56,908 bases of DNA from Pseudomonadota bacterium (GTDB lineage Bacteria; Myxococcota_A; UBA9042; GCA-2863065): NCBI GenBank assembly GCA_947498315.1, contig CANMLD010000006.1:1-56908 (forward strand), in the 5' to 3' direction. Below the pieces are notes generated by a model that was not told the origin of the DNA, did not search any database, and worked only from the letters and a program-made list of their open reading frames with translations. Below are positions 1-56,908 of the stretch, piece by piece. Made by a program: the position numbers and the translations under genes. Within the stretch, counting starts at the first letter, position 1. Every line of letters begins with the position of its first letter.

Positions 1-56
1 GCTGACCGCCGACCGCTGACCGCCGACCGCTGACCGCCGACCGCTGATCGCTGGCC
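1..56. repeat. 14-bp tandem repeat, cut by window edge
   Basis: Three exact copies of GCTGACCGCCGACC are followed by a diverged fourth copy (GCTGATCGCTGGCC). The array starts at base 1, so its full length is not visible. No gene is seen across it. It lies about 300 bp upstream of the large cysteine-rich lipoprotein gene. Confidence 0.85.
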
Positions 57-364
57 GCTCAGGACCAGCACTGAGCGCAGCGCCGGCATCGCCGGCAGCA
101 GCCCACGGAATCGAGTTGGTTACGAGCGTTCTTCGACCAACCGCAGCCCTATCGAAGGGACGCCGAGCCGGGTGAGTCGCGCATCTCCTCGAGGTGGCGG
201 AAAAAATACCTCAACGGAAGGCTCCACAGTCTCGAATGGCACGCCAGCAGTCACTCCCGTCGAGACGCCTCAGCAAGGGGTGGCAAGGCCGGGAGCGACT
301 GTGAAATCGAGACGAGGGTGACCGGGTGTCCGGTCCGGCGAAGGCAAAAACGTGGAGGTATGTA
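57..364. other. Intergenic region upstream of the giant lipoprotein gene
   Basis: No convincing gene is seen in these 308 bases. A reading frame on the minus strand crosses the region but continues antisense into the lipoprotein gene and has no recognisable product. The stretch must hold the promoter of the downstream gene, but I could not pick a clear -35/-10 pair. The last part carries the ribosome binding site GGAGG at 354-358. Confidence 0.5.
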
Positions 365-3300
365 ATGAATTTTAGTACTTGGAACCTGCGAGGGAGACTG
401 CTGCAGCCGGTCGTTCTCGCGCTTGGCACGGTCTGGATCGGGGCCTGTTCAGGGCCGTCAACGCCTGAGATGAATGAGGGGGCCACGCCGCTCCCTGGTA
501 CCGAGGCGGCCGCCCTCGAGCCAGGTGACAGCACGGGCGACCTGACGATCATCTCGCCCTGCAAAGAGGGGCAGGTCTCGGGCAAATGCATGTCCGAAGA
601 CCGACTGCTCGAAGCGGCGGTGAAGCAGTGCCATGCCTCGGGCTTAGTGCTGAAGAAGTGGGCCTTTGGCGCCCCGTGCGCTCGCGGCTTTGAAAGTATC
701 TCTTTTCTGTGTTGTCCAGGCGACCTGACGTGTTGTCGGGCCGATGGCGTCGCCACCATGACGCCGATCGGCCAGTGCAAGCGCCCCCTCCCTCCCACTG
801 CCTGCCAGCCTGACGAACCGATTTGCTGCAAGACCGAAAACGGTCCGCAGATCCTCCCCGGGAGCCAGTGCCCGCAAGACTCGGAGCTCGAGCCGAAGTT
901 CTGCGAGGGCCCGTGCGTCGCCGTCGCCTCCAACCAGGGCTGCCTATCGGCGGAAGACTGGAAGGGCGCCGTGATCCAGAAGTGCGAGGCGCAGGGCCTC
1001 GAGCTGACGAGCTACACGCTCGGGCCGGCCTGCGGCCCGAACAAGTTCACGTCGATCCAGGCGACCTGCTGCCCGGTCGCTGACGTCTGCTGCGAACTCT
1101 CGACCGGCCCGGCGCTCGTCCCGGCCAATCAATGTGACCGCCCGCTTCCCGCGGACCAGTGCAAGCCCTTCGACGTCTGCTGCAAGACGCCGAGCGGATA
1201 CCAGGTCACGCCGAACGCGTCGTGCCCGGCGGATTGGACCCTGCCGCTCGCGGAGTGCGAAGCGACCGTCTGTTGCAAGACCGACGCGGGCTTCGCTGAG
1301 CTCCCGGCTACGCAGTGTCCGTCGTCACAAGTCGCCCCCGGGGACTACTGCAAGCCCCAGGACGTCTGCTGCAAGACAACCACTGGTCTTCAGATCGTCT
1401 TGGAGGACCAGTGCCCGATCGCGGCCATCGTGGGCTTCGACATGTGCCTCGCGGAGGTCTGCTGCAAGACCGACGCTGGCCCCGTTACCGTTCCGGCCGT
1501 GAAGTGCCCGGCCTCGCAGCAGCTCCCGGCCGACCTCTGCAACGCCGACGTCTGCTGCAAGATCAACGGTGGCTACTTCACGCTCCCCGCCGGCCAGTGC
1601 CCGGACGGCCAGATTGCGGAAGAGGGCCTCTGCAAGCCGGTCGACGTCTGCTGCAAGTTCCCCGACGGCTACCACGTCGTCCCGCAAGACCAGTGCCTCT
1701 CGGCCGCGGTCGTACCTGCTGATTACTGCGCGGAGGCGGTCTGCTGCAAGACCGCGTCGGGCTACTTGACCGTGCCAGCCGGCCAGTGCCCGGTGGGCGC
1801 CATCGTACCTGGCCTGCTGTGCCAGGTGGTCGAGGTCTGTTGCAAGACCTCCGCCGGCTACCAGACCCTGCCGTCCACCCAGTGTCCGCTCGGTGCCGTG
1901 GTGTCGGCTGACCTCTGCAAGCCGGTCGAGGTCTGCTGCAAGACCGACCTCGGCTACCAGGTCCTTCCGTCGACCCAATGTTCGGCAACCGCAACGCTGC
2001 CGATCTCGTTCTGCGCTCAGGAGGTCTGCTGCGAGACCGCTACTGGCTATCAGGTCGTAGCAGCGTCTAAGTGCCTCGCCGCCCAGATCGTTGCGTACGA
2101 GCTCTGCAAGCCCCAGCCAGAGGTCTGCTGCAAGACCGCGGTCGGCTATCAGTTCGTGCCGGGCGACCAGTGCCCAACGAGCCAGCTCATCCCGGCTGAC
2201 CTTTGCAAGCAGGAGGTCTGTTGCAAGACGAGCGCAGGTTACCAGACGGTGCCAGCCTTCCAGTGCCCCGCGAGCCAGTGGGCCCCGAATGAGTACTGCA
2301 AGCCGGTCGTCGAGGTGTGTTGCAAGACCTCGTTCGGCTATCAGATCGTGCCGTCGACCCAGTGCCCGTCGTCGCAGGTGATCCCGGGCGACCTCTGCAA
2401 GCAGGAAGTCTGCTGCAAGACCGCCACAGGCTACCAGACCTTGCCGGCGTATCGGTGCCCGGCCAGCCAGTGGGTCGCGGGCTCGCTGTGCGTGCCGCAG
2501 GTCGAAGTCTGCTGCAAGACCGCGACGGGCTATCAGTTCACGTCGTCGGCGAAGTGCCCGACGTCGCAGGTGGTCCCGGTCGATCTCTGCAAGCAGGACG
2601 TCTGCTGCAAGACCGCCACGGGATACCAGACGCTGCCGGCCTTCCAGTGCCCCGCAACGCAGGTCGTGGCGCCGGAGCTGTGCAAGCCCGTAGACGTCTG
2701 CTGCAAGCTGAACGGCGGCTTCTTCGTCGTCCCGTCGACCCAGTGCCCGGCTACCCAGGTCGCCCCGGCGGACCTCTGCAAGCCGGTCGACACCTGCTGC
2801 AAGACGGACTTCGGCTACCAGATCCTCCCGTCGAACGTGTGCACGAGCCCGATCGACTGGAAGTTCTGCAAGCAGGAGGTGTGCTGCAAGACCGCCGCCG
2901 GCCCGCAGATCGTCCCGGCGTTCCAGTGCCCGGCCAGCCAGTGGCTCGCTGACGAGGTCTGCCAGCAGAAGGTTTGCTGCAAGACCTCGGCTGGCTTCGT
3001 CACGCTCCCGCAGTCGCAGTGCCCGGCCTCACAGATCGTCTCGTTCGAGCTGTGCAAGCCCCAGGACGTCTGCTGCAAGACCTACGTCGGATACCAGATC
3101 CTCCCGAGCACCCAGTGCCCGGCGAGCCAGCAGGTCGCTAGCGACATCTGCCGTCAGGAGGTCTGTTGCAAGACCGCCGCTGGCTACCAGATCGTCCCGG
3201 CGGCGTCGTGTCCGGCCAGCCAGACGGTCGGTATCGACATCTGCAAGCAAGAGGTCTGCTGCAAGACCGACGGCGGGTACTTCGTCCAGCCGGCCGCCCA

Positions 3301-6300
3301 GTGCCCGGCGGGTCAGATCGTGTCCTTTGAGATGTGCAAGCCGACGACCGTCTGCTGCAAGACCGACGCGGGCTACCAGCTCGCGCCGTCGAACCAGTGC
3401 CCGGCCATCGTGCCGAACGAGTACTGCTCAGCGAAGGTCTGCTGCAAGACCGCCACGGGCTACACGTTCGTGACGGCCGCGGAGTGCCCGGCGACGCAGC
3501 AGGTCTCGACCGACCTCTGCCTGAACCCGGTCGAGATCTGCTGCAAGACCCCAAGCGGCTTCCAGATCCTCCCCGCCTCGCTCTGCCCCGCGGGCGGCGC
3601 GTCGCCCTGGGAGATGTGCAAGCAGGAGGTCTGTTGCAAGACCGCGACCGGCTACCAAACGGTGGCCTCGTCTCAGTGCCCAGCCTCGCAGGTCGTCTCC
3701 TACGACCTCTGCAAAAAGGAGGTCTGCTGCCTCGTGACTGTCGGCGGGACGACCGGTTACGCCGTGGTCCCGGAGTCGCAGTGCCCTGCTGGCGCCATCG
3801 TCTCGGACGACATGTGCCGTCAGGAAGTCTGCTGCAAAATGCCGGGCGCCTACCACTTCACGACGGCGGCCGATTGCACCGCAGCGGGTGGGGCGGCTGC
3901 CCCGGATGGTGCCTGCTACTCCGAGTACTGCTGCAAGACCAGCGCGGGCTTCCAAGTCGTCCCGGCCTACGCCTGCCCCACCTGGGGCATCGTGACCCCC
4001 GAGCTGTGCGCGCCCGTCGAAGACGTGTGCTGCAAGACGCCGAGCGGCTATCAGGTGCTCCCGAGCACCCAGTGCCCGGCCTCGCAGGTCGCCCCGGACG
4101 AGCTCTGCAAGCCGCAGGGTGAGGTCTGCTGTCTCGTGAACGGCTCGCCGACCATCGTGAACGCGATTGACTGTGCCGGCTCGGCCATCCTCCCGGACGA
4201 CAAGTGCGACGAAGCCGTCTGCTGCAAGCTGGACTCGGGCTACCTCGTGGTCCCGGCGTCGGCCTGCCCGGCCGCGCAAGTCTCGTCGCTCGACCTCTGC
4301 TACGCGGAGGTCTGCTGCAAGACCGCCGCTGGCTACATCACGGTCCCGTCCTTCCAGTGCGACGCGACGATGGTGGTCTCGCCGAACCTTTGCGCCGCGC
4401 AGGAGAAGGTCTGCTGCAAGACTGGAACGGGCTATCAGGCCATCCCGGCGAACCAGTGCCCGACCTCGCAGGTCGTCTCGTGGGACCTGTGCAAGCCCGA
4501 CCCGGAAGTCTGCTGTGAGACTGCGGTGGGTCCGCAGTTCCTGCCGGCATCGCAGTGCCCGGCTGGCGGCATCCTCCCCGCAGACCGCTGCATCAAGGAA
4601 GTCTGCTGCAAGATGCCCGACGGCAACGTCGCGGTCGTCCCCTTGAACGAGTGCCCGAACCAAGCCTACGCCCCGTGGGAGATCTGTGAAGGCTTCGAAG
4701 TCTGCTGCAAGCTCCCGACCGGTGGTTACGGCATCGCGTCCATCGTGGAGTGCCCGGCTGCATCGGTCGTCTCGATGGACCTCTGCCAGGACCCCGAAGT
4801 CTGCTGCAAGGTAAACGGTGGCTACTTCCCGACGCTCGCCTCTCAGTGTCCGGCGGGCGCGATCGTCGGCTGGGATTTCTGCTTGCAGCAGGCCGAGGTC
4901 TGCTGCAAGACGGCCACCGGTGCTTATGTCACCACGCCGTCAACGCAGTGCCCGGTCTCACAGGTCGTCCCGATGGCGTTCTGCGAGACACCGTCGAAGG
5001 TCTGCTGTGTGGACCCGATGACTGGCCTCTACAGCTTCGTCGCGGCCTCGATGTGCCCGGCCACCCAAGTGATGCCCGACGAGAAGTGCAAGCCGGTGGT
5101 CACCACCGTCTGTTGCAAGACGGCCACCGGTGCCTACGTGACCGCGTTGTCCACGGATTGCCCGTCCGCGCAGGTCGTCCCGATGGCGTACTGCGGGACA
5201 GCGTCGGAGGTTTGCTGCCGTGAAGGTGACACCTTCACCGTGGTGCCAGATGGCCAGTGCCCGACGCAGGTCGTGCCGATGCCGTACTGCACCATCTGCG
5301 ACGCCGGCTTCATTGGCTGGTGCCCGGAGAAGGACCCGAAGCAGTACTTCCTCGATTGCAGCTCCTGGACGCCCTGTGGTCCCGGTGCCATCTACGCGGA
5401 CGCCAACTGCGACGGTCTCCTCGAGGACGTTTGCCAGGCGTGCCCCTCTGGCACCCATGCGACCGACCTGAATGGCGATGGCTGCTTCGAATCGTGTAGC
5501 TGCTGCGATCCGATCAAGTGCCCGACCGGGACCACCCCGGCCGACACCAACAACGATGGCTGCCCTGACATGTGCCGCAAGGATTGCGAAGGCATCGTCT
5601 GCGTACCGCCGCTCGTCCCCGTCGACTTCAACGGCGACGGCTGCGTCGACGCCTGCAAGCCGCCCTGCGAGCCGATCGAGTGCCCGCCGGGTCAGGTGGC
5701 CTTCGACTCGGACAACGACGGCTGCGATGACGCGTGTCGCGACGGTGGCTGCCAAGGCCTGAATGGCTGGTGCAAGGACCAGCCCCCGGGCCCGTACTAC
5801 GAGCAGTGCATGGGCTTCGGTGGCGAATGTGGCCCGAACGCCATCTTTGCCGACAAAGACTGCGATGGTCAGCTCGACGTCTGCCAGCTCTGCCCGCCTG
5901 GTTCGCACCCTGCTGACCTCAACGGCGATGGTTGCTTCGAAGCCTGCACCTGCTGCGAGCCGATCGTCTGCCCCGACGGTCAGAAGCCGGTGGACGTCGA
6001 TGGCGACGGCTGCGCAGACACCTGCGTCGACGGCTGTGATTCGTACATCTCGGGCTGGTGCAAGACTCAGGACCCGGCGAGTTACCTCACCCAGTGCATC
6101 GCTGCGGGCGGTGGCTGTGGACCGATCGGGATCCTCGCGGACTCGGACTGCGACGGCTCGCTCGACGTCTGCCGGATCTGCCCCCCGGGCACGCACTCGG
6201 TCGACGCCGACAACGACGGATGCGAAGAGGCTTGCGACTGCTGCCCCGTGCTCGCGTGCCCGGCTGGCACGGAGCCCGTCGACAGCGACAAGGACGGCTG

Positions 6301-7354
6301 CCCGGACCGCTGCGAAGCGCCGTGTAACCCCTTCTTCGGCTGGTGCAAGGACAAGCCGGCAGCGGCTTACCTGACCCAGTGCCTCGCGTACGGTGGTACT
6401 TGCGGCAATAACGCCATCTTTGCCGACGAGAACTGCGACGGCACGCTCGACACCTGCCACCTCTGCCCGGCCGGGACCACCCCGGCGGACACGAATGGCG
6501 ATGGTTGCTTCGAAGCCTGTGTCTGCTGCAAGCCCATCGCCTGCAAGCCGAACGAAAAGGCTACGGACACCAACGGCGACGGTTGCCCCGACACATGCGT
6601 CTCCTTCGCCTGCGACAAAGCGATCTTCGGCTACTGCAAGGACCAGAGCTACTCCGCCTTCGTGACGCAGTGCCTGGCACAGAACGGCGGATGCGGCAAT
6701 GGCGCCATCCTCGTTGACTCGAACTGCGATGGGGAGATCGACATCTGCAAGACCTGCCCAGTCGGGACCATCCCATCGGACCTCGACGGCGACGGCTGCC
6801 AAGAGTCGTGCGATTGCTGCCCCGCTGCGCCGGTCTGCCCGGCCGGCCAGAAGCCCGTCGACAGCGATAGCGATGGCTGCCTCGATGTGTGCCGCCCGGA
6901 CACAGTGTCCTGCTATCAAGAGAAGTGGGGCTTCTGCGGCGGTATCGCCTCGGCGTCCTACCTAGCGCAGTGCCTCGCTGCGGGCGGAACCTGCGGCCCG
7001 ACGGGCGTGCTCGGTGACGGCGACTGCGATGGGACGCTGGACATCTGCAAGATGTGCCCGCCGAACTCGCACTCGGCGGACCTCGATGGCGACGGCTGCT
7101 GGGAGTCTTGTGTCTGCTGCGAGCCTATCTCGTGCCCGGCCGGTATGAAGCCTGCGGACGCGAACAAAGATGGCTGCGCGGACTCGTGCGTCCCTGCCTG
7201 TCAGAACCTAGAGTGCCCAGCGGGTACAGCCCCGAAAGACGAGAACGGCGATGGATGCGCCGATGCCTGCAAGCAGCTCTTCCCCAGTGGTTCTCAGTGC
7301 GGAATCGATTCGCACTGCGCCAGCGGAAAGTGCCTGAACTTGAAGTGCCTGTAG
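365..7354 (+). CDS. Giant cysteine-rich repeat lipoprotein (about 46 CC-motif repeats)
   Basis: Predicted secreted lipoprotein of 2,329 residues; function not recognised. I chose the ATG at 365 because GGAGG lies 6 nt upstream and a lipoprotein signal follows, with lipobox IGAC and Cys28. An in-frame GTG at 326 would spoil the signal peptide. Residues about 66-117 and 187-237 are two copies of a small Cys domain. Then come about 46 repeats of 29-36 residues with the pattern V-C-C-K-T-x-x-G-Y-Q, P-x-x-Q-C-P and L-C-K, four cysteines each. The C-terminal third has six modules of about 110 residues, each opening with a G-[WYF]-C motif and carrying D-x-N-x-D-G-C-x-x-x-C stretches, which resemble calcium-binding thrombospondin type 3 loops. 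The last residues form a short Cys knot-like tail. A structural or adhesive surface role is inference. The many vicinal cysteines suggest heavy disulfide bonding or metal binding. Confidence 0.9.
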   Translation: MNFSTWNLRGRLLQPVVLALGTVWIGACSGPSTPEMNEGATPLPGTEAAALEPGDSTGDLTIISPCKEGQVSGKCMSEDRLLEAAVKQCHASGLVLKKWAFGAPCARGFESISFLCCPGDLTCCRADGVATMTPIGQCKRPLPPTACQPDEPICCKTENGPQILPGSQCPQDSELEPKFCEGPCVAVASNQGCLSAEDWKGAVIQKCEAQGLELTSYTLGPACGPNKFTSIQATCCPVADVCCELSTGPALVPANQCDRPLPADQCKPFDVCCKTPSGYQVTPNASCPADWTLPLAECEATVCCKTDAGFAELPATQCPSSQVAPGDYCKPQDVCCKTTTGLQIVLEDQCPIAAIVGFDMCLAEVCCKTDAGPVTVPAVKCPASQQLPADLCNADVCCKINGGYFTLPAGQCPDGQIAEEGLCKPVDVCCKFPDGYHVVPQDQCLSAAVVPADYCAEAVCCKTASGYLTVPAGQCPVGAIVPGLLCQVVEVCCKTSAGYQTLPSTQCPLGAVVSADLCKPVEVCCKTDLGYQVLPSTQCSATATLPISFCAQEVCCETATGYQVVAASKCLAAQIVAYELCKPQPEVCCKTAVGYQFVPGDQCPTSQLIPADLCKQEVCCKTSAGYQTVPAFQCPASQWAPNEYCKPVVEVCCKTSFGYQIVPSTQCPSSQVIPGDLCKQEVCCKTATGYQTLPAYRCPASQWVAGSLCVPQVEVCCKTATGYQFTSSAKCPTSQVVPVDLCKQDVCCKTATGYQTLPAFQCPATQVVAPELCKPVDVCCKLNGGFFVVPSTQCPATQVAPADLCKPVDTCCKTDFGYQILPSNVCTSPIDWKFCKQEVCCKTAAGPQIVPAFQCPASQWLADEVCQQKVCCKTSAGFVTLPQSQCPASQIVSFELCKPQDVCCKTYVGYQILPSTQCPASQQVASDICRQEVCCKTAAGYQIVPAASCPASQTVGIDICKQEVCCKTDGGYFVQPAAQCPAGQIVSFEMCKPTTVCCKTDAGYQLAPSNQCPAIVPNEYCSAKVCCKTATGYTFVTAAECPATQQVSTDLCLNPVEICCKTPSGFQILPASLCPAGGASPWEMCKQEVCCKTATGYQTVASSQCPASQVVSYDLCKKEVCCLVTVGGTTGYAVVPESQCPAGAIVSDDMCRQEVCCKMPGAYHFTTAADCTAAGGAAAPDGACYSEYCCKTSAGFQVVPAYACPTWGIVTPELCAPVEDVCCKTPSGYQVLPSTQCPASQVAPDELCKPQGEVCCLVNGSPTIVNAIDCAGSAILPDDKCDEAVCCKLDSGYLVVPASACPAAQVSSLDLCYAEVCCKTAAGYITVPSFQCDATMVVSPNLCAAQEKVCCKTGTGYQAIPANQCPTSQVVSWDLCKPDPEVCCETAVGPQFLPASQCPAGGILPADRCIKEVCCKMPDGNVAVVPLNECPNQAYAPWEICEGFEVCCKLPTGGYGIASIVECPAASVVSMDLCQDPEVCCKVNGGYFPTLASQCPAGAIVGWDFCLQQAEVCCKTATGAYVTTPSTQCPVSQVVPMAFCETPSKVCCVDPMTGLYSFVAASMCPATQVMPDEKCKPVVTTVCCKTATGAYVTALSTDCPSAQVVPMAYCGTASEVCCREGDTFTVVPDGQCPTQVVPMPYCTICDAGFIGWCPEKDPKQYFLDCSSWTPCGPGAIYADANCDGLLEDVCQACPSGTHATDLNGDGCFESCSCCDPIKCPTGTTPADTNNDGCPDMCRKDCEGIVCVPPLVPVDFNGDGCVDACKPPCEPIECPPGQVAFDSDNDGCDDACRDGGCQGLNGWCKDQPPGPYYEQCMGFGGECGPNAIFADKDCDGQLDVCQLCPPGSHPADLNGDGCFEACTCCEPIVCPDGQKPVDVDGDGCADTCVDGCDSYISGWCKTQDPASYLTQCIAAGGGCGPIGILADSDCDGSLDVCRICPPGTHSVDADNDGCEEACDCCPVLACPAGTEPVDSDKDGCPDRCEAPCNPFFGWCKDKPAAAYLTQCLAYGGTCGNNAIFADENCDGTLDTCHLCPAGTTPADTNGDGCFEACVCCKPIACKPNEKATDTNGDGCPDTCVSFACDKAIFGYCKDQSYSAFVTQCLAQNGGCGNGAILVDSNCDGEIDICKTCPVGTIPSDLDGDGCQESCDCCPAAPVCPAGQKPVDSDSDGCLDVCRPDTVSCYQEKWGFCGGIASASYLAQCLAAGGTCGPTGVLGDGDCDGTLDICKMCPPNSHSADLDGDGCWESCVCCEPISCPAGMKPADANKDGCADSCVPACQNLECPAGTAPKDENGDGCADACKQLFPSGSQCGIDSHCASGKCLNLKCL
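1175..5290 (+). repeat. Array of about 93-bp coding repeats in the giant lipoprotein
   Basis: About 43 well-kept units follow one another, each starting near GTCTGCTGCAAGAC (Val-Cys-Cys-Lys-Thr). Unit length varies from 87 to 108 bp, always in frame. The CC-K-T start and the Q-C-P and L-C-K positions are kept, while the residues between vary. Three degenerate units lie upstream, between about 755 and 1175. Units drift gradually and no two neighbours are identical, so the array is old rather than freshly amplified. Confidence 0.92.
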
Positions 7355-7364
7355 CTTGATGAGT

Positions 7365-7410
7365 GGTCAGGAGCCGGCGCCGCATCCTCGGGATGCCGCC
7401 CCTCCTGACC
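7365..7410 (+). terminator. Long hairpin after the giant lipoprotein gene
   Basis: GGTCAGGAG (7365-7373) pairs perfectly with CTCCTGACC (7402-7410). Inside, a near-complementary GC-rich pair (GCCGCATCC with GGATGCCGC) extends the stem almost to a 3-nt loop. It starts 10 bp after the stop codon. There is no T-run, so it is either a T-less intrinsic terminator or an mRNA 3' end stabiliser. Confidence 0.6.
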
Positions 7411-7525
7411 GCTCTCGCTCTCTCCGCTCGTGCTCCCACCCACATCGACTCGGCCCGATGCGCCATTGACGCCCGCGCGAAGCACGTTCCTTGACCGGAC
7501 CCGGGGCGTCGGCTAAGGCCGCGGA

Positions 7526-8737
7526 GTGTCCGAAGTACTTGGCCCACTCATCGACTCCTTGCCTCCGCCGTCGCAGTCGCCGGCGCGGGCGCGGGTTTGT
7601 GTCTTCAACCGCGCGGAAGACGAGGGGATCACGTGGGTTCGGGGTGTAGAGGGTCTCTTCCAACTCCCTGAACTGACTACCAATGCATCGGACCTCATCG
7701 AGATTGCGCACCACGAGACGCCGTTGGGCCTGTCGCGCCGGGTCTCAACCCGGATCGTGCTGCCCCCGGACGGCTGGTCTGCACCCGATGGAAGTGAACG
7801 CCTCAGCCGTTCTGAGATGTTGGCGGCATTTCGTCGCTTCGAAGCACACCTCGAGCCGGCAGCGCTACACGCGATAGAGCCGGATCGGGTTGGCGGCGTG
7901 GAGGTCGTCTCGGCGGTTCGTCTCTTCCCACTCCGTACGCCGACGCTGCCGCCCGCGACCCACACGAACTGCGTCTTCGTGGGGTACCGGTCCTGGATCT
8001 TGGTCGATCCCGGATCACCATGGCCGGATGAACAGCAACGGCTGCTTCAGGCGGTGGAGCGTTACGCGGGTAGACATGGGCGCCCTGCCGCCATCGTCCT
8101 CACGCACCACCATGCCGATCACATCGGAGGCGTCACGGCGCTGTCGGAGCGACTCCGCCTGCCGGTGTGGGCCCATCCCGAGACGGCAGCGCGCGTGCGG
8201 TTCCCGGTGACGCGCCTCATCGCTCCATCCGCCGGAGCCCTTGATGAGCTCGAAGGCGGACCGGCAGGCTGGTTCGTCGGGCACACGCCTGGCCACGCAG
8301 CGGGTCACTTGGTTCTGGTACGTCCGGCAGATGGGGCGGTCGTTGCGGGCGACATGGTCGCCTCCGTTGGGACCATCTTGGTCGATCCAGACGATGGCGA
8401 TCTGACCGCCTATCTAGCCAGCCTCGGACAGATGATCGACTGGCTCAGCGCACGGGACAAGGGGGCGACGTCGCCGGTTCATCCCGCTCATGGCGATGTG
8501 CTGCTCGACGGGCGGGAGCGGCTGCAGGGTACGCTCCGTCATCGGCGCTATCGAGAGCACCGCGTCCACGACGCGCTCTCGCGGTGGGACGCGCTCCTCG
8601 AGATCACGCGCGACGCGTACGCAGACTCCCCCGGGGCTCACCCAGAGCTCGCGCGACGGGCGACGTTATCTCACCTCATCGACCTCGAGCGACGGGGCAT
8701 CGCCCAACGCGAGTCGGGTCGATGGCTGAGGGCGTAG
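7526..8737 (+). CDS. MBL-fold metallo-hydrolase, LACTB2/glyoxalase II-like
   Basis: A 403-residue metallo-beta-lactamase-fold hydrolase. The metal-binding motif T-H-H-H-A-D-H lies at residues 193-199, followed by P-G-H at 255-257, G-D at 275-276 and H-P-A-H-G-D at 319-324, so the dinuclear metal site looks complete. The C-terminal 60 residues look like the winged-helix extension of LACTB2-type proteins. The first 140 residues form a separate N-terminal region that I do not recognise. The GTG start at 7526 follows an AAGG-like sequence and is weakly supported. LACTB2 relatives act as endoribonucleases or thioester hydrolases; the substrate here cannot be inferred. Confidence 0.82.
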   Translation: MSEVLGPLIDSLPPPSQSPARARVCVFNRAEDEGITWVRGVEGLFQLPELTTNASDLIEIAHHETPLGLSRRVSTRIVLPPDGWSAPDGSERLSRSEMLAAFRRFEAHLEPAALHAIEPDRVGGVEVVSAVRLFPLRTPTLPPATHTNCVFVGYRSWILVDPGSPWPDEQQRLLQAVERYAGRHGRPAAIVLTHHHADHIGGVTALSERLRLPVWAHPETAARVRFPVTRLIAPSAGALDELEGGPAGWFVGHTPGHAAGHLVLVRPADGAVVAGDMVASVGTILVDPDDGDLTAYLASLGQMIDWLSARDKGATSPVHPAHGDVLLDGRERLQGTLRHRRYREHRVHDALSRWDALLEITRDAYADSPGAHPELARRATLSHLIDLERRGIAQRESGRWLRA

Positions 8738-8776
8738 GACCGTCCGCGGTCCGATCAGCACCGAGCTCACCGCCCT

Positions 8777-8820
8777 CGGCGGGCGCTACGCGAAGCCCGC
8801 CTCCGAGCGGTTCCGCTCGA
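8777..8820. terminator. GC-rich hairpins between convergent genes
   Basis: CTCGGCGGGC at 8777-8786 pairs imperfectly with GCCCGCCTCCGAG about 10 nt further on. It is followed at 8805-8820 by the perfect palindromic hairpin CGAGCGG-TT-CCGCTCG. No T-run is present. Their place after the MBL gene, before a convergent gene, suggests termination. Confidence 0.4.
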
Positions 8821-8892
8821 CGCTTGACCGGCCCTGCGTTCGCCGGCAGGAGGGGCGAGGATTGGTGCTTGGAGTTCCCCGAATGACCGAGA

Positions 8893-8980
8893 CCACGCAA
8901 TGCGCTTGCGGGTGGGGGCGACCGAGGCGCGACCGAGGTGCACGGCGATCGCTCAATCTCCATGTTGTCCGACCTACTCA
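8893..8980 (-). repeat. Palindromic intergenic element, truncated copy D
   Basis: This stretch matches the right half of the long element at 31013-31251. Shared blocks are GCGCTTGCGGGTGGGGG, GATCGCTCAATCTCCAT and the terminal TTGTCCGACC-x-ACTCA. The left half is missing. The outer end of the element, read on the minus strand, starts TGAGTAGGTCGGACA. Its first three bases, TGA, are exactly the stop codon of the adjoining SMUG1-type gene. Confidence 0.75.
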
Positions 8981-9703
8981 ACCTACACCGAGCGCCGAAA
9001 GGGCTTGTTCCATGAGCGGCGCCCACCCGCGGTTCGCGATGGGGCTGGCGGGGCTCGGGTGTGGGACGCTCCCGACGACGACGCCCGGGAGCACGTCGGA
9101 GAGCCCGTCGGCCACGACGCGCGCCCTGCCCTCCGCGAACTTGCCGACGCCGATCAAGAAGCGTGGCTTCGTGAGGAGAATCGTGGCCCGTAGCGCGGCG
9201 TCGCAGGCGGCGAAGAGCGAGTCCCGCTCGGAGCGCGGCAGCTTCTCGGGCACCACGTTCGCACCCGACTCACTCATGAAGACCAACGGGCAGTAGTTGG
9301 TGATGAAGAACCGGGAGAAGAAGGCCTCAGGCGTCCCGTAGCGCTGCTGCGCCCAACTCCAGAGCCGCGCGCCGCTGACCTCGGACTTAGGACAGGCAAA
9401 GCCTTGAATCAGGCGCTTCGGATGTTCGTGCGGCGGCCTACCGATGGGCTCCTCGATCTCGAGCCAGTCGCGCACCGCGGCCACTTCCCCAAAGGGCACG
9501 CCAACTTGCGCCATGCCAAACGGGCCTGGATTCATACCGATGAGGAGCACCTCCCGCGGCACGCCGGTCGGCCCGAAGCGCCGGCAGTAGGCATCCCAGG
9601 CCGGGCGAGCGTAGATGAGAGGGTTGTAGACGTGCGTGACCGGAGGGCTGAAGCGCAGGGGCTCGAGCTCACGGATCAAGTTGGCAGTAATTTGGCCGAG
9701 CAC
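8978..9703 (-). CDS. SMUG1-type uracil-DNA glycosylase
   Basis: A 241-residue member of the SMUG1 (single-strand-selective monofunctional) uracil-DNA glycosylase family, which removes uracil and oxidised pyrimidines from DNA. Motif 1, G-M-N-P-G-P-F-G-M-A-Q, spans residues 56-66, with the water-positioning Asn at 58. Motif 2, H-P-S-P-A-S-P-I-A-N, spans 215-224. The block E-H-P-K-R (93-97) and the S-E-V-S-G-A-R block also match animal SMUG1 closely, as does the length. GTG start at 9703, with GAGGTG close upstream. The stop codon is the first triplet of a palindromic repeat element, so the native C-terminus may have been altered by insertion. The gene looks monocistronic. Confidence 0.93.
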   Translation of the reverse strand: MLGQITANLIRELEPLRFSPPVTHVYNPLIYARPAWDAYCRRFGPTGVPREVLLIGMNPGPFGMAQVGVPFGEVAAVRDWLEIEEPIGRPPHEHPKRLIQGFACPKSEVSGARLWSWAQQRYGTPEAFFSRFFITNYCPLVFMSESGANVVPEKLPRSERDSLFAACDAALRATILLTKPRFLIGVGKFAEGRARVVADGLSDVLPGVVVGSVPHPSPASPIANRGWAPLMEQALSALGVG

Positions 9704-10080
9704 GGCACCTCGTCTTACTGATCAGGGCAGATGGCCGTCGTAAGGGCTCGGTCTAAACCGCGACAAGCCGCACTTCGGGCAAGTCCCCGCCGCTCAACGT
9801 GGTCGCGTCTTGTCCCTCGAGCATCGTGCCCATCCAAAGAGGGCACTGCGAGGTCGCCAAATGTGCCGCCAAGTCCATCGCAGTCGGCTCGTCCCTGTCT
9901 ACTCGCTTCCGACGCGAAGCACCGAATAAACGGAGCGTCTCGCGTAGATTCGCGACTCCGGGCTTGGCCGGCGACACGGAACGACTGCGTTTGGAGTCCT
10001 GCCACGTCCGAGCAGACTGCGGAGGACGCGCGACGCTAAGGACGGCAAGAGAGCGTCACCAGCGAGGGACCCGGCGTCTC
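9704..10080. other. Intergenic stretch, no convincing gene
   Basis: About 380 bases between the SMUG1-type gene start and palindromic element C. Several frames are open because of GC content. The most protein-like is a 74-codon GTG frame on the minus strand (9977 to 9753), ending L-P-E-V-R-L-V-A-V, but it has no clear ribosome binding site and no recognised relatives. I do not call it a gene. Confidence 0.4.
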
Positions 10081-10262
10081 TCAGTCGGTCAGACAAAATG
10101 GAGAACGAGTGTACGCCGCGCAATTTTCGGCGCAACGAGTTGGCGCCGACAGGCGCATACTTGAGCGACGAAGACGGGCTTGTAGCCCTTCAAGAAGCGA
10201 GAGCAACTCGATGCCCGAAAATTGACGGCGGACTCCAATCGGAGTTTTGCCTGACCCTCTCA
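10081..10262 (+). repeat. Palindromic intergenic element, diverged copy C
   Basis: A 182-bp relative of the element at 20686-20865 in the same orientation, with many substitutions. The ends are TCAGTCGGTCAGACAAAA and TTTTGCCTGACCCTCTCA. The inner inverted pair GCAATTTTCGGCGCAACGAG and CAACTCGATGCCCGAAAATT is well kept. It lies 24 bp after the rpsU stop codon and may end rpsU transcription. Confidence 0.8.
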
Positions 10263-10285
10263 GCCTCGACGAGCTCGGGTGCCGC

Positions 10286-10627
10286 TTACTTGCGGGTGCG
10301 ACGCTCGGCGCGACGACGACGGCGAACCGCCTCACGCTGCTTGCGCTTGCGAGCCTCGGACGGCTTCTCGTAGTAGCGCTTGCGCTTCAGGGCCTTGAGG
10401 ATGCCCTCTTTGCCGACTTCGCGCTTGAGAGCGCGAATAGCGCGCTCGACGTCACCATCGACGACGACGATCTCGAGCGGACGAAGTTGGCCATCGCCAC
10501 GCTTCTGCGGCTTCGGACGGTCGCTACCGCCCGAACGACGGGGACGATCCCCACCGCGGTCACCACCCGACGGGCCATCCTGGCCCCGATCCACCGACTC
10601 GATGCTCTCTTCCGTGTTCTTCCGCAT
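10286..10627 (-). CDS. rpsU: 30S ribosomal protein bS21 with N-terminal extension
   Basis: Residues 51-113 are a standard bS21: E-I-V-V-V-D-G-D-V, R-A-L-K-R-E-V, then K-R-K-R-Y-Y-E-K-P-S and a basic tail. bS21 sits on the small subunit platform near the mRNA Shine-Dalgarno helix. Most bS21 proteins have 60-75 residues; here about 50 Gly/Asp/Arg/Ser-rich residues precede the core. I chose the ATG at 10627 because frames further upstream start with TTG and lack a binding site. The core has no internal start codon that would give a normal-length protein, so the extension is probably real. The gene has its own promoter and a structured leader. Confidence 0.92.
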   Translation of the reverse strand: MRKNTEESIESVDRGQDGPSGGDRGGDRPRRSGGSDRPKPQKRGDGQLRPLEIVVVDGDVERAIRALKREVGKEGILKALKRKRYYEKPSEARKRKQREAVRRRRRAERRTRK

Positions 10628-10711
10628 GGGCAGTCGTGTCCGTTCCTGTTCCGTCGTGCGCGAGGGCTGAGCACCGGGCACCGGGAACCCCAAGCGGTTC
10701 CGCGACCACGT

Positions 10712-10749
10712 GCCGCGCTGAGCCAGTCGCTTGAGCGACGGAGCGCGGC
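10712..10749 (-). promoter_or_regulatory. Hairpin leader of the rpsU transcript
   Basis: GCCGCGCT (10712-10719) and AGCGCGGC (10742-10749) pair perfectly. An inner hairpin, GTCGCT-TG-AGCGAC, lies at 10726-10739. The structure starts at or next to the predicted rpsU transcription start and ends about 85 nt before the start codon. It could stabilise the mRNA 5' end or be a site for autoregulation by bS21; the sequence does not decide between these. Confidence 0.6.
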
Positions 10750-10778
10750 ACCTTAAGGCCGAGTGCCAGGGGAGTCAA
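10750..10778 (-). promoter_or_regulatory. Sigma-70-type promoter of rpsU
   Basis: Read on the minus strand: -35 TTGACT (10778-10773), a 17-bp spacer, and -10 TAAGGT (10755-10750). Start of transcription is expected near 10743. The -35 box differs from the consensus TTGACA at one base and the spacing is ideal. It lies in the 171-bp gap between the upstream lipoprotein gene and rpsU. Confidence 0.75.
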
Positions 10779-10798
10779 GGGGCAATTCGACCTCGACC

Positions 10799-13729
10799 TC
10801 ACTCCGGCAGCGGCCAGCGAACTTCGAAGTCGAGTACGTCGGGGAGTGTCTCTGGCGTGAGGCCGAGGAGGCTCGCGATGAGCGACCTCGCGCCTTCCGG
10901 CTCGAAGCCGCCAACCTCGACGACGGCGAGGACCAGCTCGTCCGTCTTCAACGCGCCGCTGATCCGTGGCGCCTCTCCCGGCGGGACGCGGAAGACGGCG
11001 CCGACGAGGCCGATCTCGGCCAAGAGCTCAGTCCCATTCATGATCGGGACGGTGAGGTCCGTCGGCACCGTCTCGATTCCGGCCCCTCCAGCGAGATCGA
11101 TGGCCCTCCAACCCGTGGGTGCGACCGTGCCAGCGTCGTCCCGCGCGAAGCCGAGCGCCACCTGCGCTTGCCCGCTCGTCGGGGCTCCCAGCTCGCCATA
11201 GACGAGCGCGGGCAGGAGCGGATCGATGATGGAGACCCCTGCGGGCGACACGGCCGTCGCAGTCTTTCCCGTGAAGGTCTCGGTGGCGAGGGTACCGAGC
11301 GCGAAGGTCTCTACCGCGCCGCCAAGCGTCGCCGTCGCAACGTATAGTCCCGGGACCGCAAAGCTGTGCGAACGTGACGTCGCGCCCATTGGGACCGTGT
11401 CGTCTGCACCATCGCCCCAGTCGAGGGCCCCGCCCGGCGACGCCGCCAGGAACGTCAGCTCGTGAGCCTGACCGGCTGGGACCAGCGCGTCCTTGACCTG
11501 GACGCGGACGTCGCTCGCGGCGCCGGCGAGGGCATCGGCGACCCGCCGATCCGGCGCCGTCCAGTAGAAGCCCCAGTGCGTTCGGCCGAGGTAGCGGTAG
11601 GGGTAGATGGTCCAGTTCTCGTCGCCGTCGAGCGTCTCGCCGCCGCCGATGGACCGCTCGAGGGGCTCATAGCGGTAATCGGCTTCGCGCCGATGGATGA
11701 CCGCGATGGCCGCCTGAGTGGTGGCTTGCGCCGCAGCGAGCCCGGCCGCGCTCGTATCCTCCGCTCCGGACAGAATTGAACGGCGCCGCGCCGCAAGAGC
11801 GCCAAAGAGCTCGGCGGCGTGGCGCGCGCGTAGTCCGGTCACCTCGATGCCGTCGCGGATCTCTCGGAAGATGGAACCGCCAGTCTCGGGGATCCAGTCT
11901 TCCACGGTGGCGAGGTTCTGCACGAGGGCAGCGTAGGTCCCGGCCATCTCGACGAGCCGCGGACGCGTCGACTGCTCCCACGTCGTGAGCGCAGCCTCGT
12001 CCCACGAGAACACCGCTTCGGGCGTGGGCGGAAGGGGATGGAAGACGACGCCGAGCGCGGCGGCCGCTTCCGTCTCAGCGTCGGTCCCGACCAGATAGCG
12101 GAGCATCTCCGCGTCGAAGAAGACGGTCTCCTGGTGCGCGATGACGGCGTCGAGCACGTCGAGCACGTCATCCTGGGCCTCGCCGAACGGCGTGGTGATG
12201 TCCGCGAGGCAATCACGCCAGTCCACGTCGCGGTCCGCCGCCATTCGGAAAGCGCAATACTCGTTCTGCCAGTAGCCCCACTCGTGGCCGCTACCGAAGA
12301 TGCGGTGCCCGTCGAGGCCCGAGTCGGCCGCAGCCGCTTCGCCATACTGCCAGGTGGTGTCGACGAGATCGGCGAGAGCCGTGAGGTCGCGGCTACGCGC
12401 TTCGATGGTGATGGGGAGGTAGAGCGGGACCGGGAGGTCGAAGGTGAGCCACCACGCGGACTCCGGGAAATACCAGAAGCGGCGCTCGCCCGCGTGCTCG
12501 CGCATGAAGTCTTCGAGATAGTTGAAGTTTTCGTTGCCGTATACCGGCGCCGGGCGCTCGAGATCGTAGAACATGAGAGTGTGGACATTGACGCCCCAGC
12601 GCTCGTGAGCGGGCACCATGAGCGCATAGGGCGAGACGCCATACTTCTCCGACGGCGGCTTGGACGTGGCGTGGAAGGTCGCGATCGGCATGACCTCCGG
12701 GTGCTTCTCTTCGAGGTACTCCGCGATGAAGCGGAGGTGGGCCACGACCTCGTCTTCGGGTTCCGTCGTGAATTCGGTCGGTTGGAAGCCGACGCTGAAG
12801 AGGCGAATCGGGAACTCGGCCACATCGGGCAGCGCGAACTGCTCGTCGATAGCGGCGGCGAGCTGCTCTTCGGCGGTGAGCGGGCTGTCGGGGTCGATGA
12901 GCCCACTCGCGCCTTGTTGCTGGCCGTAGAGGCTGAGGCCGGCGCTGCGGAGGAAGCCGCGTTCGAGTCCGTAACGCGCGTAATCGCCGCTGAGGACCCC
13001 CTCCTGGCCGTAGCTCGCGAGGTTCTTCACCTGCCAGTCGATGTACCGCTTCCCTTCGAGCTCGTACTCCGGCTTTCCGAGCCGGAAGACGTCGCCGAGC
13101 TCGAGCGGGTGGGTCAGATGCAGCGACGCGCTTCGCCATCGGATGAACGGAGTGCGCTCGACGTCGAAGGGCGCTTCGGGCCACATCGGGAGCGGTGGAT
13201 ACCACTCCTCTTCTGGATGAAAGAAGCGCGCACCGATGCGGTGCAGGAAGTCGTAGGCCGCGTACTGCCGTCCGAGGAGGCCGCCGCCTTCGAGGGTTAC
13301 GAGGCGGCCACCTTCTTCGCAGCGCGCTTCTCGGATGCGCCAGCTCTGGTCGGTGGAGAGGCCCGGATCGGCGGCCTCGCTCGGCGCCACGAAGCGCACG
13401 AGCCCCAGCTTCTTGGTGCATTGTCTAGCGGTGAGCCCAACTCGGGTGACCTTGCGGCCCATCTGCGTGAGCGCGAAAACGACGTCGTCGCTGGTCCAGC
13501 CCAATGCCTTCTCCGCGGCGGCGGAGACCTCGACCTGCCAGATCACGGGGATCGGCGGGGGCTCTTGGGCGGAGGTGTCGGGTAGGTCGGACGTCGCTGT
13601 GTCGGCGGCCTCGGTGTCAGCGACGTCCGCTATGGCCGAGCCGCCGCCGGTCGCGTCGCTGCAGCCGAAAGGCGCCGCAGCGAATGCGCAAGCAGCAAGG
13701 AGGAAGGTCTGGGTTCGTCGGACGAGCAT
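10799..13729 (-). CDS. DUF4838-like (alpha-glucuronidase-like fold) lipoprotein
   Basis: A 976-residue secreted lipoprotein. The ATG at 13729 was chosen because GAGAGG lies about 6 nt upstream and a lipoprotein signal follows (lipobox P-F-G-C, Cys23). An Asp/Thr-rich linker comes next. The region starting near residue 70 resembles the N-terminal alpha/beta domain that precedes the barrel in DUF4838 and GH67-like proteins, including G-L-L-G-R-Q-Y-A-A-Y-D-F-L and G-A-R-F-F-H-P. The middle part has the Trp- and Tyr-rich stretches of the barrel (for example W-Y-F-P-E-S-A-W-W). A PKD-like segment (D-W-G-D-G-A-D-D) lies in the C-terminal third. A role in glycan breakdown or binding at the cell surface is inference. 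It is divergent from the nuclease gene, sharing a 163-bp upstream region. Confidence 0.75.
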   Translation of the reverse strand: MLVRRTQTFLLAACAFAAAPFGCSDATGGGSAIADVADTEAADTATSDLPDTSAQEPPPIPVIWQVEVSAAAEKALGWTSDDVVFALTQMGRKVTRVGLTARQCTKKLGLVRFVAPSEAADPGLSTDQSWRIREARCEEGGRLVTLEGGGLLGRQYAAYDFLHRIGARFFHPEEEWYPPLPMWPEAPFDVERTPFIRWRSASLHLTHPLELGDVFRLGKPEYELEGKRYIDWQVKNLASYGQEGVLSGDYARYGLERGFLRSAGLSLYGQQQGASGLIDPDSPLTAEEQLAAAIDEQFALPDVAEFPIRLFSVGFQPTEFTTEPEDEVVAHLRFIAEYLEEKHPEVMPIATFHATSKPPSEKYGVSPYALMVPAHERWGVNVHTLMFYDLERPAPVYGNENFNYLEDFMREHAGERRFWYFPESAWWLTFDLPVPLYLPITIEARSRDLTALADLVDTTWQYGEAAAADSGLDGHRIFGSGHEWGYWQNEYCAFRMAADRDVDWRDCLADITTPFGEAQDDVLDVLDAVIAHQETVFFDAEMLRYLVGTDAETEAAAALGVVFHPLPPTPEAVFSWDEAALTTWEQSTRPRLVEMAGTYAALVQNLATVEDWIPETGGSIFREIRDGIEVTGLRARHAAELFGALAARRRSILSGAEDTSAAGLAAAQATTQAAIAVIHRREADYRYEPLERSIGGGETLDGDENWTIYPYRYLGRTHWGFYWTAPDRRVADALAGAASDVRVQVKDALVPAGQAHELTFLAASPGGALDWGDGADDTVPMGATSRSHSFAVPGLYVATATLGGAVETFALGTLATETFTGKTATAVSPAGVSIIDPLLPALVYGELGAPTSGQAQVALGFARDDAGTVAPTGWRAIDLAGGAGIETVPTDLTVPIMNGTELLAEIGLVGAVFRVPPGEAPRISGALKTDELVLAVVEVGGFEPEGARSLIASLLGLTPETLPDVLDFEVRWPLPE

Positions 13730-13829
13730 GGGCAACCTCTCGTACCGAGTGTAGCCCACTGCATTCCGGAAACCGGCATCGAGACGAATGTCGGAGGAAA
13801 ATGCAGTCCCCGGTTCGACGCCCGTTCGG

Positions 13830-13852
13830 GTCGCGACATACTCTGACGCGAC
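13830..13852. promoter_or_regulatory. Possible operator upstream of the nuclease/WYL unit
   Basis: GTCGCG and CGCGAC form an inverted repeat separated by 11 bp, 41 bp before the nuclease start codon. WYL-family regulators often control their own operon, so this is a candidate binding site. The evidence is position and symmetry only; GC-rich inverted repeats of this size can arise by chance. Confidence 0.3.
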
Positions 13853-13892
13853 TCTGGAGACCCTTATCGCAGCTCTCACAACGGAGGTCTCC

Positions 13893-15440
13893 ATGAGCTA
13901 TCAGAACATCGACTTCAATGTCCTCGAGAACGTTGTCCGCGCGCTCCCGTCCGTCTTCCAGACCAAGGACGCCTCGGAACACCCCGTGATGCTTCGGGCC
14001 CATGGTGCAGAGTCCATGACACGCAACTACCACGCCGATGTAGGACGGGCCCTGAGCGCTCACCACGTCGCGCTCGGGGTGCAGGACCAGCACCGCAAGG
14101 GGGTGCGCGGTACTACATGGCGAAAGGCCCCTCGAAAGGACCGCCCACCTTTGGGCACACCTCACAGTGACGGGCTGGGTGCCCCCGCGACGGAGGAGTC
14201 ACCCCCGGAGCTCCCGCCTCGTGGCGCTGTCGCGGACGTCGACGCGGCGCTCCTCGCGCGGGTCGTTACCTCCCAGCGTCGCACCTTCGCGACCCGGGAC
14301 GTGTCGGAGGACCCGCGGATGAAAGGCGGGCACCCTGCCCTCAACGTGCACCCGAACTACCACGCGTTCATCGGTCGCGCGCTCAGTATCCATCGGGAAT
14401 CACTGGGGATCGACGAGCTGCGTAAGGGGTCGAGCCGAGGCTCGATCTGGGAGAAGACGGGCGCGACGACGACCAAAGTGGCGCCGACCGCAGCACCGCC
14501 TCGAGTACCGTCGGGACTTCAGGGCGACGCCGCAGAGCTCGGGCCGCAATACGCCGGCGACAGCGTGTTCACGGCGCGCATGCGTCGCCATCAGAGCTGG
14601 TACCGTGCCCATATTCTGAAGGTGCCCTACGGCCCCGGGCCCACGGCCAACGAGGCGCGGCTCCTCGGCAACATGTTGACGCCCGCGGACGGGCAGCTCG
14701 GGCGCAACTTCGTGACCCCGGCCATCGCGGAGGTAGCGCTAGAGCGGGTACGTCGGGGCGGCGGCGCGGTCGAGCCTTACCGCCTGCTCCACAACATGCT
14801 CTCGAGCCAGCCGATGTGTTTCAACCTTTTCGCGCCGCTCGCGCTCGACCTCGCGCTCGCCCGGGTCCTGGTGGCGACGATGGTCCCGGAGAAGGTCGCA
14901 GAGGTGACTCGGGTGGATCTCGAATGGTCGCCCATCCCCTCGGACGAGTACCTCGGGGACCGGACGGCCTTCGACGCGGCCATCGAATACGTGACGTCGG
15001 ATGGGGCCCGGTGCCTGCTGGGGATCGAGACCAAGCTCACGGAGCCATTCTCGCCGGGCGAATATGATCGCGAGTCGTACCGGCGCTGGACGAACGGCCC
15101 CCGTTCGCCGTGGCGCCTGGAAGCCCGCGACACGCTCTACCGAAGCCGGACGAACCAGCTCTGGCGGGACCACCTCCTCGCCGTGGCGCTCCGAGACCAC
15201 CCGAGGTCCGACTTCACCACGACGCGGCTGATGGTCGTCCACCACCCCCTCGACCGGGACTGCCAGCACGTCGTCGAGCACTACCGGGGGCTCCTGAACG
15301 ACGGCGACGACTCGTTCCGGTCGTGCCCCCTCGACGCGCTCATCGGACGTTGGAGGGGCCTCGTAGGCACGGACGACCAGCGCGCCTGGCTCGACGCGCT
15401 CACGCTTCGTTACCTCGCGCTGGAACGGAGCGGCGCATGA
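13893..15440 (+). CDS. PD-(D/E)XK nuclease-like protein with duplicated N-terminal domain
   Basis: A 515-residue protein. The ATG at 13893 follows GGAGG at 5 nt. Residues 9-64 and 118-173 are two copies of a helical unit with F-x-T-x-D-x-S-E-x-P-x-M, then N-Y-H-A and G-R-A-L-S-x-H-x-x-x-L-G. A low-complexity linker follows. The rest, about 222-500, resembles the PGN_0703-type PD-(D/E)XK family: R-R-H-Q-S-W-Y-R, M-L-S-S-Q-P-M-C-F-N-L-F, then Asp361 and the E-T-K triad at 379-381, giving a likely active site. The gene overlaps the downstream WYL regulator by 4 bp. This pairing suggests a regulated defence or DNA-processing unit, which is inference. The family name is recalled from motif similarity, not from a search. 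Confidence 0.75.
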   Translation: MSYQNIDFNVLENVVRALPSVFQTKDASEHPVMLRAHGAESMTRNYHADVGRALSAHHVALGVQDQHRKGVRGTTWRKAPRKDRPPLGTPHSDGLGAPATEESPPELPPRGAVADVDAALLARVVTSQRRTFATRDVSEDPRMKGGHPALNVHPNYHAFIGRALSIHRESLGIDELRKGSSRGSIWEKTGATTTKVAPTAAPPRVPSGLQGDAAELGPQYAGDSVFTARMRRHQSWYRAHILKVPYGPGPTANEARLLGNMLTPADGQLGRNFVTPAIAEVALERVRRGGGAVEPYRLLHNMLSSQPMCFNLFAPLALDLALARVLVATMVPEKVAEVTRVDLEWSPIPSDEYLGDRTAFDAAIEYVTSDGARCLLGIETKLTEPFSPGEYDRESYRRWTNGPRSPWRLEARDTLYRSRTNQLWRDHLLAVALRDHPRSDFTTTRLMVVHHPLDRDCQHVVEHYRGLLNDGDDSFRSCPLDALIGRWRGLVGTDDQRAWLDALTLRYLALERSGA

Positions 15441-16462
15441 GCGGACGGCCGGCCAAGACCTATTCGCAAGCCGCGCGGATGGTCGCGCAGGTGCTTCACC
15501 TCTCGAAGTCGGGGCGTCTACAGCCAGATGAAGAAGCGCGGCGCTGGGAGGTCTCCAGGCGGACGATCGAGCGCGACATCCAGGCGTTACAAGTCGCCCT
15601 CGACGTGTCGGACTTGCGCCTGGAGTCCGGAGTCGGCGAGGACGGCCGGGTCGAATATCGGCTGGTTGGCGAGAAGCCGCTCGACCGCCATAAACGCTGG
15701 CAATTATTGGCGGTCGTGCTCGGGGTGGAGCTCAGTCACTTCCTCGGCGGCAAACGTTTCAGGCGTGACATCGAGGCGCTCGAGGAGCAGCTCCTCCGCG
15801 GCCTCGGGACCATCGACCGCATGACGATGCGGGACACCATCGACGGTCGCATCTACGTCGTGAAGACGGGGCGAAAAGACTACCGAGGCCGCGAGGACGT
15901 CATCGCCGCGCTTTCGAACGTCCTCGACGCGCTGCTCGAACGCCGCGCGCTTCGGCTCATGTATCTCTCGCCGGCGTCACGTCGCGAGCGACGGCTGGTG
16001 GTACACCCGCTGACGCTCGTCATGAACCGAGGGGCGCTCTACGTCATCGTGGAGCTCATCGAGCCCGCAGAGGGGCTGCCGAGCCGTATCCTGCTGGCGG
16101 TCGACCGGATGAGCGACACGACGGTCGACGTCGAGCTGCCGGCCCGAGCGTATCCCTCAGACTTCCGGGCTGACGACTTCCTCGCGTCGGCCTTCGAGAT
16201 CATCCCGGGCCCCGTCGAACACGTCGTCCTCGAGGTAAGCCCGGTGCAGTTGCCCTATGTCCGCGAGCACTTCTGGCATCAGAGCGCGCACTACGTGGAG
16301 CACGATCGCGTGACGTTCTTGCACCTCGACGTCGCGCTGGGAGTGGACCTCGAGAACTGGATCTTAGGCATGGCGGACCGAGTCGTCGTTCGCGAGCCGG
16401 CCCGCCTGAGGCAGCGCATTCGGGAACGCCTGAGCGTAGCGATGGCGGCATACGAAGAGTGA
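15437..16462 (+). CDS. WYL-domain transcriptional regulator
   Basis: A 341-residue regulator starting at an ATG whose last two bases are shared with the TGA of the nuclease gene (ATGA overlap), so translation is likely coupled. The N-terminus holds a winged helix-turn-helix (W-E-V-S-R-R-T-I-E-R-D-I-Q-A-L). A WYL domain follows at about 150-240, with L-R-L-M-Y-L-S-P-A-S and H-P-L-T-L-V-M-N-R-G-A-L-Y, and then the usual WYL C-terminal extension. WYL domains sense nucleic acids or nucleotides and often control defence operons. An inverted repeat upstream of the nuclease gene may be its operator. Confidence 0.88.
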   Translation: MSGRPAKTYSQAARMVAQVLHLSKSGRLQPDEEARRWEVSRRTIERDIQALQVALDVSDLRLESGVGEDGRVEYRLVGEKPLDRHKRWQLLAVVLGVELSHFLGGKRFRRDIEALEEQLLRGLGTIDRMTMRDTIDGRIYVVKTGRKDYRGREDVIAALSNVLDALLERRALRLMYLSPASRRERRLVVHPLTLVMNRGALYVIVELIEPAEGLPSRILLAVDRMSDTTVDVELPARAYPSDFRADDFLASAFEIIPGPVEHVVLEVSPVQLPYVREHFWHQSAHYVEHDRVTFLHLDVALGVDLENWILGMADRVVVREPARLRQRIRERLSVAMAAYEE

Positions 16463-16532
16463 ACGGCGGGCCTCGCCAAGGACGTACACGTCGGCCAAGA
16501 TGGGCTCTGCCTGCACGACACGGAGAGAATCG

Positions 16533-17396
16533 ATGAACAACGACGCAGTCGCTTACCTCGGGACCGGCCTCCTCGGCGGGGGTATGGTCGAGGCCCTGCT
16601 GGGCCGCGGAGTCCCAGTGACCATCTGGAACCGAACGCCGGAGAAAGGGGCCCGGTTGGTCGCTTTGGGCGCACGGCAGGCGGCGACACCGGCGGAGGCG
16701 ATCGCAGGCGCATCGCGAGTGCACCTCTGCTTGTCGGCGGACTCCGCGGTGGACGCTGTCCTGGCTGAGCTCCTTGCTGGGGCTCTAGGGGCGCCAACGA
16801 TGCCGATCATCGATCACTCGACTTGTGCGCCCGCAGGGGTAGCAGAGCGGGCGACACGGCTCGCGGAGAAGGGCGTGCGTTTCCTGCACGCGCCGGTCTT
16901 CATGAGCCCGCAGAACGCCCGCGACCGGGCCGGCATGATCTTCGTATCGGGCGATGCAGCGCTTCTAGCGACAGTCCGGCCTGCACTCGAAGCGATGGCG
17001 TCGAAGGTCATCTTCGCCGGCGAACGGGCCGACGCAGCAGCCAGCCTCAAGCTCCTCGGCAACGGGCTCGGGATCGGCCTCGTCGCCGTCCTAGCCGACC
17101 TCCTCGCGATCTCACGGTCCCTCGACTTGCCCTATGAAGCGCTGAGCGGCCTGCTCGATGGGTTCAATCCAATGAACGCCGCCCGGGCGCGCCTCGACCG
17201 CATGAACAGCGGCGAGTTCACCCCCAGCTTCACCCTCGAGATGGCTCGAAAGGACGTCGGCCTCATGATGGACGCAGCCGGCGAACGCTCCTTGCCTGTC
17301 CTCGGAGCCGTCGCGGCCCGGATGGACGAGAGCCTCGCGGCGGGCAACGCGCTGAAGGACTACGCGGTCTTTGGAGTCGAGGCTTCCAAGGCGTGA
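16533..17396 (+). CDS. NAD(P)-dependent beta-hydroxyacid dehydrogenase family
   Basis: A 287-residue protein of the 3-hydroxyisobutyrate dehydrogenase / 6-phosphogluconate dehydrogenase-like family. The Rossmann motif G-T-G-L-L-G is at residues 10-15. The substrate-binding D-H-S-T-C-A-P follows, close to the usual D-x-S-T form. The catalytic Lys is at 173 in S-L-K-L-L-G-N-G-L. Length is typical. The ATG at 16533 follows GGAGAGA. Such enzymes oxidise hydroxyacids or reduce semialdehydes such as glyoxylate or succinic semialdehyde; the substrate is not decided by sequence. Its stop is 5 bp from the end of the convergent DUF1993 gene. Confidence 0.9.
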   Translation: MNNDAVAYLGTGLLGGGMVEALLGRGVPVTIWNRTPEKGARLVALGARQAATPAEAIAGASRVHLCLSADSAVDAVLAELLAGALGAPTMPIIDHSTCAPAGVAERATRLAEKGVRFLHAPVFMSPQNARDRAGMIFVSGDAALLATVRPALEAMASKVIFAGERADAAASLKLLGNGLGIGLVAVLADLLAISRSLDLPYEALSGLLDGFNPMNAARARLDRMNSGEFTPSFTLEMARKDVGLMMDAAGERSLPVLGAVAARMDESLAAGNALKDYAVFGVEASKA

Positions 17397-17401
17397 GTAC
17401 C

Positions 17402-17902
17402 TCAGTCGTAGGTCAGGGGGCCGAGGTAGTCGCGTTTGCCGATGGACACGCCATTGTGGCGTAGGATCGCGTACGCGTGGGAGAGGTGAAAGTAGAAGTT
17501 CGGGACGGCGTGCTGAACGAAGTAGTTCGCGCCCGTCATGGTCTTCCCTTCCCAACGCGGCTGCGTGACTACGCGGGTGCCGGCGCCGGCCAAGTCGTCC
17601 GAGGTGATGGCGTCAAGCCAGTCGAGGACCGACGCGATCCGGGCACGCAGCTCGTCGAGTGTCTGCTCGGTGTCGGCGTGTTTGGGTGCTTCCTTGCCGG
17701 TGAGGCGTGAGGCGGCGAGCCTGGCTGTGTCGCAAGTGACTTGAACCTGCCGCGCGAACGCGAACTGGTCGGGCGCAAGCCTCTGCGTAAGGAAGACACT
17801 GGAATCGAAGCCTTTTGCAGTCGCATGGCCCGCAGCAGCGATGAGCCACGAATCGAGCTGCCGGAGTTGCTTCTTCATTTGAGCGAGCAGGGTTTCGTAC
17901 AT
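17402..17902 (-). CDS. DUF1993 family protein
   Basis: A 166-residue protein matching DUF1993, a DinB-like four-helix family of unknown function. Characteristic blocks are R-L-A-P-D-Q-F-A-F-A-R-Q-V-Q (about 41-54), L-P-type helices in the middle, and P-N-F-Y-F-H-L-S-H-A-Y-A-I-L-R-H-N-G-V near the C-terminus, followed by G-K-R-D-Y-L-G. The ATG is at 17902. No Shine-Dalgarno sequence is visible; an 8-bp satellite begins only 16 bp upstream, so the promoter lies inside or beyond the satellite. Confidence 0.92.
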   Translation of the reverse strand: MYETLLAQMKKQLRQLDSWLIAAAGHATAKGFDSSVFLTQRLAPDQFAFARQVQVTCDTARLAASRLTGKEAPKHADTEQTLDELRARIASVLDWLDAITSDDLAGAGTRVVTQPRWEGKTMTGANYFVQHAVPNFYFHLSHAYAILRHNGVSIGKRDYLGPLTYD

Positions 17903-17917
17903 GCGCTGATGCTACAT

Positions 17918-18180
17918 GGAAGCGCGGAAGCGCGGAAGCGCGGAAGCGCGGAAGCGCGGATGCGCGGAAGCGTGGAAGCGCGGAAGCGCGGAAGCGCGGA
18001 AGCGCGGAAGCGCGGATGCGCGGAAGCGCGGATGCGCGGAAGCGCGGAAGCGCGGATGCGCGGAAGCGCGGATGCGCGGAAGCGTGGAAGCGCGGAAGCG
18101 CGGATGCGCGGAAGCGTGGAAGCGCGGATGCGCGGATGCGCGGATGCGCGGAAGCGTGGAAGCGCGGAAGCGCGGAAGCA
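17918..18180. repeat. 8-bp satellite, about 33 copies
   Basis: Thirty-two full units and one partial unit of GGAAGCGC. Only two variants occur: GGATGCGC (nine units) and GGAAGCGT (four units). Since 8 is not a multiple of 3, every frame reads as a repeating eight-residue peptide without stops, so open frames here are artefacts. The array lies in the intergenic space between the start of the minus-strand DUF1993 gene and the start of the plus-strand M19-like gene, thus in both upstream regions. Confidence 0.98.
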
Positions 18181-18250
18181 GCCGGGATCCCGCCGATGCG
18201 AGGAAGGTTCGGCTCGCCTGGAGGGGCTGCTCGTGCGACCGTAGGTGCCG

Positions 18251-20713
18251 ATGACAATGAGAACTCTTGCGCTTTCGGTCCTCGCTTTGTCCGCCTCGGG
18301 CGGCAGTTTCGGCTGCGCCTCTGACGCTGCCACCGACGCTCCGTTAGCCGAAGACGCTCTGGCCGCCGAAGACGCTCCGACCGCCGAAGACGCTCCGACC
18401 GCCGAAGACGCTCCGGCCGCCGAAGATACTGTGCTCGACGTGACCACGCCGCTCGCCGACGTGGGCGACGCCGAGGACGCGGGAGGCAACCCGGATTCGG
18501 CGGTGGCTGACGTTGCGGATGTGGCGTCTTTCGTGCTCGACCCGCCGCCGCCGGATCAGGGGATACATGGCTATGCGAACGGTTGTTATGCCGTTCAAGG
18601 ATTCGATGGAGTGAACCCGCCGACCATGCTGGTGGCCGGGGGGGACTCGTTCTCGTTCTCCGACCCCGATCCGCTCGGCGGGGCGCTCTTCCACTTCCGA
18701 GCGGCTGACCTCGCGACCTACCTGCTCTACGACGTCGATCGGCGCTATGTCGTCGCGTCGAAGGCGACGTCCACCGTGCTGGGCCGAGTGGCCACACTGG
18801 ACTCGAGCTTGAGCCTCATGGACCTCGCCTTTGTGTCGCCAGCCGAGTGGGACCTCCAGACCTCGTCACGTGACGCGACGCGGTATCAACTTCATCATCG
18901 GCAATCAGGCCAGTATCTGGCGATGACGGGGCTCGAGTCCGATGTGTCGAAGGCCGCGATCATCACGCTGCTTCCGCGTGCGGGTTGCGTGGAGTATCCG
19001 GAGCTCGGGCTCGACGCGACCGGGACGGTCACTCCTCACTCGTGGGGAGACGGTTCGCTGTACGGGATCGCCGAGATACACAGCCACTTGATGACCAACA
19101 TGGGCTTCGGTGGTGGCAGCATCTTTCATGGCGCGCCCTTTCACCGGCTCGGCGTGGAGTACGCGCTGCCGGATTGTACGCCCTATCACGGCGAGGACGG
19201 GCGCCGAGACCTCGTGGGCCTCTTCTACGACCAGGGCGCGGCGTACGACATCGAGACGCTGGTCCCACTCTTGGCCACTGGCGAGAGCGACGACTACAAC
19301 CACGCCACCGGTGGCTATCCCTCCTTCGTAGACTGGCCGAACGCGCGGAAGAGTTCGACCCACCAGACGATGTACTACCGCTGGCTAGAACGGGCTTACC
19401 TCGGCGGATTGCGGCTCTTGGTTCACCATGCGACGGGCAACTCGGTACTCTGTGATGCCGTCGTGGGGTTCGGATCGCAGAAGGTTCGCTACGACTGCAA
19501 CGACATGGTCGGGGTGGGCCATTCGATAACGGAGATGCGCGGACTCGAGCGCTACATCGACGCCCAAGCCGGCGGGTCGGGGAAAGGTTGGCTGCGCATC
19601 GTCAAGAGCGCGGCTGAGGCGCGTGCGGTCGTGCTCGAGGGCAAGATGGCTGTCGTCTTGGGGATCGAGATCTCGAACCTCTTCGATTGTTACTCGACGG
19701 CCAAGCCGGGCTTTACTGCCTGTACCGCGGAATCGCTCGACGCAACACTGGACTACTACTATGGGCTCGGAGTGCGAGCGATCTTCCCCGTCCACAAATA
19801 CGACAACGGGTTCAGCGCAGGGGATGGGAGCGGCGGCGTCATCGAGCTCGGTAACTTTTTGAACAGCGGACACTTTTCGAACTTCGTGGAGAGCTGTCCT
19901 GGCCCGGAAGAGACGTTCGACAGCGGCGGCGTGACGTTTGGCGGCATCAACAAGCCCCGGGAGAACTACGACGACCCGCCTGCCGTCGACACGAGCGGCT
20001 TCGCGACCGACCTCGTCGGCACGATCTTCCCTTATCTAGCCGAGATCACGGCGCCGCCGCTCGTAGGCAACTATTGCCAGAAGACGGGACTCACGCCGCT
20101 TGGCGAAGCGCTGATGCTGAAGCTCATGAAGAGGGGGATGATCATCGATATCGCGCACCTGCCTCAGCGTGCGGTCGCACGGGCGTACGAGCTCCTCGAA
20201 GCGAACGGTTACCCGGCGACCAAGACACACGGGCAGTCAGTCAATGATCGGCTCTATGGCGTGGGTGGGCTCACCGGGATCGGCATCGGGGGTTGTGCGA
20301 ACCCTGAAGAGCCCGGCGCGCTCGTGGCTGGGCTGAAGGCCAGGACTGCCAAGTTGACGGCGAAGGGTGGCTACGGTGGCCAGCCAATCTCCCTCGACCT
20401 CAATGGTTTTGCAGGCGCGCCTGGCCCACGTTTTGGTCCCGAGAGCGGCTGTGGACCGGATCAGAAGAACCCGGTCACCTACCCCTTCACGTCCTATGAT
20501 GGCCAAGTCACGTTCACGCAGGCGCAGCTCGGCGAGCGGACGGTCGACTTCAACACGGAGGGCCTCATACACGTGGGCCTTCTTCCGGAGATAATTCAGG
20601 ATATGCGTCTCGATGGCGCTACCGACGCGGACCTCGAGCCGCTCTTCCGCTCAGCGGAGGGCTGGATTCGCCTCTGGGAGAAGGCTGAGTGGGTCGGACA
20701 AAATGGAGATTGA
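18251..20713 (+). CDS. Secreted M19/amidohydrolase-like lipoprotein
   Basis: An 820-residue lipoprotein with lipobox S-F-G-C near residue 20, then an Ala/Glu/Asp repeat linker. A segment at about 100-220 looks like a beta-trefoil or carbohydrate-binding-type domain. The C-terminal two thirds resemble the metal-dependent barrel of membrane dipeptidases (M19): E-I-H-S-H near 275, E-I-S-N-L-F, then G-M-I-I-D-I-A-H-L, which matches the family's D-[IVL]-S-H step, and T-H-G-Q after it. Family assignment is tentative. Starts at 18245 (GTG), 18251 and 18257 (both ATG) are close together; none has a strong binding site. The last residues, W-V-G-Q-N-G-D, are encoded by the end of a palindromic element, so the C-terminus was changed by that element. 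Confidence 0.72.
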   Translation: MTMRTLALSVLALSASGGSFGCASDAATDAPLAEDALAAEDAPTAEDAPTAEDAPAAEDTVLDVTTPLADVGDAEDAGGNPDSAVADVADVASFVLDPPPPDQGIHGYANGCYAVQGFDGVNPPTMLVAGGDSFSFSDPDPLGGALFHFRAADLATYLLYDVDRRYVVASKATSTVLGRVATLDSSLSLMDLAFVSPAEWDLQTSSRDATRYQLHHRQSGQYLAMTGLESDVSKAAIITLLPRAGCVEYPELGLDATGTVTPHSWGDGSLYGIAEIHSHLMTNMGFGGGSIFHGAPFHRLGVEYALPDCTPYHGEDGRRDLVGLFYDQGAAYDIETLVPLLATGESDDYNHATGGYPSFVDWPNARKSSTHQTMYYRWLERAYLGGLRLLVHHATGNSVLCDAVVGFGSQKVRYDCNDMVGVGHSITEMRGLERYIDAQAGGSGKGWLRIVKSAAEARAVVLEGKMAVVLGIEISNLFDCYSTAKPGFTACTAESLDATLDYYYGLGVRAIFPVHKYDNGFSAGDGSGGVIELGNFLNSGHFSNFVESCPGPEETFDSGGVTFGGINKPRENYDDPPAVDTSGFATDLVGTIFPYLAEITAPPLVGNYCQKTGLTPLGEALMLKLMKRGMIIDIAHLPQRAVARAYELLEANGYPATKTHGQSVNDRLYGVGGLTGIGIGGCANPEEPGALVAGLKARTAKLTAKGGYGGQPISLDLNGFAGAPGPRFGPESGCGPDQKNPVTYPFTSYDGQVTFTQAQLGERTVDFNTEGLIHVGLLPEIIQDMRLDGATDADLEPLFRSAEGWIRLWEKAEWVGQNGD
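18347..18418 (+). repeat. 18-bp in-frame tandem repeat in lipoprotein linker
   Basis: Four units of GCCGAAGACGCTCCGACC-type sequence plus a partial fifth encode Ala-Glu-Asp-Ala-Pro-Thr. They lengthen the acidic linker between the lipid anchor and the folded part of the M19-like lipoprotein. Two units are identical, so the array is probably still changing in copy number. Confidence 0.9.
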
Positions 20714-20865
20714 GCGTGGACCGCGCAATTTTCGACGCAGCGAGTTGGCGCCGATAGGCGCGTACTCGAGCGACTAAGGCGGGCTGCATCGCCCATCGAG
20801 GAGCGAGAGCAACTCGATGCTAGAAAATTGCCGGTGGACGCCAATCGGAGTTTTGTCCGACCCAC
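20686..20865 (+). repeat. Palindromic intergenic element, short form, copy A
   Basis: A 180-bp element with ends TGAGTGGGTCGGACAAAA and TTTTGTCCGACCCAC, perfect inverted repeats over 15 bp. An inner inverted pair (GCAATTTTCGACGCAGCGAG and CTCGATGCTAGAAAATTGC) makes most of the element able to fold into one long imperfect hairpin. No protein is encoded. The left end overlaps the last codons of the M19-like gene. The right end is 21 bp from the stop of the convergent phosphatase-like gene. No target-site duplication is evident. Confidence 0.92.
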
Positions 20866-20886
20866 GGACACGCAGGCCAAAACTCT

Positions 20887-22581
20887 TTAATGCGGGCGCT
20901 TTCGGAGCGCCATGCGGCGACGTAGTCCCAACGCGACTAGGATCGCTAGCCAAGACAATGTGGTCGTGGGCGCGCCTGAACCGCTCTGGCAACCGCCGTC
21001 GGTCGATGCGGGCGTCGCCGATACGTCGTCATTCGCAGTAAAGTCAGGCCCTTCGGCGCTGCTGACTTCACCAGTGCCGCTGGCCGTATCGGGACTAGCC
21101 GAGCTGGAGTCGGCGGCAAGCTCGACTGCATCGGGCGCGTCATCAACGTCGGGTGGGCTCGCGACATCGAGTTCATCAATGGGACCCGCATCCGGCGATT
21201 CGGTGTCGGATGGGCCGGCGTCCGGCGTCTCAGCGTCGGGCGTCTCGGTGTCAGGGATCGGCCCCGGCCCACAGTCGAGGGGCGCCGCGCTGGTGAACTC
21301 GAAGCTGTCGATGAGCGCGATGTTCTCGGGCCCTATGGTGTCGTTCTGGCCGGAGGTGGCCCACACTTCCGCCTTCAACGACTGGCCTTCGGTCCACAGC
21401 ACGATCACGTGCTGACGTCCGTCACAGACGATGCTGCCGTTTGCCTTCGGGCAAATCTCGGCGAGGGGATCCACCCTCGACGATCCAAGCTTGAAAGGCG
21501 CGAGGCTGAGACCTCCGGCGGCGCCGGTGACGACGTAGGTCGTTCCGCCGATCTCGACGGGGTCGCCTTGGTCAGGTTTGAGAGGGTCGTACTTCATCGG
21601 CACAAAGCGCTGGTAGTAGTTGCCGCGGCCCTGAAGGACGAGGTCGACCGCATGTTTGTCGAAGACGGGCACGAGGAGCTCGTTGTGGTCGACTTCGTTG
21701 GGCTTTGCCCCGACTGGGAAGATACCTGACTGGCCGAAGGCGCTGTAGGCGGGGCGATGCATGGCGACGATGGTGAAGCGGCGCGTCGTGCTGGTCAGGA
21801 GCTGATCGAGCCAAGATGCCAGCGCCGTGAAGTCATTGCCGGTGCCGAGCTCGGTGTCGAGTACGACGATGAGGACTTCGCCGAAAGTGACGGCGGCCGA
21901 ACGACCGATCCCGGCGACAGGCGCGGGTTCGCTACCGAGTGTGGCGCCCGTGACGGCGTTGAAGAGGCCGCCGCCGGCGGCGAGATCCGTCTCGGATGGG
22001 GCGGCGATGAGGGGGATCCGGGTGAGCGGCGCACCACTGCGGGTGAGGAAGTCGTGCCATTGCTCGGCCGAGGCGCCATCTTTGACGAGATGGCCGGTGT
22101 GGATGAGCAGCGCGGGTTTGACCTTGCCGAAGGTGTCGAGGACGGGCATCGCCGACTCGGCCTCAGCGAGTGCCGTAGTCCAGTTGAAGGCGGCGCCGGA
22201 GCTCGATTCGGAGCGCGAGTTTCCGAGTGCGATGAAGCCGACGGGCAAGCAACCATCGCCCGTCTTGGTAGGGGTAGAGAACGTGGCGGTGTCACTGGTC
22301 GCGCCGCCGCCGCCTACCCGGTAGAGGTAGTCGGTGTAGGGGAAGAGCCCGGCAAAGCGGGCCCTGTAAGAGGTCCCGAGAGGGCTGGCAGCCGAGTAGG
22401 TCTCGGCGACTTCGGAGTAGATGAGCGTCTGCTCGAAGCCGTATTGGGCCTGAAGGCCGCTGCCGCCGGACGCGTCGTTCCAGAGGACACATCGGGTGGT
22501 GTCGAGAGGGCCACAGGGGGCGAGGCGGACGTGCTGAGGCGCAGTCAGGGCGAGCGCGGCGAGGACCGACGGAATGGACAT
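20887..22581 (-). CDS. Purple acid phosphatase-like pseudoenzyme with MYXO-CTERM-like tail
   Basis: A 564-residue surface protein. A fibronectin III-like domain (about 17-105) is followed by a calcineurin-like phosphoesterase fold (110-410). Metal ligands are largely missing. The first G-D motif reads A-L-G-N-S (118-122), the second reads G-H-L-V-K-D-G (163-169), G-N-H-E reads A-P-S-E (194-197), and G-H-x-H reads G-R-G-N (318-321). Only the His in A-M-H-R-P (275) is kept. A long acidic Asp/Pro linker follows. The tail has G-G-C, a hydrophobic helix and R-R-R, like MYXO-CTERM, which directs sorting in Myxococcota. It starts 3 bp after the kinase gene ends, so the two are co-transcribed. A binding rather than hydrolytic role is inferred. 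Confidence 0.85.
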   Translation of the reverse strand: MSIPSVLAALALTAPQHVRLAPCGPLDTTRCVLWNDASGGSGLQAQYGFEQTLIYSEVAETYSAASPLGTSYRARFAGLFPYTDYLYRVGGGGATSDTATFSTPTKTGDGCLPVGFIALGNSRSESSSGAAFNWTTALAEAESAMPVLDTFGKVKPALLIHTGHLVKDGASAEQWHDFLTRSGAPLTRIPLIAAPSETDLAAGGGLFNAVTGATLGSEPAPVAGIGRSAAVTFGEVLIVVLDTELGTGNDFTALASWLDQLLTSTTRRFTIVAMHRPAYSAFGQSGIFPVGAKPNEVDHNELLVPVFDKHAVDLVLQGRGNYYQRFVPMKYDPLKPDQGDPVEIGGTTYVVTGAAGGLSLAPFKLGSSRVDPLAEICPKANGSIVCDGRQHVIVLWTEGQSLKAEVWATSGQNDTIGPENIALIDSFEFTSAAPLDCGPGPIPDTETPDAETPDAGPSDTESPDAGPIDELDVASPPDVDDAPDAVELAADSSSASPDTASGTGEVSSAEGPDFTANDDVSATPASTDGGCQSGSGAPTTTLSWLAILVALGLRRRMALRKRPH

Positions 22582-22584
22582 CGT

Positions 22585-24864
22585 TCAGAAGCTCTTGATG
22601 GGCCCGAGCTTGATATCTGGATCGGGCTTCTTGATGGGATCGACCTTCGGGATGGTGGGCTCCTTCGATCGGTCGGTGTTGGAGATGCCCGGATCGGCAG
22701 CTTTTTTTCGTTCCAGGATAACGGCTAAGGTGGCGTCGGCAGTCGGAGTGACCAACTGTTCAGAGGACTTCCAACCGGCGCGCTCGAACAGGAGCGTCTC
22801 GGGCTGATCGGAGCGTGGGAGCTTCAGCTTGAAGGTTTCGTCGGTCTTCTCGGGCGTCTCGAACATCTGGCCTGAACTCTTCACCTTCACACGGACCTTC
22901 CCGACGTTCAGGTTCAGCGTGACGGTGACCTCCTGAACTGCCGGGACCTCGGCGGCGGCTGGGTCGGGCGTAAGGACCAGCTCGAGGCGACCGTCGGCGC
23001 CGGGCGTGAACGGGGCTTTGGCGGGCAAGAAGCCTGGCTTGGTCGCAGTGACGGTGAGAGGTGCGTCGGATTTCGGCAGCGTGATGATCTTGGGGGCACC
23101 GGCATCGTCGACGAGGTGCACGACGTCCTGGCCTTCAATCTGAAGGAGCGCGCCAGGGGAGGAGGCGACCGTGAGCTTGACCATGGGCACTTCGGCGACG
23201 ACGGGCGGCGCGAAGATGACCGTCCCAGGGGCCTGGCTTTGGCCGAGATCGACATCGACGGACTTGAGCTCGTCGCCGTGGCGGAGCGCGATGGTGACCT
23301 TGCGACCGGGTTCGCGAAGGAACTCGAGCGGGACGGGCTGGTCGGCTTTGGCGATGGCGCCCAAGACAGCGCCAGTAGCCTTGTCGAGGATGGTGACGTT
23401 GCCGAGGTTGGTGCGCAGCGTGACTGTGATGAGGTCCGGTGTGAGCGCGGGGAGCGGGCCGGTGGCCCATGTGGTGGCGGATGGGATGACGGCGCGAGCT
23501 TCGGGGGGGACGCCGTCGAGCTGCGCGGCCACGGCCGCCATGCCCGACGCGAGGACGAGCAGGAACGCGGCTGCGGCGATGACCCCCTTCTTCTTCTTGG
23601 ACATGGGGAGACGCGGCGCGTGGATCGCCATCGTCTCCCGGTCCATCTCGTCAGGGCCACGGAGGCGCGCTCGGATGGTGTTGGAGATGGGGCGTTCGGG
23701 GACCGTGTAGGCCTGAGCTCGGTTGATTCCGAGGCCGGACTTCTCGGCGTCGTCGTAGGTCAGGATCTTCTCGAACTCGTCGGGGACGCGGGCGAGCAGA
23801 TCGTCGCAGGCCTCAGCGAGCTCCTTGGACGACTGGACGCGTGCTTTCGGCTCCTTGGCGAGGAGCTTGTGGAGCAACGCTTCGACTTCAAAGGGGATGA
23901 CGAGGTCGGGGCGTACCTCGCTCATGGCGCTCGGGGGGTCCTGCGAGTGCATGATCAGAATGGCGAGCGGGTTGTCGGACTCGAAGGGGACGTTGCCCGA
24001 GAGCATCTCGTACATCATGACGCCGAGGGCGTAGATGTCGCTGCGAGCGTCGACTTCTTGGGAACGGCACTGCTCGGGCGACATGTACTTCGGGGTGCCG
24101 AAGATGACGCCGTGCTGTGTCAGTGTGCCGCGGTCGTCTTGCCCTTCGAGGAGTTTGGCGACGCCGAAGTCGAGCACCTTGACGTAGTCCGCGTTGCTGT
24201 CGATGTCGCCGACGAAGACGTTGTCTGGTTTGAGGTCGCGGTGGATGATGCCCTTGCGATGGGCTTCGTCGAGGCTACGGGCCATCTGCTGGATGATGCG
24301 GAGGACGCGGCGCACGGGGAGCTGGCGGTTGTCGCGAAGGAGCCCGGCGAGCGGCTTACCGGCGAGGAACTCCATCGCGATGTAGAGGGTGCCGGCTTCG
24401 ACTTCACCGAAGTCGTAGATACGGATCGTGTTCGGGTGTTCGAGTCTGGAGACGGCGAGGGCTTCACGCTGGAAGCGTTTCACCGCCTGGTCATTGGAGA
24501 GGTACTCCTTCAGGAGCACCTTGATGGCGACGTTTCGGTCCATGCCCTTCTGGCGGGCTTTGTAGACGACGCCCATGCCGCCGGAGCCGATCTTGCCGAC
24601 GACCTCGTACTTGCCGGCGATGGTCTGACCGATGAACGGGTCGAGGCGGACGCGCGCGCTGGAGGCCTGCATGCGCTTCATGATCTGCGACTCGAGGTTG
24701 TCGGGATCGAGAGTACCGTCCGGCTTGAGGTCGGTCGCGGTCTTCGGCATCCCCGAGTCGGGGTCGCTGTAAGGGGCGGTGGCTGGGTTCAGAGCGGGGT
24801 GGCCGGGCACGTCGGCGATGGTTTGGTCGCCGATTCCAGGTGGTCTCGTCTTGTCGCTGCTCAT
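22585..24864 (-). CDS. Membrane Ser/Thr protein kinase (Hanks type) with PEGA-like exterior
   Basis: A 759-residue kinase. The catalytic domain spans about 86-360: glycine loop I-G-S-G-G-M-G-V-V (92-100), Lys115, H-R-D-L-K-P-D-N with Asp210, D-F-G at 232-234, and S-P-E in place of A-P-E at 262-264. All catalytic residues are present. A Lys cluster precedes a transmembrane segment at about 427-447. The outside part carries PEGA-like beta repeats, which bind cell-envelope components in other kinases. ATG start at 24864 with GGTGAG upstream. It is the first gene of a two-gene unit with the phosphatase-like protein. Confidence 0.95.
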   Translation of the reverse strand: MSSDKTRPPGIGDQTIADVPGHPALNPATAPYSDPDSGMPKTATDLKPDGTLDPDNLESQIMKRMQASSARVRLDPFIGQTIAGKYEVVGKIGSGGMGVVYKARQKGMDRNVAIKVLLKEYLSNDQAVKRFQREALAVSRLEHPNTIRIYDFGEVEAGTLYIAMEFLAGKPLAGLLRDNRQLPVRRVLRIIQQMARSLDEAHRKGIIHRDLKPDNVFVGDIDSNADYVKVLDFGVAKLLEGQDDRGTLTQHGVIFGTPKYMSPEQCRSQEVDARSDIYALGVMMYEMLSGNVPFESDNPLAILIMHSQDPPSAMSEVRPDLVIPFEVEALLHKLLAKEPKARVQSSKELAEACDDLLARVPDEFEKILTYDDAEKSGLGINRAQAYTVPERPISNTIRARLRGPDEMDRETMAIHAPRLPMSKKKKGVIAAAAFLLVLASGMAAVAAQLDGVPPEARAVIPSATTWATGPLPALTPDLITVTLRTNLGNVTILDKATGAVLGAIAKADQPVPLEFLREPGRKVTIALRHGDELKSVDVDLGQSQAPGTVIFAPPVVAEVPMVKLTVASSPGALLQIEGQDVVHLVDDAGAPKIITLPKSDAPLTVTATKPGFLPAKAPFTPGADGRLELVLTPDPAAAEVPAVQEVTVTLNLNVGKVRVKVKSSGQMFETPEKTDETFKLKLPRSDQPETLLFERAGWKSSEQLVTPTADATLAVILERKKAADPGISNTDRSKEPTIPKVDPIKKPDPDIKLGPIKSF

Positions 24865-24958
24865 CGTCTCACCCCCAATGGACCCGCAAGATAACTCGCC
24901 GAGCGCCGTTCGTCTTCAGTGCGTCGCGGTGCGCGCTCGGTTGCGCCACGGGTAGCGT

Positions 24959-25975
24959 TCAGTCCATCGCGTCGTCGACTGGGCGGTTCACTACGAAACC
25001 GTCAACGCACAAGTCGCGGAAATCCTCGCGGTCGGCAGTGACTTCGATGACCAAGTCGGCCTTCTGGCCGCGCCGGCCGGCGGTGTCGACGAAGGAGGGC
25101 ACGAAGGCCCAAAGGTTGCGCGGCGCGACCCGTTCGAGGACGACGGCGTCGTCGAGCTTGACGCGAAGGGTGGCGTCGGATCCCTGATCGGACTTGGTGG
25201 CATCTAGAGTGAAGCCGGCGCGAACAATAATGCCGGCGTCGAGGGAGAGCGCGGGGAATCTAACTGATACGGTGGCGCCTGATGGATAGGGGTGGAGCAC
25301 GAAGCAGGTGCGCGGGGCGCCCCCAACCTCTTGAATTGAGACGGAGACGTCTTCCCATGGACGGCCCCGACAGGCGTGGCGCTCGCCCATCCAACGGCAT
25401 TGACGTGTGGCGACACCGGGGCCAAAGCGGTCAACTCGTGCCGACTTCAACTCATCGATGAGACGGAGGCGGACAGGGCTGTCCGGGAGTGTGTAGAGCT
25501 GAGCCGTCAGGCCTCCGGGAAAGGTCGTCGTCTCGTCGAGTGTGGCGCCGGTTGGTGCCTGGGCGTCGTCGCGGCCAAATGCCGAGACGAGCCAGAGCCG
25601 TCGAAAGGAGCCTAGTCCGAGGGGGTCGAGCGGGACGCTGAAGTCGACCAGCAGGGCCTGTTTGCCGTCGAATCCGTTGGTCGCTGGGGTGGCGTCACTG
25701 ATGACGGCGCCTTCGCGGAGCCAGAAGGGATGAACTCGAAGCACGTCTCCGGGCTGCAGGCGGGCTTGGATGTGAGCAGAGACGGCGCCCCACTCGGCGT
25801 CCGTTGGATCGCGAGGCCCGGGGTCGAGAGCGAACCAAAGGGAAATGCCAGAGACCGCCAGCAGCGCCACTGTAAGTAGCGCGGCGACTGCTCCGACTCT
25901 CGCAGATGTGCTCGCGTTCGTGGGCAGAGTCTCGCTGGCGCTGCTCAACGGGCAGCCTGCAGGGCACCAGCCCAC
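24959..25975 (-). CDS. Hypothetical single-pass membrane protein
   Basis: A 338-residue protein that I do not recognise. One transmembrane segment lies near residues 30-50 (L-L-T-V-A-L-L-A-V-S-G-I), so most of the protein is outside the cytoplasm. Four cysteines in the middle may pair. The start is uncertain: the GTG at 25975 overlaps the upstream ArsC-like gene by 31 bp, while a TTG at 25948 overlaps its stop codon as TTGA. In either case translation is probably coupled with that gene. Confidence 0.7.
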   Translation of the reverse strand: MGWCPAGCPLSSASETLPTNASTSARVGAVAALLTVALLAVSGISLWFALDPGPRDPTDAEWGAVSAHIQARLQPGDVLRVHPFWLREGAVISDATPATNGFDGKQALLVDFSVPLDPLGLGSFRRLWLVSAFGRDDAQAPTGATLDETTTFPGGLTAQLYTLPDSPVRLRLIDELKSARVDRFGPGVATRQCRWMGERHACRGRPWEDVSVSIQEVGGAPRTCFVLHPYPSGATVSVRFPALSLDAGIIVRAGFTLDATKSDQGSDATLRVKLDDAVVLERVAPRNLWAFVPSFVDTAGRRGQKADLVIEVTADREDFRDLCVDGFVVNRPVDDAMD

Positions 25976-26352
25976 GTGGCGTCGTCGAAACCAACGATGA
26001 CCGTCGACTCCGGAGCGAGCGCACCGTCGGCGCCAGCGCCAAAGACGGCGACAGGCCGTTTGATGAGCTTGCCGTCAGCGGCTAGCGCCTCGAGCTGCTC
26101 GCCGTCCGTCATCGAAGGGAGCCGAGCACCGAACTGCCCGCTCCGGTACGACTCGCCGGAGACATTGAACCACCGACGGAGCGGCTGACCACTCCGGGCC
26201 ACGAGGGCCTCGAGCTCGTCATGCGACGGCGGCTCCGCGACCAAGTCGGTCAGAACCACCGTGGATCCTGGAGCGGTGGCGCGAACGAATGCGATGGCTT
26301 TGCGACAGGTGCTGCACTTCGGATAGTGGAAGAGGTGGATGGTCAGCGACAC
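25945..26352 (-). CDS. ArsC/Spx-family thioredoxin-fold protein
   Basis: A 135-residue member of the arsenate reductase (ArsC)/Spx/MgsR family. The thiol motif F-H-Y-P-K-C-S-T-C-R-K-A lies at about 6-17; the Cys-x-x-Cys form is Spx/MgsR-like. L-R-R-W-F-N-V-S-G near residue 60 and I-K-R-P-V near 105 match the family. The GTG start at 26352 follows GGAG at 9 nt; an ATG at 26400 in frame is less likely because it extends beyond the usual N-terminus. Whether it reduces arsenate or acts as a redox regulator is undecided; no ars genes are nearby. Confidence 0.87.
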   Translation of the reverse strand: MSLTIHLFHYPKCSTCRKAIAFVRATAPGSTVVLTDLVAEPPSHDELEALVARSGQPLRRWFNVSGESYRSGQFGARLPSMTDGEQLEALAADGKLIKRPVAVFGAGADGALAPESTVIVGFDDATWAGALQAAR

Positions 26353-26579
26353 GGCAGGCAACTCCGGAGACCACTGGGGGTCTAGCCCGACGAATACCAT
26401 AACCTCGCCCGACAGTCGGGGTTTGATCCCAAAGCCGCCCCCTCCCTGTCGTGTCAAAGATGGCACATGTCGAGGACACTCCCGTCGGTCTTGGCTGGTT
26501 AATCTGCTCGCTCCAGCGCTGGCGTCCGCATTCGGACTCACAGTACTCTCGGCCCACACGAGACCGTCCTGGATCCCAC

Positions 26580-27083
26580 ATGCGCACGCGAATTGCCCAC
26601 CTTACCCACTTCGCCACCTTCCTCGCGTCGTGCGTCCTCCCGATGCTCGCGGCCGCCGCCCCCATCACAGTCCAGGGCGCCCTTCGCGTTGGAGCACTGC
26701 CCGCTCCGGACGGCAGCTACGGCCTCGTCTTCGCGCTCTACGCGAACGAGACGACAGGCTCGCCCGTCTGGTCCGAGAGCGTACCGAACCTCGCTGTAAA
26801 CGGCGGCCTCTTCGCGACCGAGCTGGGCAAGGCTGGCGGCGCCCCTCCCGACCCCGCGCTCTTCGCCTCGGAGCAGGCCGCTTGGTTCGGCGTGAAGGTC
26901 GGTGGTGAACCCGAGCTCGCACGCCGCCCCCTCAGCAGCGTGCCTTATGCCGTCGCCGCCGACCTCGCCGCCGACCTCGCCACCGTTCTTGCTTGCACCG
27001 GTTGCGTCGAGCCTGGGGCGCTCTCGAGCGACACCCCTTTCGCCGTCATCAAGGTCGGTAGTGACACCGTCACTTTGCGATGA
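26580..27083 (+). CDS. Short secreted protein of the myxobacterial tail-collar-like type
   Basis: A 167-residue protein with a Sec signal peptide (positive start, then L-A-S-C-V-L-P-M-L-A-A-A-A). The mature N-terminus, P-I-T-V-Q-G-A-L-R, with G-S-Y-G-L-V-F-A-L-Y-A-N-E and P-Y-A-V-A-A-D, matches the leading domain of larger secreted proteins common in Myxococcota that continue with collagen-like or tail-fibre parts. Here the protein stops soon after a C-T-G-C-V motif, so it may be a shortened relative. ATG at 26580. The stop is 2 bp from the end of a convergent gene. Confidence 0.7.
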   Translation: MRTRIAHLTHFATFLASCVLPMLAAAAPITVQGALRVGALPAPDGSYGLVFALYANETTGSPVWSESVPNLAVNGGLFATELGKAGGAPPDPALFASEQAAWFGVKVGGEPELARRPLSSVPYAVAADLAADLATVLACTGCVEPGALSSDTPFAVIKVGSDTVTLR

Positions 27084-27085
27084 GC

Positions 27086-28207
27086 TTATCGAGGGCATCC
27101 AACGCCGCTGCCAGCCGCGTGAGCGTCGCTGAATGCGACCTCCTGAAGGAAGCGGGCAAGCATGGGCGCCTGCGTTTCCCAGTCCTGAACCGATGGAGGC
27201 AGCGGTAGCTCCCCTCGCGACGCCCGCAGCAGCGCCCGACGTAAGGCGGCCGAATCGCCCACTGGCACGGTGCACTCCGGCGGCAGCCAACTAGCGAGCC
27301 CACCTACCGGCGTCCCGATGACCACGCAGCCCGCTGCCGCCGCTTCGAGCGCCGCCCGCGGCATCCCTTCCGGCCCCAGCGACGGTACGCAGACCACGTC
27401 CGATCTTGCCATAATCTCCAATACTTCCATCGGCGACCGCCGTCCGAGCCATAGGACGTTCTCGGTAGCGAGCGGCGGACCGTCCGGCCCATCGCCGATG
27501 ACGGTGAGACGAACGCCCGCGAGCCCACGGACCGCCTCCAGAAGCACAGAGAGACCTTTGGCTCGGATGAGTCGGCCCACGAAGAGCACCTCGAGTGAGC
27601 CAGACATGGCGCGATCGCGCTCGACGCCCTTCCGCACGCCCATGGGCATAACCAGGGTGCGGACACGACCGGCGATTACAGGGTCGAGCCGCAGTTGGTC
27701 CCGCAGGACCTCCGAGACCACGATGAGCCCAGAGAGCCGCGCAAACGCCGCTCGGGCAAGCCATGGCCTGCCAGCCAAGAGAGACGCGTCGCTCCCATGC
27801 GCCACGCCGACGACGGGCCTACCGGGGCGGGCCCCGAACACGGATGGGACGAGCCAATGGGCCAGCGTGACGTCTGCGTCGCCTCGGCCGAGGGCCCACG
27901 CGTGGACGCCCCACCGGACGAGCGGCCCGAGGAGGGAGAGCCGGCCCCGCAGCCCAGACCGCGCCGCCGCGAGCGCCCCACCCGGCGGCGCACTGAGCGC
28001 GGCGATCTGCGAGTCCACACCCTGGGCCCGTAGCGCCTCCGCCATCTCGAGCACGAAAGTACCAGCGTAGTCGTCGGCAGAGCGGGGCGCGCTGGTCGTG
28101 AGGACCAGCGCCCTGAGCGGCCGCCCATCAGCAGGCGCCGTCACCGCGCGACGCCCCCCGACGAGCGACGTTTCGGCACGTCGGTCGTCCCGCAGAGGTG
28201 ATCCCAC
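27086..28207 (-). CDS. GT4-family glycosyltransferase
   Basis: A 373-residue GT-B glycosyltransferase. The donor-binding half shows V-G-R-L-I-R-A-K-G-L (about 216-225) and P-E-G-M-P-R-A-A-L-E-A (about 280-290), the usual E-x7-E-type motif of GT4. G-V-A-H-G-S-D marks the acceptor half. It transfers an activated sugar, probably to a surface polysaccharide or lipid. The GTG at 28207 gives an N-terminal extension of about 21 polar residues; a GTG at 28144, after a G-run, is an alternative that starts close to the first beta strand. The gene ends 2 bp from a convergent gene. Confidence 0.88.
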   Translation of the reverse strand: MGSPLRDDRRAETSLVGGRRAVTAPADGRPLRALVLTTSAPRSADDYAGTFVLEMAEALRAQGVDSQIAALSAPPGGALAAARSGLRGRLSLLGPLVRWGVHAWALGRGDADVTLAHWLVPSVFGARPGRPVVGVAHGSDASLLAGRPWLARAAFARLSGLIVVSEVLRDQLRLDPVIAGRVRTLVMPMGVRKGVERDRAMSGSLEVLFVGRLIRAKGLSVLLEAVRGLAGVRLTVIGDGPDGPPLATENVLWLGRRSPMEVLEIMARSDVVCVPSLGPEGMPRAALEAAAAGCVVIGTPVGGLASWLPPECTVPVGDSAALRRALLRASRGELPLPPSVQDWETQAPMLARFLQEVAFSDAHAAGSGVGCPR

Positions 28208-28267
28208 ACGGTCATCGCCGCTCCGAAGTGAGTGTTCGCCCTGGCTGGCGGTTGTGAGTCGCGGTGG

Positions 28268-28756
28268 TCACGGTGTCTCCATGTCGGCCGAGACCAGCGC
28301 CTCGAAACGGGGCTGCGCAAGGCGACGCCAGGCATCGCCCATGAGGCTGAGGCGGACGAGCGGGTGGCCGCCACCGAAGGCAACACGATCGACGCTGGCG
28401 AGCGAGACGTCCGCGACCAGGAGGGCATCGAAGTGCGGCTGCCCGAAGGGCGGCACTCCGCCCGGGGCGATCCCGGTGAGCGCGAAGAGCTCCTCTGGGC
28501 GGGCGAAACGCAGCTTGCGGAGACCGAGCGACTGGCGAGCGCGCTGCGAGTCCAACTCACGCCGCGCCGGGATGGCCAAGACGCGAAAGAGCCCGTCGTC
28601 GCCTTTGGTCAAAAGCGCTTTGACGCCCACGGCTCCGAGGCGAGCCGCAATCGCGGCGCCACCCTCGGCTGGGCCGAGCCCGTCGCTCACATCGACGCGG
28701 ACGTAAGGAGCACCGGCGGCGTCGAACCAAGCGGTGAGGCGGTTGGTTGGAGTCAT
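28268..28756 (-). CDS. YbaK/EbsC-type aminoacyl-tRNA deacylase domain protein
   Basis: A 162-residue YbaK/ProX-like protein. Such enzymes hydrolyse mischarged aminoacyl-tRNAs in trans. Supporting blocks are V-K-A-L-L-T-K near residue 45, F-R-V-L-A-I-P-A near 57, and F-A-L-T-G-I-A-P-G-G-V-P-P-F-G near 90, which is the usual family signature with its Gly-Pro loop. ATG at 28756 with no clear binding site. It lies 60 bp upstream of the glycosyltransferase gene and may share its transcript. Confidence 0.88.
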   Translation of the reverse strand: MTPTNRLTAWFDAAGAPYVRVDVSDGLGPAEGGAAIAARLGAVGVKALLTKGDDGLFRVLAIPARRELDSQRARQSLGLRKLRFARPEELFALTGIAPGGVPPFGQPHFDALLVADVSLASVDRVAFGGGHPLVRLSLMGDAWRRLAQPRFEALVSADMETP

Positions 28757-28833
28757 GACCGCGAGCAAACACCACTTTCACCGTTGTCGGAAGGGCCGAC
28801 TTCGAATTGAGACGTTGCGGACGACCATGACCG

Positions 28834-28862
28834 TTGACACTGCCCGTTTCGGGGTCTAGTCA
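28834..28862 (+). promoter_or_regulatory. Possible promoter of the kelch lipoprotein gene
   Basis: A perfect -35 box, TTGACA (28834-28839), is followed at 17 bp by TAGTCA (28857-28862), a weak -10 box. It lies 44 bp before the start codon at 28906, in the divergent gap with the YbaK-like gene. Confidence 0.45.
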
Positions 28863-28905
28863 AAGCGCGATATCGGGATTTAGCCCCGCGTGACGTGAGA
28901 CGAAG

Positions 28906-30390
28906 ATGAACATTTCTGCGATGCGGTCACTCTCCACTTTCGGACTGGTCTCGGCTTGGGCGCTAACGTCTCTAGTCGGTTGCGGGTCCGAGGACGCCGC
29001 GACCACGCTGTGTGTCCCAGGTCAGCAGGTCGCTTGCGCGTGCCCTGGCGAGACTGAAGGCGTTCAGGCCTGCAACAGCGCCGGCACCGGCTATGCCGCG
29101 TGCGTGTGTGAGCAGGTCGACGGGAGTGACGCAAGCGACGCTGCTGATGGCAACGACGGCGCGGACGACGTCGCCAGCACAGGGGACGTCACCGAAGGCG
29201 ATGTCACCGAGGGGGACAGTGGCGAGCCCCCGACCACCTGCCCCGGGCCCACCGGTGAGCGCCCGTCCCGGCGCAGTGAGCAGGTCGGCGCCTTCGACCC
29301 TGAGAGTGGAAAGCTCGTCATGTTCGGGGGGAGCTTCGGCGTCCCCGAGAACTGCGGCAACCCGATCCCCACCTTCGAGAGCGAGACGTGGGTCTACGAC
29401 TCGGCATGTGACCTCTGGTCCCAGAGCGCTGCCGAGGGGCCGTCTCCTCGGACGCGCGCGACTGCGGTATGGGAGCCCACTCTGAAGCGGATGGTCGTGT
29501 TCGGCGGGCGTTATCGAGCCGGGTCGAGCGGCAACTACAGTCTCTTGAACGACCTCTGGGCCTACGACCCCGCCGAGGACGCCTGGACCCTCCTCGACGA
29601 CGGCAAGTCGATGAGCGCGCGCTTCAACCACACGATGGTCGCCGCACCGGAGCTCGGGAAGATCTTCGTCTTCGGCGGCAACACGTCGAACTCGGGGCTC
29701 GTCTACACGGCCAATAACGACGTGTGGGCGTGGGACATCGCGACGGGAGAGTGGGAGAAGCTGGCCATCGGCGGTGCCGCCCCGAAGAAGCGCTTCTTCG
29801 CGAGCGGACTCTGGGATGGCAAGCGAAAGCGCCTCGTCATCCACGGTGGTGCCGATGAGTCCCTCTTCAGCAACACCGCGAAGTACATGGAAGATCTTCA
29901 GGCAGTCGACTTCAACGGCGCGACGCCAGTGTGGGAGCGCCTCGACGCCCAGTCGGCCGGGCGCCCCGATGGGCGCTTCTGGGGCTCGATGGCCTACGAC
30001 GCGACCCGCGACCACTACATCTTCTTTGGTGGGCATGACGACGGCACCCTCGGCAATCGGAATGACGTGTGGATGTTCGAGCCGGATGTGGGCGAGTGGA
30101 CGACGCTTAGCGTCGGCGACTCCTTCAACAAGCCCGCGAACGGTTTCTGCTCTTTCCCGCCGGACTTCACGACCATGCTCGAGAACACGCCGGAACGCCG
30201 CAACGGCGGTCTCGTAGCCGGCGGTCCGGATGGGCTCTTCGTGGCTCACGGCAAGACCGACTGCGGCATCGTCGACGACCTCTGGTTCTACGACTACGAC
30301 TCGGCTGACTGGCAACAACGGACGGCGGCGACGGTCGGCGAGGCCTGCGTCCGAAAGGGCGGCCTGAATTGCAACGACTACTGCTTCTGA
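28906..30390 (+). CDS. Kelch-repeat lipoprotein
   Basis: A 494-residue lipoprotein with lipobox L-V-G-C near residue 26. A Cys-containing stretch (V-A-C-A-C-P-G) and an Asp/Gly-rich linker follow. Residues about 125-475 hold five or more kelch-like blades, visible as L-V-M-F-G-G, V-V-F-G-G-R, F-V-F-G-G-N, L-V-I-H-G-G and I-F-F-G-G-H, each followed by a Trp about 25 residues later. These build a beta-propeller, usually a protein- or sugar-binding scaffold. The last 20 residues contain three Cys. The next lipoprotein gene overlaps its end by 22 bp. Confidence 0.9.
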   Translation: MNISAMRSLSTFGLVSAWALTSLVGCGSEDAATTLCVPGQQVACACPGETEGVQACNSAGTGYAACVCEQVDGSDASDAADGNDGADDVASTGDVTEGDVTEGDSGEPPTTCPGPTGERPSRRSEQVGAFDPESGKLVMFGGSFGVPENCGNPIPTFESETWVYDSACDLWSQSAAEGPSPRTRATAVWEPTLKRMVVFGGRYRAGSSGNYSLLNDLWAYDPAEDAWTLLDDGKSMSARFNHTMVAAPELGKIFVFGGNTSNSGLVYTANNDVWAWDIATGEWEKLAIGGAAPKKRFFASGLWDGKRKRLVIHGGADESLFSNTAKYMEDLQAVDFNGATPVWERLDAQSAGRPDGRFWGSMAYDATRDHYIFFGGHDDGTLGNRNDVWMFEPDVGEWTTLSVGDSFNKPANGFCSFPPDFTTMLENTPERRNGGLVAGGPDGLFVAHGKTDCGIVDDLWFYDYDSADWQQRTAATVGEACVRKGGLNCNDYCF

Positions 30391-30971
30391 GACGGGCCAA
30401 CAGAGCGGCCGCCGCGGCACTGGTCTTCGCCGGCTGCGGAGGAGAGGCGTCAAAACCGGCCGTCGAGTTCGACACGGACCAGAGCGACATCGAGGCCGAT
30501 GCCGACGTTTCGGGGGTCCAAGACAACGCCTCCCCTGACATCGCCAGCATCGAGGTTGGTGGAGCGAGCTGGACGGTGCCGACCTTCGAACTCGGCACGA
30601 ACGAACAAGGCAAAGCCACCCCGAAGGACTTCGTCCCACTGCTGACGGGCGATACGCTCCCCGTCGTGCTCGGCCCTCAAGGCCTGTCGATGGTGGTGCT
30701 CGCGTTCCGGACCTGCGGGCTCTACGCCCCCCCGCTCCTGCTGAGGGCGCGTATCGCGACCGACGACGACGCGGCCAGCGGCGCGCTCGACATCGCGCGA
30801 CAGAAGCTCAACCCCGCTCCCGACGGCCTCTCGTACTACTACAACTTCTGGCTGGTCGTGGAGAACCCCGAGAGAGCGGGCGGTAAGATGGCCGACATCA
30901 TCCTAGACGTGGAAGACGCGATGGGCGCGAAGGGGACGCACAGCATCCGAGTGGCCCTGACAGGCCCGTAG
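30369..30971 (+). CDS. Hypothetical lipoprotein
   Basis: A 200-residue lipoprotein that I do not recognise. The signal peptide (M-Q-R-L-L-L-L-R-R, then A-A-A-A-L-V-F-A-G-C) only appears if translation starts at TTG 30369, inside the kelch gene, giving a 22-bp overlap in another frame. A linker rich in Asp follows, then a compact beta-rich domain. The overlap suggests coupled expression with the kelch protein and perhaps a shared surface role. Confidence 0.72.
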   Translation: MQRLLLLRRANRAAAAALVFAGCGGEASKPAVEFDTDQSDIEADADVSGVQDNASPDIASIEVGGASWTVPTFELGTNEQGKATPKDFVPLLTGDTLPVVLGPQGLSMVVLAFRTCGLYAPPLLLRARIATDDDAASGALDIARQKLNPAPDGLSYYYNFWLVVENPERAGGKMADIILDVEDAMGAKGTHSIRVALTGP

Positions 30972-31012
30972 CTACTTCTGGTGCGCCTTTGCGCGAGCCT
31001 TGTTCCGCGGCC

Positions 31013-31251
31013 TGAGTGGGTCGGACAAAACTCCGATTGGCGTCCACCGGCAATTTTCTAGCATCGAGTTGCTCTCGCTCAAAGGCGGGCGATCCAGCCT
31101 GCCTTCGTCGCTCGAGTACGCGCCTATCGGCGCCCAGTCGAAGCAAGAGGGCGCCTGCGTCGGCAGTGCATGCGCTTGCGGGTGGGGGACGACCCCCACA
31201 CCCCCGGCGGGCGCGGTGATCGCTCAATCTCCATTTTGTCCGACCCACTCA
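31013..31251 (-). repeat. Palindromic intergenic element, long form, copy B
   Basis: A 239-bp element with perfect 18-bp inverted ends, TGAGTGGGTCGGACAAAA and its complement. Its first 120 bp equal the reverse complement of copy A. The other half is replaced by a GC-rich block that includes the hairpin GTGGGGG-acga-CCCCCAC at 31182-31199; the same block occurs in copy D. It lies between convergent genes, 41 bp after one stop codon and 187 bp before the other. No protein is encoded. Confidence 0.93.
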
Positions 31252-31438
31252 AGTCGAGCAACCGCAACGAGGAGGTCGGCTACGGTGCACCTTGGGGGCT
31301 CATGATGGACGCGAAACGGCTCCGAGAAGACCTTGCTACGTCAAACCATCACCATGCCCGATGGGCGGAGGCTGGCCCATGAACGCCAGTTTCGCAGGGG
31401 GTTGTTCGCCATGCGTCGCCGCTGCTGCGCGAAGAACG

Positions 31439-32215
31439 TCATCCGAACAACCAGTTGGCCTCGATCCACGACACGGAATCGGGTGCCGACCGCAGCGCGA
31501 CGTCGAGCTCCGCGACCCTCTCTTCTTCGCCGGCCTCGGAGGTCCCGGAGGCACGGCAGAAGAGGACCCAGTTCGAGAGCTGATAGTGATGTAGCAGCGG
31601 CGAGAAGCGGTGGTCAGCGACCCGTTCGAACACAGTTTGAGCCGCAACGGCGTCTCGGCAGTCGAGCAAGTCCGTCGCTACATCGAACAGGAGTCGTCGA
31701 AGATCCTCGAACGCGCGCTCTGGGGCTTCGACGATCTCGCCCAGAAGGTCGCCGAAGTCGTCAGGGTGAAGGCCGGCGTCTTCGGCCGCGTCCCGCATGA
31801 TCGTAACCTGCGTCTCGATGAACGCGGCGTCCGGGCGATTCCGGAGCAACCGCCCCACGAGGTAGAGGTCGAAGGCGCTAGCGATGGACTCCGCGAAGAG
31901 GAATGCCCGGGGAGAGCGCGGTCGCCCATCGCCGGCGATAGCCTTCTTCGCGAGTCCATGCAGCGCGATGTGAGTCACTTCGTCGGCCGTGAGGGTCGGC
32001 TCGGCGAGGACGTCCGACGTGGCGTCCGGCGGCCAGTAGCTCTGATTTAGGAAGAGCGCCCGGTCGCTGCCCACCCAGGTGCCGTCGTCCGGGACGAGGA
32101 ACACGTGGCCTGACGCAGCCAAAGCCGCCTTGAGCCGACCGTAGAGACCGACGTGGACGAACGCCGGTTCGTCCTCGATCCGAAGCTGGGCGAGAGTATG
32201 TGAGATGAGTGGCAA
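31439..32215 (-). CDS. Hypothetical protein downstream of the macroglobulin gene
   Basis: A 258-residue, mostly alpha-helical soluble protein that I do not recognise. It contains V-T-H-I-A-L-H-G-L-A-K-K near residue 80, a His-x-x-x-His pair that recalls a metalloprotease helix, but the glutamate of H-E-x-x-H is absent. The TTG start at 32215 is preceded by GAGG at 7 nt. It begins 27 bp after the alpha-2-macroglobulin gene, so co-transcription is likely. Confidence 0.7.
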   Translation of the reverse strand: MPLISHTLAQLRIEDEPAFVHVGLYGRLKAALAASGHVFLVPDDGTWVGSDRALFLNQSYWPPDATSDVLAEPTLTADEVTHIALHGLAKKAIAGDGRPRSPRAFLFAESIASAFDLYLVGRLLRNRPDAAFIETQVTIMRDAAEDAGLHPDDFGDLLGEIVEAPERAFEDLRRLLFDVATDLLDCRDAVAAQTVFERVADHRFSPLLHHYQLSNWVLFCRASGTSEAGEEERVAELDVALRSAPDSVSWIEANWLFG

Positions 32216-32242
32216 GTGGGCGCCTCGGTCCTCGACGTCAGA

Positions 32243-35200
32243 CTATTCGATGATGACGCGTTCGCTGGCCGAACGACCGAAGGTCTCGGGCGCGTACATC
32301 TCCTCGGCCTTGGCCGGGGGCACCACGAAGTTGCCAGGCGTAGTCGCCCGAGCGAGGTAGCTGTATGTGTACACACCACCCCAGAGGAGCGACGTGAAAG
32401 CCTCGACGCGTTCGTCACGAAGGTTCTCGTGCTCATACCACGGGCCCCACCATCGCCCGTAGCCGCCACGCGGGCCACCGTGGTGGTCGCCCCAATCATC
32501 GCCGCCCCCACCGCCGGAGGTCGCCTCTGGACGAGGCGCTTGAGACCCGAGTAGCTCCGGGTTCAGCGGTTCGAAGCCGGCTGGGATGGGATCGACCAAG
32601 GCGACGTGATAACGGCGCGCCTCGGCGACCATCGTGAGCTTCACGCGGACTCGGGTGCCCGCCTTGACGCGCCAGACGCCATCGTCGCCCTTCTTAACGT
32701 CGTCTGGCGCATCCACGGCCTCATAGGTGCGCTCGACGTAGAAGCCCCTGTCCATCGACTCGAGCTTCAGGTCTTTCGGGGCGTAGCGCATGCCGACGCG
32801 GTAGTAGAGGCGACCGGCGCCGTCCTTCTGGATGACGAGCGACTTGTCGCCGTCACCGAGGAGCGCCATCGGGATCCCGACGAAGTGGCGCTCGGTCGTC
32901 CGGCCCTTGAAGGTGTGATCACCCGCGTACTGATCGCCCAGCCACACCCGAGCCACGAAGTTCGGCGTGACCTTCTCGAAGGTGTTGAAGTAGCGGTCGA
33001 GCGCCAGGAGCACGAAGACGTTCTCCTGCGTATTGCCCCAGCGGCCCTTGGTCCGGTGCGCCAGGAGACCGTCGACGAGCTTCGGGATGAGGTCGCTCTT
33101 CTCGTCGGCGAGAGTCACCGCGTCGAGGAGGATGCCGTCCACACGACGATCCGAGTGGAGGATGAGGTGCGACCCATCGGTGTACGACGTCGTGAAATGG
33201 GCGGAGCCCGCCGTCTCGGTGACGTTGTTGCCAAGGTGACGCAGGAGCTCCTTCACGAGGTCGGCCGAGCCGGTATCGGTCACGAGCGCCGGCAGCAGGA
33301 ATCCGATGGCCTCGAAGGGGGTCGCCTTGGGTCCGCCGAACTCCGCAACGAGCGCGCGCGCTCGTGCCGCGTCGACGTCGCCGAGCTGAACCCGCGCGTA
33401 GATGGCGTAGGCTTCGATGACCCGTCGAATCTCTTCCGGGTAATCACTCGGGAAGTGGCTGCGAACATCCTTCAGGTACCGGAGCGTCCTCTGGACCATG
33501 CGATCTGGGATGGTGAAGCCCTTCTGCTTCGCGCGACCCATCGCGTGACCGACATGTGCGGTGAGGTACGGCCAATCCCGCTCCGAACGCTTCCAGAAGC
33601 TGAAGCCGCCGTTGTCATGCTGAAGCAGTTGCAAGCGAGTGAGATCCCGCTCGACCGCCGCCATCATCTCCGCCGGAGACGGCAGCCCTTCGGTCTTGAA
33701 CGCGGTCAGCACATCTTTGAGAGCCGCGATGCCGAGGATCCGGGAGCTGATCTGCTCGGAGCACTCGAAGGGGTAGCTGACGAGGTAGAGGACCGCGTCG
33801 GTCAGCGCTTGCAGGTTGGTCGACGCCGTCGAGACCTCGAGCCCGCCGAACTGCGTGAAGACGTCACCCGGCATCTTGACGGGCTGAGCGATGGCGCCCT
33901 TGTCGATGGTTCCGTAGGTGGCAAAGGCTTCCGTGGTGGCTGGGGTCCAGATCGGCAACTCGATATTGGCGGCGTCGGACCACTTCCCGGTCGATGCACC
34001 GATTTGGAAGCGGGCCTTACCCACGCGCGACACGGCCGCCGGGAAGCGGACCTCGACCCGGTCGTTGGCCGGGACCGTCACCTTGCGGCCAGCGCCATCG
34101 CTGAGCTCCACGCCGAGCGCGCTGACCGCGACGTCGACCTCCATAGGAGCGGAGGTCTGGTTCTGAAGGACGATGGGGAGCTCGAACGTGTCACCAAAGT
34201 TCAGGAAGCGCGGCGCCGAGGGGCGCACCATAAGCGGGAGGCGCGCCGTCAAGGTGGCGTCGCCGAGGCCGAAGTGTTTGCCGCCTTCGACGGCAACGGC
34301 GGTGATTCGGTAGCGCGTGAGGTTGTCCGGCAGCGTGACCTGAACGGTCGCGACGCCCGATTCATCGGTCGGCGCCACGGCCGCGAAGAGCGCGAGCGGG
34401 TCGAAGTTCTTGCGAACAGCGATTGGACCACCCGCGTCGCCCCCACCGCCGCCGGTCGGAGCTTCATCCGAGGGGGCGTCGCCCGCCGACTCCGCCTTGG
34501 CCATGGCCGGCGCCGCTGGAGAAGGCATTGGCGTCAACCTCATCATCGAGCGTTCCCTGCCGTCCGCAGACCCCTTCGCGGCCGCCTGCAGCAACGCCGC
34601 CGGGTCGTCGAGGATGAGAAAGCCGCGTAGCTTGTGGATACGGCTGGTGCCATAGCGGCTGCCATAGAAGGTCGCGACGGGATCACCGATACGATAGCCG
34701 GTGAGCGCCAGGACGGATTCGTCCACGACGACGATGGCGACCTCGGCACCCGGGACAGGCTTGCCTTCGTGGTCGGTCACGGTGACCGCGACCTGGGTCT
34801 GACCGCCGGGAGGGAGGTCCGCTTCCGCCGGGACGGGCTTCACGGTCAGCGTGCGCGTAACGGGTGGCACTGCGAGCGAGACGGCGCCCGACGCATGGGC
34901 GGGCCGCTTCGGCAGCTTTGGATCCGCCTTGCCGTCGTCACCGACCCGTTCAGCTTCACCCGTCAGGTCCACGCGGACGCGAACGTCCGGCATGAAGCCC
35001 TCTTGGATCTTCACCTTGACGACCGTGGAGTTACCGTCTCCATCGGCGCCAATGGTGATCGGCTGTGTCTCGACGACGCCAGCGACACTGATGGTCACGA
35101 GGCCGTCGGCGCGGGGCCACGGGCTCGTGACGAAGATCTCGGCCGTGTCCCCGACCGCGTACTCTTTCTTGTTCGGGATGAGGGTGACGTTCTCCTCTTT

Positions 35201-38200
35201 GATCTCCCGCTCGATGCGCTGCTTGCCACCAGGGACATAGAACTCGCGTTGCGACTCGTTGGCTCTGCCAGAACCGTCCTTGATGCGCGCCTTGATCTGG
35301 TGCGATCCACCTGCCTTCGGGGTGAATGAGCAAGAGACGTCGTTGGCCGCCGAAGTGACCGTGCACGTCTCGCGGTCCTTCTCCTCCTGTGTCCAGTCGC
35401 CCTTGTCGTATCCCCACTCGAGTCGCACGCACTCGACCTCGATGGTGACGCCAGGCTGAAGGTTGCCGTCGATGTCCGTGACGATGAGGGACACGTCGAT
35501 CGGCTCGCCAGACTTGAGGAAGTCGCGCTCGCCCTTGATGCCGACGTAGCGGTCGGATGGGTGGACGAGCAGCGTGGAGCTGGCCGAGAAGGTCTGGCGG
35601 TTGACGTCCTGGACGGTCGATTGTGCGGTCAGTGACCACGGCCGCGGCGGGCTGACGGAATCAAAGCGGAGCTCGAGCCGGTGCGTTCCGGCGCTGTCCG
35701 TCGTGCCCTCGTAGTTCAGATGGATGCTCGACGCCGAGCGGCTCTCCGAGCTCCACCAGGGCGTCCAGCTCCCGAACGCGTAGTCCCAACGATTCGGCGG
35801 CGTGTAGTTCGTCTGAGATCCGCTCACGGTCCAATCCACTTTCGCGCCCGGCAGGGTGCCACCGGCGAAGTACTTCGCCGTCGTGGTCACGACTGCTTTG
35901 CCGCCCACGTAGAAGGGGCCGTCGCTGACGACCGAACTGACCTCGAACTCGGGGCGTCGGAACTCTTGGACTTGAAAGGTCCAGGACGTGTTGCCACCCG
36001 TCGCAGAGGCGCCCTCAGCCACGAGATCGAGCCTGGCCGGGCCTAGGTTCATGGTGTCGGGTAGCGTGATCGTCCCGTCAAAGCCGCCGAGTGAGGTGAC
36101 GGGAGAGGTCCCCTTCGCAACTTCGTTCCCTCGAGAATCGACGAGAGTCCAGCGAACGCCAGTGATGCCGGCGTCGAGCCCCTGCACTGTCGGCATCTTC
36201 CCACCGCCGATGAGCCGCATCCAGCCCTTGAAGCGGACCTGCTCCTTCGGTCTATACAGACCGCGATCGTCGAAGACGTACCAGCGAACATAGGGCCCTT
36301 GCGTGGACTTCACCCAGCTCGAGCCACCGTTCCAGTAGACGTTCTCGGGGAGGAAGACGACGTCCTTGTCCTTGGACGCCACGAGCCAGCGCCCTTGCCC
36401 AGCGCTGCCCGGGAGCGCGAGCTCCGCGATGCCCGCCGCGCCGGACTTCGCGACCATGCCCTCTGGCTGCAAAGAGACGTCGGCACCGTCAACGGGGAGC
36501 CCAGTCTGAAGCGACGTGACCAGCGCGTAGACGGTCTCGCCGTCCATGATGGCATCGATGGCGAGCTGAGTGCGCTGCACCCATGTGACACGGACGTCTT
36601 CGTAGTACTCGTTGTCCGGCGGCTGGATCACGGGACGTATCCACAGCATGACGCTGCCGAAGCCGTCCTCGAGGGCGGGACGGAGGTCGATCTTGGTCTC
36701 GACCATCTCGTCTTCCACTGATGCGATCTTGACCCGCTTCTCCCAAACTGCCTTTCCGGGCGGGGACTTGCGGTCTTTCTTGTAGGTGACGTTGGCGGAG
36801 TAGTCGAGGTAGGTCGGGAAGTCCTTCGGTGAGACCCGGTAGAGCTTCACGTCGATCTCTTGATGGTTGATCGAGCTCACGGAGATAGAGCCGTCACCCA
36901 TGGGATCGGCCAGAATGAACTTCTGGGTCGGGGTCACGAGGATGGGTTCGGCCTTGGTGACCTTGACCGACGTCTCGAGATCCTTTGCGAGGACCTGCCC
37001 GAAGATGTCTTTCAGGCCCGCCTTGACGTTGATCCGATAGGTCGTTCGGCCCTTGGAAGCGCCTGAGATAGTGACATTGTTGCCCATGGCCTCGATACGG
37101 GCGTTCGGCAACTCGGGCGTAATCGTTACCGAGCCGGGCTCAAAGGCCTGCACATCGATGCCGTTGGTAAACTCGAGCGACCACGGGTGCAGCGGCGGGC
37201 AGTTGTTGTTCCAGCCGCAATGGAGCTCCTTGAACTTGAAGGGACCATAGGTCTGAAACGAGGACGTCTGGTCTTTGTCGGTCTTACGAGGGCCTTCGCC
37301 GGACGGCGCTCCGGCGGCGAGGACGATGGAGAAGGTCTCGGCGGCGGGCAGATCCTCGACTGGGATGACCGCGATCGCGCGGCCCTTTTCATCGCCCGAA
37401 CCTGTCACCGTGGCCTTGGCCGACGGGTCCGCAGCGAGCTCCGCTTCAGTCGCGAGTCTGACGGCACGTTCGGCCCCGAACGCGCCGTACTTGACCTTCA
37501 CGAAGGGCAGGATCGCCTGCTCGTCAATCCGCTGGTCGAAACGTAGCGCGATGACAGGGCGGAGCTGGGTCGGGAGGTAATCTCCCGGCCAACGGGCGAT
37601 GACGCGCGGAGCAGGAGTACGGAAGGTCCACGACACCTCTTTGTCGAGCTTGCCCCCGGTAGCCGAGGCCGTGCTCGCAGGCACCGTGACCTTGAACTCC
37701 GTGGACATCGGGAGCCGAACCTTGGCGTCGAAGGTCAACGTCTTGGTGCCGACCCACTTCCACTCGCCCTCGAGAGAGGGCGTCAGCTGCACCGGGATGG
37801 GGAGCTTGCTCAGCTCCTCGTGCGACGTGACGGCCACCATCGGCTGGGAGAAGGTGATGGAGAGCTGAGGCGCCACCGGGACGTCGCCTTCGGGGCCAAA
37901 ACGTCGCACTTCGAGCGGCCCCTGCTCCGCTTCGGGGGTCGCGACGGCCCCCGGAGCCACGGGTGGCGGGAACGGTGTCTTGACGGTCTCACCGGCGCGC
38001 GGCGCGGGCAGCGAGCGCTCGCGGAAGGCGAAGGGCACGTCATCGCCGGCCTGCCCTTCGAGCTTCGGCAGTCGCGCGATGAGCGCCTTGACCGACGCGT
38101 CGTCGAGCTTGGTCGTTGGAGGAACAGAGGCACGGTCCACCGTGGGACCACCGCCCTCCCCTTCGCCGAGGACGATCTGCAGCCCAGTCGGGTTGGGCGG

Positions 38201-38509
38201 CGGTGGATCGGTAGGTCCACCGGCTGGCACGGACACTTCGGGGACGACGTCGGGCATGGCTGGCTCCGGGGGGGGGGTCGGGAGCGCGGCGACAGGCGGT
38301 GCCGCAGGTGGCGCCGGGTTCGGCTCTGGTTTCACAGCGGAGGGCGCCGGCGCTGTGGGCGGGACCGGCTGCTGTGCCGGCGTCACGGGTGGCGTGGACG
38401 CATCCTTGTTGCAGGAGACGGCGATGGCGGCGAACCCGACCACCACGGCGGCGAACCCGACCACCACGGCGGCGAACAGTAGTCTTGATGCGGAAGCCCG
38501 AGGTCGCAT
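32243..38509 (-). CDS. Bacterial alpha-2-macroglobulin lipoprotein with thioester
   Basis: A 2,088-residue protein of the bacterial alpha-2-macroglobulin family, which traps foreign proteases in the periplasm. Signal peptide with lipobox A-V-S-C at residue 32, then a long Pro/Ala linker. Macroglobulin-type beta domains follow. A low-complexity stretch near 1300-1340 (Ala/Gly/Asp-rich) may be the bait region. The thioester motif C-S-E-Q sits at 1583-1586 (Cys codon at 33761-33763), so covalent trapping should work. A terpenoid-cyclase-like helical domain and a receptor-like end follow; the C-terminus has a Gly/Asp/His-rich insert. ATG at 38509 with AGGAG upstream. The penicillin-binding protein gene pbpC, a common partner, is not adjacent. 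Confidence 0.93.
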   Translation of the reverse strand: MRPRASASRLLFAAVVVGFAAVVVGFAAIAVSCNKDASTPPVTPAQQPVPPTAPAPSAVKPEPNPAPPAAPPVAALPTPPPEPAMPDVVPEVSVPAGGPTDPPPPNPTGLQIVLGEGEGGGPTVDRASVPPTTKLDDASVKALIARLPKLEGQAGDDVPFAFRERSLPAPRAGETVKTPFPPPVAPGAVATPEAEQGPLEVRRFGPEGDVPVAPQLSITFSQPMVAVTSHEELSKLPIPVQLTPSLEGEWKWVGTKTLTFDAKVRLPMSTEFKVTVPASTASATGGKLDKEVSWTFRTPAPRVIARWPGDYLPTQLRPVIALRFDQRIDEQAILPFVKVKYGAFGAERAVRLATEAELAADPSAKATVTGSGDEKGRAIAVIPVEDLPAAETFSIVLAAGAPSGEGPRKTDKDQTSSFQTYGPFKFKELHCGWNNNCPPLHPWSLEFTNGIDVQAFEPGSVTITPELPNARIEAMGNNVTISGASKGRTTYRINVKAGLKDIFGQVLAKDLETSVKVTKAEPILVTPTQKFILADPMGDGSISVSSINHQEIDVKLYRVSPKDFPTYLDYSANVTYKKDRKSPPGKAVWEKRVKIASVEDEMVETKIDLRPALEDGFGSVMLWIRPVIQPPDNEYYEDVRVTWVQRTQLAIDAIMDGETVYALVTSLQTGLPVDGADVSLQPEGMVAKSGAAGIAELALPGSAGQGRWLVASKDKDVVFLPENVYWNGGSSWVKSTQGPYVRWYVFDDRGLYRPKEQVRFKGWMRLIGGGKMPTVQGLDAGITGVRWTLVDSRGNEVAKGTSPVTSLGGFDGTITLPDTMNLGPARLDLVAEGASATGGNTSWTFQVQEFRRPEFEVSSVVSDGPFYVGGKAVVTTTAKYFAGGTLPGAKVDWTVSGSQTNYTPPNRWDYAFGSWTPWWSSESRSASSIHLNYEGTTDSAGTHRLELRFDSVSPPRPWSLTAQSTVQDVNRQTFSASSTLLVHPSDRYVGIKGERDFLKSGEPIDVSLIVTDIDGNLQPGVTIEVECVRLEWGYDKGDWTQEEKDRETCTVTSAANDVSCSFTPKAGGSHQIKARIKDGSGRANESQREFYVPGGKQRIEREIKEENVTLIPNKKEYAVGDTAEIFVTSPWPRADGLVTISVAGVVETQPITIGADGDGNSTVVKVKIQEGFMPDVRVRVDLTGEAERVGDDGKADPKLPKRPAHASGAVSLAVPPVTRTLTVKPVPAEADLPPGGQTQVAVTVTDHEGKPVPGAEVAIVVVDESVLALTGYRIGDPVATFYGSRYGTSRIHKLRGFLILDDPAALLQAAAKGSADGRERSMMRLTPMPSPAAPAMAKAESAGDAPSDEAPTGGGGGDAGGPIAVRKNFDPLALFAAVAPTDESGVATVQVTLPDNLTRYRITAVAVEGGKHFGLGDATLTARLPLMVRPSAPRFLNFGDTFELPIVLQNQTSAPMEVDVAVSALGVELSDGAGRKVTVPANDRVEVRFPAAVSRVGKARFQIGASTGKWSDAANIELPIWTPATTEAFATYGTIDKGAIAQPVKMPGDVFTQFGGLEVSTASTNLQALTDAVLYLVSYPFECSEQISSRILGIAALKDVLTAFKTEGLPSPAEMMAAVERDLTRLQLLQHDNGGFSFWKRSERDWPYLTAHVGHAMGRAKQKGFTIPDRMVQRTLRYLKDVRSHFPSDYPEEIRRVIEAYAIYARVQLGDVDAARARALVAEFGGPKATPFEAIGFLLPALVTDTGSADLVKELLRHLGNNVTETAGSAHFTTSYTDGSHLILHSDRRVDGILLDAVTLADEKSDLIPKLVDGLLAHRTKGRWGNTQENVFVLLALDRYFNTFEKVTPNFVARVWLGDQYAGDHTFKGRTTERHFVGIPMALLGDGDKSLVIQKDGAGRLYYRVGMRYAPKDLKLESMDRGFYVERTYEAVDAPDDVKKGDDGVWRVKAGTRVRVKLTMVAEARRYHVALVDPIPAGFEPLNPELLGSQAPRPEATSGGGGGDDWGDHHGGPRGGYGRWWGPWYEHENLRDERVEAFTSLLWGGVYTYSYLARATTPGNFVVPPAKAEEMYAPETFGRSASERVIIE
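38426..38478 (-). repeat. 21-bp repeat in the macroglobulin signal peptide
   Basis: Two full copies and half of a third copy of a 21-bp unit encode the seven-residue block Val-Val-Val-Gly-Phe-Ala-Ala inside the hydrophobic part of the signal peptide. Loss or gain of one unit would change the length of the hydrophobic core by seven residues and could change export. Confidence 0.85.
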
Positions 38510-38681
38510 GTGCTCTCCTGTGGCGCCCCTTGGACGGCGTTGGCCGTGGGCGCACTCATCACGTTCTCACCACCACGCAGCGATCACTCGCCCCGTTCTA
38601 CTCCCCTCGCCGCAACGACGCCATTTGGCTCGTCACGGCTCGCTCGCGAACGTTCGCTCTCTCGATCTTCGGCCGACCGCG

Positions 38682-39299
38682 TCAGCCTGCGGCCAGCCGC
38701 TGCTTCTCGAGCCCGGTCGACTCTTTTACGGTGGGACGCTCCGCGATCCGCTTGACGAAGGCTTGAACGGCGGGCCAGGGGGCGAGGTCGAACTTGATGG
38801 CGCGCGTCCATCCGAGCACGACGAAGAGATAGAGGTCGGCGACGCTAAGGGTCTCGCCGACGAGGTAGGGCGACGCGGTGAGCCGAGGTTCGAGGTAGTC
38901 GAGGCGCGTGCGCAGCTGGTCCAAGACAACCTCTTTCCACTCGGTGGGCGCTTTTGGGTGAAAGAGCGGCGAGAAGAGCTTGTGGACCTCGGTCGCGATG
39001 AAGTTGAGCCATGATTGAAGCTCATAACGCGCAGGAGTACCCGCAGCCGGAGCGAGCCCGCTCGCGGGCGCTTGGTCAGCGACCCATTGGAGGATGGACG
39101 CGACCTCGGTGAGCCTCGTCCCGTCATCGAGGACGAGGACAGGCACGTATCCGAGTGGGTTCACCGCTCGGAAGTCAGCACCCGATGCGGTCAGCTTGGA
39201 GGCGGCATCGACCTTCTCGAGCTCGAAAGACAAGCCGGCTTCGCGGAGCGCGATGTGGACGGCGAGCGAACAGGTGAACGGCGTGAAGTAGAGCAGCAT
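38682..39299 (-). CDS. Glutathione S-transferase family protein
   Basis: A 205-residue cytosolic GST. The ATG at 39299 follows AGGAG at about 7 nt. The N-terminal thioredoxin-like domain has M-L-L-Y-F-T-P-F-T-C-S-L-A, typical of beta-class bacterial GSTs with Cys10, then N-P-L-G-Y-V-P-V-L with the cis-Pro and L-T-E-V-A-S-I with the glutathione-binding E-[AVS]. The C-terminal helical domain ends with S-V-A-D-L-Y-L-F. Closest in form to GstA. It lies 172 bp upstream of the macroglobulin gene on the same strand. Confidence 0.93.
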   Translation of the reverse strand: MLLYFTPFTCSLAVHIALREAGLSFELEKVDAASKLTASGADFRAVNPLGYVPVLVLDDGTRLTEVASILQWVADQAPASGLAPAAGTPARYELQSWLNFIATEVHKLFSPLFHPKAPTEWKEVVLDQLRTRLDYLEPRLTASPYLVGETLSVADLYLFVVLGWTRAIKFDLAPWPAVQAFVKRIAERPTVKESTGLEKQRLAAG

Positions 39300-39449
39300 G
39301 CAGTCTCTCCTGGGTAGGCGAAGGTCGGCGAGGCGCGCGTATTGCCGCCTCTTCGGCCGATCCGCAAGTGCGTCCGAGGACGAATCTGCAGTTTTCTTCT
39401 CAGCTCCGCGCGAGTTGACCTCCCGCTCTGGCCGTGCGGGAATCCACGC

Positions 39450-41738
39450 GTGCTTGAAAACTTCGTCGCTCATCTCATCCGGCGTCGCTGGGCCTGGCTC
39501 GCCTCGCTCATCGTGGTCACTGCCGCGCTCGCGGTCCCAGCGGCCCGAGTCGGTGTCGACAACGCCGTCGAGGTCTGGTTCGTGAAGGGCGACCCCGCTC
39601 TCGCGGCCTACCACCGCTTCCAAGAGACCTTCGGTAACGATGAGGTCGTCGTGGTGGGGATCGTGGCCGAGCGTGGGGTCTTCGAAGCGACGACGCTGGA
39701 CCGTCTGCGAACGCTCACGACACGGCTCGAGGCCGTCGCCGGAGTCGCGCGTGTCTTGAGCGTATCAAACGTGCGCCTCCTCGAAGGCGGCCTCGGAACG
39801 CTCGAAGTCAGGCCGGCCCTGCCTCCATCAGGCCCCATCACCGCTGCCGACGCCGCCGCGCTGAAGGCCCGTATCGACGCCGATCCGCTGCTTCGTGAGC
39901 GTGTGGTCAAAGGCGATGGCAAGGTCGCGCTGCTCTTCGCGCAGATGGCGTCGATGGCTGACATCGACCAGAAACGGAACGGCGTCCTCGCCGAGATCGA
40001 GAAGGTTCTCGCCGAGGTCGTCCGGCCACACCACACCGTTCACGTCGCTGGGATTGGCGTCATCTATGACGCGCTCAACCAGATCTCCCAGAAGGAAGCA
40101 GGCCTCTTCATGGGCCTGTCCTTTCTCGTCATTTTTGGGCTCCTCGGCCCCTTCTTCCGCGGCGTGAAGCCGGTGCTCATCGCGGCCGGCGCCGTCGCCT
40201 GCGCGCTCATCATGACCCGTGGGCTCTTCGGACTCTTCGGTCACGACGACAACATGGTCACGCTCACACTCCCGGTGCTGATCATCGTGCTCGGCGTCGC
40301 CGAAGCCGTTCATATCCTTCGCCACCGCGCCGCCCACCCGAACGATCCGCCCGCGAAAGTCCTGGCCGAGATACTGATTCCCTGCGCGTTCACGTCCATT
40401 ACGACCGTCGTCGGCTTCGGTTCGCTCGTTACCAGCAAGGTCGCCGTGGTTGCCGACTTCGGGCTCTTCGCTGCCATTGGCATCGCGCTCGCTTTCGTGA
40501 GCACCACCATCGTTACGGCCTTTGCGTTCGGCTCGAAGAACCTCCAGCTCCGCCCCCCTGCCCCGCCGGAGACCGGGCGCCTCGAAGGGCTTCTGCTCTG
40601 GTGCTCGCGCTTCGCAACGCGCAACAAGGAGCGCGTCATCGCCGGGTCGTGCCTCATCGTCCTCCTCGCCGGTTGGGGGATGATGCGCGTCGAGACAGAC
40701 ACGTTCAGCATCGGCTTTCTGCCGGACGACCACCTCGTCCGTACTGACTCGGACGCACTCGAGAGGCTAATCGGCCCCTACACGCCTCTCGAGTTCGTCA
40801 TCACGACACGAGACCGGACTGCGGAGACCGGCAAGGATCCCAGCGTCCTGCGTGGGATTGAGGCCTTTCAGCGCGCCCTCGAGGCCGATGCGTCGCTCGG
40901 GATCCAAGACACCCTAAGCGCCGCGGACGTCACCGCACGTCTGCACCAACTGAGCGGCGGCGACGGCACGCCCTATGAGGTCCCGAACAACGCGGCGATG
41001 ATCGCGCAAGACCTCGAGGTCTATGGCTCCGATCCAGACAATCAGGCCCGCGATCTCGCTGACGGGAGCTGGAACCGCCTTCGGCTCACGGTCGCCGTCC
41101 CCGTGCTCTCCGCGAAGGGCTATGCGCAGCTCATCGAACGCATAGAGGCGATCGCGAAGACCACGCTTCCAGCCTCCGTGTCGCTAGAGCCGAGCGGCTA
41201 TCTGCCGCTCTACGTGAAGATGATCGACTACGTCGTGGAGAGCCAAGTCTCGAGCTTCGGCTGGGCGTTCCTGCTCGTCTTCTTGTTGATGGCGCTTCTC
41301 TTCCGGTCGTGGAAGCTCACGGCGCTCGCTATTCCCCCGAACATCTATCCCTGCTTCGTCATCCTCGGCGTGATGGGGGTGCTCGGGATACACCTCGACA
41401 TCGCCACGGCCACCATCACGTCCATCGTCACGGGCATCATCGTCGACGACACGATTCATTATCTGCACAGCTACCGAATCGAGCTTGCTCGACACGAGGG
41501 CGACCACGCCCTGGCCGCCGACGCCGCCGCTCTGACGACAGGCCGCTCGGTCATGATGAGCTCAGCTCTGTTCTTCGCGGGTTTCTCCATCCTGCTCTTC
41601 GCGAGCGTGAAGAGCATCGTCTACTTCGGCCTGCTCACAGCCCTGGCCATGGTCGTGGGGGTCATCTCGGACCTCTTCTTGCTGCCAGCAATGCTCGTGG
41701 CGCTAAAGCCGAAGCTCAATGGCGCGCCGCGGCGCTGA
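39450..41738 (+). CDS. RND-superfamily (MMPL-type) exporter
   Basis: A 762-residue membrane transporter in the hydrophobe/amphiphile or sterol-sensing part of the RND superfamily. One transmembrane helix near 14-34, a large outside loop to about 210, a cluster of five helices at about 215-360, another helix near 395-410, a second loop to 600, and a final cluster at 600-755. Conserved G-V-A-E-A-V-H-I-L and V-D-D-T-I-H-Y match the proton-relay helices of this group. The GTG at 39450 starts just before the first helix. Likely exports lipids or hopanoid-like molecules. It opens the plus-strand block with the DUF2194 and GH114 genes. Confidence 0.88.
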   Translation: MLENFVAHLIRRRWAWLASLIVVTAALAVPAARVGVDNAVEVWFVKGDPALAAYHRFQETFGNDEVVVVGIVAERGVFEATTLDRLRTLTTRLEAVAGVARVLSVSNVRLLEGGLGTLEVRPALPPSGPITAADAAALKARIDADPLLRERVVKGDGKVALLFAQMASMADIDQKRNGVLAEIEKVLAEVVRPHHTVHVAGIGVIYDALNQISQKEAGLFMGLSFLVIFGLLGPFFRGVKPVLIAAGAVACALIMTRGLFGLFGHDDNMVTLTLPVLIIVLGVAEAVHILRHRAAHPNDPPAKVLAEILIPCAFTSITTVVGFGSLVTSKVAVVADFGLFAAIGIALAFVSTTIVTAFAFGSKNLQLRPPAPPETGRLEGLLLWCSRFATRNKERVIAGSCLIVLLAGWGMMRVETDTFSIGFLPDDHLVRTDSDALERLIGPYTPLEFVITTRDRTAETGKDPSVLRGIEAFQRALEADASLGIQDTLSAADVTARLHQLSGGDGTPYEVPNNAAMIAQDLEVYGSDPDNQARDLADGSWNRLRLTVAVPVLSAKGYAQLIERIEAIAKTTLPASVSLEPSGYLPLYVKMIDYVVESQVSSFGWAFLLVFLLMALLFRSWKLTALAIPPNIYPCFVILGVMGVLGIHLDIATATITSIVTGIIVDDTIHYLHSYRIELARHEGDHALAADAAALTTGRSVMMSSALFFAGFSILLFASVKSIVYFGLLTALAMVVGVISDLFLLPAMLVALKPKLNGAPRR

Positions 41739-41793
41739 GCCCCGTTCTCGACATTTCCCTATCCTCGGCCCCTAGCCGGCACGGTATTCCAAG

Positions 41794-44340
41794 GTGACGA
41801 GAGCAGTCTTTGCGGCTAACCTGCCGCACGTGAGATTATTTCGGTCCTTCTGCTCCCGAGTCGCTACCCTCGCGGTGGTACTGACTTGCGTCGCCCCGGT
41901 CGCGTTCGCTCGGCTCCTCGAACGACCGGTCTACCTGTCGCCATCGACGGCCGTGCTTGGGCTCTACGACAGCACCGATCCGACTCGGCGCGGGGTCGAT
42001 AGCGTCCTACCGAAAGCCAAAGTGGCTCTCGAGAAGCTCGGGCTCTCGCTGGATCTCCACGATATCTCCAGCAGCTACCCCACCCCAGCCTCTCTCCGAA
42101 ACGTCCGCGCCATCATTACTGCGTTTGGCGACCCTGCGATGCCGAACGCGCAGCAATACCAAACGTGGCTGGGGGAACAGCTCGACGCCGGCAAGAGCCT
42201 CGTCGTCCTAGGCAACTTTGGCGCCTGGCAAGACAGCGACACGAAGGAGTGGGTCGATGGCGCGAACGCCGTATTCCGCCGCCTCGGGGTCAGCGCCCTC
42301 GGAGAGTGGACCGACGTCGTCTCGAACTTGCGCGTGGTCGGGACACCCAATGCGGCCATGGTGACCCGCGTCGACCTGGCGGCCTCCGCGCACTTTCAGC
42401 TATTTCGCGTCGTCGATTCAGCGGTGAAGGCCCACCTCGTCATCGAGCGCACTGACAAGCCGAAGTCTCAGTCCGCCGTCGTCTTCACGGCGCCGCGCGG
42501 TGGTATGGCGCTCGAGCGCTATGACGAAAGCGACGACGGTGAGCCTCTGATCGTACTCGAAAACTTTCTCTCGGACGCCCTCTTCCCCGCACCCGGCCTG
42601 GGCGGACGCGTCCTCGCCGTCATCGACCCCGACGTGCAGGCGGCTCGGCGCATGGAAGACAACCTCCAATGGGTCTTCCGCTACGCCCGAGTCCAGGCTG
42701 ACTTCGTGTCCTTCGACGAGCTCGGCAAGCTCACGCGAAGGGACTTCCGACGTTACGGCGCTGTCCTCATCGGGACCGACGGCGGCGACAACCTCGGCCC
42801 GGAGGCGGCCCGCGCCCTCGAGACCTGGGTCCGCGAGGACGGTGGTGGTCTCGTCTCGCTAATGCCGCTCACGATCCCAGCGTGGGACCCGATGTTCGGC
42901 ATCGCGAAGCGCGGCAAGGGCCTCATCTCGACGACCGGGATGCGCGTCGTCGGCAAGCTCTTTCCGGGTCTCGACGGCATGGTCATCGCAGACCGCGAAG
43001 ACCCGACGGACGCGAGCCCGCGCGGCGGTTGGAACGTCATGGGAACCGTACCCGACGTGACCCTCAAGTCCGACTGTGTTCGGCTCGTCGTGACGACCGA
43101 CCCCGATAACGACGGCGTCGATGGGTCACCGGTGCTCTGGACTCACACGCACGGGCGGGGTCAGGTGGCAGTTCGAAACGACTATGTGTCTGCCGAGAAG
43201 ACCTACCGCGGTATGATACTGCAGCTCATTCAAAGCGTGATGCCGGTCTCGGCCGTGCCAATCGTGAACGCCGGGGTCTACTTCATGGACGACGCCCCGC
43301 AGCCCATGTGGGACGTGAAGAAGCCCCCTATCGAGGGCGAGTACGGCATGAGCGACACGGACTTCTACCGAGACGTGTGGTGGCCGGACATGCAGGCCCT
43401 CGCGAAGGAATTCGCCATCAAGTACACGTTCGTGCTGATCTTCAGCTACGACGACGCGACCTCGAAAGGCTTCACGGCCGATCCTTTCTACGCGTCACCC
43501 TCGAAGGGCGTCCCTCTGCAGATCGCCCAAGAGGCGATCGCGCAGGGCCACGAGATGGGCTTCCACGGCTACAATCATCAATCGCTCGTCCAGGACAAGG
43601 GCTTCACCTCGGCCGGTTGGCCGACGCGCGAAGCCATGGTCGACAGCCTCCGGCTCGCGCGAAGCGAGTGGGAGCGGCTCTTCGGACCCGGCCACGCGCC
43701 CTTCACCTACATCGCGCCGAACAACCACATCCACCGCGCCGGCAAAGAAGCCGTGAAGATCGTGTTCCCGGAGATCCGGGTCATGGCGGCGCAGTACCTC
43801 GACGAGGACGACATCGAAGGCGGCGAGTGGGACACCGATCCGGACGTAGCGCAGTTCATGGGCATGCCGCGGGTCTCGAGCGAGTTCTACCTCGGCACGC
43901 ACAATAACGTGGGCTTCCATGACTCCCTCATGCTCGGTGGCCTCTGGACGCACTTCGTCCACCCGGACGACGTCTACGATCCAGGTCGCAACGGCGGCAT
44001 GGCCTGGAAGTCTCTGCGCGAGTCGCAGCGGTCCATGTTCCAGCACCTCAAGCAGAACTACCCGTGGCTACGCAGCATGACGGCTCGGGACGCCTACCAC
44101 GAGCTCGTCCGCTACCGCACCGACCCCTTCCACGCCATGCCCGAAGCGGGTGGGATCCGCATCGCCATGGGCTCGGGTTCGTCGGCATCACGTTGGTTCC
44201 AGGTGCGCGTTCCCCCCTCGTCTCGGGCCGTCGGCAAGACCAACGCGACGCTCCGCCATGCCTATCCGGACTATGGCATCTACATCTTCGAAGGGTCCGG
44301 TCCGGAGGCCTTCGTCGCCGTGGAAGGGGGCTCCCGCTGA
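41794..44340 (+). CDS. DUF2194 polysaccharide deacetylase-like protein
   Basis: An 848-residue exported protein. A signal peptide precedes residue 40 (the GTG at 41830 gives a shorter, more usual n-region than the GTG at 41794). The first 450 residues have an alpha/beta glutamine-amidotransferase-like form. The C-terminal half fits DUF2194, a polysaccharide deacetylase-related barrel: F-S-Y-D-D for the metal-binding Asp pair and H-E-M-G-F-H-G-Y-N-H at 586-595 for the His ligands. Probably deacetylates or trims an exopolysaccharide, as the deacetylase half of PelA does. The stop overlaps the next gene by 4 bp. Confidence 0.8.
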   Translation: MTRAVFAANLPHVRLFRSFCSRVATLAVVLTCVAPVAFARLLERPVYLSPSTAVLGLYDSTDPTRRGVDSVLPKAKVALEKLGLSLDLHDISSSYPTPASLRNVRAIITAFGDPAMPNAQQYQTWLGEQLDAGKSLVVLGNFGAWQDSDTKEWVDGANAVFRRLGVSALGEWTDVVSNLRVVGTPNAAMVTRVDLAASAHFQLFRVVDSAVKAHLVIERTDKPKSQSAVVFTAPRGGMALERYDESDDGEPLIVLENFLSDALFPAPGLGGRVLAVIDPDVQAARRMEDNLQWVFRYARVQADFVSFDELGKLTRRDFRRYGAVLIGTDGGDNLGPEAARALETWVREDGGGLVSLMPLTIPAWDPMFGIAKRGKGLISTTGMRVVGKLFPGLDGMVIADREDPTDASPRGGWNVMGTVPDVTLKSDCVRLVVTTDPDNDGVDGSPVLWTHTHGRGQVAVRNDYVSAEKTYRGMILQLIQSVMPVSAVPIVNAGVYFMDDAPQPMWDVKKPPIEGEYGMSDTDFYRDVWWPDMQALAKEFAIKYTFVLIFSYDDATSKGFTADPFYASPSKGVPLQIAQEAIAQGHEMGFHGYNHQSLVQDKGFTSAGWPTREAMVDSLRLARSEWERLFGPGHAPFTYIAPNNHIHRAGKEAVKIVFPEIRVMAAQYLDEDDIEGGEWDTDPDVAQFMGMPRVSSEFYLGTHNNVGFHDSLMLGGLWTHFVHPDDVYDPGRNGGMAWKSLRESQRSMFQHLKQNYPWLRSMTARDAYHELVRYRTDPFHAMPEAGGIRIAMGSGSSASRWFQVRVPPSSRAVGKTNATLRHAYPDYGIYIFEGSGPEAFVAVEGGSR

Positions 44341-44717
44341 GCGCCAAAGGTCCCGAAAAGTCCCCGTTCGGTCTCACTGACGAGCCCCGCGACATCGGGC
44401 CCTTTGGCGAGCCGACCCATCCGGACGCGAAGGTCTCTCAGTCGCTCCCTGGCGTGACCATCTACAAGTCCGAGCTCGACTTCGAGAAGGTCGCGCGCTA
44501 CTTCGAAGAGCGTCTCGCGACGGAGAAGAACGTCTTCTGCGCCCGGGAAGAGAGCGACGGACAGCCGTGTTTCGTCGCCGGTGCCGGCGTTCGATTCACC
44601 GGAGGGGCGTGGGCCACCATCGTGGTGACCCCAGAACGCCCTAAAGGTCGCCGACCTCCCAAAGGAACTCAGATCCTCGTGACCGAACGAGCTCCTAGCC
44701 CAGCGAAGCCGGCGTGA
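44337..44717 (+). CDS. Small hypothetical protein, likely CTG start
   Basis: A 126-residue protein that I do not recognise. No ATG, GTG or TTG lies in frame near the expected start. A CTG at 44337 shares its bases with the upstream stop codon (CTGA), and a strong binding site GGAAGGGGG lies 6 nt before it. The protein therefore most likely starts at CTG. The middle part (F-E-K-V-A-R-Y-F-E-E-R-L, G-A-G-V-R-F-T-G-G, A-T-I-V-V-T-P) looks like a small alpha/beta fold. There is no signal peptide. The stop overlaps the GH114 gene start by 4 bp. Confidence 0.72.
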   Translation: MSAKGPEKSPFGLTDEPRDIGPFGEPTHPDAKVSQSLPGVTIYKSELDFEKVARYFEERLATEKNVFCAREESDGQPCFVAGAGVRFTGGAWATIVVTPERPKGRRPPKGTQILVTERAPSPAKPA

Positions 44718-45556
44718 ACCTCCTCGGGCTCCTGGCGCTGGCCGTCGTCACGTCCAATACCCCTCGCGAGCGGCTCGCCGCGGCCGATCGCTGGGCGTAT
44801 CAGCTTCAGGGCGCGCAGCTCGACGAGCTCATCGCGCACCCTGCCGACGTGCTGGTCATCGACGCCTACAAGGACGTGAAGACGCCGTGGAGCTACGCCG
44901 AGGTCGCCGCCATGCGGAAAGACAAGGTCGTCCTCGCCTACCTAAGCGTCGGTGAGGCCGAAGACTATAGACCCTATTGGGACCCGGCTTGGTCGAAGAA
45001 GCGTCCGGACTGGATCGGCCGGATGAACCCGCGGTGGAAAGGCAACTATCCGGTGCAGTTCTGGCGGCCCGAATGGTGGGTCATCATCTCGAGCGCGCTC
45101 GACGACGTCTCGGCCCGCGGCTTCGATGGCGTCTACCTCGACCGGGTCGACGTCTTCGAAGAGTGGGGGCCCAAGGGCAAGGGCTACCATCACCATGCCA
45201 AGAACGCTCCCGCCATGACCCACTTCATCATGTCGCTGGTCAATCGCGCCCGAACGCGCCGCCCGGGCTTTCTGGTCGTTCCCCAGAACGCGCCCACGCT
45301 CGTGCCCTCCCTCGCACCTGTCGTGAATGCGTGGGCCGTCGAGGACGCTTTCTTCATGGACAACCGGCCGCAGCCCAGGGCCTATTCACATTGGCTGGTG
45401 ACGACTCTCGAGCCGATTCGAGAACGCCGCCTCCCAATCCTCTCCGTGGACTACATGACGCGGAAGCCGCTCGTCGCGCGTTATCGCGCTCTCGCGACCA
45501 AGGCGAAGTTCATACCGCTGGCCGCACCTTCACGAGAGCTGGACCAGCTCGACTGA
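44714..45556 (+). CDS. GH114/TM1410-type glycoside hydrolase
   Basis: A 280-residue exported protein. The GTG at 44714 overlaps the upstream stop codon (GTGA). A short signal sequence (L-L-G-L-L-A-L-A-V-V) is followed by a TIM barrel of the GH114/TM1410 family: W-A-Y-Q-L-Q near 27, V-L-V-I-D-A-Y at 46-52 (Asp50), A-Y-L-S-V-G-E-A-E at 75-83 (Glu81) and G-F-D-G-V-Y-L-D at 136-143 (Asp143). GH114 members cut alpha-1,4-galactosaminan chains, and the same fold forms the hydrolase half of PelA. Its DUF2194 neighbour would supply the deacetylase half. Confidence 0.88.
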   Translation: MNLLGLLALAVVTSNTPRERLAAADRWAYQLQGAQLDELIAHPADVLVIDAYKDVKTPWSYAEVAAMRKDKVVLAYLSVGEAEDYRPYWDPAWSKKRPDWIGRMNPRWKGNYPVQFWRPEWWVIISSALDDVSARGFDGVYLDRVDVFEEWGPKGKGYHHHAKNAPAMTHFIMSLVNRARTRRPGFLVVPQNAPTLVPSLAPVVNAWAVEDAFFMDNRPQPRAYSHWLVTTLEPIRERRLPILSVDYMTRKPLVARYRALATKAKFIPLAAPSRELDQLD

Positions 45557-45599
45557 CCCCACCCGCTCCGGCTCCTCAGGCCTAGAAGTCACTCCCAAC

Positions 45600-46196
45600 A
45601 TGAAGCGACACCTCACGATACTCCTCCAGGGACTGGCCCTGACGATCCCGGTCATCGTCACGATCTACATCCTCTACGCGACGGTGTCTTGGCTCGACGG
45701 TAGCGTCCGAGAGGCCTTCGGCGACCTCAACATCCCTGGCCTTGGCCTCATCTTGGCCGTGGTCATTCTCTATTGCGTCGGCCTGCTGTCTCACTTCCTG
45801 CTCTTCCGCCGCTTCGTCGATGTGGCGGAGAGCGCTATCGGGAGGGTGCCGCTGGTGAAGACGGTGTACGGCTCGGTGCGCGACCTCATGGGCTTTCTCG
45901 GCCCCAAGAAGAATCGGCCGTCCGGCGTCGCCGTTCGCGTGAACGTGACCGAGAACGCCCACATAATCGGGGTCCGAACCACTGACAGCGAAGACGGAAC
46001 CCGAAGCGCAGTCTACTTGCCCTTCAGCTACATGCTCGGTGGCTTCCTGGTGTTCTTCCCGAAGGAGCGGATCGAGCCCGTCGACATGAGCGTTGAAGAG
46101 GCCCTCAAGTTCGCCATTACGGGCGGCATGGGCGGCGGCGTCCGAGACGCTAGCGCCGAGCACGAGGTCATCGACGTCCCGGGCTCGAAACGCTGA
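45600..46196 (+). CDS. DUF502 integral membrane protein
   Basis: A 198-residue protein with two transmembrane segments near residues 6-28 and 48-68, then a soluble part with V-P-L-V-K-T-V-Y-G-S-V-R-D and G-P-K-K-N, which are family hallmarks of DUF502. The function is unknown. ATG at 45600, 43 bp after the GH114 gene on the same strand. The stop is 3 bp from the end of the convergent mtnA gene. Confidence 0.93.
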   Translation: MKRHLTILLQGLALTIPVIVTIYILYATVSWLDGSVREAFGDLNIPGLGLILAVVILYCVGLLSHFLLFRRFVDVAESAIGRVPLVKTVYGSVRDLMGFLGPKKNRPSGVAVRVNVTENAHIIGVRTTDSEDGTRSAVYLPFSYMLGGFLVFFPKERIEPVDMSVEEALKFAITGGMGGGVRDASAEHEVIDVPGSKR

Positions 46197-46199
46197 GGT

Positions 46200-47213
46200 T
46201 CAGGGAGCCTGCGCCGCCAACGCGGCGAGCGACGGCTCGAACGGTGCACGCGCGATCCCAACCTCGGTGATGATCGCGGTCACGAGCGACGCTGGCGTGA
46301 CGTCGAAGGACGGGTTACGCACCGGAACGCCCTCGGGGACGACGCGCGTGCCCGTGAACGACGTGACCTCGGAGGCCGGCCGCTCCTCGATGGGGATCTC
46401 GGCGCCGGTCGCCATGGTGAGATCGAAGGTCGAGACGGGGACCGCCGCATAGAACGGCAGCCCGTGGTGCTTGCAGAGGACCGCGACAGAGTAAGTCCCG
46501 ATCTTGTTGCACACGTCCCCGTTACGGACGGTGCGGTCGGAACCCACGATAGCGCAGTCGATCTGCCCCTTCGCCATGAGCCAGCCGGCCATGTTGTCAG
46601 TGATGACCGTGACCGGGATGCCGTCCTTGTGAAGCTCCCACGCCGTGAGGCGGGCTCCCTGAAGGTACGGCCTCGTCTCGTCGGCGATGACTTGAATTCG
46701 CTTGCCTGCCGCGTGTGCGGCCCGGATCACCGCCAGGGCGGTCCCGTAAGCTCCGGTGGCGAGCGCGCCGGCGTTGCAGTGCGTGAGGATGGTCGCGCCG
46801 TCCGGGATGAGCACTTCGCCATGACGACCGATGGCCTGGCAGATCGCCTTGTCCTCGTCGTGGATACGGACCGCTTCGGCGAGCTGCTCGTCGGCATCCG
46901 CGTTTGGCGACAGCCGTCGCATGCGCTCGAGCGCCCAGAAGAGGTTCACGGCCGTGGGTCTCGTCGAGGCAAGCACCGCGATGGCCCGGTCGCGGTCCCA
47001 GCCGAGTCGGGCCGCAAGCGCAACGCCGTACGCGGCCGTGATGCCGATGGCGGGAGCACCTCGGACCACCATGTCGGTGATCCCGGCTGCGACGGCTTCG
47101 ACCGTATCGCAGCGCATGTAGAGCTCCTCCATCGGGAGCCGGCGCTGGTCGAGGAGGATGACGGCCCCATCGCGCCAAGCGACGGGGGACCAAGATGAGT
47201 CGAGGTGGGTCAT
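46200..47213 (-). CDS. mtnA: S-methyl-5-thioribose-1-phosphate isomerase
   Basis: A 337-residue enzyme of the methionine salvage pathway; it converts methylthioribose 1-phosphate to methylthioribulose 1-phosphate. R-G-A-P-A-I-G is at 51-57, the catalytic Cys at 146 in [10 protein letters not shown], and the catalytic Asp at 226 in V-G-S-D-R. Length is standard. The ATG at 47213 shares bases with the gatB stop codon (ATGA overlap), so mtnA is the last gene of the manC-to-mtnA block. No other mtn genes are in the window. Confidence 0.96.
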
Positions 47214-48661
47214 TGAGGTTGCCGCCGTGCTTGTAGAAGCACCAAGAGCCGAGAGTTCACGAGCTCGGGGTTGGCCCGGCCCTTCATCGCCTTCATGACC
47301 TGCCCGACGAAGAAGCCGACGACCTTGGTCTTGCCGCCATGGAACGCGGCGACTTCGCTCGGCGTCGCGTCGAGCGCCGCGCTTACGGCGGCGTCGATGG
47401 CCGAGACGTCGCTGACCTGCTCGCCGACGGCGGCTAGCGCTGACGCGACGCTGGCGCCGGCGCACATTCGGGCGAATCCATCCTTGGCGAGCTTGCCGGA
47501 GATGCGACCTGACGCGAGCGCCGCAAGGAGCTGCCCTAGCGCCTCCGCGGTTACCGGTGCTTCCGACAACGGACGGCCATCGAGGCGACCTTTGAGCTCC
47601 GTATTCACCCAATTGGCGGCGGTCTTCGGGTCTGCACCGGTCGCGAGCACCGCGTCGTAATACCGGGAGGTCTCTTCGTCAGCCGTCAGCACCTCAGCGT
47701 CGTAGCGGCCAAGGCCAAGGGCATCGCGGTACCGCGCACGGCGCTGTCCTGGGAGTTCAGGGAGCGCGGCGCGTTCAGACTCCACGATCTCCGAGGGGAG
47801 GATGAGCGGGAGGAGGTCCGGATCGGGGAAGTATCTGTAATCGTGGGCATCTTCTTTCCCCCGCATCGCGCGCGTGCGACCAGCGGCTTCATCCCAGAGT
47901 CGGGTCTCTTGAACGATACTCCCACCGGCTTCGAGCGCGGCGGTCTGACGGCCGACCTCGAACTCGATGGCCCGCTTCACAAACCCGAACGAGTTCAGGT
48001 TCTTGAGCTCCACTTTGGTGCCGAGCGCCGCGCCCGGCCGACGCACGGAGACGTTGGCGTCACAACGGAAGCTGCCCTCCTCGAGGTGACCGTCGGAGGC
48101 GCCGAGCGCCATCACGATGGCGCGCAGCTCTTTCAGATAGGCCGCCGCTTCGTCGCCAGAGCGAAGGGTCGGCTCACTCACGATCTCGATCAGCGGTGTG
48201 CCAGCTCGGTTCAGGTCGATCTCGGTGCCGCGTTCGCCGTGGATGAGCTTACCTGCGTCCTCTTCCATGTGGATGCGGGTCAGCGGAAACTCGCGCGTGA
48301 GGTCGCCGAGATCGACTGGGACGGCCCCCCCGAGGCAGATGGGCCGCTCGTACTGGGTGATCTGATAGCCCTTCGGGAGGTCCGCGTAGAAGTAGCTCTT
48401 TCGCGCGAAGACGCTGACCGTCTGAAGCTCACAGCCCAGCGCCAAGCCAACCCGCACCGCGAGACGCACGGCGGCGGCATTCAGTGCCGGGAGGGTGCCC
48501 GGGTGGCCGAGGCAGACCGGACAGGTCGCGGCGTTGGGCGCGAGACCGAAACGGGTGGGGCAGCCGCAGAAGAGCTTGGTCGTCGTGGCGAGTTGGCAGT
48601 GCACCTCGAGGCCGATGACGGTCTCCCACTGAAGGCCCGCTGGCGTGGTCGCGTCACTCAC
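47210..48661 (-). CDS. gatB: Asp/Glu-tRNA amidotransferase subunit B
   Basis: A 483-residue GatB. It carries the kinase-like transferase that activates the side chain of Glu-tRNA(Gln) or Asp-tRNA(Asn) before amide transfer. V-I-G-L-E-V-H is at 15-21. The zinc ligands Cys32, Cys34, Cys47 and Cys50 form the C-x-C...C-P-x-C site. [14 protein letters not shown] (about 91-104) is diagnostic. The YqeY-like tail domain is present. GTG start overlapping the gatA stop (GTGA). Confidence 0.97.
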
Positions 48662-50061
48662 GAGGCTGACCTCTCGAAGCCGCTGTGAATCTCGACCGTC
48701 CGAGCCACCTTCAAGAGCGTCGCTTCAGCGAATGGTCGGCCCATGAGCTGAACGCCAACCGGCAGCCCGCGCTCGAGCCCAGTCGGGACATGAATGGCGG
48801 GGATGCCGGCGAGGCTCGCCGAGATGGTGAACTTGTCCAGAAGCGCCATGGTGACGGGGTCTTGCAACTCACCGAGCAGCGGCGCTGGGCCAGGCGTAGT
48901 GGGTCCGAGCAAGACGTCAACGTCCATGAGGGCAGCCAGGAACGCCCGCGTCAGCTCGGCCCGCACGGCCTGCGCGCGGCCGTAGTAGGCGTCGTAGTAG
49001 CCTGCCGAGAGCGCAAAGGTGCCGAGGAGGATGCGGCGAATGACCTCGGGGCCAAAACCCTCGCCGCGCGACCGGGAGTAGAGCTCGGCGAGCGACGTCA
49101 CGGGCACGCTCGTTCGATGGCCGAAGCGGACGCCGTCATACCGCGCGAGGTTTGACGACGCTTCGGCGGGCGCGATGACGTAGTAGGCGGCGAGGGCGGC
49201 GCTGACGTCGGGCAGGCTGACGCTACGAACGTCAGCACCAGCCGAGGCGAGCTGATTGGCGGTGCCACGGACGGCGCTCCGGACGCCGGGAGTGACGTCA
49301 TCGTCGAGCCAGCCATCGAGGACCCCCACCCGCAGACCTGCGACGCCGTCATCGAGGGTGGTCGTGAAGTCGGGAGCGGGTTCGCGGCTCGCGGTCGTGT
49401 CGTGCGGGTCGTCCCCCGCCATGGCGGCGAGTGCGCGCGCCGCGTCACGGACCGTACGGGCGATGGGGCCGACCGTATCGAGCGAGCTGGCGTAGGCGAT
49501 GAGCCCGTAGCGGCTGACGCGGCCCCACGTCGGCTTGAGGCCGACAACGCCGCAGTAAGCGGCTGGCTGGCGTATTGACCCGCCGGTGTCGCTGCCTAGC
49601 GCGATGGGGACGATGCCGGCCGCGACCGCTGCTGCTGAACCGCCGCTCGACCCACCCGGTACGTAGCGTGGGTTCCAAGGGTTCAAGGTGGGACCGAACG
49701 CAGAGCGCTCAGTAGAGCTGCCCATCCCAAACTCGTCGAGGTTCGTCTTGCCGACGACGACGGCGCCAGCGGCGATGAGGCGCCGTACCGCAGTCGCAGT
49801 GAACTTCGACTGAAAATCCGAGAGGATACGCGACCCGGCCGTCGTCTTCATGCCCTCCACGACCAGGTTGTCCTTGACCGCGATGGGGACGCCGACGAGC
49901 GGCCCGACACGGTCGCCACGTTCGAGCCGTCGCGTTAGCGCCTGCGCTGCGGCGGTAGCGCCGGCGGCGTCGAGGGAGAGGAACGCGTTCAGATCGGCGT
50001 GGCGCTCGGCGACCGCGATGGCTCGGGCGATACGGGCGGTGGGGAGGTCGTTGCCGGTCAC
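48658..50061 (-). CDS. gatA: Asp/Glu-tRNA amidotransferase subunit A
   Basis: A 467-residue amidase-signature protein that releases ammonia from glutamine for GatB. The catalytic triad is complete: Lys63 in A-V-K-D-N, cis-Ser138 in G-G-S-S-G-G-S, and nucleophile Ser162 in D-T-G-G-S-I-R; the spacing of 75 and 24 residues is that of known GatA proteins. The GTG start at 50061 overlaps the gatC stop (GTGA). Confidence 0.97.
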
Positions 50062-50411
50062 GTAACGACCTTGGGGACGAGGAAGACGTCGCCCTGCCCG
50101 CCCGGCGCTCCGGCGACGGCTCTCGCAGCCCCAATGGGCGCCTTGAGCTCGTCGGCTCGCCACGCCGCGGTCGGGCCGTGGGCCGTCGATGCGGTCGCGG
50201 ACTCGAGTGTAGCCCGCTCGAGCCCCGCGATGAGCCCAAGGAAGGCGTTGAGATCGGTGACGAGTCCCGGGACCGACCCTGGGGAGAGCTCGAGTCGCGC
50301 GAGGGTCGCGACGCGCCGCACGGTGCCCTCGTCGATCACGGTGCCCTCGTCGATCACGGTGCCCTCGTCGATCACGGTGCCCTCGTCGATCACGGTGCCC
50401 TCGTCGATCAC
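50058..50411 (-). CDS. gatC: Asp/Glu-tRNA amidotransferase subunit C, repeat-expanded 5' end
   Basis: GatC wraps and stabilises the GatA-GatB pair. The family core begins V-R-R-V-A-T-L-A-R-L-E-L and ends with the usual short tail. Read from the outermost GTG (50411) the protein has 117 residues, the first 30 being five copies of [MV]-I-D-E-G-T. Read from the innermost GTG (50339) it has 93 residues, the normal GatC length. Each 18-bp unit places GAGGG 4 nt before the next GTG, so all five starts could be used. The outermost GTG overlaps the phosphohexomutase stop (GTGA). Confidence 0.9.
   Translation of the reverse strand: MIDEGTVIDEGTVIDEGTVIDEGTVIDEGTVRRVATLARLELSPGSVPGLVTDLNAFLGLIAGLERATLESATASTAHGPTAAWRADELKAPIGAARAVAGAPGGQGDVFLVPKVVT
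50322..50411 (-). repeat. 18-bp x 5 repeat that multiplies the gatC start site
   Basis: Five identical units of GTGATCGACGAGGGCACC (minus strand), in frame with gatC. Each unit contains a GTG start codon and, near its end, a GAGGG Shine-Dalgarno-like sequence that serves the GTG of the next unit. The perfect identity of the units points to recent or continuing expansion. Confidence 0.97.
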
Positions 50412-51787
50412 GGTGCCCGCCGCTTAGCGATGGCGAGACCGATGGCACCTTCGATCGACTCGCGAATCCGAGCGAGGCCTTGGGGCGACTTGGCTTCGCA
50501 GCGGACGACGAGGACGGGCTCGGTGTTCGACGCGCGAACGAGTCCCCAACCGTCAGGCCAGAGCACGCGGGCGCCGTCGATGTCGATGACCGGCTGCTCG
50601 GCCTTGAACTTGGCGAGGAGGTCCGCGACGACGTCGAACTTCAGCTCATCCGGGCAGTTGAGCCGCAGCTCTGGCGTGGAGAAGGTCTCCGGGACGTCGG
50701 CGAGGAGCGCCGAGAGTGGTTTGGTCTCACGGGTCAGGATCTCGAGGACGCGCCCGGTCGTGTAGATGGCGTCGTCATAGCCGAAGTAGCGGTGCTTGAA
50801 GAAGATGTGGCCGCTCATCTCACCGGCGAGGAGCGCGCCTTCCGCCTTCATGCGTGCCTTGATGAGGGAATGACCGACCTGCGACATGATCGGCTTTCCG
50901 CCACGCGCCGCGATGTCGTCGAAGAGCGTCTGGCTGCACTTCACCTCGCCCACGATGGCCGCGCCTGGGGACCACTCGAGGAGCTTGCGCGACAGCAGGA
51001 TCATGAGGCGATCACCCCAGAGGATGCCGCCCTTCTCGTCGACGACGCCGATTCGGTCTGCGTCGCCGTCGTAGGCCACGCCCAGCGCGGCGCCCGTCGA
51101 GGTCACTCGCTTGATGAGCGCGGCAAGGTTGTGAGGCTCGGTGGGGTCGGGATGGTGGTTCGGAAACTCGCCGTCCATCTCGATGAAGAGCGGGATGACG
51201 TCGAAGCCGAGCTCGCGCAGCAAGGGCTCGATGACGGGGCCGGCCGTGCCGTTGCCGCCGTCGACGACGATCTTGAGCTTCGTGTGTGGGAACCAGAGGT
51301 TGCCCTTCACGTAGTCGATGTAGTCTCGGACGATGGGGCGCTCTCGGTAGCCGCCGTGGCCGACCTCGAAGTCGTCCTTCTCGATGAGATTTCGAAGATC
51401 CTGAATCGCGTCGCCGTAGATCGAGGTCTGCCCGAGGCATACCTTGAACCCGTTGTATTCCTTGGCGTTGTGGCTGCCGGTGATCTCGATGCCGCCCTGA
51501 ATCTCGCTCTCGAGGTGGAAGAGCGAGAAGTAGACGAGCGGCGTCGGGACGACGCCAATGTCGACGACGTCGATACCGGTGGAGCGTAGCCCAGCTACGA
51601 GCCCTGCGTGGAGCTCGGGGCTGTGAGTGCGGCAGTCGCGCCCGACGGAGAGCGCCTGCCGTCCCTGGCGCCGGGCGGTGGTACCGATGGCCTTGCCGAG
51701 AAGCTCGGCGAAGCGTGCGTCGAGGTCCGGTCCGACTTTGCCCCGGACGTCGTAGGCGCGAAAGATCTTGGCGGGGACCGTGCTCAT
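50408..51787 (-). CDS. manB: Phosphomannomutase/phosphoglucomutase
   Basis: A 459-residue alpha-D-phosphohexomutase. It moves phosphate between the 6 and 1 positions of mannose or glucose. The phosphoserine is Ser105 in I-T-G-S-H-N, where most relatives have T-A-S-H-N-P. The metal loop D-G-D-A-D-R, the sugar-binding G-E-M-S-G-H and the phosphate-binding R-A-S-N-T-E-P are all present. ATG at 51787 overlaps the manC stop (ATGA). Together with ManC it makes GDP-mannose precursors. Confidence 0.94.
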   Translation of the reverse strand: MSTVPAKIFRAYDVRGKVGPDLDARFAELLGKAIGTTARRQGRQALSVGRDCRTHSPELHAGLVAGLRSTGIDVVDIGVVPTPLVYFSLFHLESEIQGGIEITGSHNAKEYNGFKVCLGQTSIYGDAIQDLRNLIEKDDFEVGHGGYRERPIVRDYIDYVKGNLWFPHTKLKIVVDGGNGTAGPVIEPLLRELGFDVIPLFIEMDGEFPNHHPDPTEPHNLAALIKRVTSTGAALGVAYDGDADRIGVVDEKGGILWGDRLMILLSRKLLEWSPGAAIVGEVKCSQTLFDDIAARGGKPIMSQVGHSLIKARMKAEGALLAGEMSGHIFFKHRYFGYDDAIYTTGRVLEILTRETKPLSALLADVPETFSTPELRLNCPDELKFDVVADLLAKFKAEQPVIDIDGARVLWPDGWGLVRASNTEPVLVVRCEAKSPQGLARIRESIEGAIGLAIAKRRAP

Positions 51788-52878
51788 GTCAGCTCCTGGC
51801 GGCCAGTCTCGTTGAGGCGCTTCACGAGCGCTCCGACGTCTTGACTGCGATCGATTGGGGCGACCAGGACGGCGTCCGGAGTCGCGACGACGGTGAGGCC
51901 GGTGACGCCGAGGACTTCGACGTGGGGCCCGGTCGAAAGGACGACGGAGCCACTCACATCGGTGAGGCTGACGTCGCCGCGGGTAAAGTTGTCCTGACCC
52001 TCCCGGAAGTCCAGCAGCGTACGCCAGGACCCGACGTCGCTCCAGCCGATGTCGGCCGGGATGACGACGGTGTTTTCGGTCTCCTTCTCCATCACGCCGA
52101 AGTCGATGCTGATGGGCTCGGCGAGCTCGAAGCACCGCGCAAGTGCGCTCTGTTCCGCGAGCGTGCCGATAGCCGGCAGGTACTCGGCGAGGCCGGACGC
52201 GAGCCCGGGGAGGTGGCGCCCAATCGCGGCGAGCATGACGTCGGCCCGTACGAAGAACATGCCGGCGTTCCAGTCGTAGTCGCCGGACGCGAGGTAGCTC
52301 TCGGCGGTCGCGCGGTTGGGCTTCTCGACGAAGGCCGCGACGGCGAAAGCGGGGAGCTCGAGGCCCGGCGACTCGAGCGCCGCCCCGCGGCGAATATAGC
52401 CGTAGCCCGTCTCGGGGTGGCTCGGACGAATGCCCACGGTGACGATGCGGCCGGTGCTGGCAAGCGCAGACGCCGCCCGAAAAGTACGCCGGAACGCAGC
52501 GACGTCGGTGATGGTCTGATCGGCGGGGAGGACGGCGAGTACGCCATCGGGCCGTTCATGGGCGACGAGGGCAGCGGCCAGCCCGATGCAGGGCGCTGTG
52601 TTTCGGGCGCGGGGCTCGACGACGGTGCGAACCAGGCTGCCTTCGAAGAGGACACGGGTGGGTTCGGCGAGCGCGGGGCCCGTGACGATGAGGACCCGGC
52701 CCGGCTGAACTTCGGCCGGAGCGACGCGAGCGACGGTCTCAGCGAGGAGGCTACGTTCGGTAAGGAGCGAGAGGAGCTGCTTCGGACGGGTCTTGCGACT
52801 CAGCGGCCAAAAACGCGTGCCAGAGCCCCCAGCCATGATGACGGCCCAAGTGCCGCCGCTGTCGTCTTGCCTGCTCAT
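51784..52878 (-). CDS. manC: Mannose-1-phosphate guanylyltransferase
   Basis: A 364-residue nucleotidyltransferase that makes GDP-mannose from mannose 1-phosphate and GTP. The signature M-A-G-G-S-G-T-R-F-W-P-L-S-R is at 15-28, followed by R-P-K-Q-L. V-E-K-P and W-N-A-G-M-F (sugar binding) are in place. The C-terminal isomerase domain of bifunctional forms is absent. The ATG at 52878 follows GAGG at 8 nt. First gene of the chain manC-manB-gatC-gatA-gatB-mtnA. Confidence 0.94.
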   Translation of the reverse strand: MSRQDDSGGTWAVIMAGGSGTRFWPLSRKTRPKQLLSLLTERSLLAETVARVAPAEVQPGRVLIVTGPALAEPTRVLFEGSLVRTVVEPRARNTAPCIGLAAALVAHERPDGVLAVLPADQTITDVAAFRRTFRAASALASTGRIVTVGIRPSHPETGYGYIRRGAALESPGLELPAFAVAAFVEKPNRATAESYLASGDYDWNAGMFFVRADVMLAAIGRHLPGLASGLAEYLPAIGTLAEQSALARCFELAEPISIDFGVMEKETENTVVIPADIGWSDVGSWRTLLDFREGQDNFTRGDVSLTDVSGSVVLSTGPHVEVLGVTGLTVVATPDAVLVAPIDRSQDVGALVKRLNETGRQELT

Positions 52879-53027
52879 CTGAGGTTCCTCGTGCCAATGA
52901 CGACCATCGGCGGAGTGGCCTTTGACCATCACCCGCGACGCGAGCGGCGGAGTATGCCACCCGAACCCCGAGGCGCAATGATCGTTGAGGCCTTTGGAGA
53001 CTGCTGGCAGCCGCCCCGTCTACCGCG

Positions 53028-54014
53028 TCAGTCCATCCCTGACGCCAGCGCCACGATAGCGTCGGGCCTCAACGCAAAGGCCTGATTGACCTCCACGCGG
53101 CTGGCGCACCAGCAGGTGGGGCAGCGCGCCGGGTTGAGGCTCAGGAAGGCCTTCTCGAAGCCGAGCGTCGCAGCGTCGAAGCTCTCCTCGTAGGCGCCCA
53201 TTCGGCCGCAGATCATGAGGCGGCCGGCCTGATCGACACGGCAGAAGAGGAAGCTCCCGGCGCAGGGGAGCGCGGGCGCATCGGGCCAGCCTCGCAGATA
53301 ACGCAATCCGGACAACGAGTTGGCTATGGGCGCGCCGAGACGTTTCTGCTTGATGAGGTGGTCGATGGTCTCGCGGTATCGTTCGAGAGGTGGTGCGATG
53401 GGGTTGTCGCCGCCGCCGCTGCCGAGACGCTCATTCTCGGCGGGCTGAAAGAAGACGGTGACGCGTTCGTGGCGCGCGAGGTCGAGGAGCGCGTCTTCGC
53501 CGCCGATGCTCTGGGCCGAGATGACGGCGGTGAGCCGACGCTTGATGTGCGAGTGTCGCTCTACGGCGCGGAGGGCGGCCACCACACCGTCGAAGGCACC
53601 GTCGCCTCGAATGCCGTCGTGGACATGCCGATCGCCGTCGAGCGAGATGGTGAGGGTCGAGAGGCCCGCGAGTCGATCGATATAGCGCGGGACGAGGGCG
53701 CCGTTGGAGTTGAGGTTGACCGCGATCCCGAGCTGGACGGCGTGGTCGATGAGCCCGACCATGTCCTTGCGGATGAGCGGCTCACCGCCCGTGAACACGA
53801 CACGACGCGTGCCCAGGCGGGCCATGTCGGTGAGCATCGCCTCGAGCTGTTCGGTCTCGAGGCGAGCGCCACGGCCGTCCCACCGGTCGCAATAAGCGCA
53901 GGCGTAGTTGCAGCGGTTCGTGACGACCATCGACACGACGAGCGGGACCTTGGAGCCGAGCACGCGCGCTCGTGCGAAGGTCATTCCGTGCTGGAATTTG
54001 CTGGCGATTCCCAC
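53028..54014 (-). CDS. Radical SAM protein with SPASM-like C-terminus
   Basis: A 328-residue radical SAM enzyme. The 4Fe-4S motif C-N-Y-A-C-A-Y-C is at 35-42. F-T-G-G-E-P-L and N-L-N-S-N-G follow at the usual distances. The C-terminus has further cysteines (P-C-A-G-S, M-I-C-G, C-P-T-C-W-C) that could hold a second cluster, as in SPASM or twitch domains. Substrate unknown; no small peptide precursor gene is evident next to it. The GTG at 54014 follows AGGAGG. It lies 40 bp after the pseudo-receiver gene. Confidence 0.9.
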   Translation of the reverse strand: MGIASKFQHGMTFARARVLGSKVPLVVSMVVTNRCNYACAYCDRWDGRGARLETEQLEAMLTDMARLGTRRVVFTGGEPLIRKDMVGLIDHAVQLGIAVNLNSNGALVPRYIDRLAGLSTLTISLDGDRHVHDGIRGDGAFDGVVAALRAVERHSHIKRRLTAVISAQSIGGEDALLDLARHERVTVFFQPAENERLGSGGGDNPIAPPLERYRETIDHLIKQKRLGAPIANSLSGLRYLRGWPDAPALPCAGSFLFCRVDQAGRLMICGRMGAYEESFDAATLGFEKAFLSLNPARCPTCWCASRVEVNQAFALRPDAIVALASGMD

Positions 54015-54054
54015 GGAGCCTCCTGGGAACTCAGGATAGCAGAGGCGTGGGCTG

Positions 54055-55041
54055 TCAGTCGTCGGCGAAGAGCTGGTCGGCTTCGTCAAAGGTGGGGACC
54101 TCGTACTCCGGGACGGCCTTGGACTCTTCGAGGTTGGGCCGTCCTGTCGGAGACTCGGTTGCAGGAACAGGAGCGCTTGCACGGTCGACCGGGCTGGGCG
54201 GCGGTGCCGGGGGTGCCAGCGGCGCCGTTGGTGGTTGTGGCGACGCGGGCGGAGTCGCCGCAGTGGAGGCCGGCCGCGTTGAGGGTGCGTCATCGGCGCC
54301 AGAGGGTGGCACTCGGAGCCCGGGAGGTGTGCTTCGGTTCGATGAGGTCGGTTGATCCGGCCACGCCGCGGTCGACACGGCGGGTGGTGGACCGCCGGGC
54401 GTCGATGGAGCGAGGCTGGGGCCCGGCCGCGCCGCTATGCGGGAGTCCTTGGCGCGCGGCATGCCCGGCTCGTCCCTCGCATCGAGAGGCCTCATAGCCC
54501 CATGAACGGAGTTCGAGTCCGAGGAAGGCGGTCGTGATGGACGCGGCGGGACCGGGTGAGAGTCGGATGAGGGTGGACGTGGCCCGCGTGCGAGCGCGTC
54601 CGTCGATGCGGAACGACCGGTAAACTCGCCGTCGCCGAGCGCACCGCTACGCCGCCGGGTGAAGGTCCCCGAGGCGGAATGAATGAGCGGATTAGCCCAC
54701 GCCGCGAGCGCGATGGTGTCAAGGGGCTCTGGGAGCCAAAGATTGAGACGCAACGAGCTCGCAAACTGCTTGCAGCGCTCGAGCTCTCCGGCGCGGCAAA
54801 GCGCGACGATGGGGACGATGCGACCAGCGGGGAGCTCTCGGAGGCGGGCAACATACGAGAGCTCAGCGAGCTGGTCTAGCCGAAGCTGGACCAACACCAG
54901 GGTCGTTGGATTCTTGTCGAAACGCTCGAGGACGTCGGACGCCCGGGCGGCGTGGTTCACCAGGTAGCCATGGCCGGTCGCCCACGAACCGAGGCCTTCC
55001 GGGATGCGAACTCCAACGACCAAAATGGATGGCTCACTCAT
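54055..55041 (-). CDS. Receiver-like protein lacking phospho-acceptor, with Pro-rich tail
   Basis: A 328-residue protein. Residues 1-118 have the alternating alpha/beta pattern of response regulator receivers (I-L-V-V-G at the first strand, I-V-P-I-V-A-L at the fourth). The acidic pair after strand 1 and the phospho-acceptor Asp after strand 3 are missing (L-V-L-V-Q-L-R), so it should not be phosphorylated. Residues 120-328 are a disordered Pro/Ser/Ala tail ending in an acidic stretch (F-D-E-A-D-Q-L-F-A-D-D) that could be a docking peptide. Strong binding site GGAGGTGA before the ATG at 55041. It follows the lipoprotein gene by 12 bp. Confidence 0.72.
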   Translation of the reverse strand: MSEPSILVVGVRIPEGLGSWATGHGYLVNHAARASDVLERFDKNPTTLVLVQLRLDQLAELSYVARLRELPAGRIVPIVALCRAGELERCKQFASSLRLNLWLPEPLDTIALAAWANPLIHSASGTFTRRRSGALGDGEFTGRSASTDALARGPRPPSSDSHPVPPRPSRPPSSDSNSVHGAMRPLDARDEPGMPRAKDSRIAARPGPSLAPSTPGGPPPAVSTAAWPDQPTSSNRSTPPGLRVPPSGADDAPSTRPASTAATPPASPQPPTAPLAPPAPPPSPVDRASAPVPATESPTGRPNLEESKAVPEYEVPTFDEADQLFADD

Positions 55042-55053
55042 CCGGTCACCTCC

Positions 55054-56100
55054 TCATGGGTCGAAGGCCACGGCGGTGCCACCCGCGCGCGAGATGCCGA
55101 ACGACACCTTTCCAGCACTCACCGGCGTTTCCCCCACGTTGACGCGGGAGACGGCGACGACTAGATAACCGCGCTCGATGCCGAGGAAGTTGGAGCCGAG
55201 GTCCGGGAGCTTGCCGAGCAGGGCCTTCGGGACCGATAGAGTGCCGGGATCACCATCGGCCGCGCACGCGATGATGGGCCCGGACGCCTGAGCGCTCTTC
55301 TCCGAGTCGTAGACGAAGAGATCGACGCGCATGAAGGTCGCCGTGTCGGCGGTCCACTTTACAGCGAGGTCGCCACTAGCACCGACCTTGTCGCTCGGGC
55401 TCGTCACGTTGACTTGCTTCGGGACGGTCACCTCCACGGTGAAGGCCGGCACCGATACGCCGCCGGCGGCCGTGGCGGCCACGACCGGAGACTGGGGAGT
55501 CAGCAAGGACGCCGTCGACTCTGGGAGCCCCGAGCCGTAACGAACGTAGCTCTCACCGACGGTCGTCGGCGTCAGGGTGACCACCTGCGAGAGCCCGGTG
55601 ATGGTGATGAGCCCGGCGTCGAGCGACGGGATGACCGCCCCTGGGGTGGCGGATCCGTCGGGGAGGAGCTGGCAGGGCCCCTCCACCTGCAAGGGCGCGG
55701 CCATCGGCGCGGGGACGGTGTCGATGCTCGCGGAGATGCTCGCGTTTTGGACCTGACTGGTCTCGACTTGAATGAGGAGTAGCCCTCCTTGCAGCGCGAG
55801 CACGGGCGGCCCGGCGTCCGGCTTGGGCGTGTCCTCCGCGTCCACGGCGATGTCCGGATTGCCGATGCCCACGTCGTCAGCGACGTCGGTGATCGACGTG
55901 TCCTCTTCCGTCACGGAGGTGTCGGCAATGTCGACGTCCTCACTCGTGTCGCTGACGTCGGTCGCGACGACGTCAGCGCCATTGGAGGCGTCCGAGTTCG
56001 GCACGACGCTCTTCCGCCCGCTTCGTGACGATGAGCAGGCGAGCGCGCCAGCGAGGAGCAGAACCGAAGCGGGAATGACGAAGGGAGACTGGCACCGCAT
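55054..56100 (-). CDS. Hypothetical lipoprotein with Asp-rich linker
   Basis: A 348-residue lipoprotein; function not recognised. The ATG at 56100 begins a signal peptide with lipobox A-L-A-C near residue 22. In-frame ATG codons at 56112, 56130 and 56136 also exist, the latter two inside the 22-bp repeat array; none has a clear binding site. A long Asp/Val/Thr linker is followed by beta-rich domains. It is the first gene of the minus-strand block. Confidence 0.78.
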   Translation of the reverse strand: MRCQSPFVIPASVLLLAGALACSSSRSGRKSVVPNSDASNGADVVATDVSDTSEDVDIADTSVTEEDTSITDVADDVGIGNPDIAVDAEDTPKPDAGPPVLALQGGLLLIQVETSQVQNASISASIDTVPAPMAAPLQVEGPCQLLPDGSATPGAVIPSLDAGLITITGLSQVVTLTPTTVGESYVRYGSGLPESTASLLTPQSPVVAATAAGGVSVPAFTVEVTVPKQVNVTSPSDKVGASGDLAVKWTADTATFMRVDLFVYDSEKSAQASGPIIACAADGDPGTLSVPKALLGKLPDLGSNFLGIERGYLVVAVSRVNVGETPVSAGKVSFGISRAGGTAVAFDP

Positions 56101-56124
56101 GAGGGAAACCATAAGGCAAGAGGG

Positions 56125-56256
56125 CCTCATGGACAACCCCAGGGGGCCTCATGGACAACCCCAGGGGGCCTCATGAACAACCCCAGGGAGCCTCATGGGC
56201 AACCCCAGGGAGCCTCATGGACAACCCCAGGGGGCCTCATGGACAACCCCAGGGGG
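56125..56256. repeat. 22-bp tandem repeat, six copies
   Basis: Six units of CCTCATGGACAACCCCAGGG plus two further G's, with variants at two or three positions (ATGAAC, ATGGGC, GGGAG). The array lies directly upstream of the lipoprotein gene start and downstream of the partial CBM9-like gene. Short open frames across it are products of the repeat. Confidence 0.95.
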
Positions 56257-56285
56257 GAAAGGGTTTTCCGGTGGGAACGCTCCGC

Positions 56286-56908
56286 TCAGTTGACGAAGAG
56301 CAGCGTCCCGAAGCGATCGAGGGCGTGAAAGTCGGGCCGAATCGGTGGACTAAAGGCCATGTAGTCGGCGTCGCCGGACGGGTGCAGGTCGATCCGAAAC
56401 GCATTGAAGCGCCAACGAGCTCCGGCTCGCGGTGGGCGATCGGGCGCGTGCTTCAGGCTTGCAAAGGGGATCTTCATCTCGGCACTCCAGCCACCATCAC
56501 GCGGCTCGACACGCGCTTCGAATCCGCTGAGCGTGTAGCGTTTGCTGCGCTCCAGGTTCTGTCGGTAACTCGGGAAGAGCGCATCGAACACGACGCCTTT
56601 GGGGCTCACCTGTAGCTCGTAATAGTGTCGCTCGTCGCCATCCGGGTCGAGGAAGAGCTCGAAGACGTCCTCGGTGTAGATGGGCTCGTCGCGTTGAGTG
56701 AGGGTGGCCACGAGTGACTCGTCGTCACCGTCGAACGCGAGATAGAGCGCGTCGTCGTCCCACAGCGCGCGGAGAGTGGCGGGCCGTGGCGCGGGCCCTC
56801 GTCCATCGGAACGACGAAACGGGGCGGAGCGCGACGAGAGCTGCCAGACCGCGTCGTCGAGCCGACCGTCCACGACCGGAGCGGCGGCGGTGCGGGTGAC
56901 CACCAACC
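56286..56908 (-). CDS. CBM9-like carbohydrate-binding domain protein, partial
   Basis: The 3' part of a gene whose start lies beyond the window; about 207 residues are visible. The sequence fits the family 9 carbohydrate-binding/DUF5916-like beta sandwich: V-D-G-R-L-D-D-A-V-W near the start, L-W-D-D-D-A-L-Y-L-A-F, D-V-F-E-L-F-L-D-P-D-G-D, Y-Y-E-L-Q-V-S-P-K-G and W-S-A-E-M-K-I-P-F. Many such proteins are single-domain secreted binders. A TTG in frame at 56906 is not a convincing start, so I treat the gene as cut by the window edge. Confidence 0.85.
   Translation of the reverse strand, partial: LVVTRTAAAPVVDGRLDDAVWQLSSRSAPFRRSDGRGPAPRPATLRALWDDDALYLAFDGDDESLVATLTQRDEPIYTEDVFELFLDPDGDERHYYELQVSPKGVVFDALFPSYRQNLERSKRYTLSGFEARVEPRDGGWSAEMKIPFASLKHAPDRPPRAGARWRFNAFRIDLHPSGDADYMAFSPPIRPDFHALDRFGTLLFVN

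Follow-up and report, generated by a model that had tools for sequence, protein, structure and literature searches.

The window, meaning the whole 56,908-nucleotide stretch of DNA analyzed here, is the entire contig C6 of a 5.0 Mb genome in 328 contigs. Near one end it carries an open reading frame of 2,329 codons; 364 bases separate its start from the contig end, so that its upstream side is the contig end itself. The frame opens with an ATG preceded by GGAGG, and its GC3 (0.86) matches expectation for a real gene at 66% GC. The product contains 297 Cys residues and 54 CC pairs. An earlier note on this DNA had described a giant Cys-rich repeat lipoprotein at this position, and the start, stop, GC3, Cys count, and unit count confirm it. 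The downstream gene encodes a metallo-beta-lactamase-fold hydrolase; the immediate downstream genes appear unrelated, and no neighbor points to adhesion.

Several other gene groups are present in the window (Table 1). A PDDEXK_13/REase-ARP nuclease gene is followed by a WYL regulator gene, and the 1,031-aa ORF beside the nuclease gene has no Pfam or PADLOC match; this region is a possible defense locus. MMPL transporter, DUF2194, and GH114 genes stand in a row that is possibly an exopolysaccharide (Pel-like) cluster. A bacterial alpha-2-macroglobulin of 2,088 aa is also encoded.

Table 1. Features of the lipoprotein gene, in their order along the protein, and other genes of the window.
Feature	Position	Strand	Basis or remark
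Predicted lipoprotein of 2,329 aa, whole gene	365..7354	+	ORF, ribosome site, GC3
Signal peptide with lipobox WIGA/C, lipidated Cys at residue 28	365..448	+	by motif alone
N-terminal Cys domain, copy 1 (residues about 66-118)	560..718	+	homologues in L023, L024, L032
Two CC units after Cys domain 1	719..904	+	unit profile
N-terminal Cys domain, copy 2 (residues about 184-236)	914..1072	+	32% identical to copy 1
One CC unit after Cys domain 2	1073..1168	+	unit profile
Array of 43 contiguous CC units (residues 269-1643)	1169..5293	+	consensus xEVCCKTxxGYQxxPxxQCPAxQxVPxxxCxx
Six Cys/Asp-rich modules (residue starts 1645, 1796, 1891, 1987, 2083, 2183)	5297..7198	+	alignment, loop motif, AlphaFold
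Extra loop and C-terminal tail CGIDSHCASGKCLNLKCL	7199..7351	+	sequence
1,031-aa ORF beside nuclease gene	10799..13894	-	
PDDEXK_13/REase-ARP nuclease gene, then WYL regulator gene	13788..16462	+	
2,088-aa alpha-2-macroglobulin	32243..38509	-	added Big_5 domain
MMPL transporter, DUF2194, GH114 genes	39342..45556	+	

The N-terminus carries a lipobox by motif (...VWIGA/CSG; MNFSTWNLRGRLLQPVVLALGTVWIGAC-SG) of the bacterial lipoprotein type, and the product is predicted from it to be an exported lipoprotein. The protein ends in a short tail (CGIDSHCASGKC; terminus ...CLNLKCL) and has no NCBIfam match to the MYXO-CTERM tag (TIGR03901: Cys, transmembrane helix, Arg-rich end), while such tags are present in the host genome, in line with placement of the organism in Myxococcota. 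The N-terminal Cys domains are duplicated, as had been noticed earlier; their Cys residues fall in alignment, and the two copies have diverged. The six C-terminal Cys/Asp-rich modules, likewise reported before, align with one another over about 96 columns.

The bulk of the protein is a tandem array of four-Cys units with a vicinal Cys pair, here called CC units. A profile of the unit recovers 46 of them, the 43 contiguous units and three that adjoin the N-terminal Cys domains, in agreement with the earlier estimate of about 46 units of 29-36 residues. The contiguous units are 29-36 aa long, about 32 being typical, and all 43 contain exactly four Cys (172 in total, 12.5% of the array). His occurs twice in 1,375 residues, and the unit is devoid of CxC and CxxC ligand patterns. 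Spacing is CC-x13-C in 37/43 array units and C-x10-C in 39/43, and the combined pattern CC-x13-C-x10-C is seen 33 times; 1,000 shuffles averaged 0.34 occurrences and never gave more than 3. Identity among the units is 19-75% (mean 46%), and no pair exceeds 85% identity at the DNA level; the array is therefore neither a collapsed nor a duplicated assembly artefact.

Known families do not account for the repeat. The lipoprotein matched 0 families in Pfam-A at E <= 1, none in NCBIfam even at E <= 10, and no PDB sequence; profiles of the CC unit and of the C-terminal module also found nothing in PDB, and the CC regions of relatives had no Pfam match. A clear hit to a described repeat family would have contradicted the earlier view that the repeat lies outside known families, and Pfam-A, NCBIfam, and PDB sequences were all blank. 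TIGR04201 (Myxo_Cys_RPT) is found only elsewhere in the genome. Membership of the CC units in that family was rejected on the lack of an NCBIfam match (> 25 bits required), the unit length of 29-36 aa, and the presence of four invariant Cys, two of them vicinal. Judged by its sequence, the CC repeat is a clear protein repeat family that is missing from Pfam and NCBIfam.

A structure prediction of three units, proposed by the earlier note, was run with AlphaFold on an alignment of the protein's own units only (15 rows; non-overlapping three-unit windows). The model is confident (pLDDT 89.6, pTM 0.52) and gives the same predicted unit three times over: a beta-hairpin, a short helix before the third Cys, and a short helix before the fourth. 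Strand 1 of the predicted hairpin holds both vicinal Cys. The pTM at this pLDDT is in keeping with small domains strung out in an extended chain. A Foldseek search with this model gave no significant match in PDB or among viral models.

The six C-terminal modules contain 15 loops of the type D-x-[DN]-x-D-G-C-x-[DE]-x-C; module 1 bears two extra loops, and one more follows the last module. From these motifs, the modules probably bind Ca. The D-x-[DN]-x-D-G loops resemble the Ca loops of thrombospondin type 3 and dockerin domains, here with Cys at fixed places, but the likeness is one of motif: the lipoprotein has no PF02412 or PF00404 match and does not belong to those Pfam families. AlphaFold predicts the module with a pLDDT of 86.6 and a pTM of 0.64, and Foldseek against PDB gave nothing significant (best E 0.65). 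TNF-receptor-like matches of the module were discarded (E about 1).

The CC family, defined here as units of the x-V-C-C-x13-C-x10-C type that match the profile at E <= 1e-3, includes the lipoprotein and extends well beyond it. A profile of the lipoprotein's own units matches 6/52 genomes of the host's class, and a diversified profile matches 23/379 sampled Myxococcota genomes (the host's own and 22 further). Relatives were absent from viral contigs and plasmids. The full lipoprotein as a query against genome contigs returned nothing, and a pattern scan of the contigs based on the unit alignment, which reaches close relatives only, gave three confirmed loci. A total of 407 units were gathered from 29 ORFs; the first and second Cys of the pair are retained in 405 and 406 of them, respectively, although the profile search partly selects for that. 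Non-Cys identity between units is 22-43% in most arrays, and the only persisting positions are the Cys, a turn Gly, and some Pro. In these alignments, Cys and predicted hairpin are retained while the unit surface drifts.

The number of units in a protein ranges between 1 and about 65, and the partner domains are unrelated; architectures were read off translations, and most partner-domain names were assigned by eye. A 2,239-aa lipoprotein (L084) consists almost entirely of CC units, about 65 in number. In L086 (L088, L090, L093, and L100 are alike), a toroid-like N-terminus precedes TSP3-like loops, about 14 CC units, and a MYXO-CTERM-like tail (by eye), and TIGR03901 is above cut-off in L086. 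Also by eye, L083, L094, and L030 each join CC arrays to a C-terminal domain of its own kind, L028 and L029 combine Ig-like, CC, and beta-propeller-like parts, L095, L096, and L097 have ZU5-like and CC parts (one also with an FGE-sulfatase-like domain), and L032 places a single CC unit between an N-domain and a LamG/HYR-like region; one unit can therefore stand alone. CC units are joined to a CxxCH-bearing domain in L027, and three of them to an M10-like peptidase in L098, where the Pfam matches are weak. A lipobox pattern occurs in 12 other CC-unit ORFs and MYXO-CTERM-like ends in several others; most relatives carry one or the other. In the nearest architecture, from genome G004, the end of C61 carries the same N-terminal Cys-domain pair and the start of C284 the same C-terminal modules. 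The two contigs break inside CC repeats, and this homologue is apparently split (the pieces were left unjoined). The earlier note regarded the repeat as unlike any it knew: it is indeed uncatalogued, but it is not a one-off, being a mobile module in about a dozen architectures across Myxococcota. The range of unit numbers, the unrelated partners, and the loose non-Cys sequence suggest that the array serves as a spacer and not for binding, and that CC units are interchangeable and set length.

A second repeat bears on the pairing of the Cys. One CC array of G004 closes with a unit reading GACCLPDG..., and GACC arrays were located with a GACC consensus that served only as a lead; the arrays found are real sequences. 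The window's own genome encodes one as its second giant Cys-array ORF (L110; G000 C141, minus strand, frame 8406-13685), which covers 1,760 aa, runs off the contig end, and contains 43 GACC units, with exactly six Cys in 42/43. It has no Pfam or NCBIfam match. GACC and CC units have in common the CC start, the hairpin, Cys-xxx-GG, and the Cys order; GACC units differ by two more Cys, located in the hairpin and the tail respectively, besides the four core Cys. With hhalign, the diversified CC family aligned to GACC at superfamily level (probability 92%, E 5.5e-7 over 30 columns); the match was weak with the window's own units alone (17.6%, E 0.0014). Across 444 classifiable units, 63 have both extra Cys, 372 have neither, three have the hairpin Cys only, and six the tail Cys only. 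The classes are distributed by family, which makes the 444 units non-independent, and the Fisher p-value should not be read at face value. That the two extra Cys come together or not at all nevertheless suggests that they bond to each other and that the four core Cys make two disulfides inside the unit, with which the lone CC unit of L032 agrees. The only hairpin-only units among the 444 are three successive CC units in the reverse-strand protein of L027 (residues 349-446), which have a fifth, hairpin Cys and no tail partner.

The host genome contains a third giant Cys-array ORF (L112; G000 C102, minus strand), an open frame of 2,429 aa with 321 Cys. Its Dickkopf_N/DUF7107/EB repeats number in the dozens, and it has one TIGR04201 match just above cut-off. 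Like the lipoprotein, it is a giant Cys-repeat ORF of the same genome, but its repeats are catalogued (PF04706, PF23416, PF01683) and have no vicinal-CC unit, and the lipoprotein matches none of these families. The genome also has 26 DSBA-domain matches (in G000 C167, C35, C158, C113, C114, and others), many of them tandem DsbA domains within a single ORF of about 600-780 aa. This expansion was rejected as specific support for the arrays, since it is class-wide and also occurs in genomes without CC arrays. Plentiful DSBA permits disulfides and does not prove them.

We consider it rather probable that the product of this gene is an exported, lipid-anchored, disulfide-stapled stalk of variable length. 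The lipidated N-terminal Cys would hold the protein in the outer membrane, with the two N-terminal Cys domains as its base. The 43 tandem CC units, each a hairpin and two short helices with two intra-unit disulfides, would form a long thin rod, in which the vicinal Cys of strand 1 may pair with the Cys located after each short helix. If each unit contributes 2-2.5 nm (an assumed figure), the length of the array would come to roughly 85-110 nm. The six modules, rich in disulfides and Ca loops, would form the outer end and probably serve in adhesion or ligand binding. Location as a periplasmic lipoprotein instead of at the surface is possible.

The earlier note had left a choice between a disulfide-locked surface fiber and a metal-binding array. 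A thiol-based array, a sort of giant metallothionein whose vicinal Cys bind or store soft metals at the cell surface, would explain the vicinal pairs and the very high Cys content, but it is very unlikely. The units have confident predicted secondary structure, whereas metallothioneins have little, and they have almost no His and none of the CxC or CxxC ligand patterns. The protein is exported to a location where thiols oxidize, the partner domains are not metal-related, and the joint presence of the two extra Cys in GACC units fits disulfides. The disulfide-locked rod is thus the part of that proposal that best explains the data, and the metal array is disfavored.

Disulfides could instead link different molecules, with the units cross-linking chains into a matrix or sheath like keratin or spore coat. 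Adjacent Cys of one beta-strand should face opposite sides in the predicted secondary structure, and the host genome encodes further Cys-rich giants, both of which agree with such a network. We nevertheless hold it to be improbable given the even number of Cys per unit, the lone unit of L032, the fusion of L098 units to an M10-peptidase-like domain, which needs no sheath, and the retention of the four core Cys when two more join as a set. There is a similarly small chance that the array itself acts as a series of small disulfide binders, for ligands or as inhibitors at the surface or in the periplasm, and is no passive stalk. Binding of proteases or glycans is common among small disulfide modules, and the C-terminal modules of L021 adjoin Kazal-like segments (by eye); however, non-Cys identity drifts to 22-31% in most arrays, no exposed loop is conserved apart from Gly and Pro positions, and the partner domains vary widely.

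The stalk reading has a precedent in the same phylum. TraA is a myxobacterial kin-recognition receptor. As spacers, CC units are also comparable to EGF arrays. The Cys-rich repeats of TraA in Myxococcus xanthus were proposed to form a rigid stalk (PMC3325183), which has been modeled as a beta-hairpin shaft stiffened by disulfides (PMC12045341). Both proteins are thus myxobacterial and exported, with tandem Cys-rich hairpin repeats and a proposed disulfide-stiffened stalk that presents a terminal domain (PMC3325183, PMC12045341). They differ in the repeat, since TIGR04201 has 22 positions and three invariant Cys (PMC3325183) and CC units have about 32 residues and four Cys with a vicinal pair, and in anchoring, which is by MYXO-CTERM in TraA and by a predicted N-terminal lipid in the lipoprotein. 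By analogy, the CC stalk probably works like that of TraA, without membership in TIGR04201.

More broadly, there is about an even chance that CC and GACC repeats make up one uncatalogued vicinal-Cys superfamily that provides a general, length-tunable extracellular stalk of bacteria, at least in Myxococcota, much as EGF/Notch arrays do in animals; the CC unit would have one disulfide fewer, and the lipoprotein would be among the longest examples. The CC family connects numerous giant exported proteins of Myxococcota that lack annotation, and with its array the TraA stalk would no longer be the only disulfide type, a second kind standing next to it. The family also offers a simple way to test the layout of Cys pairs in vicinal-Cys repeats. 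A prediction that follows from the stalk reading is that Gram-negative cells can build very long, chemically stapled rods by the addition of 30-residue units.
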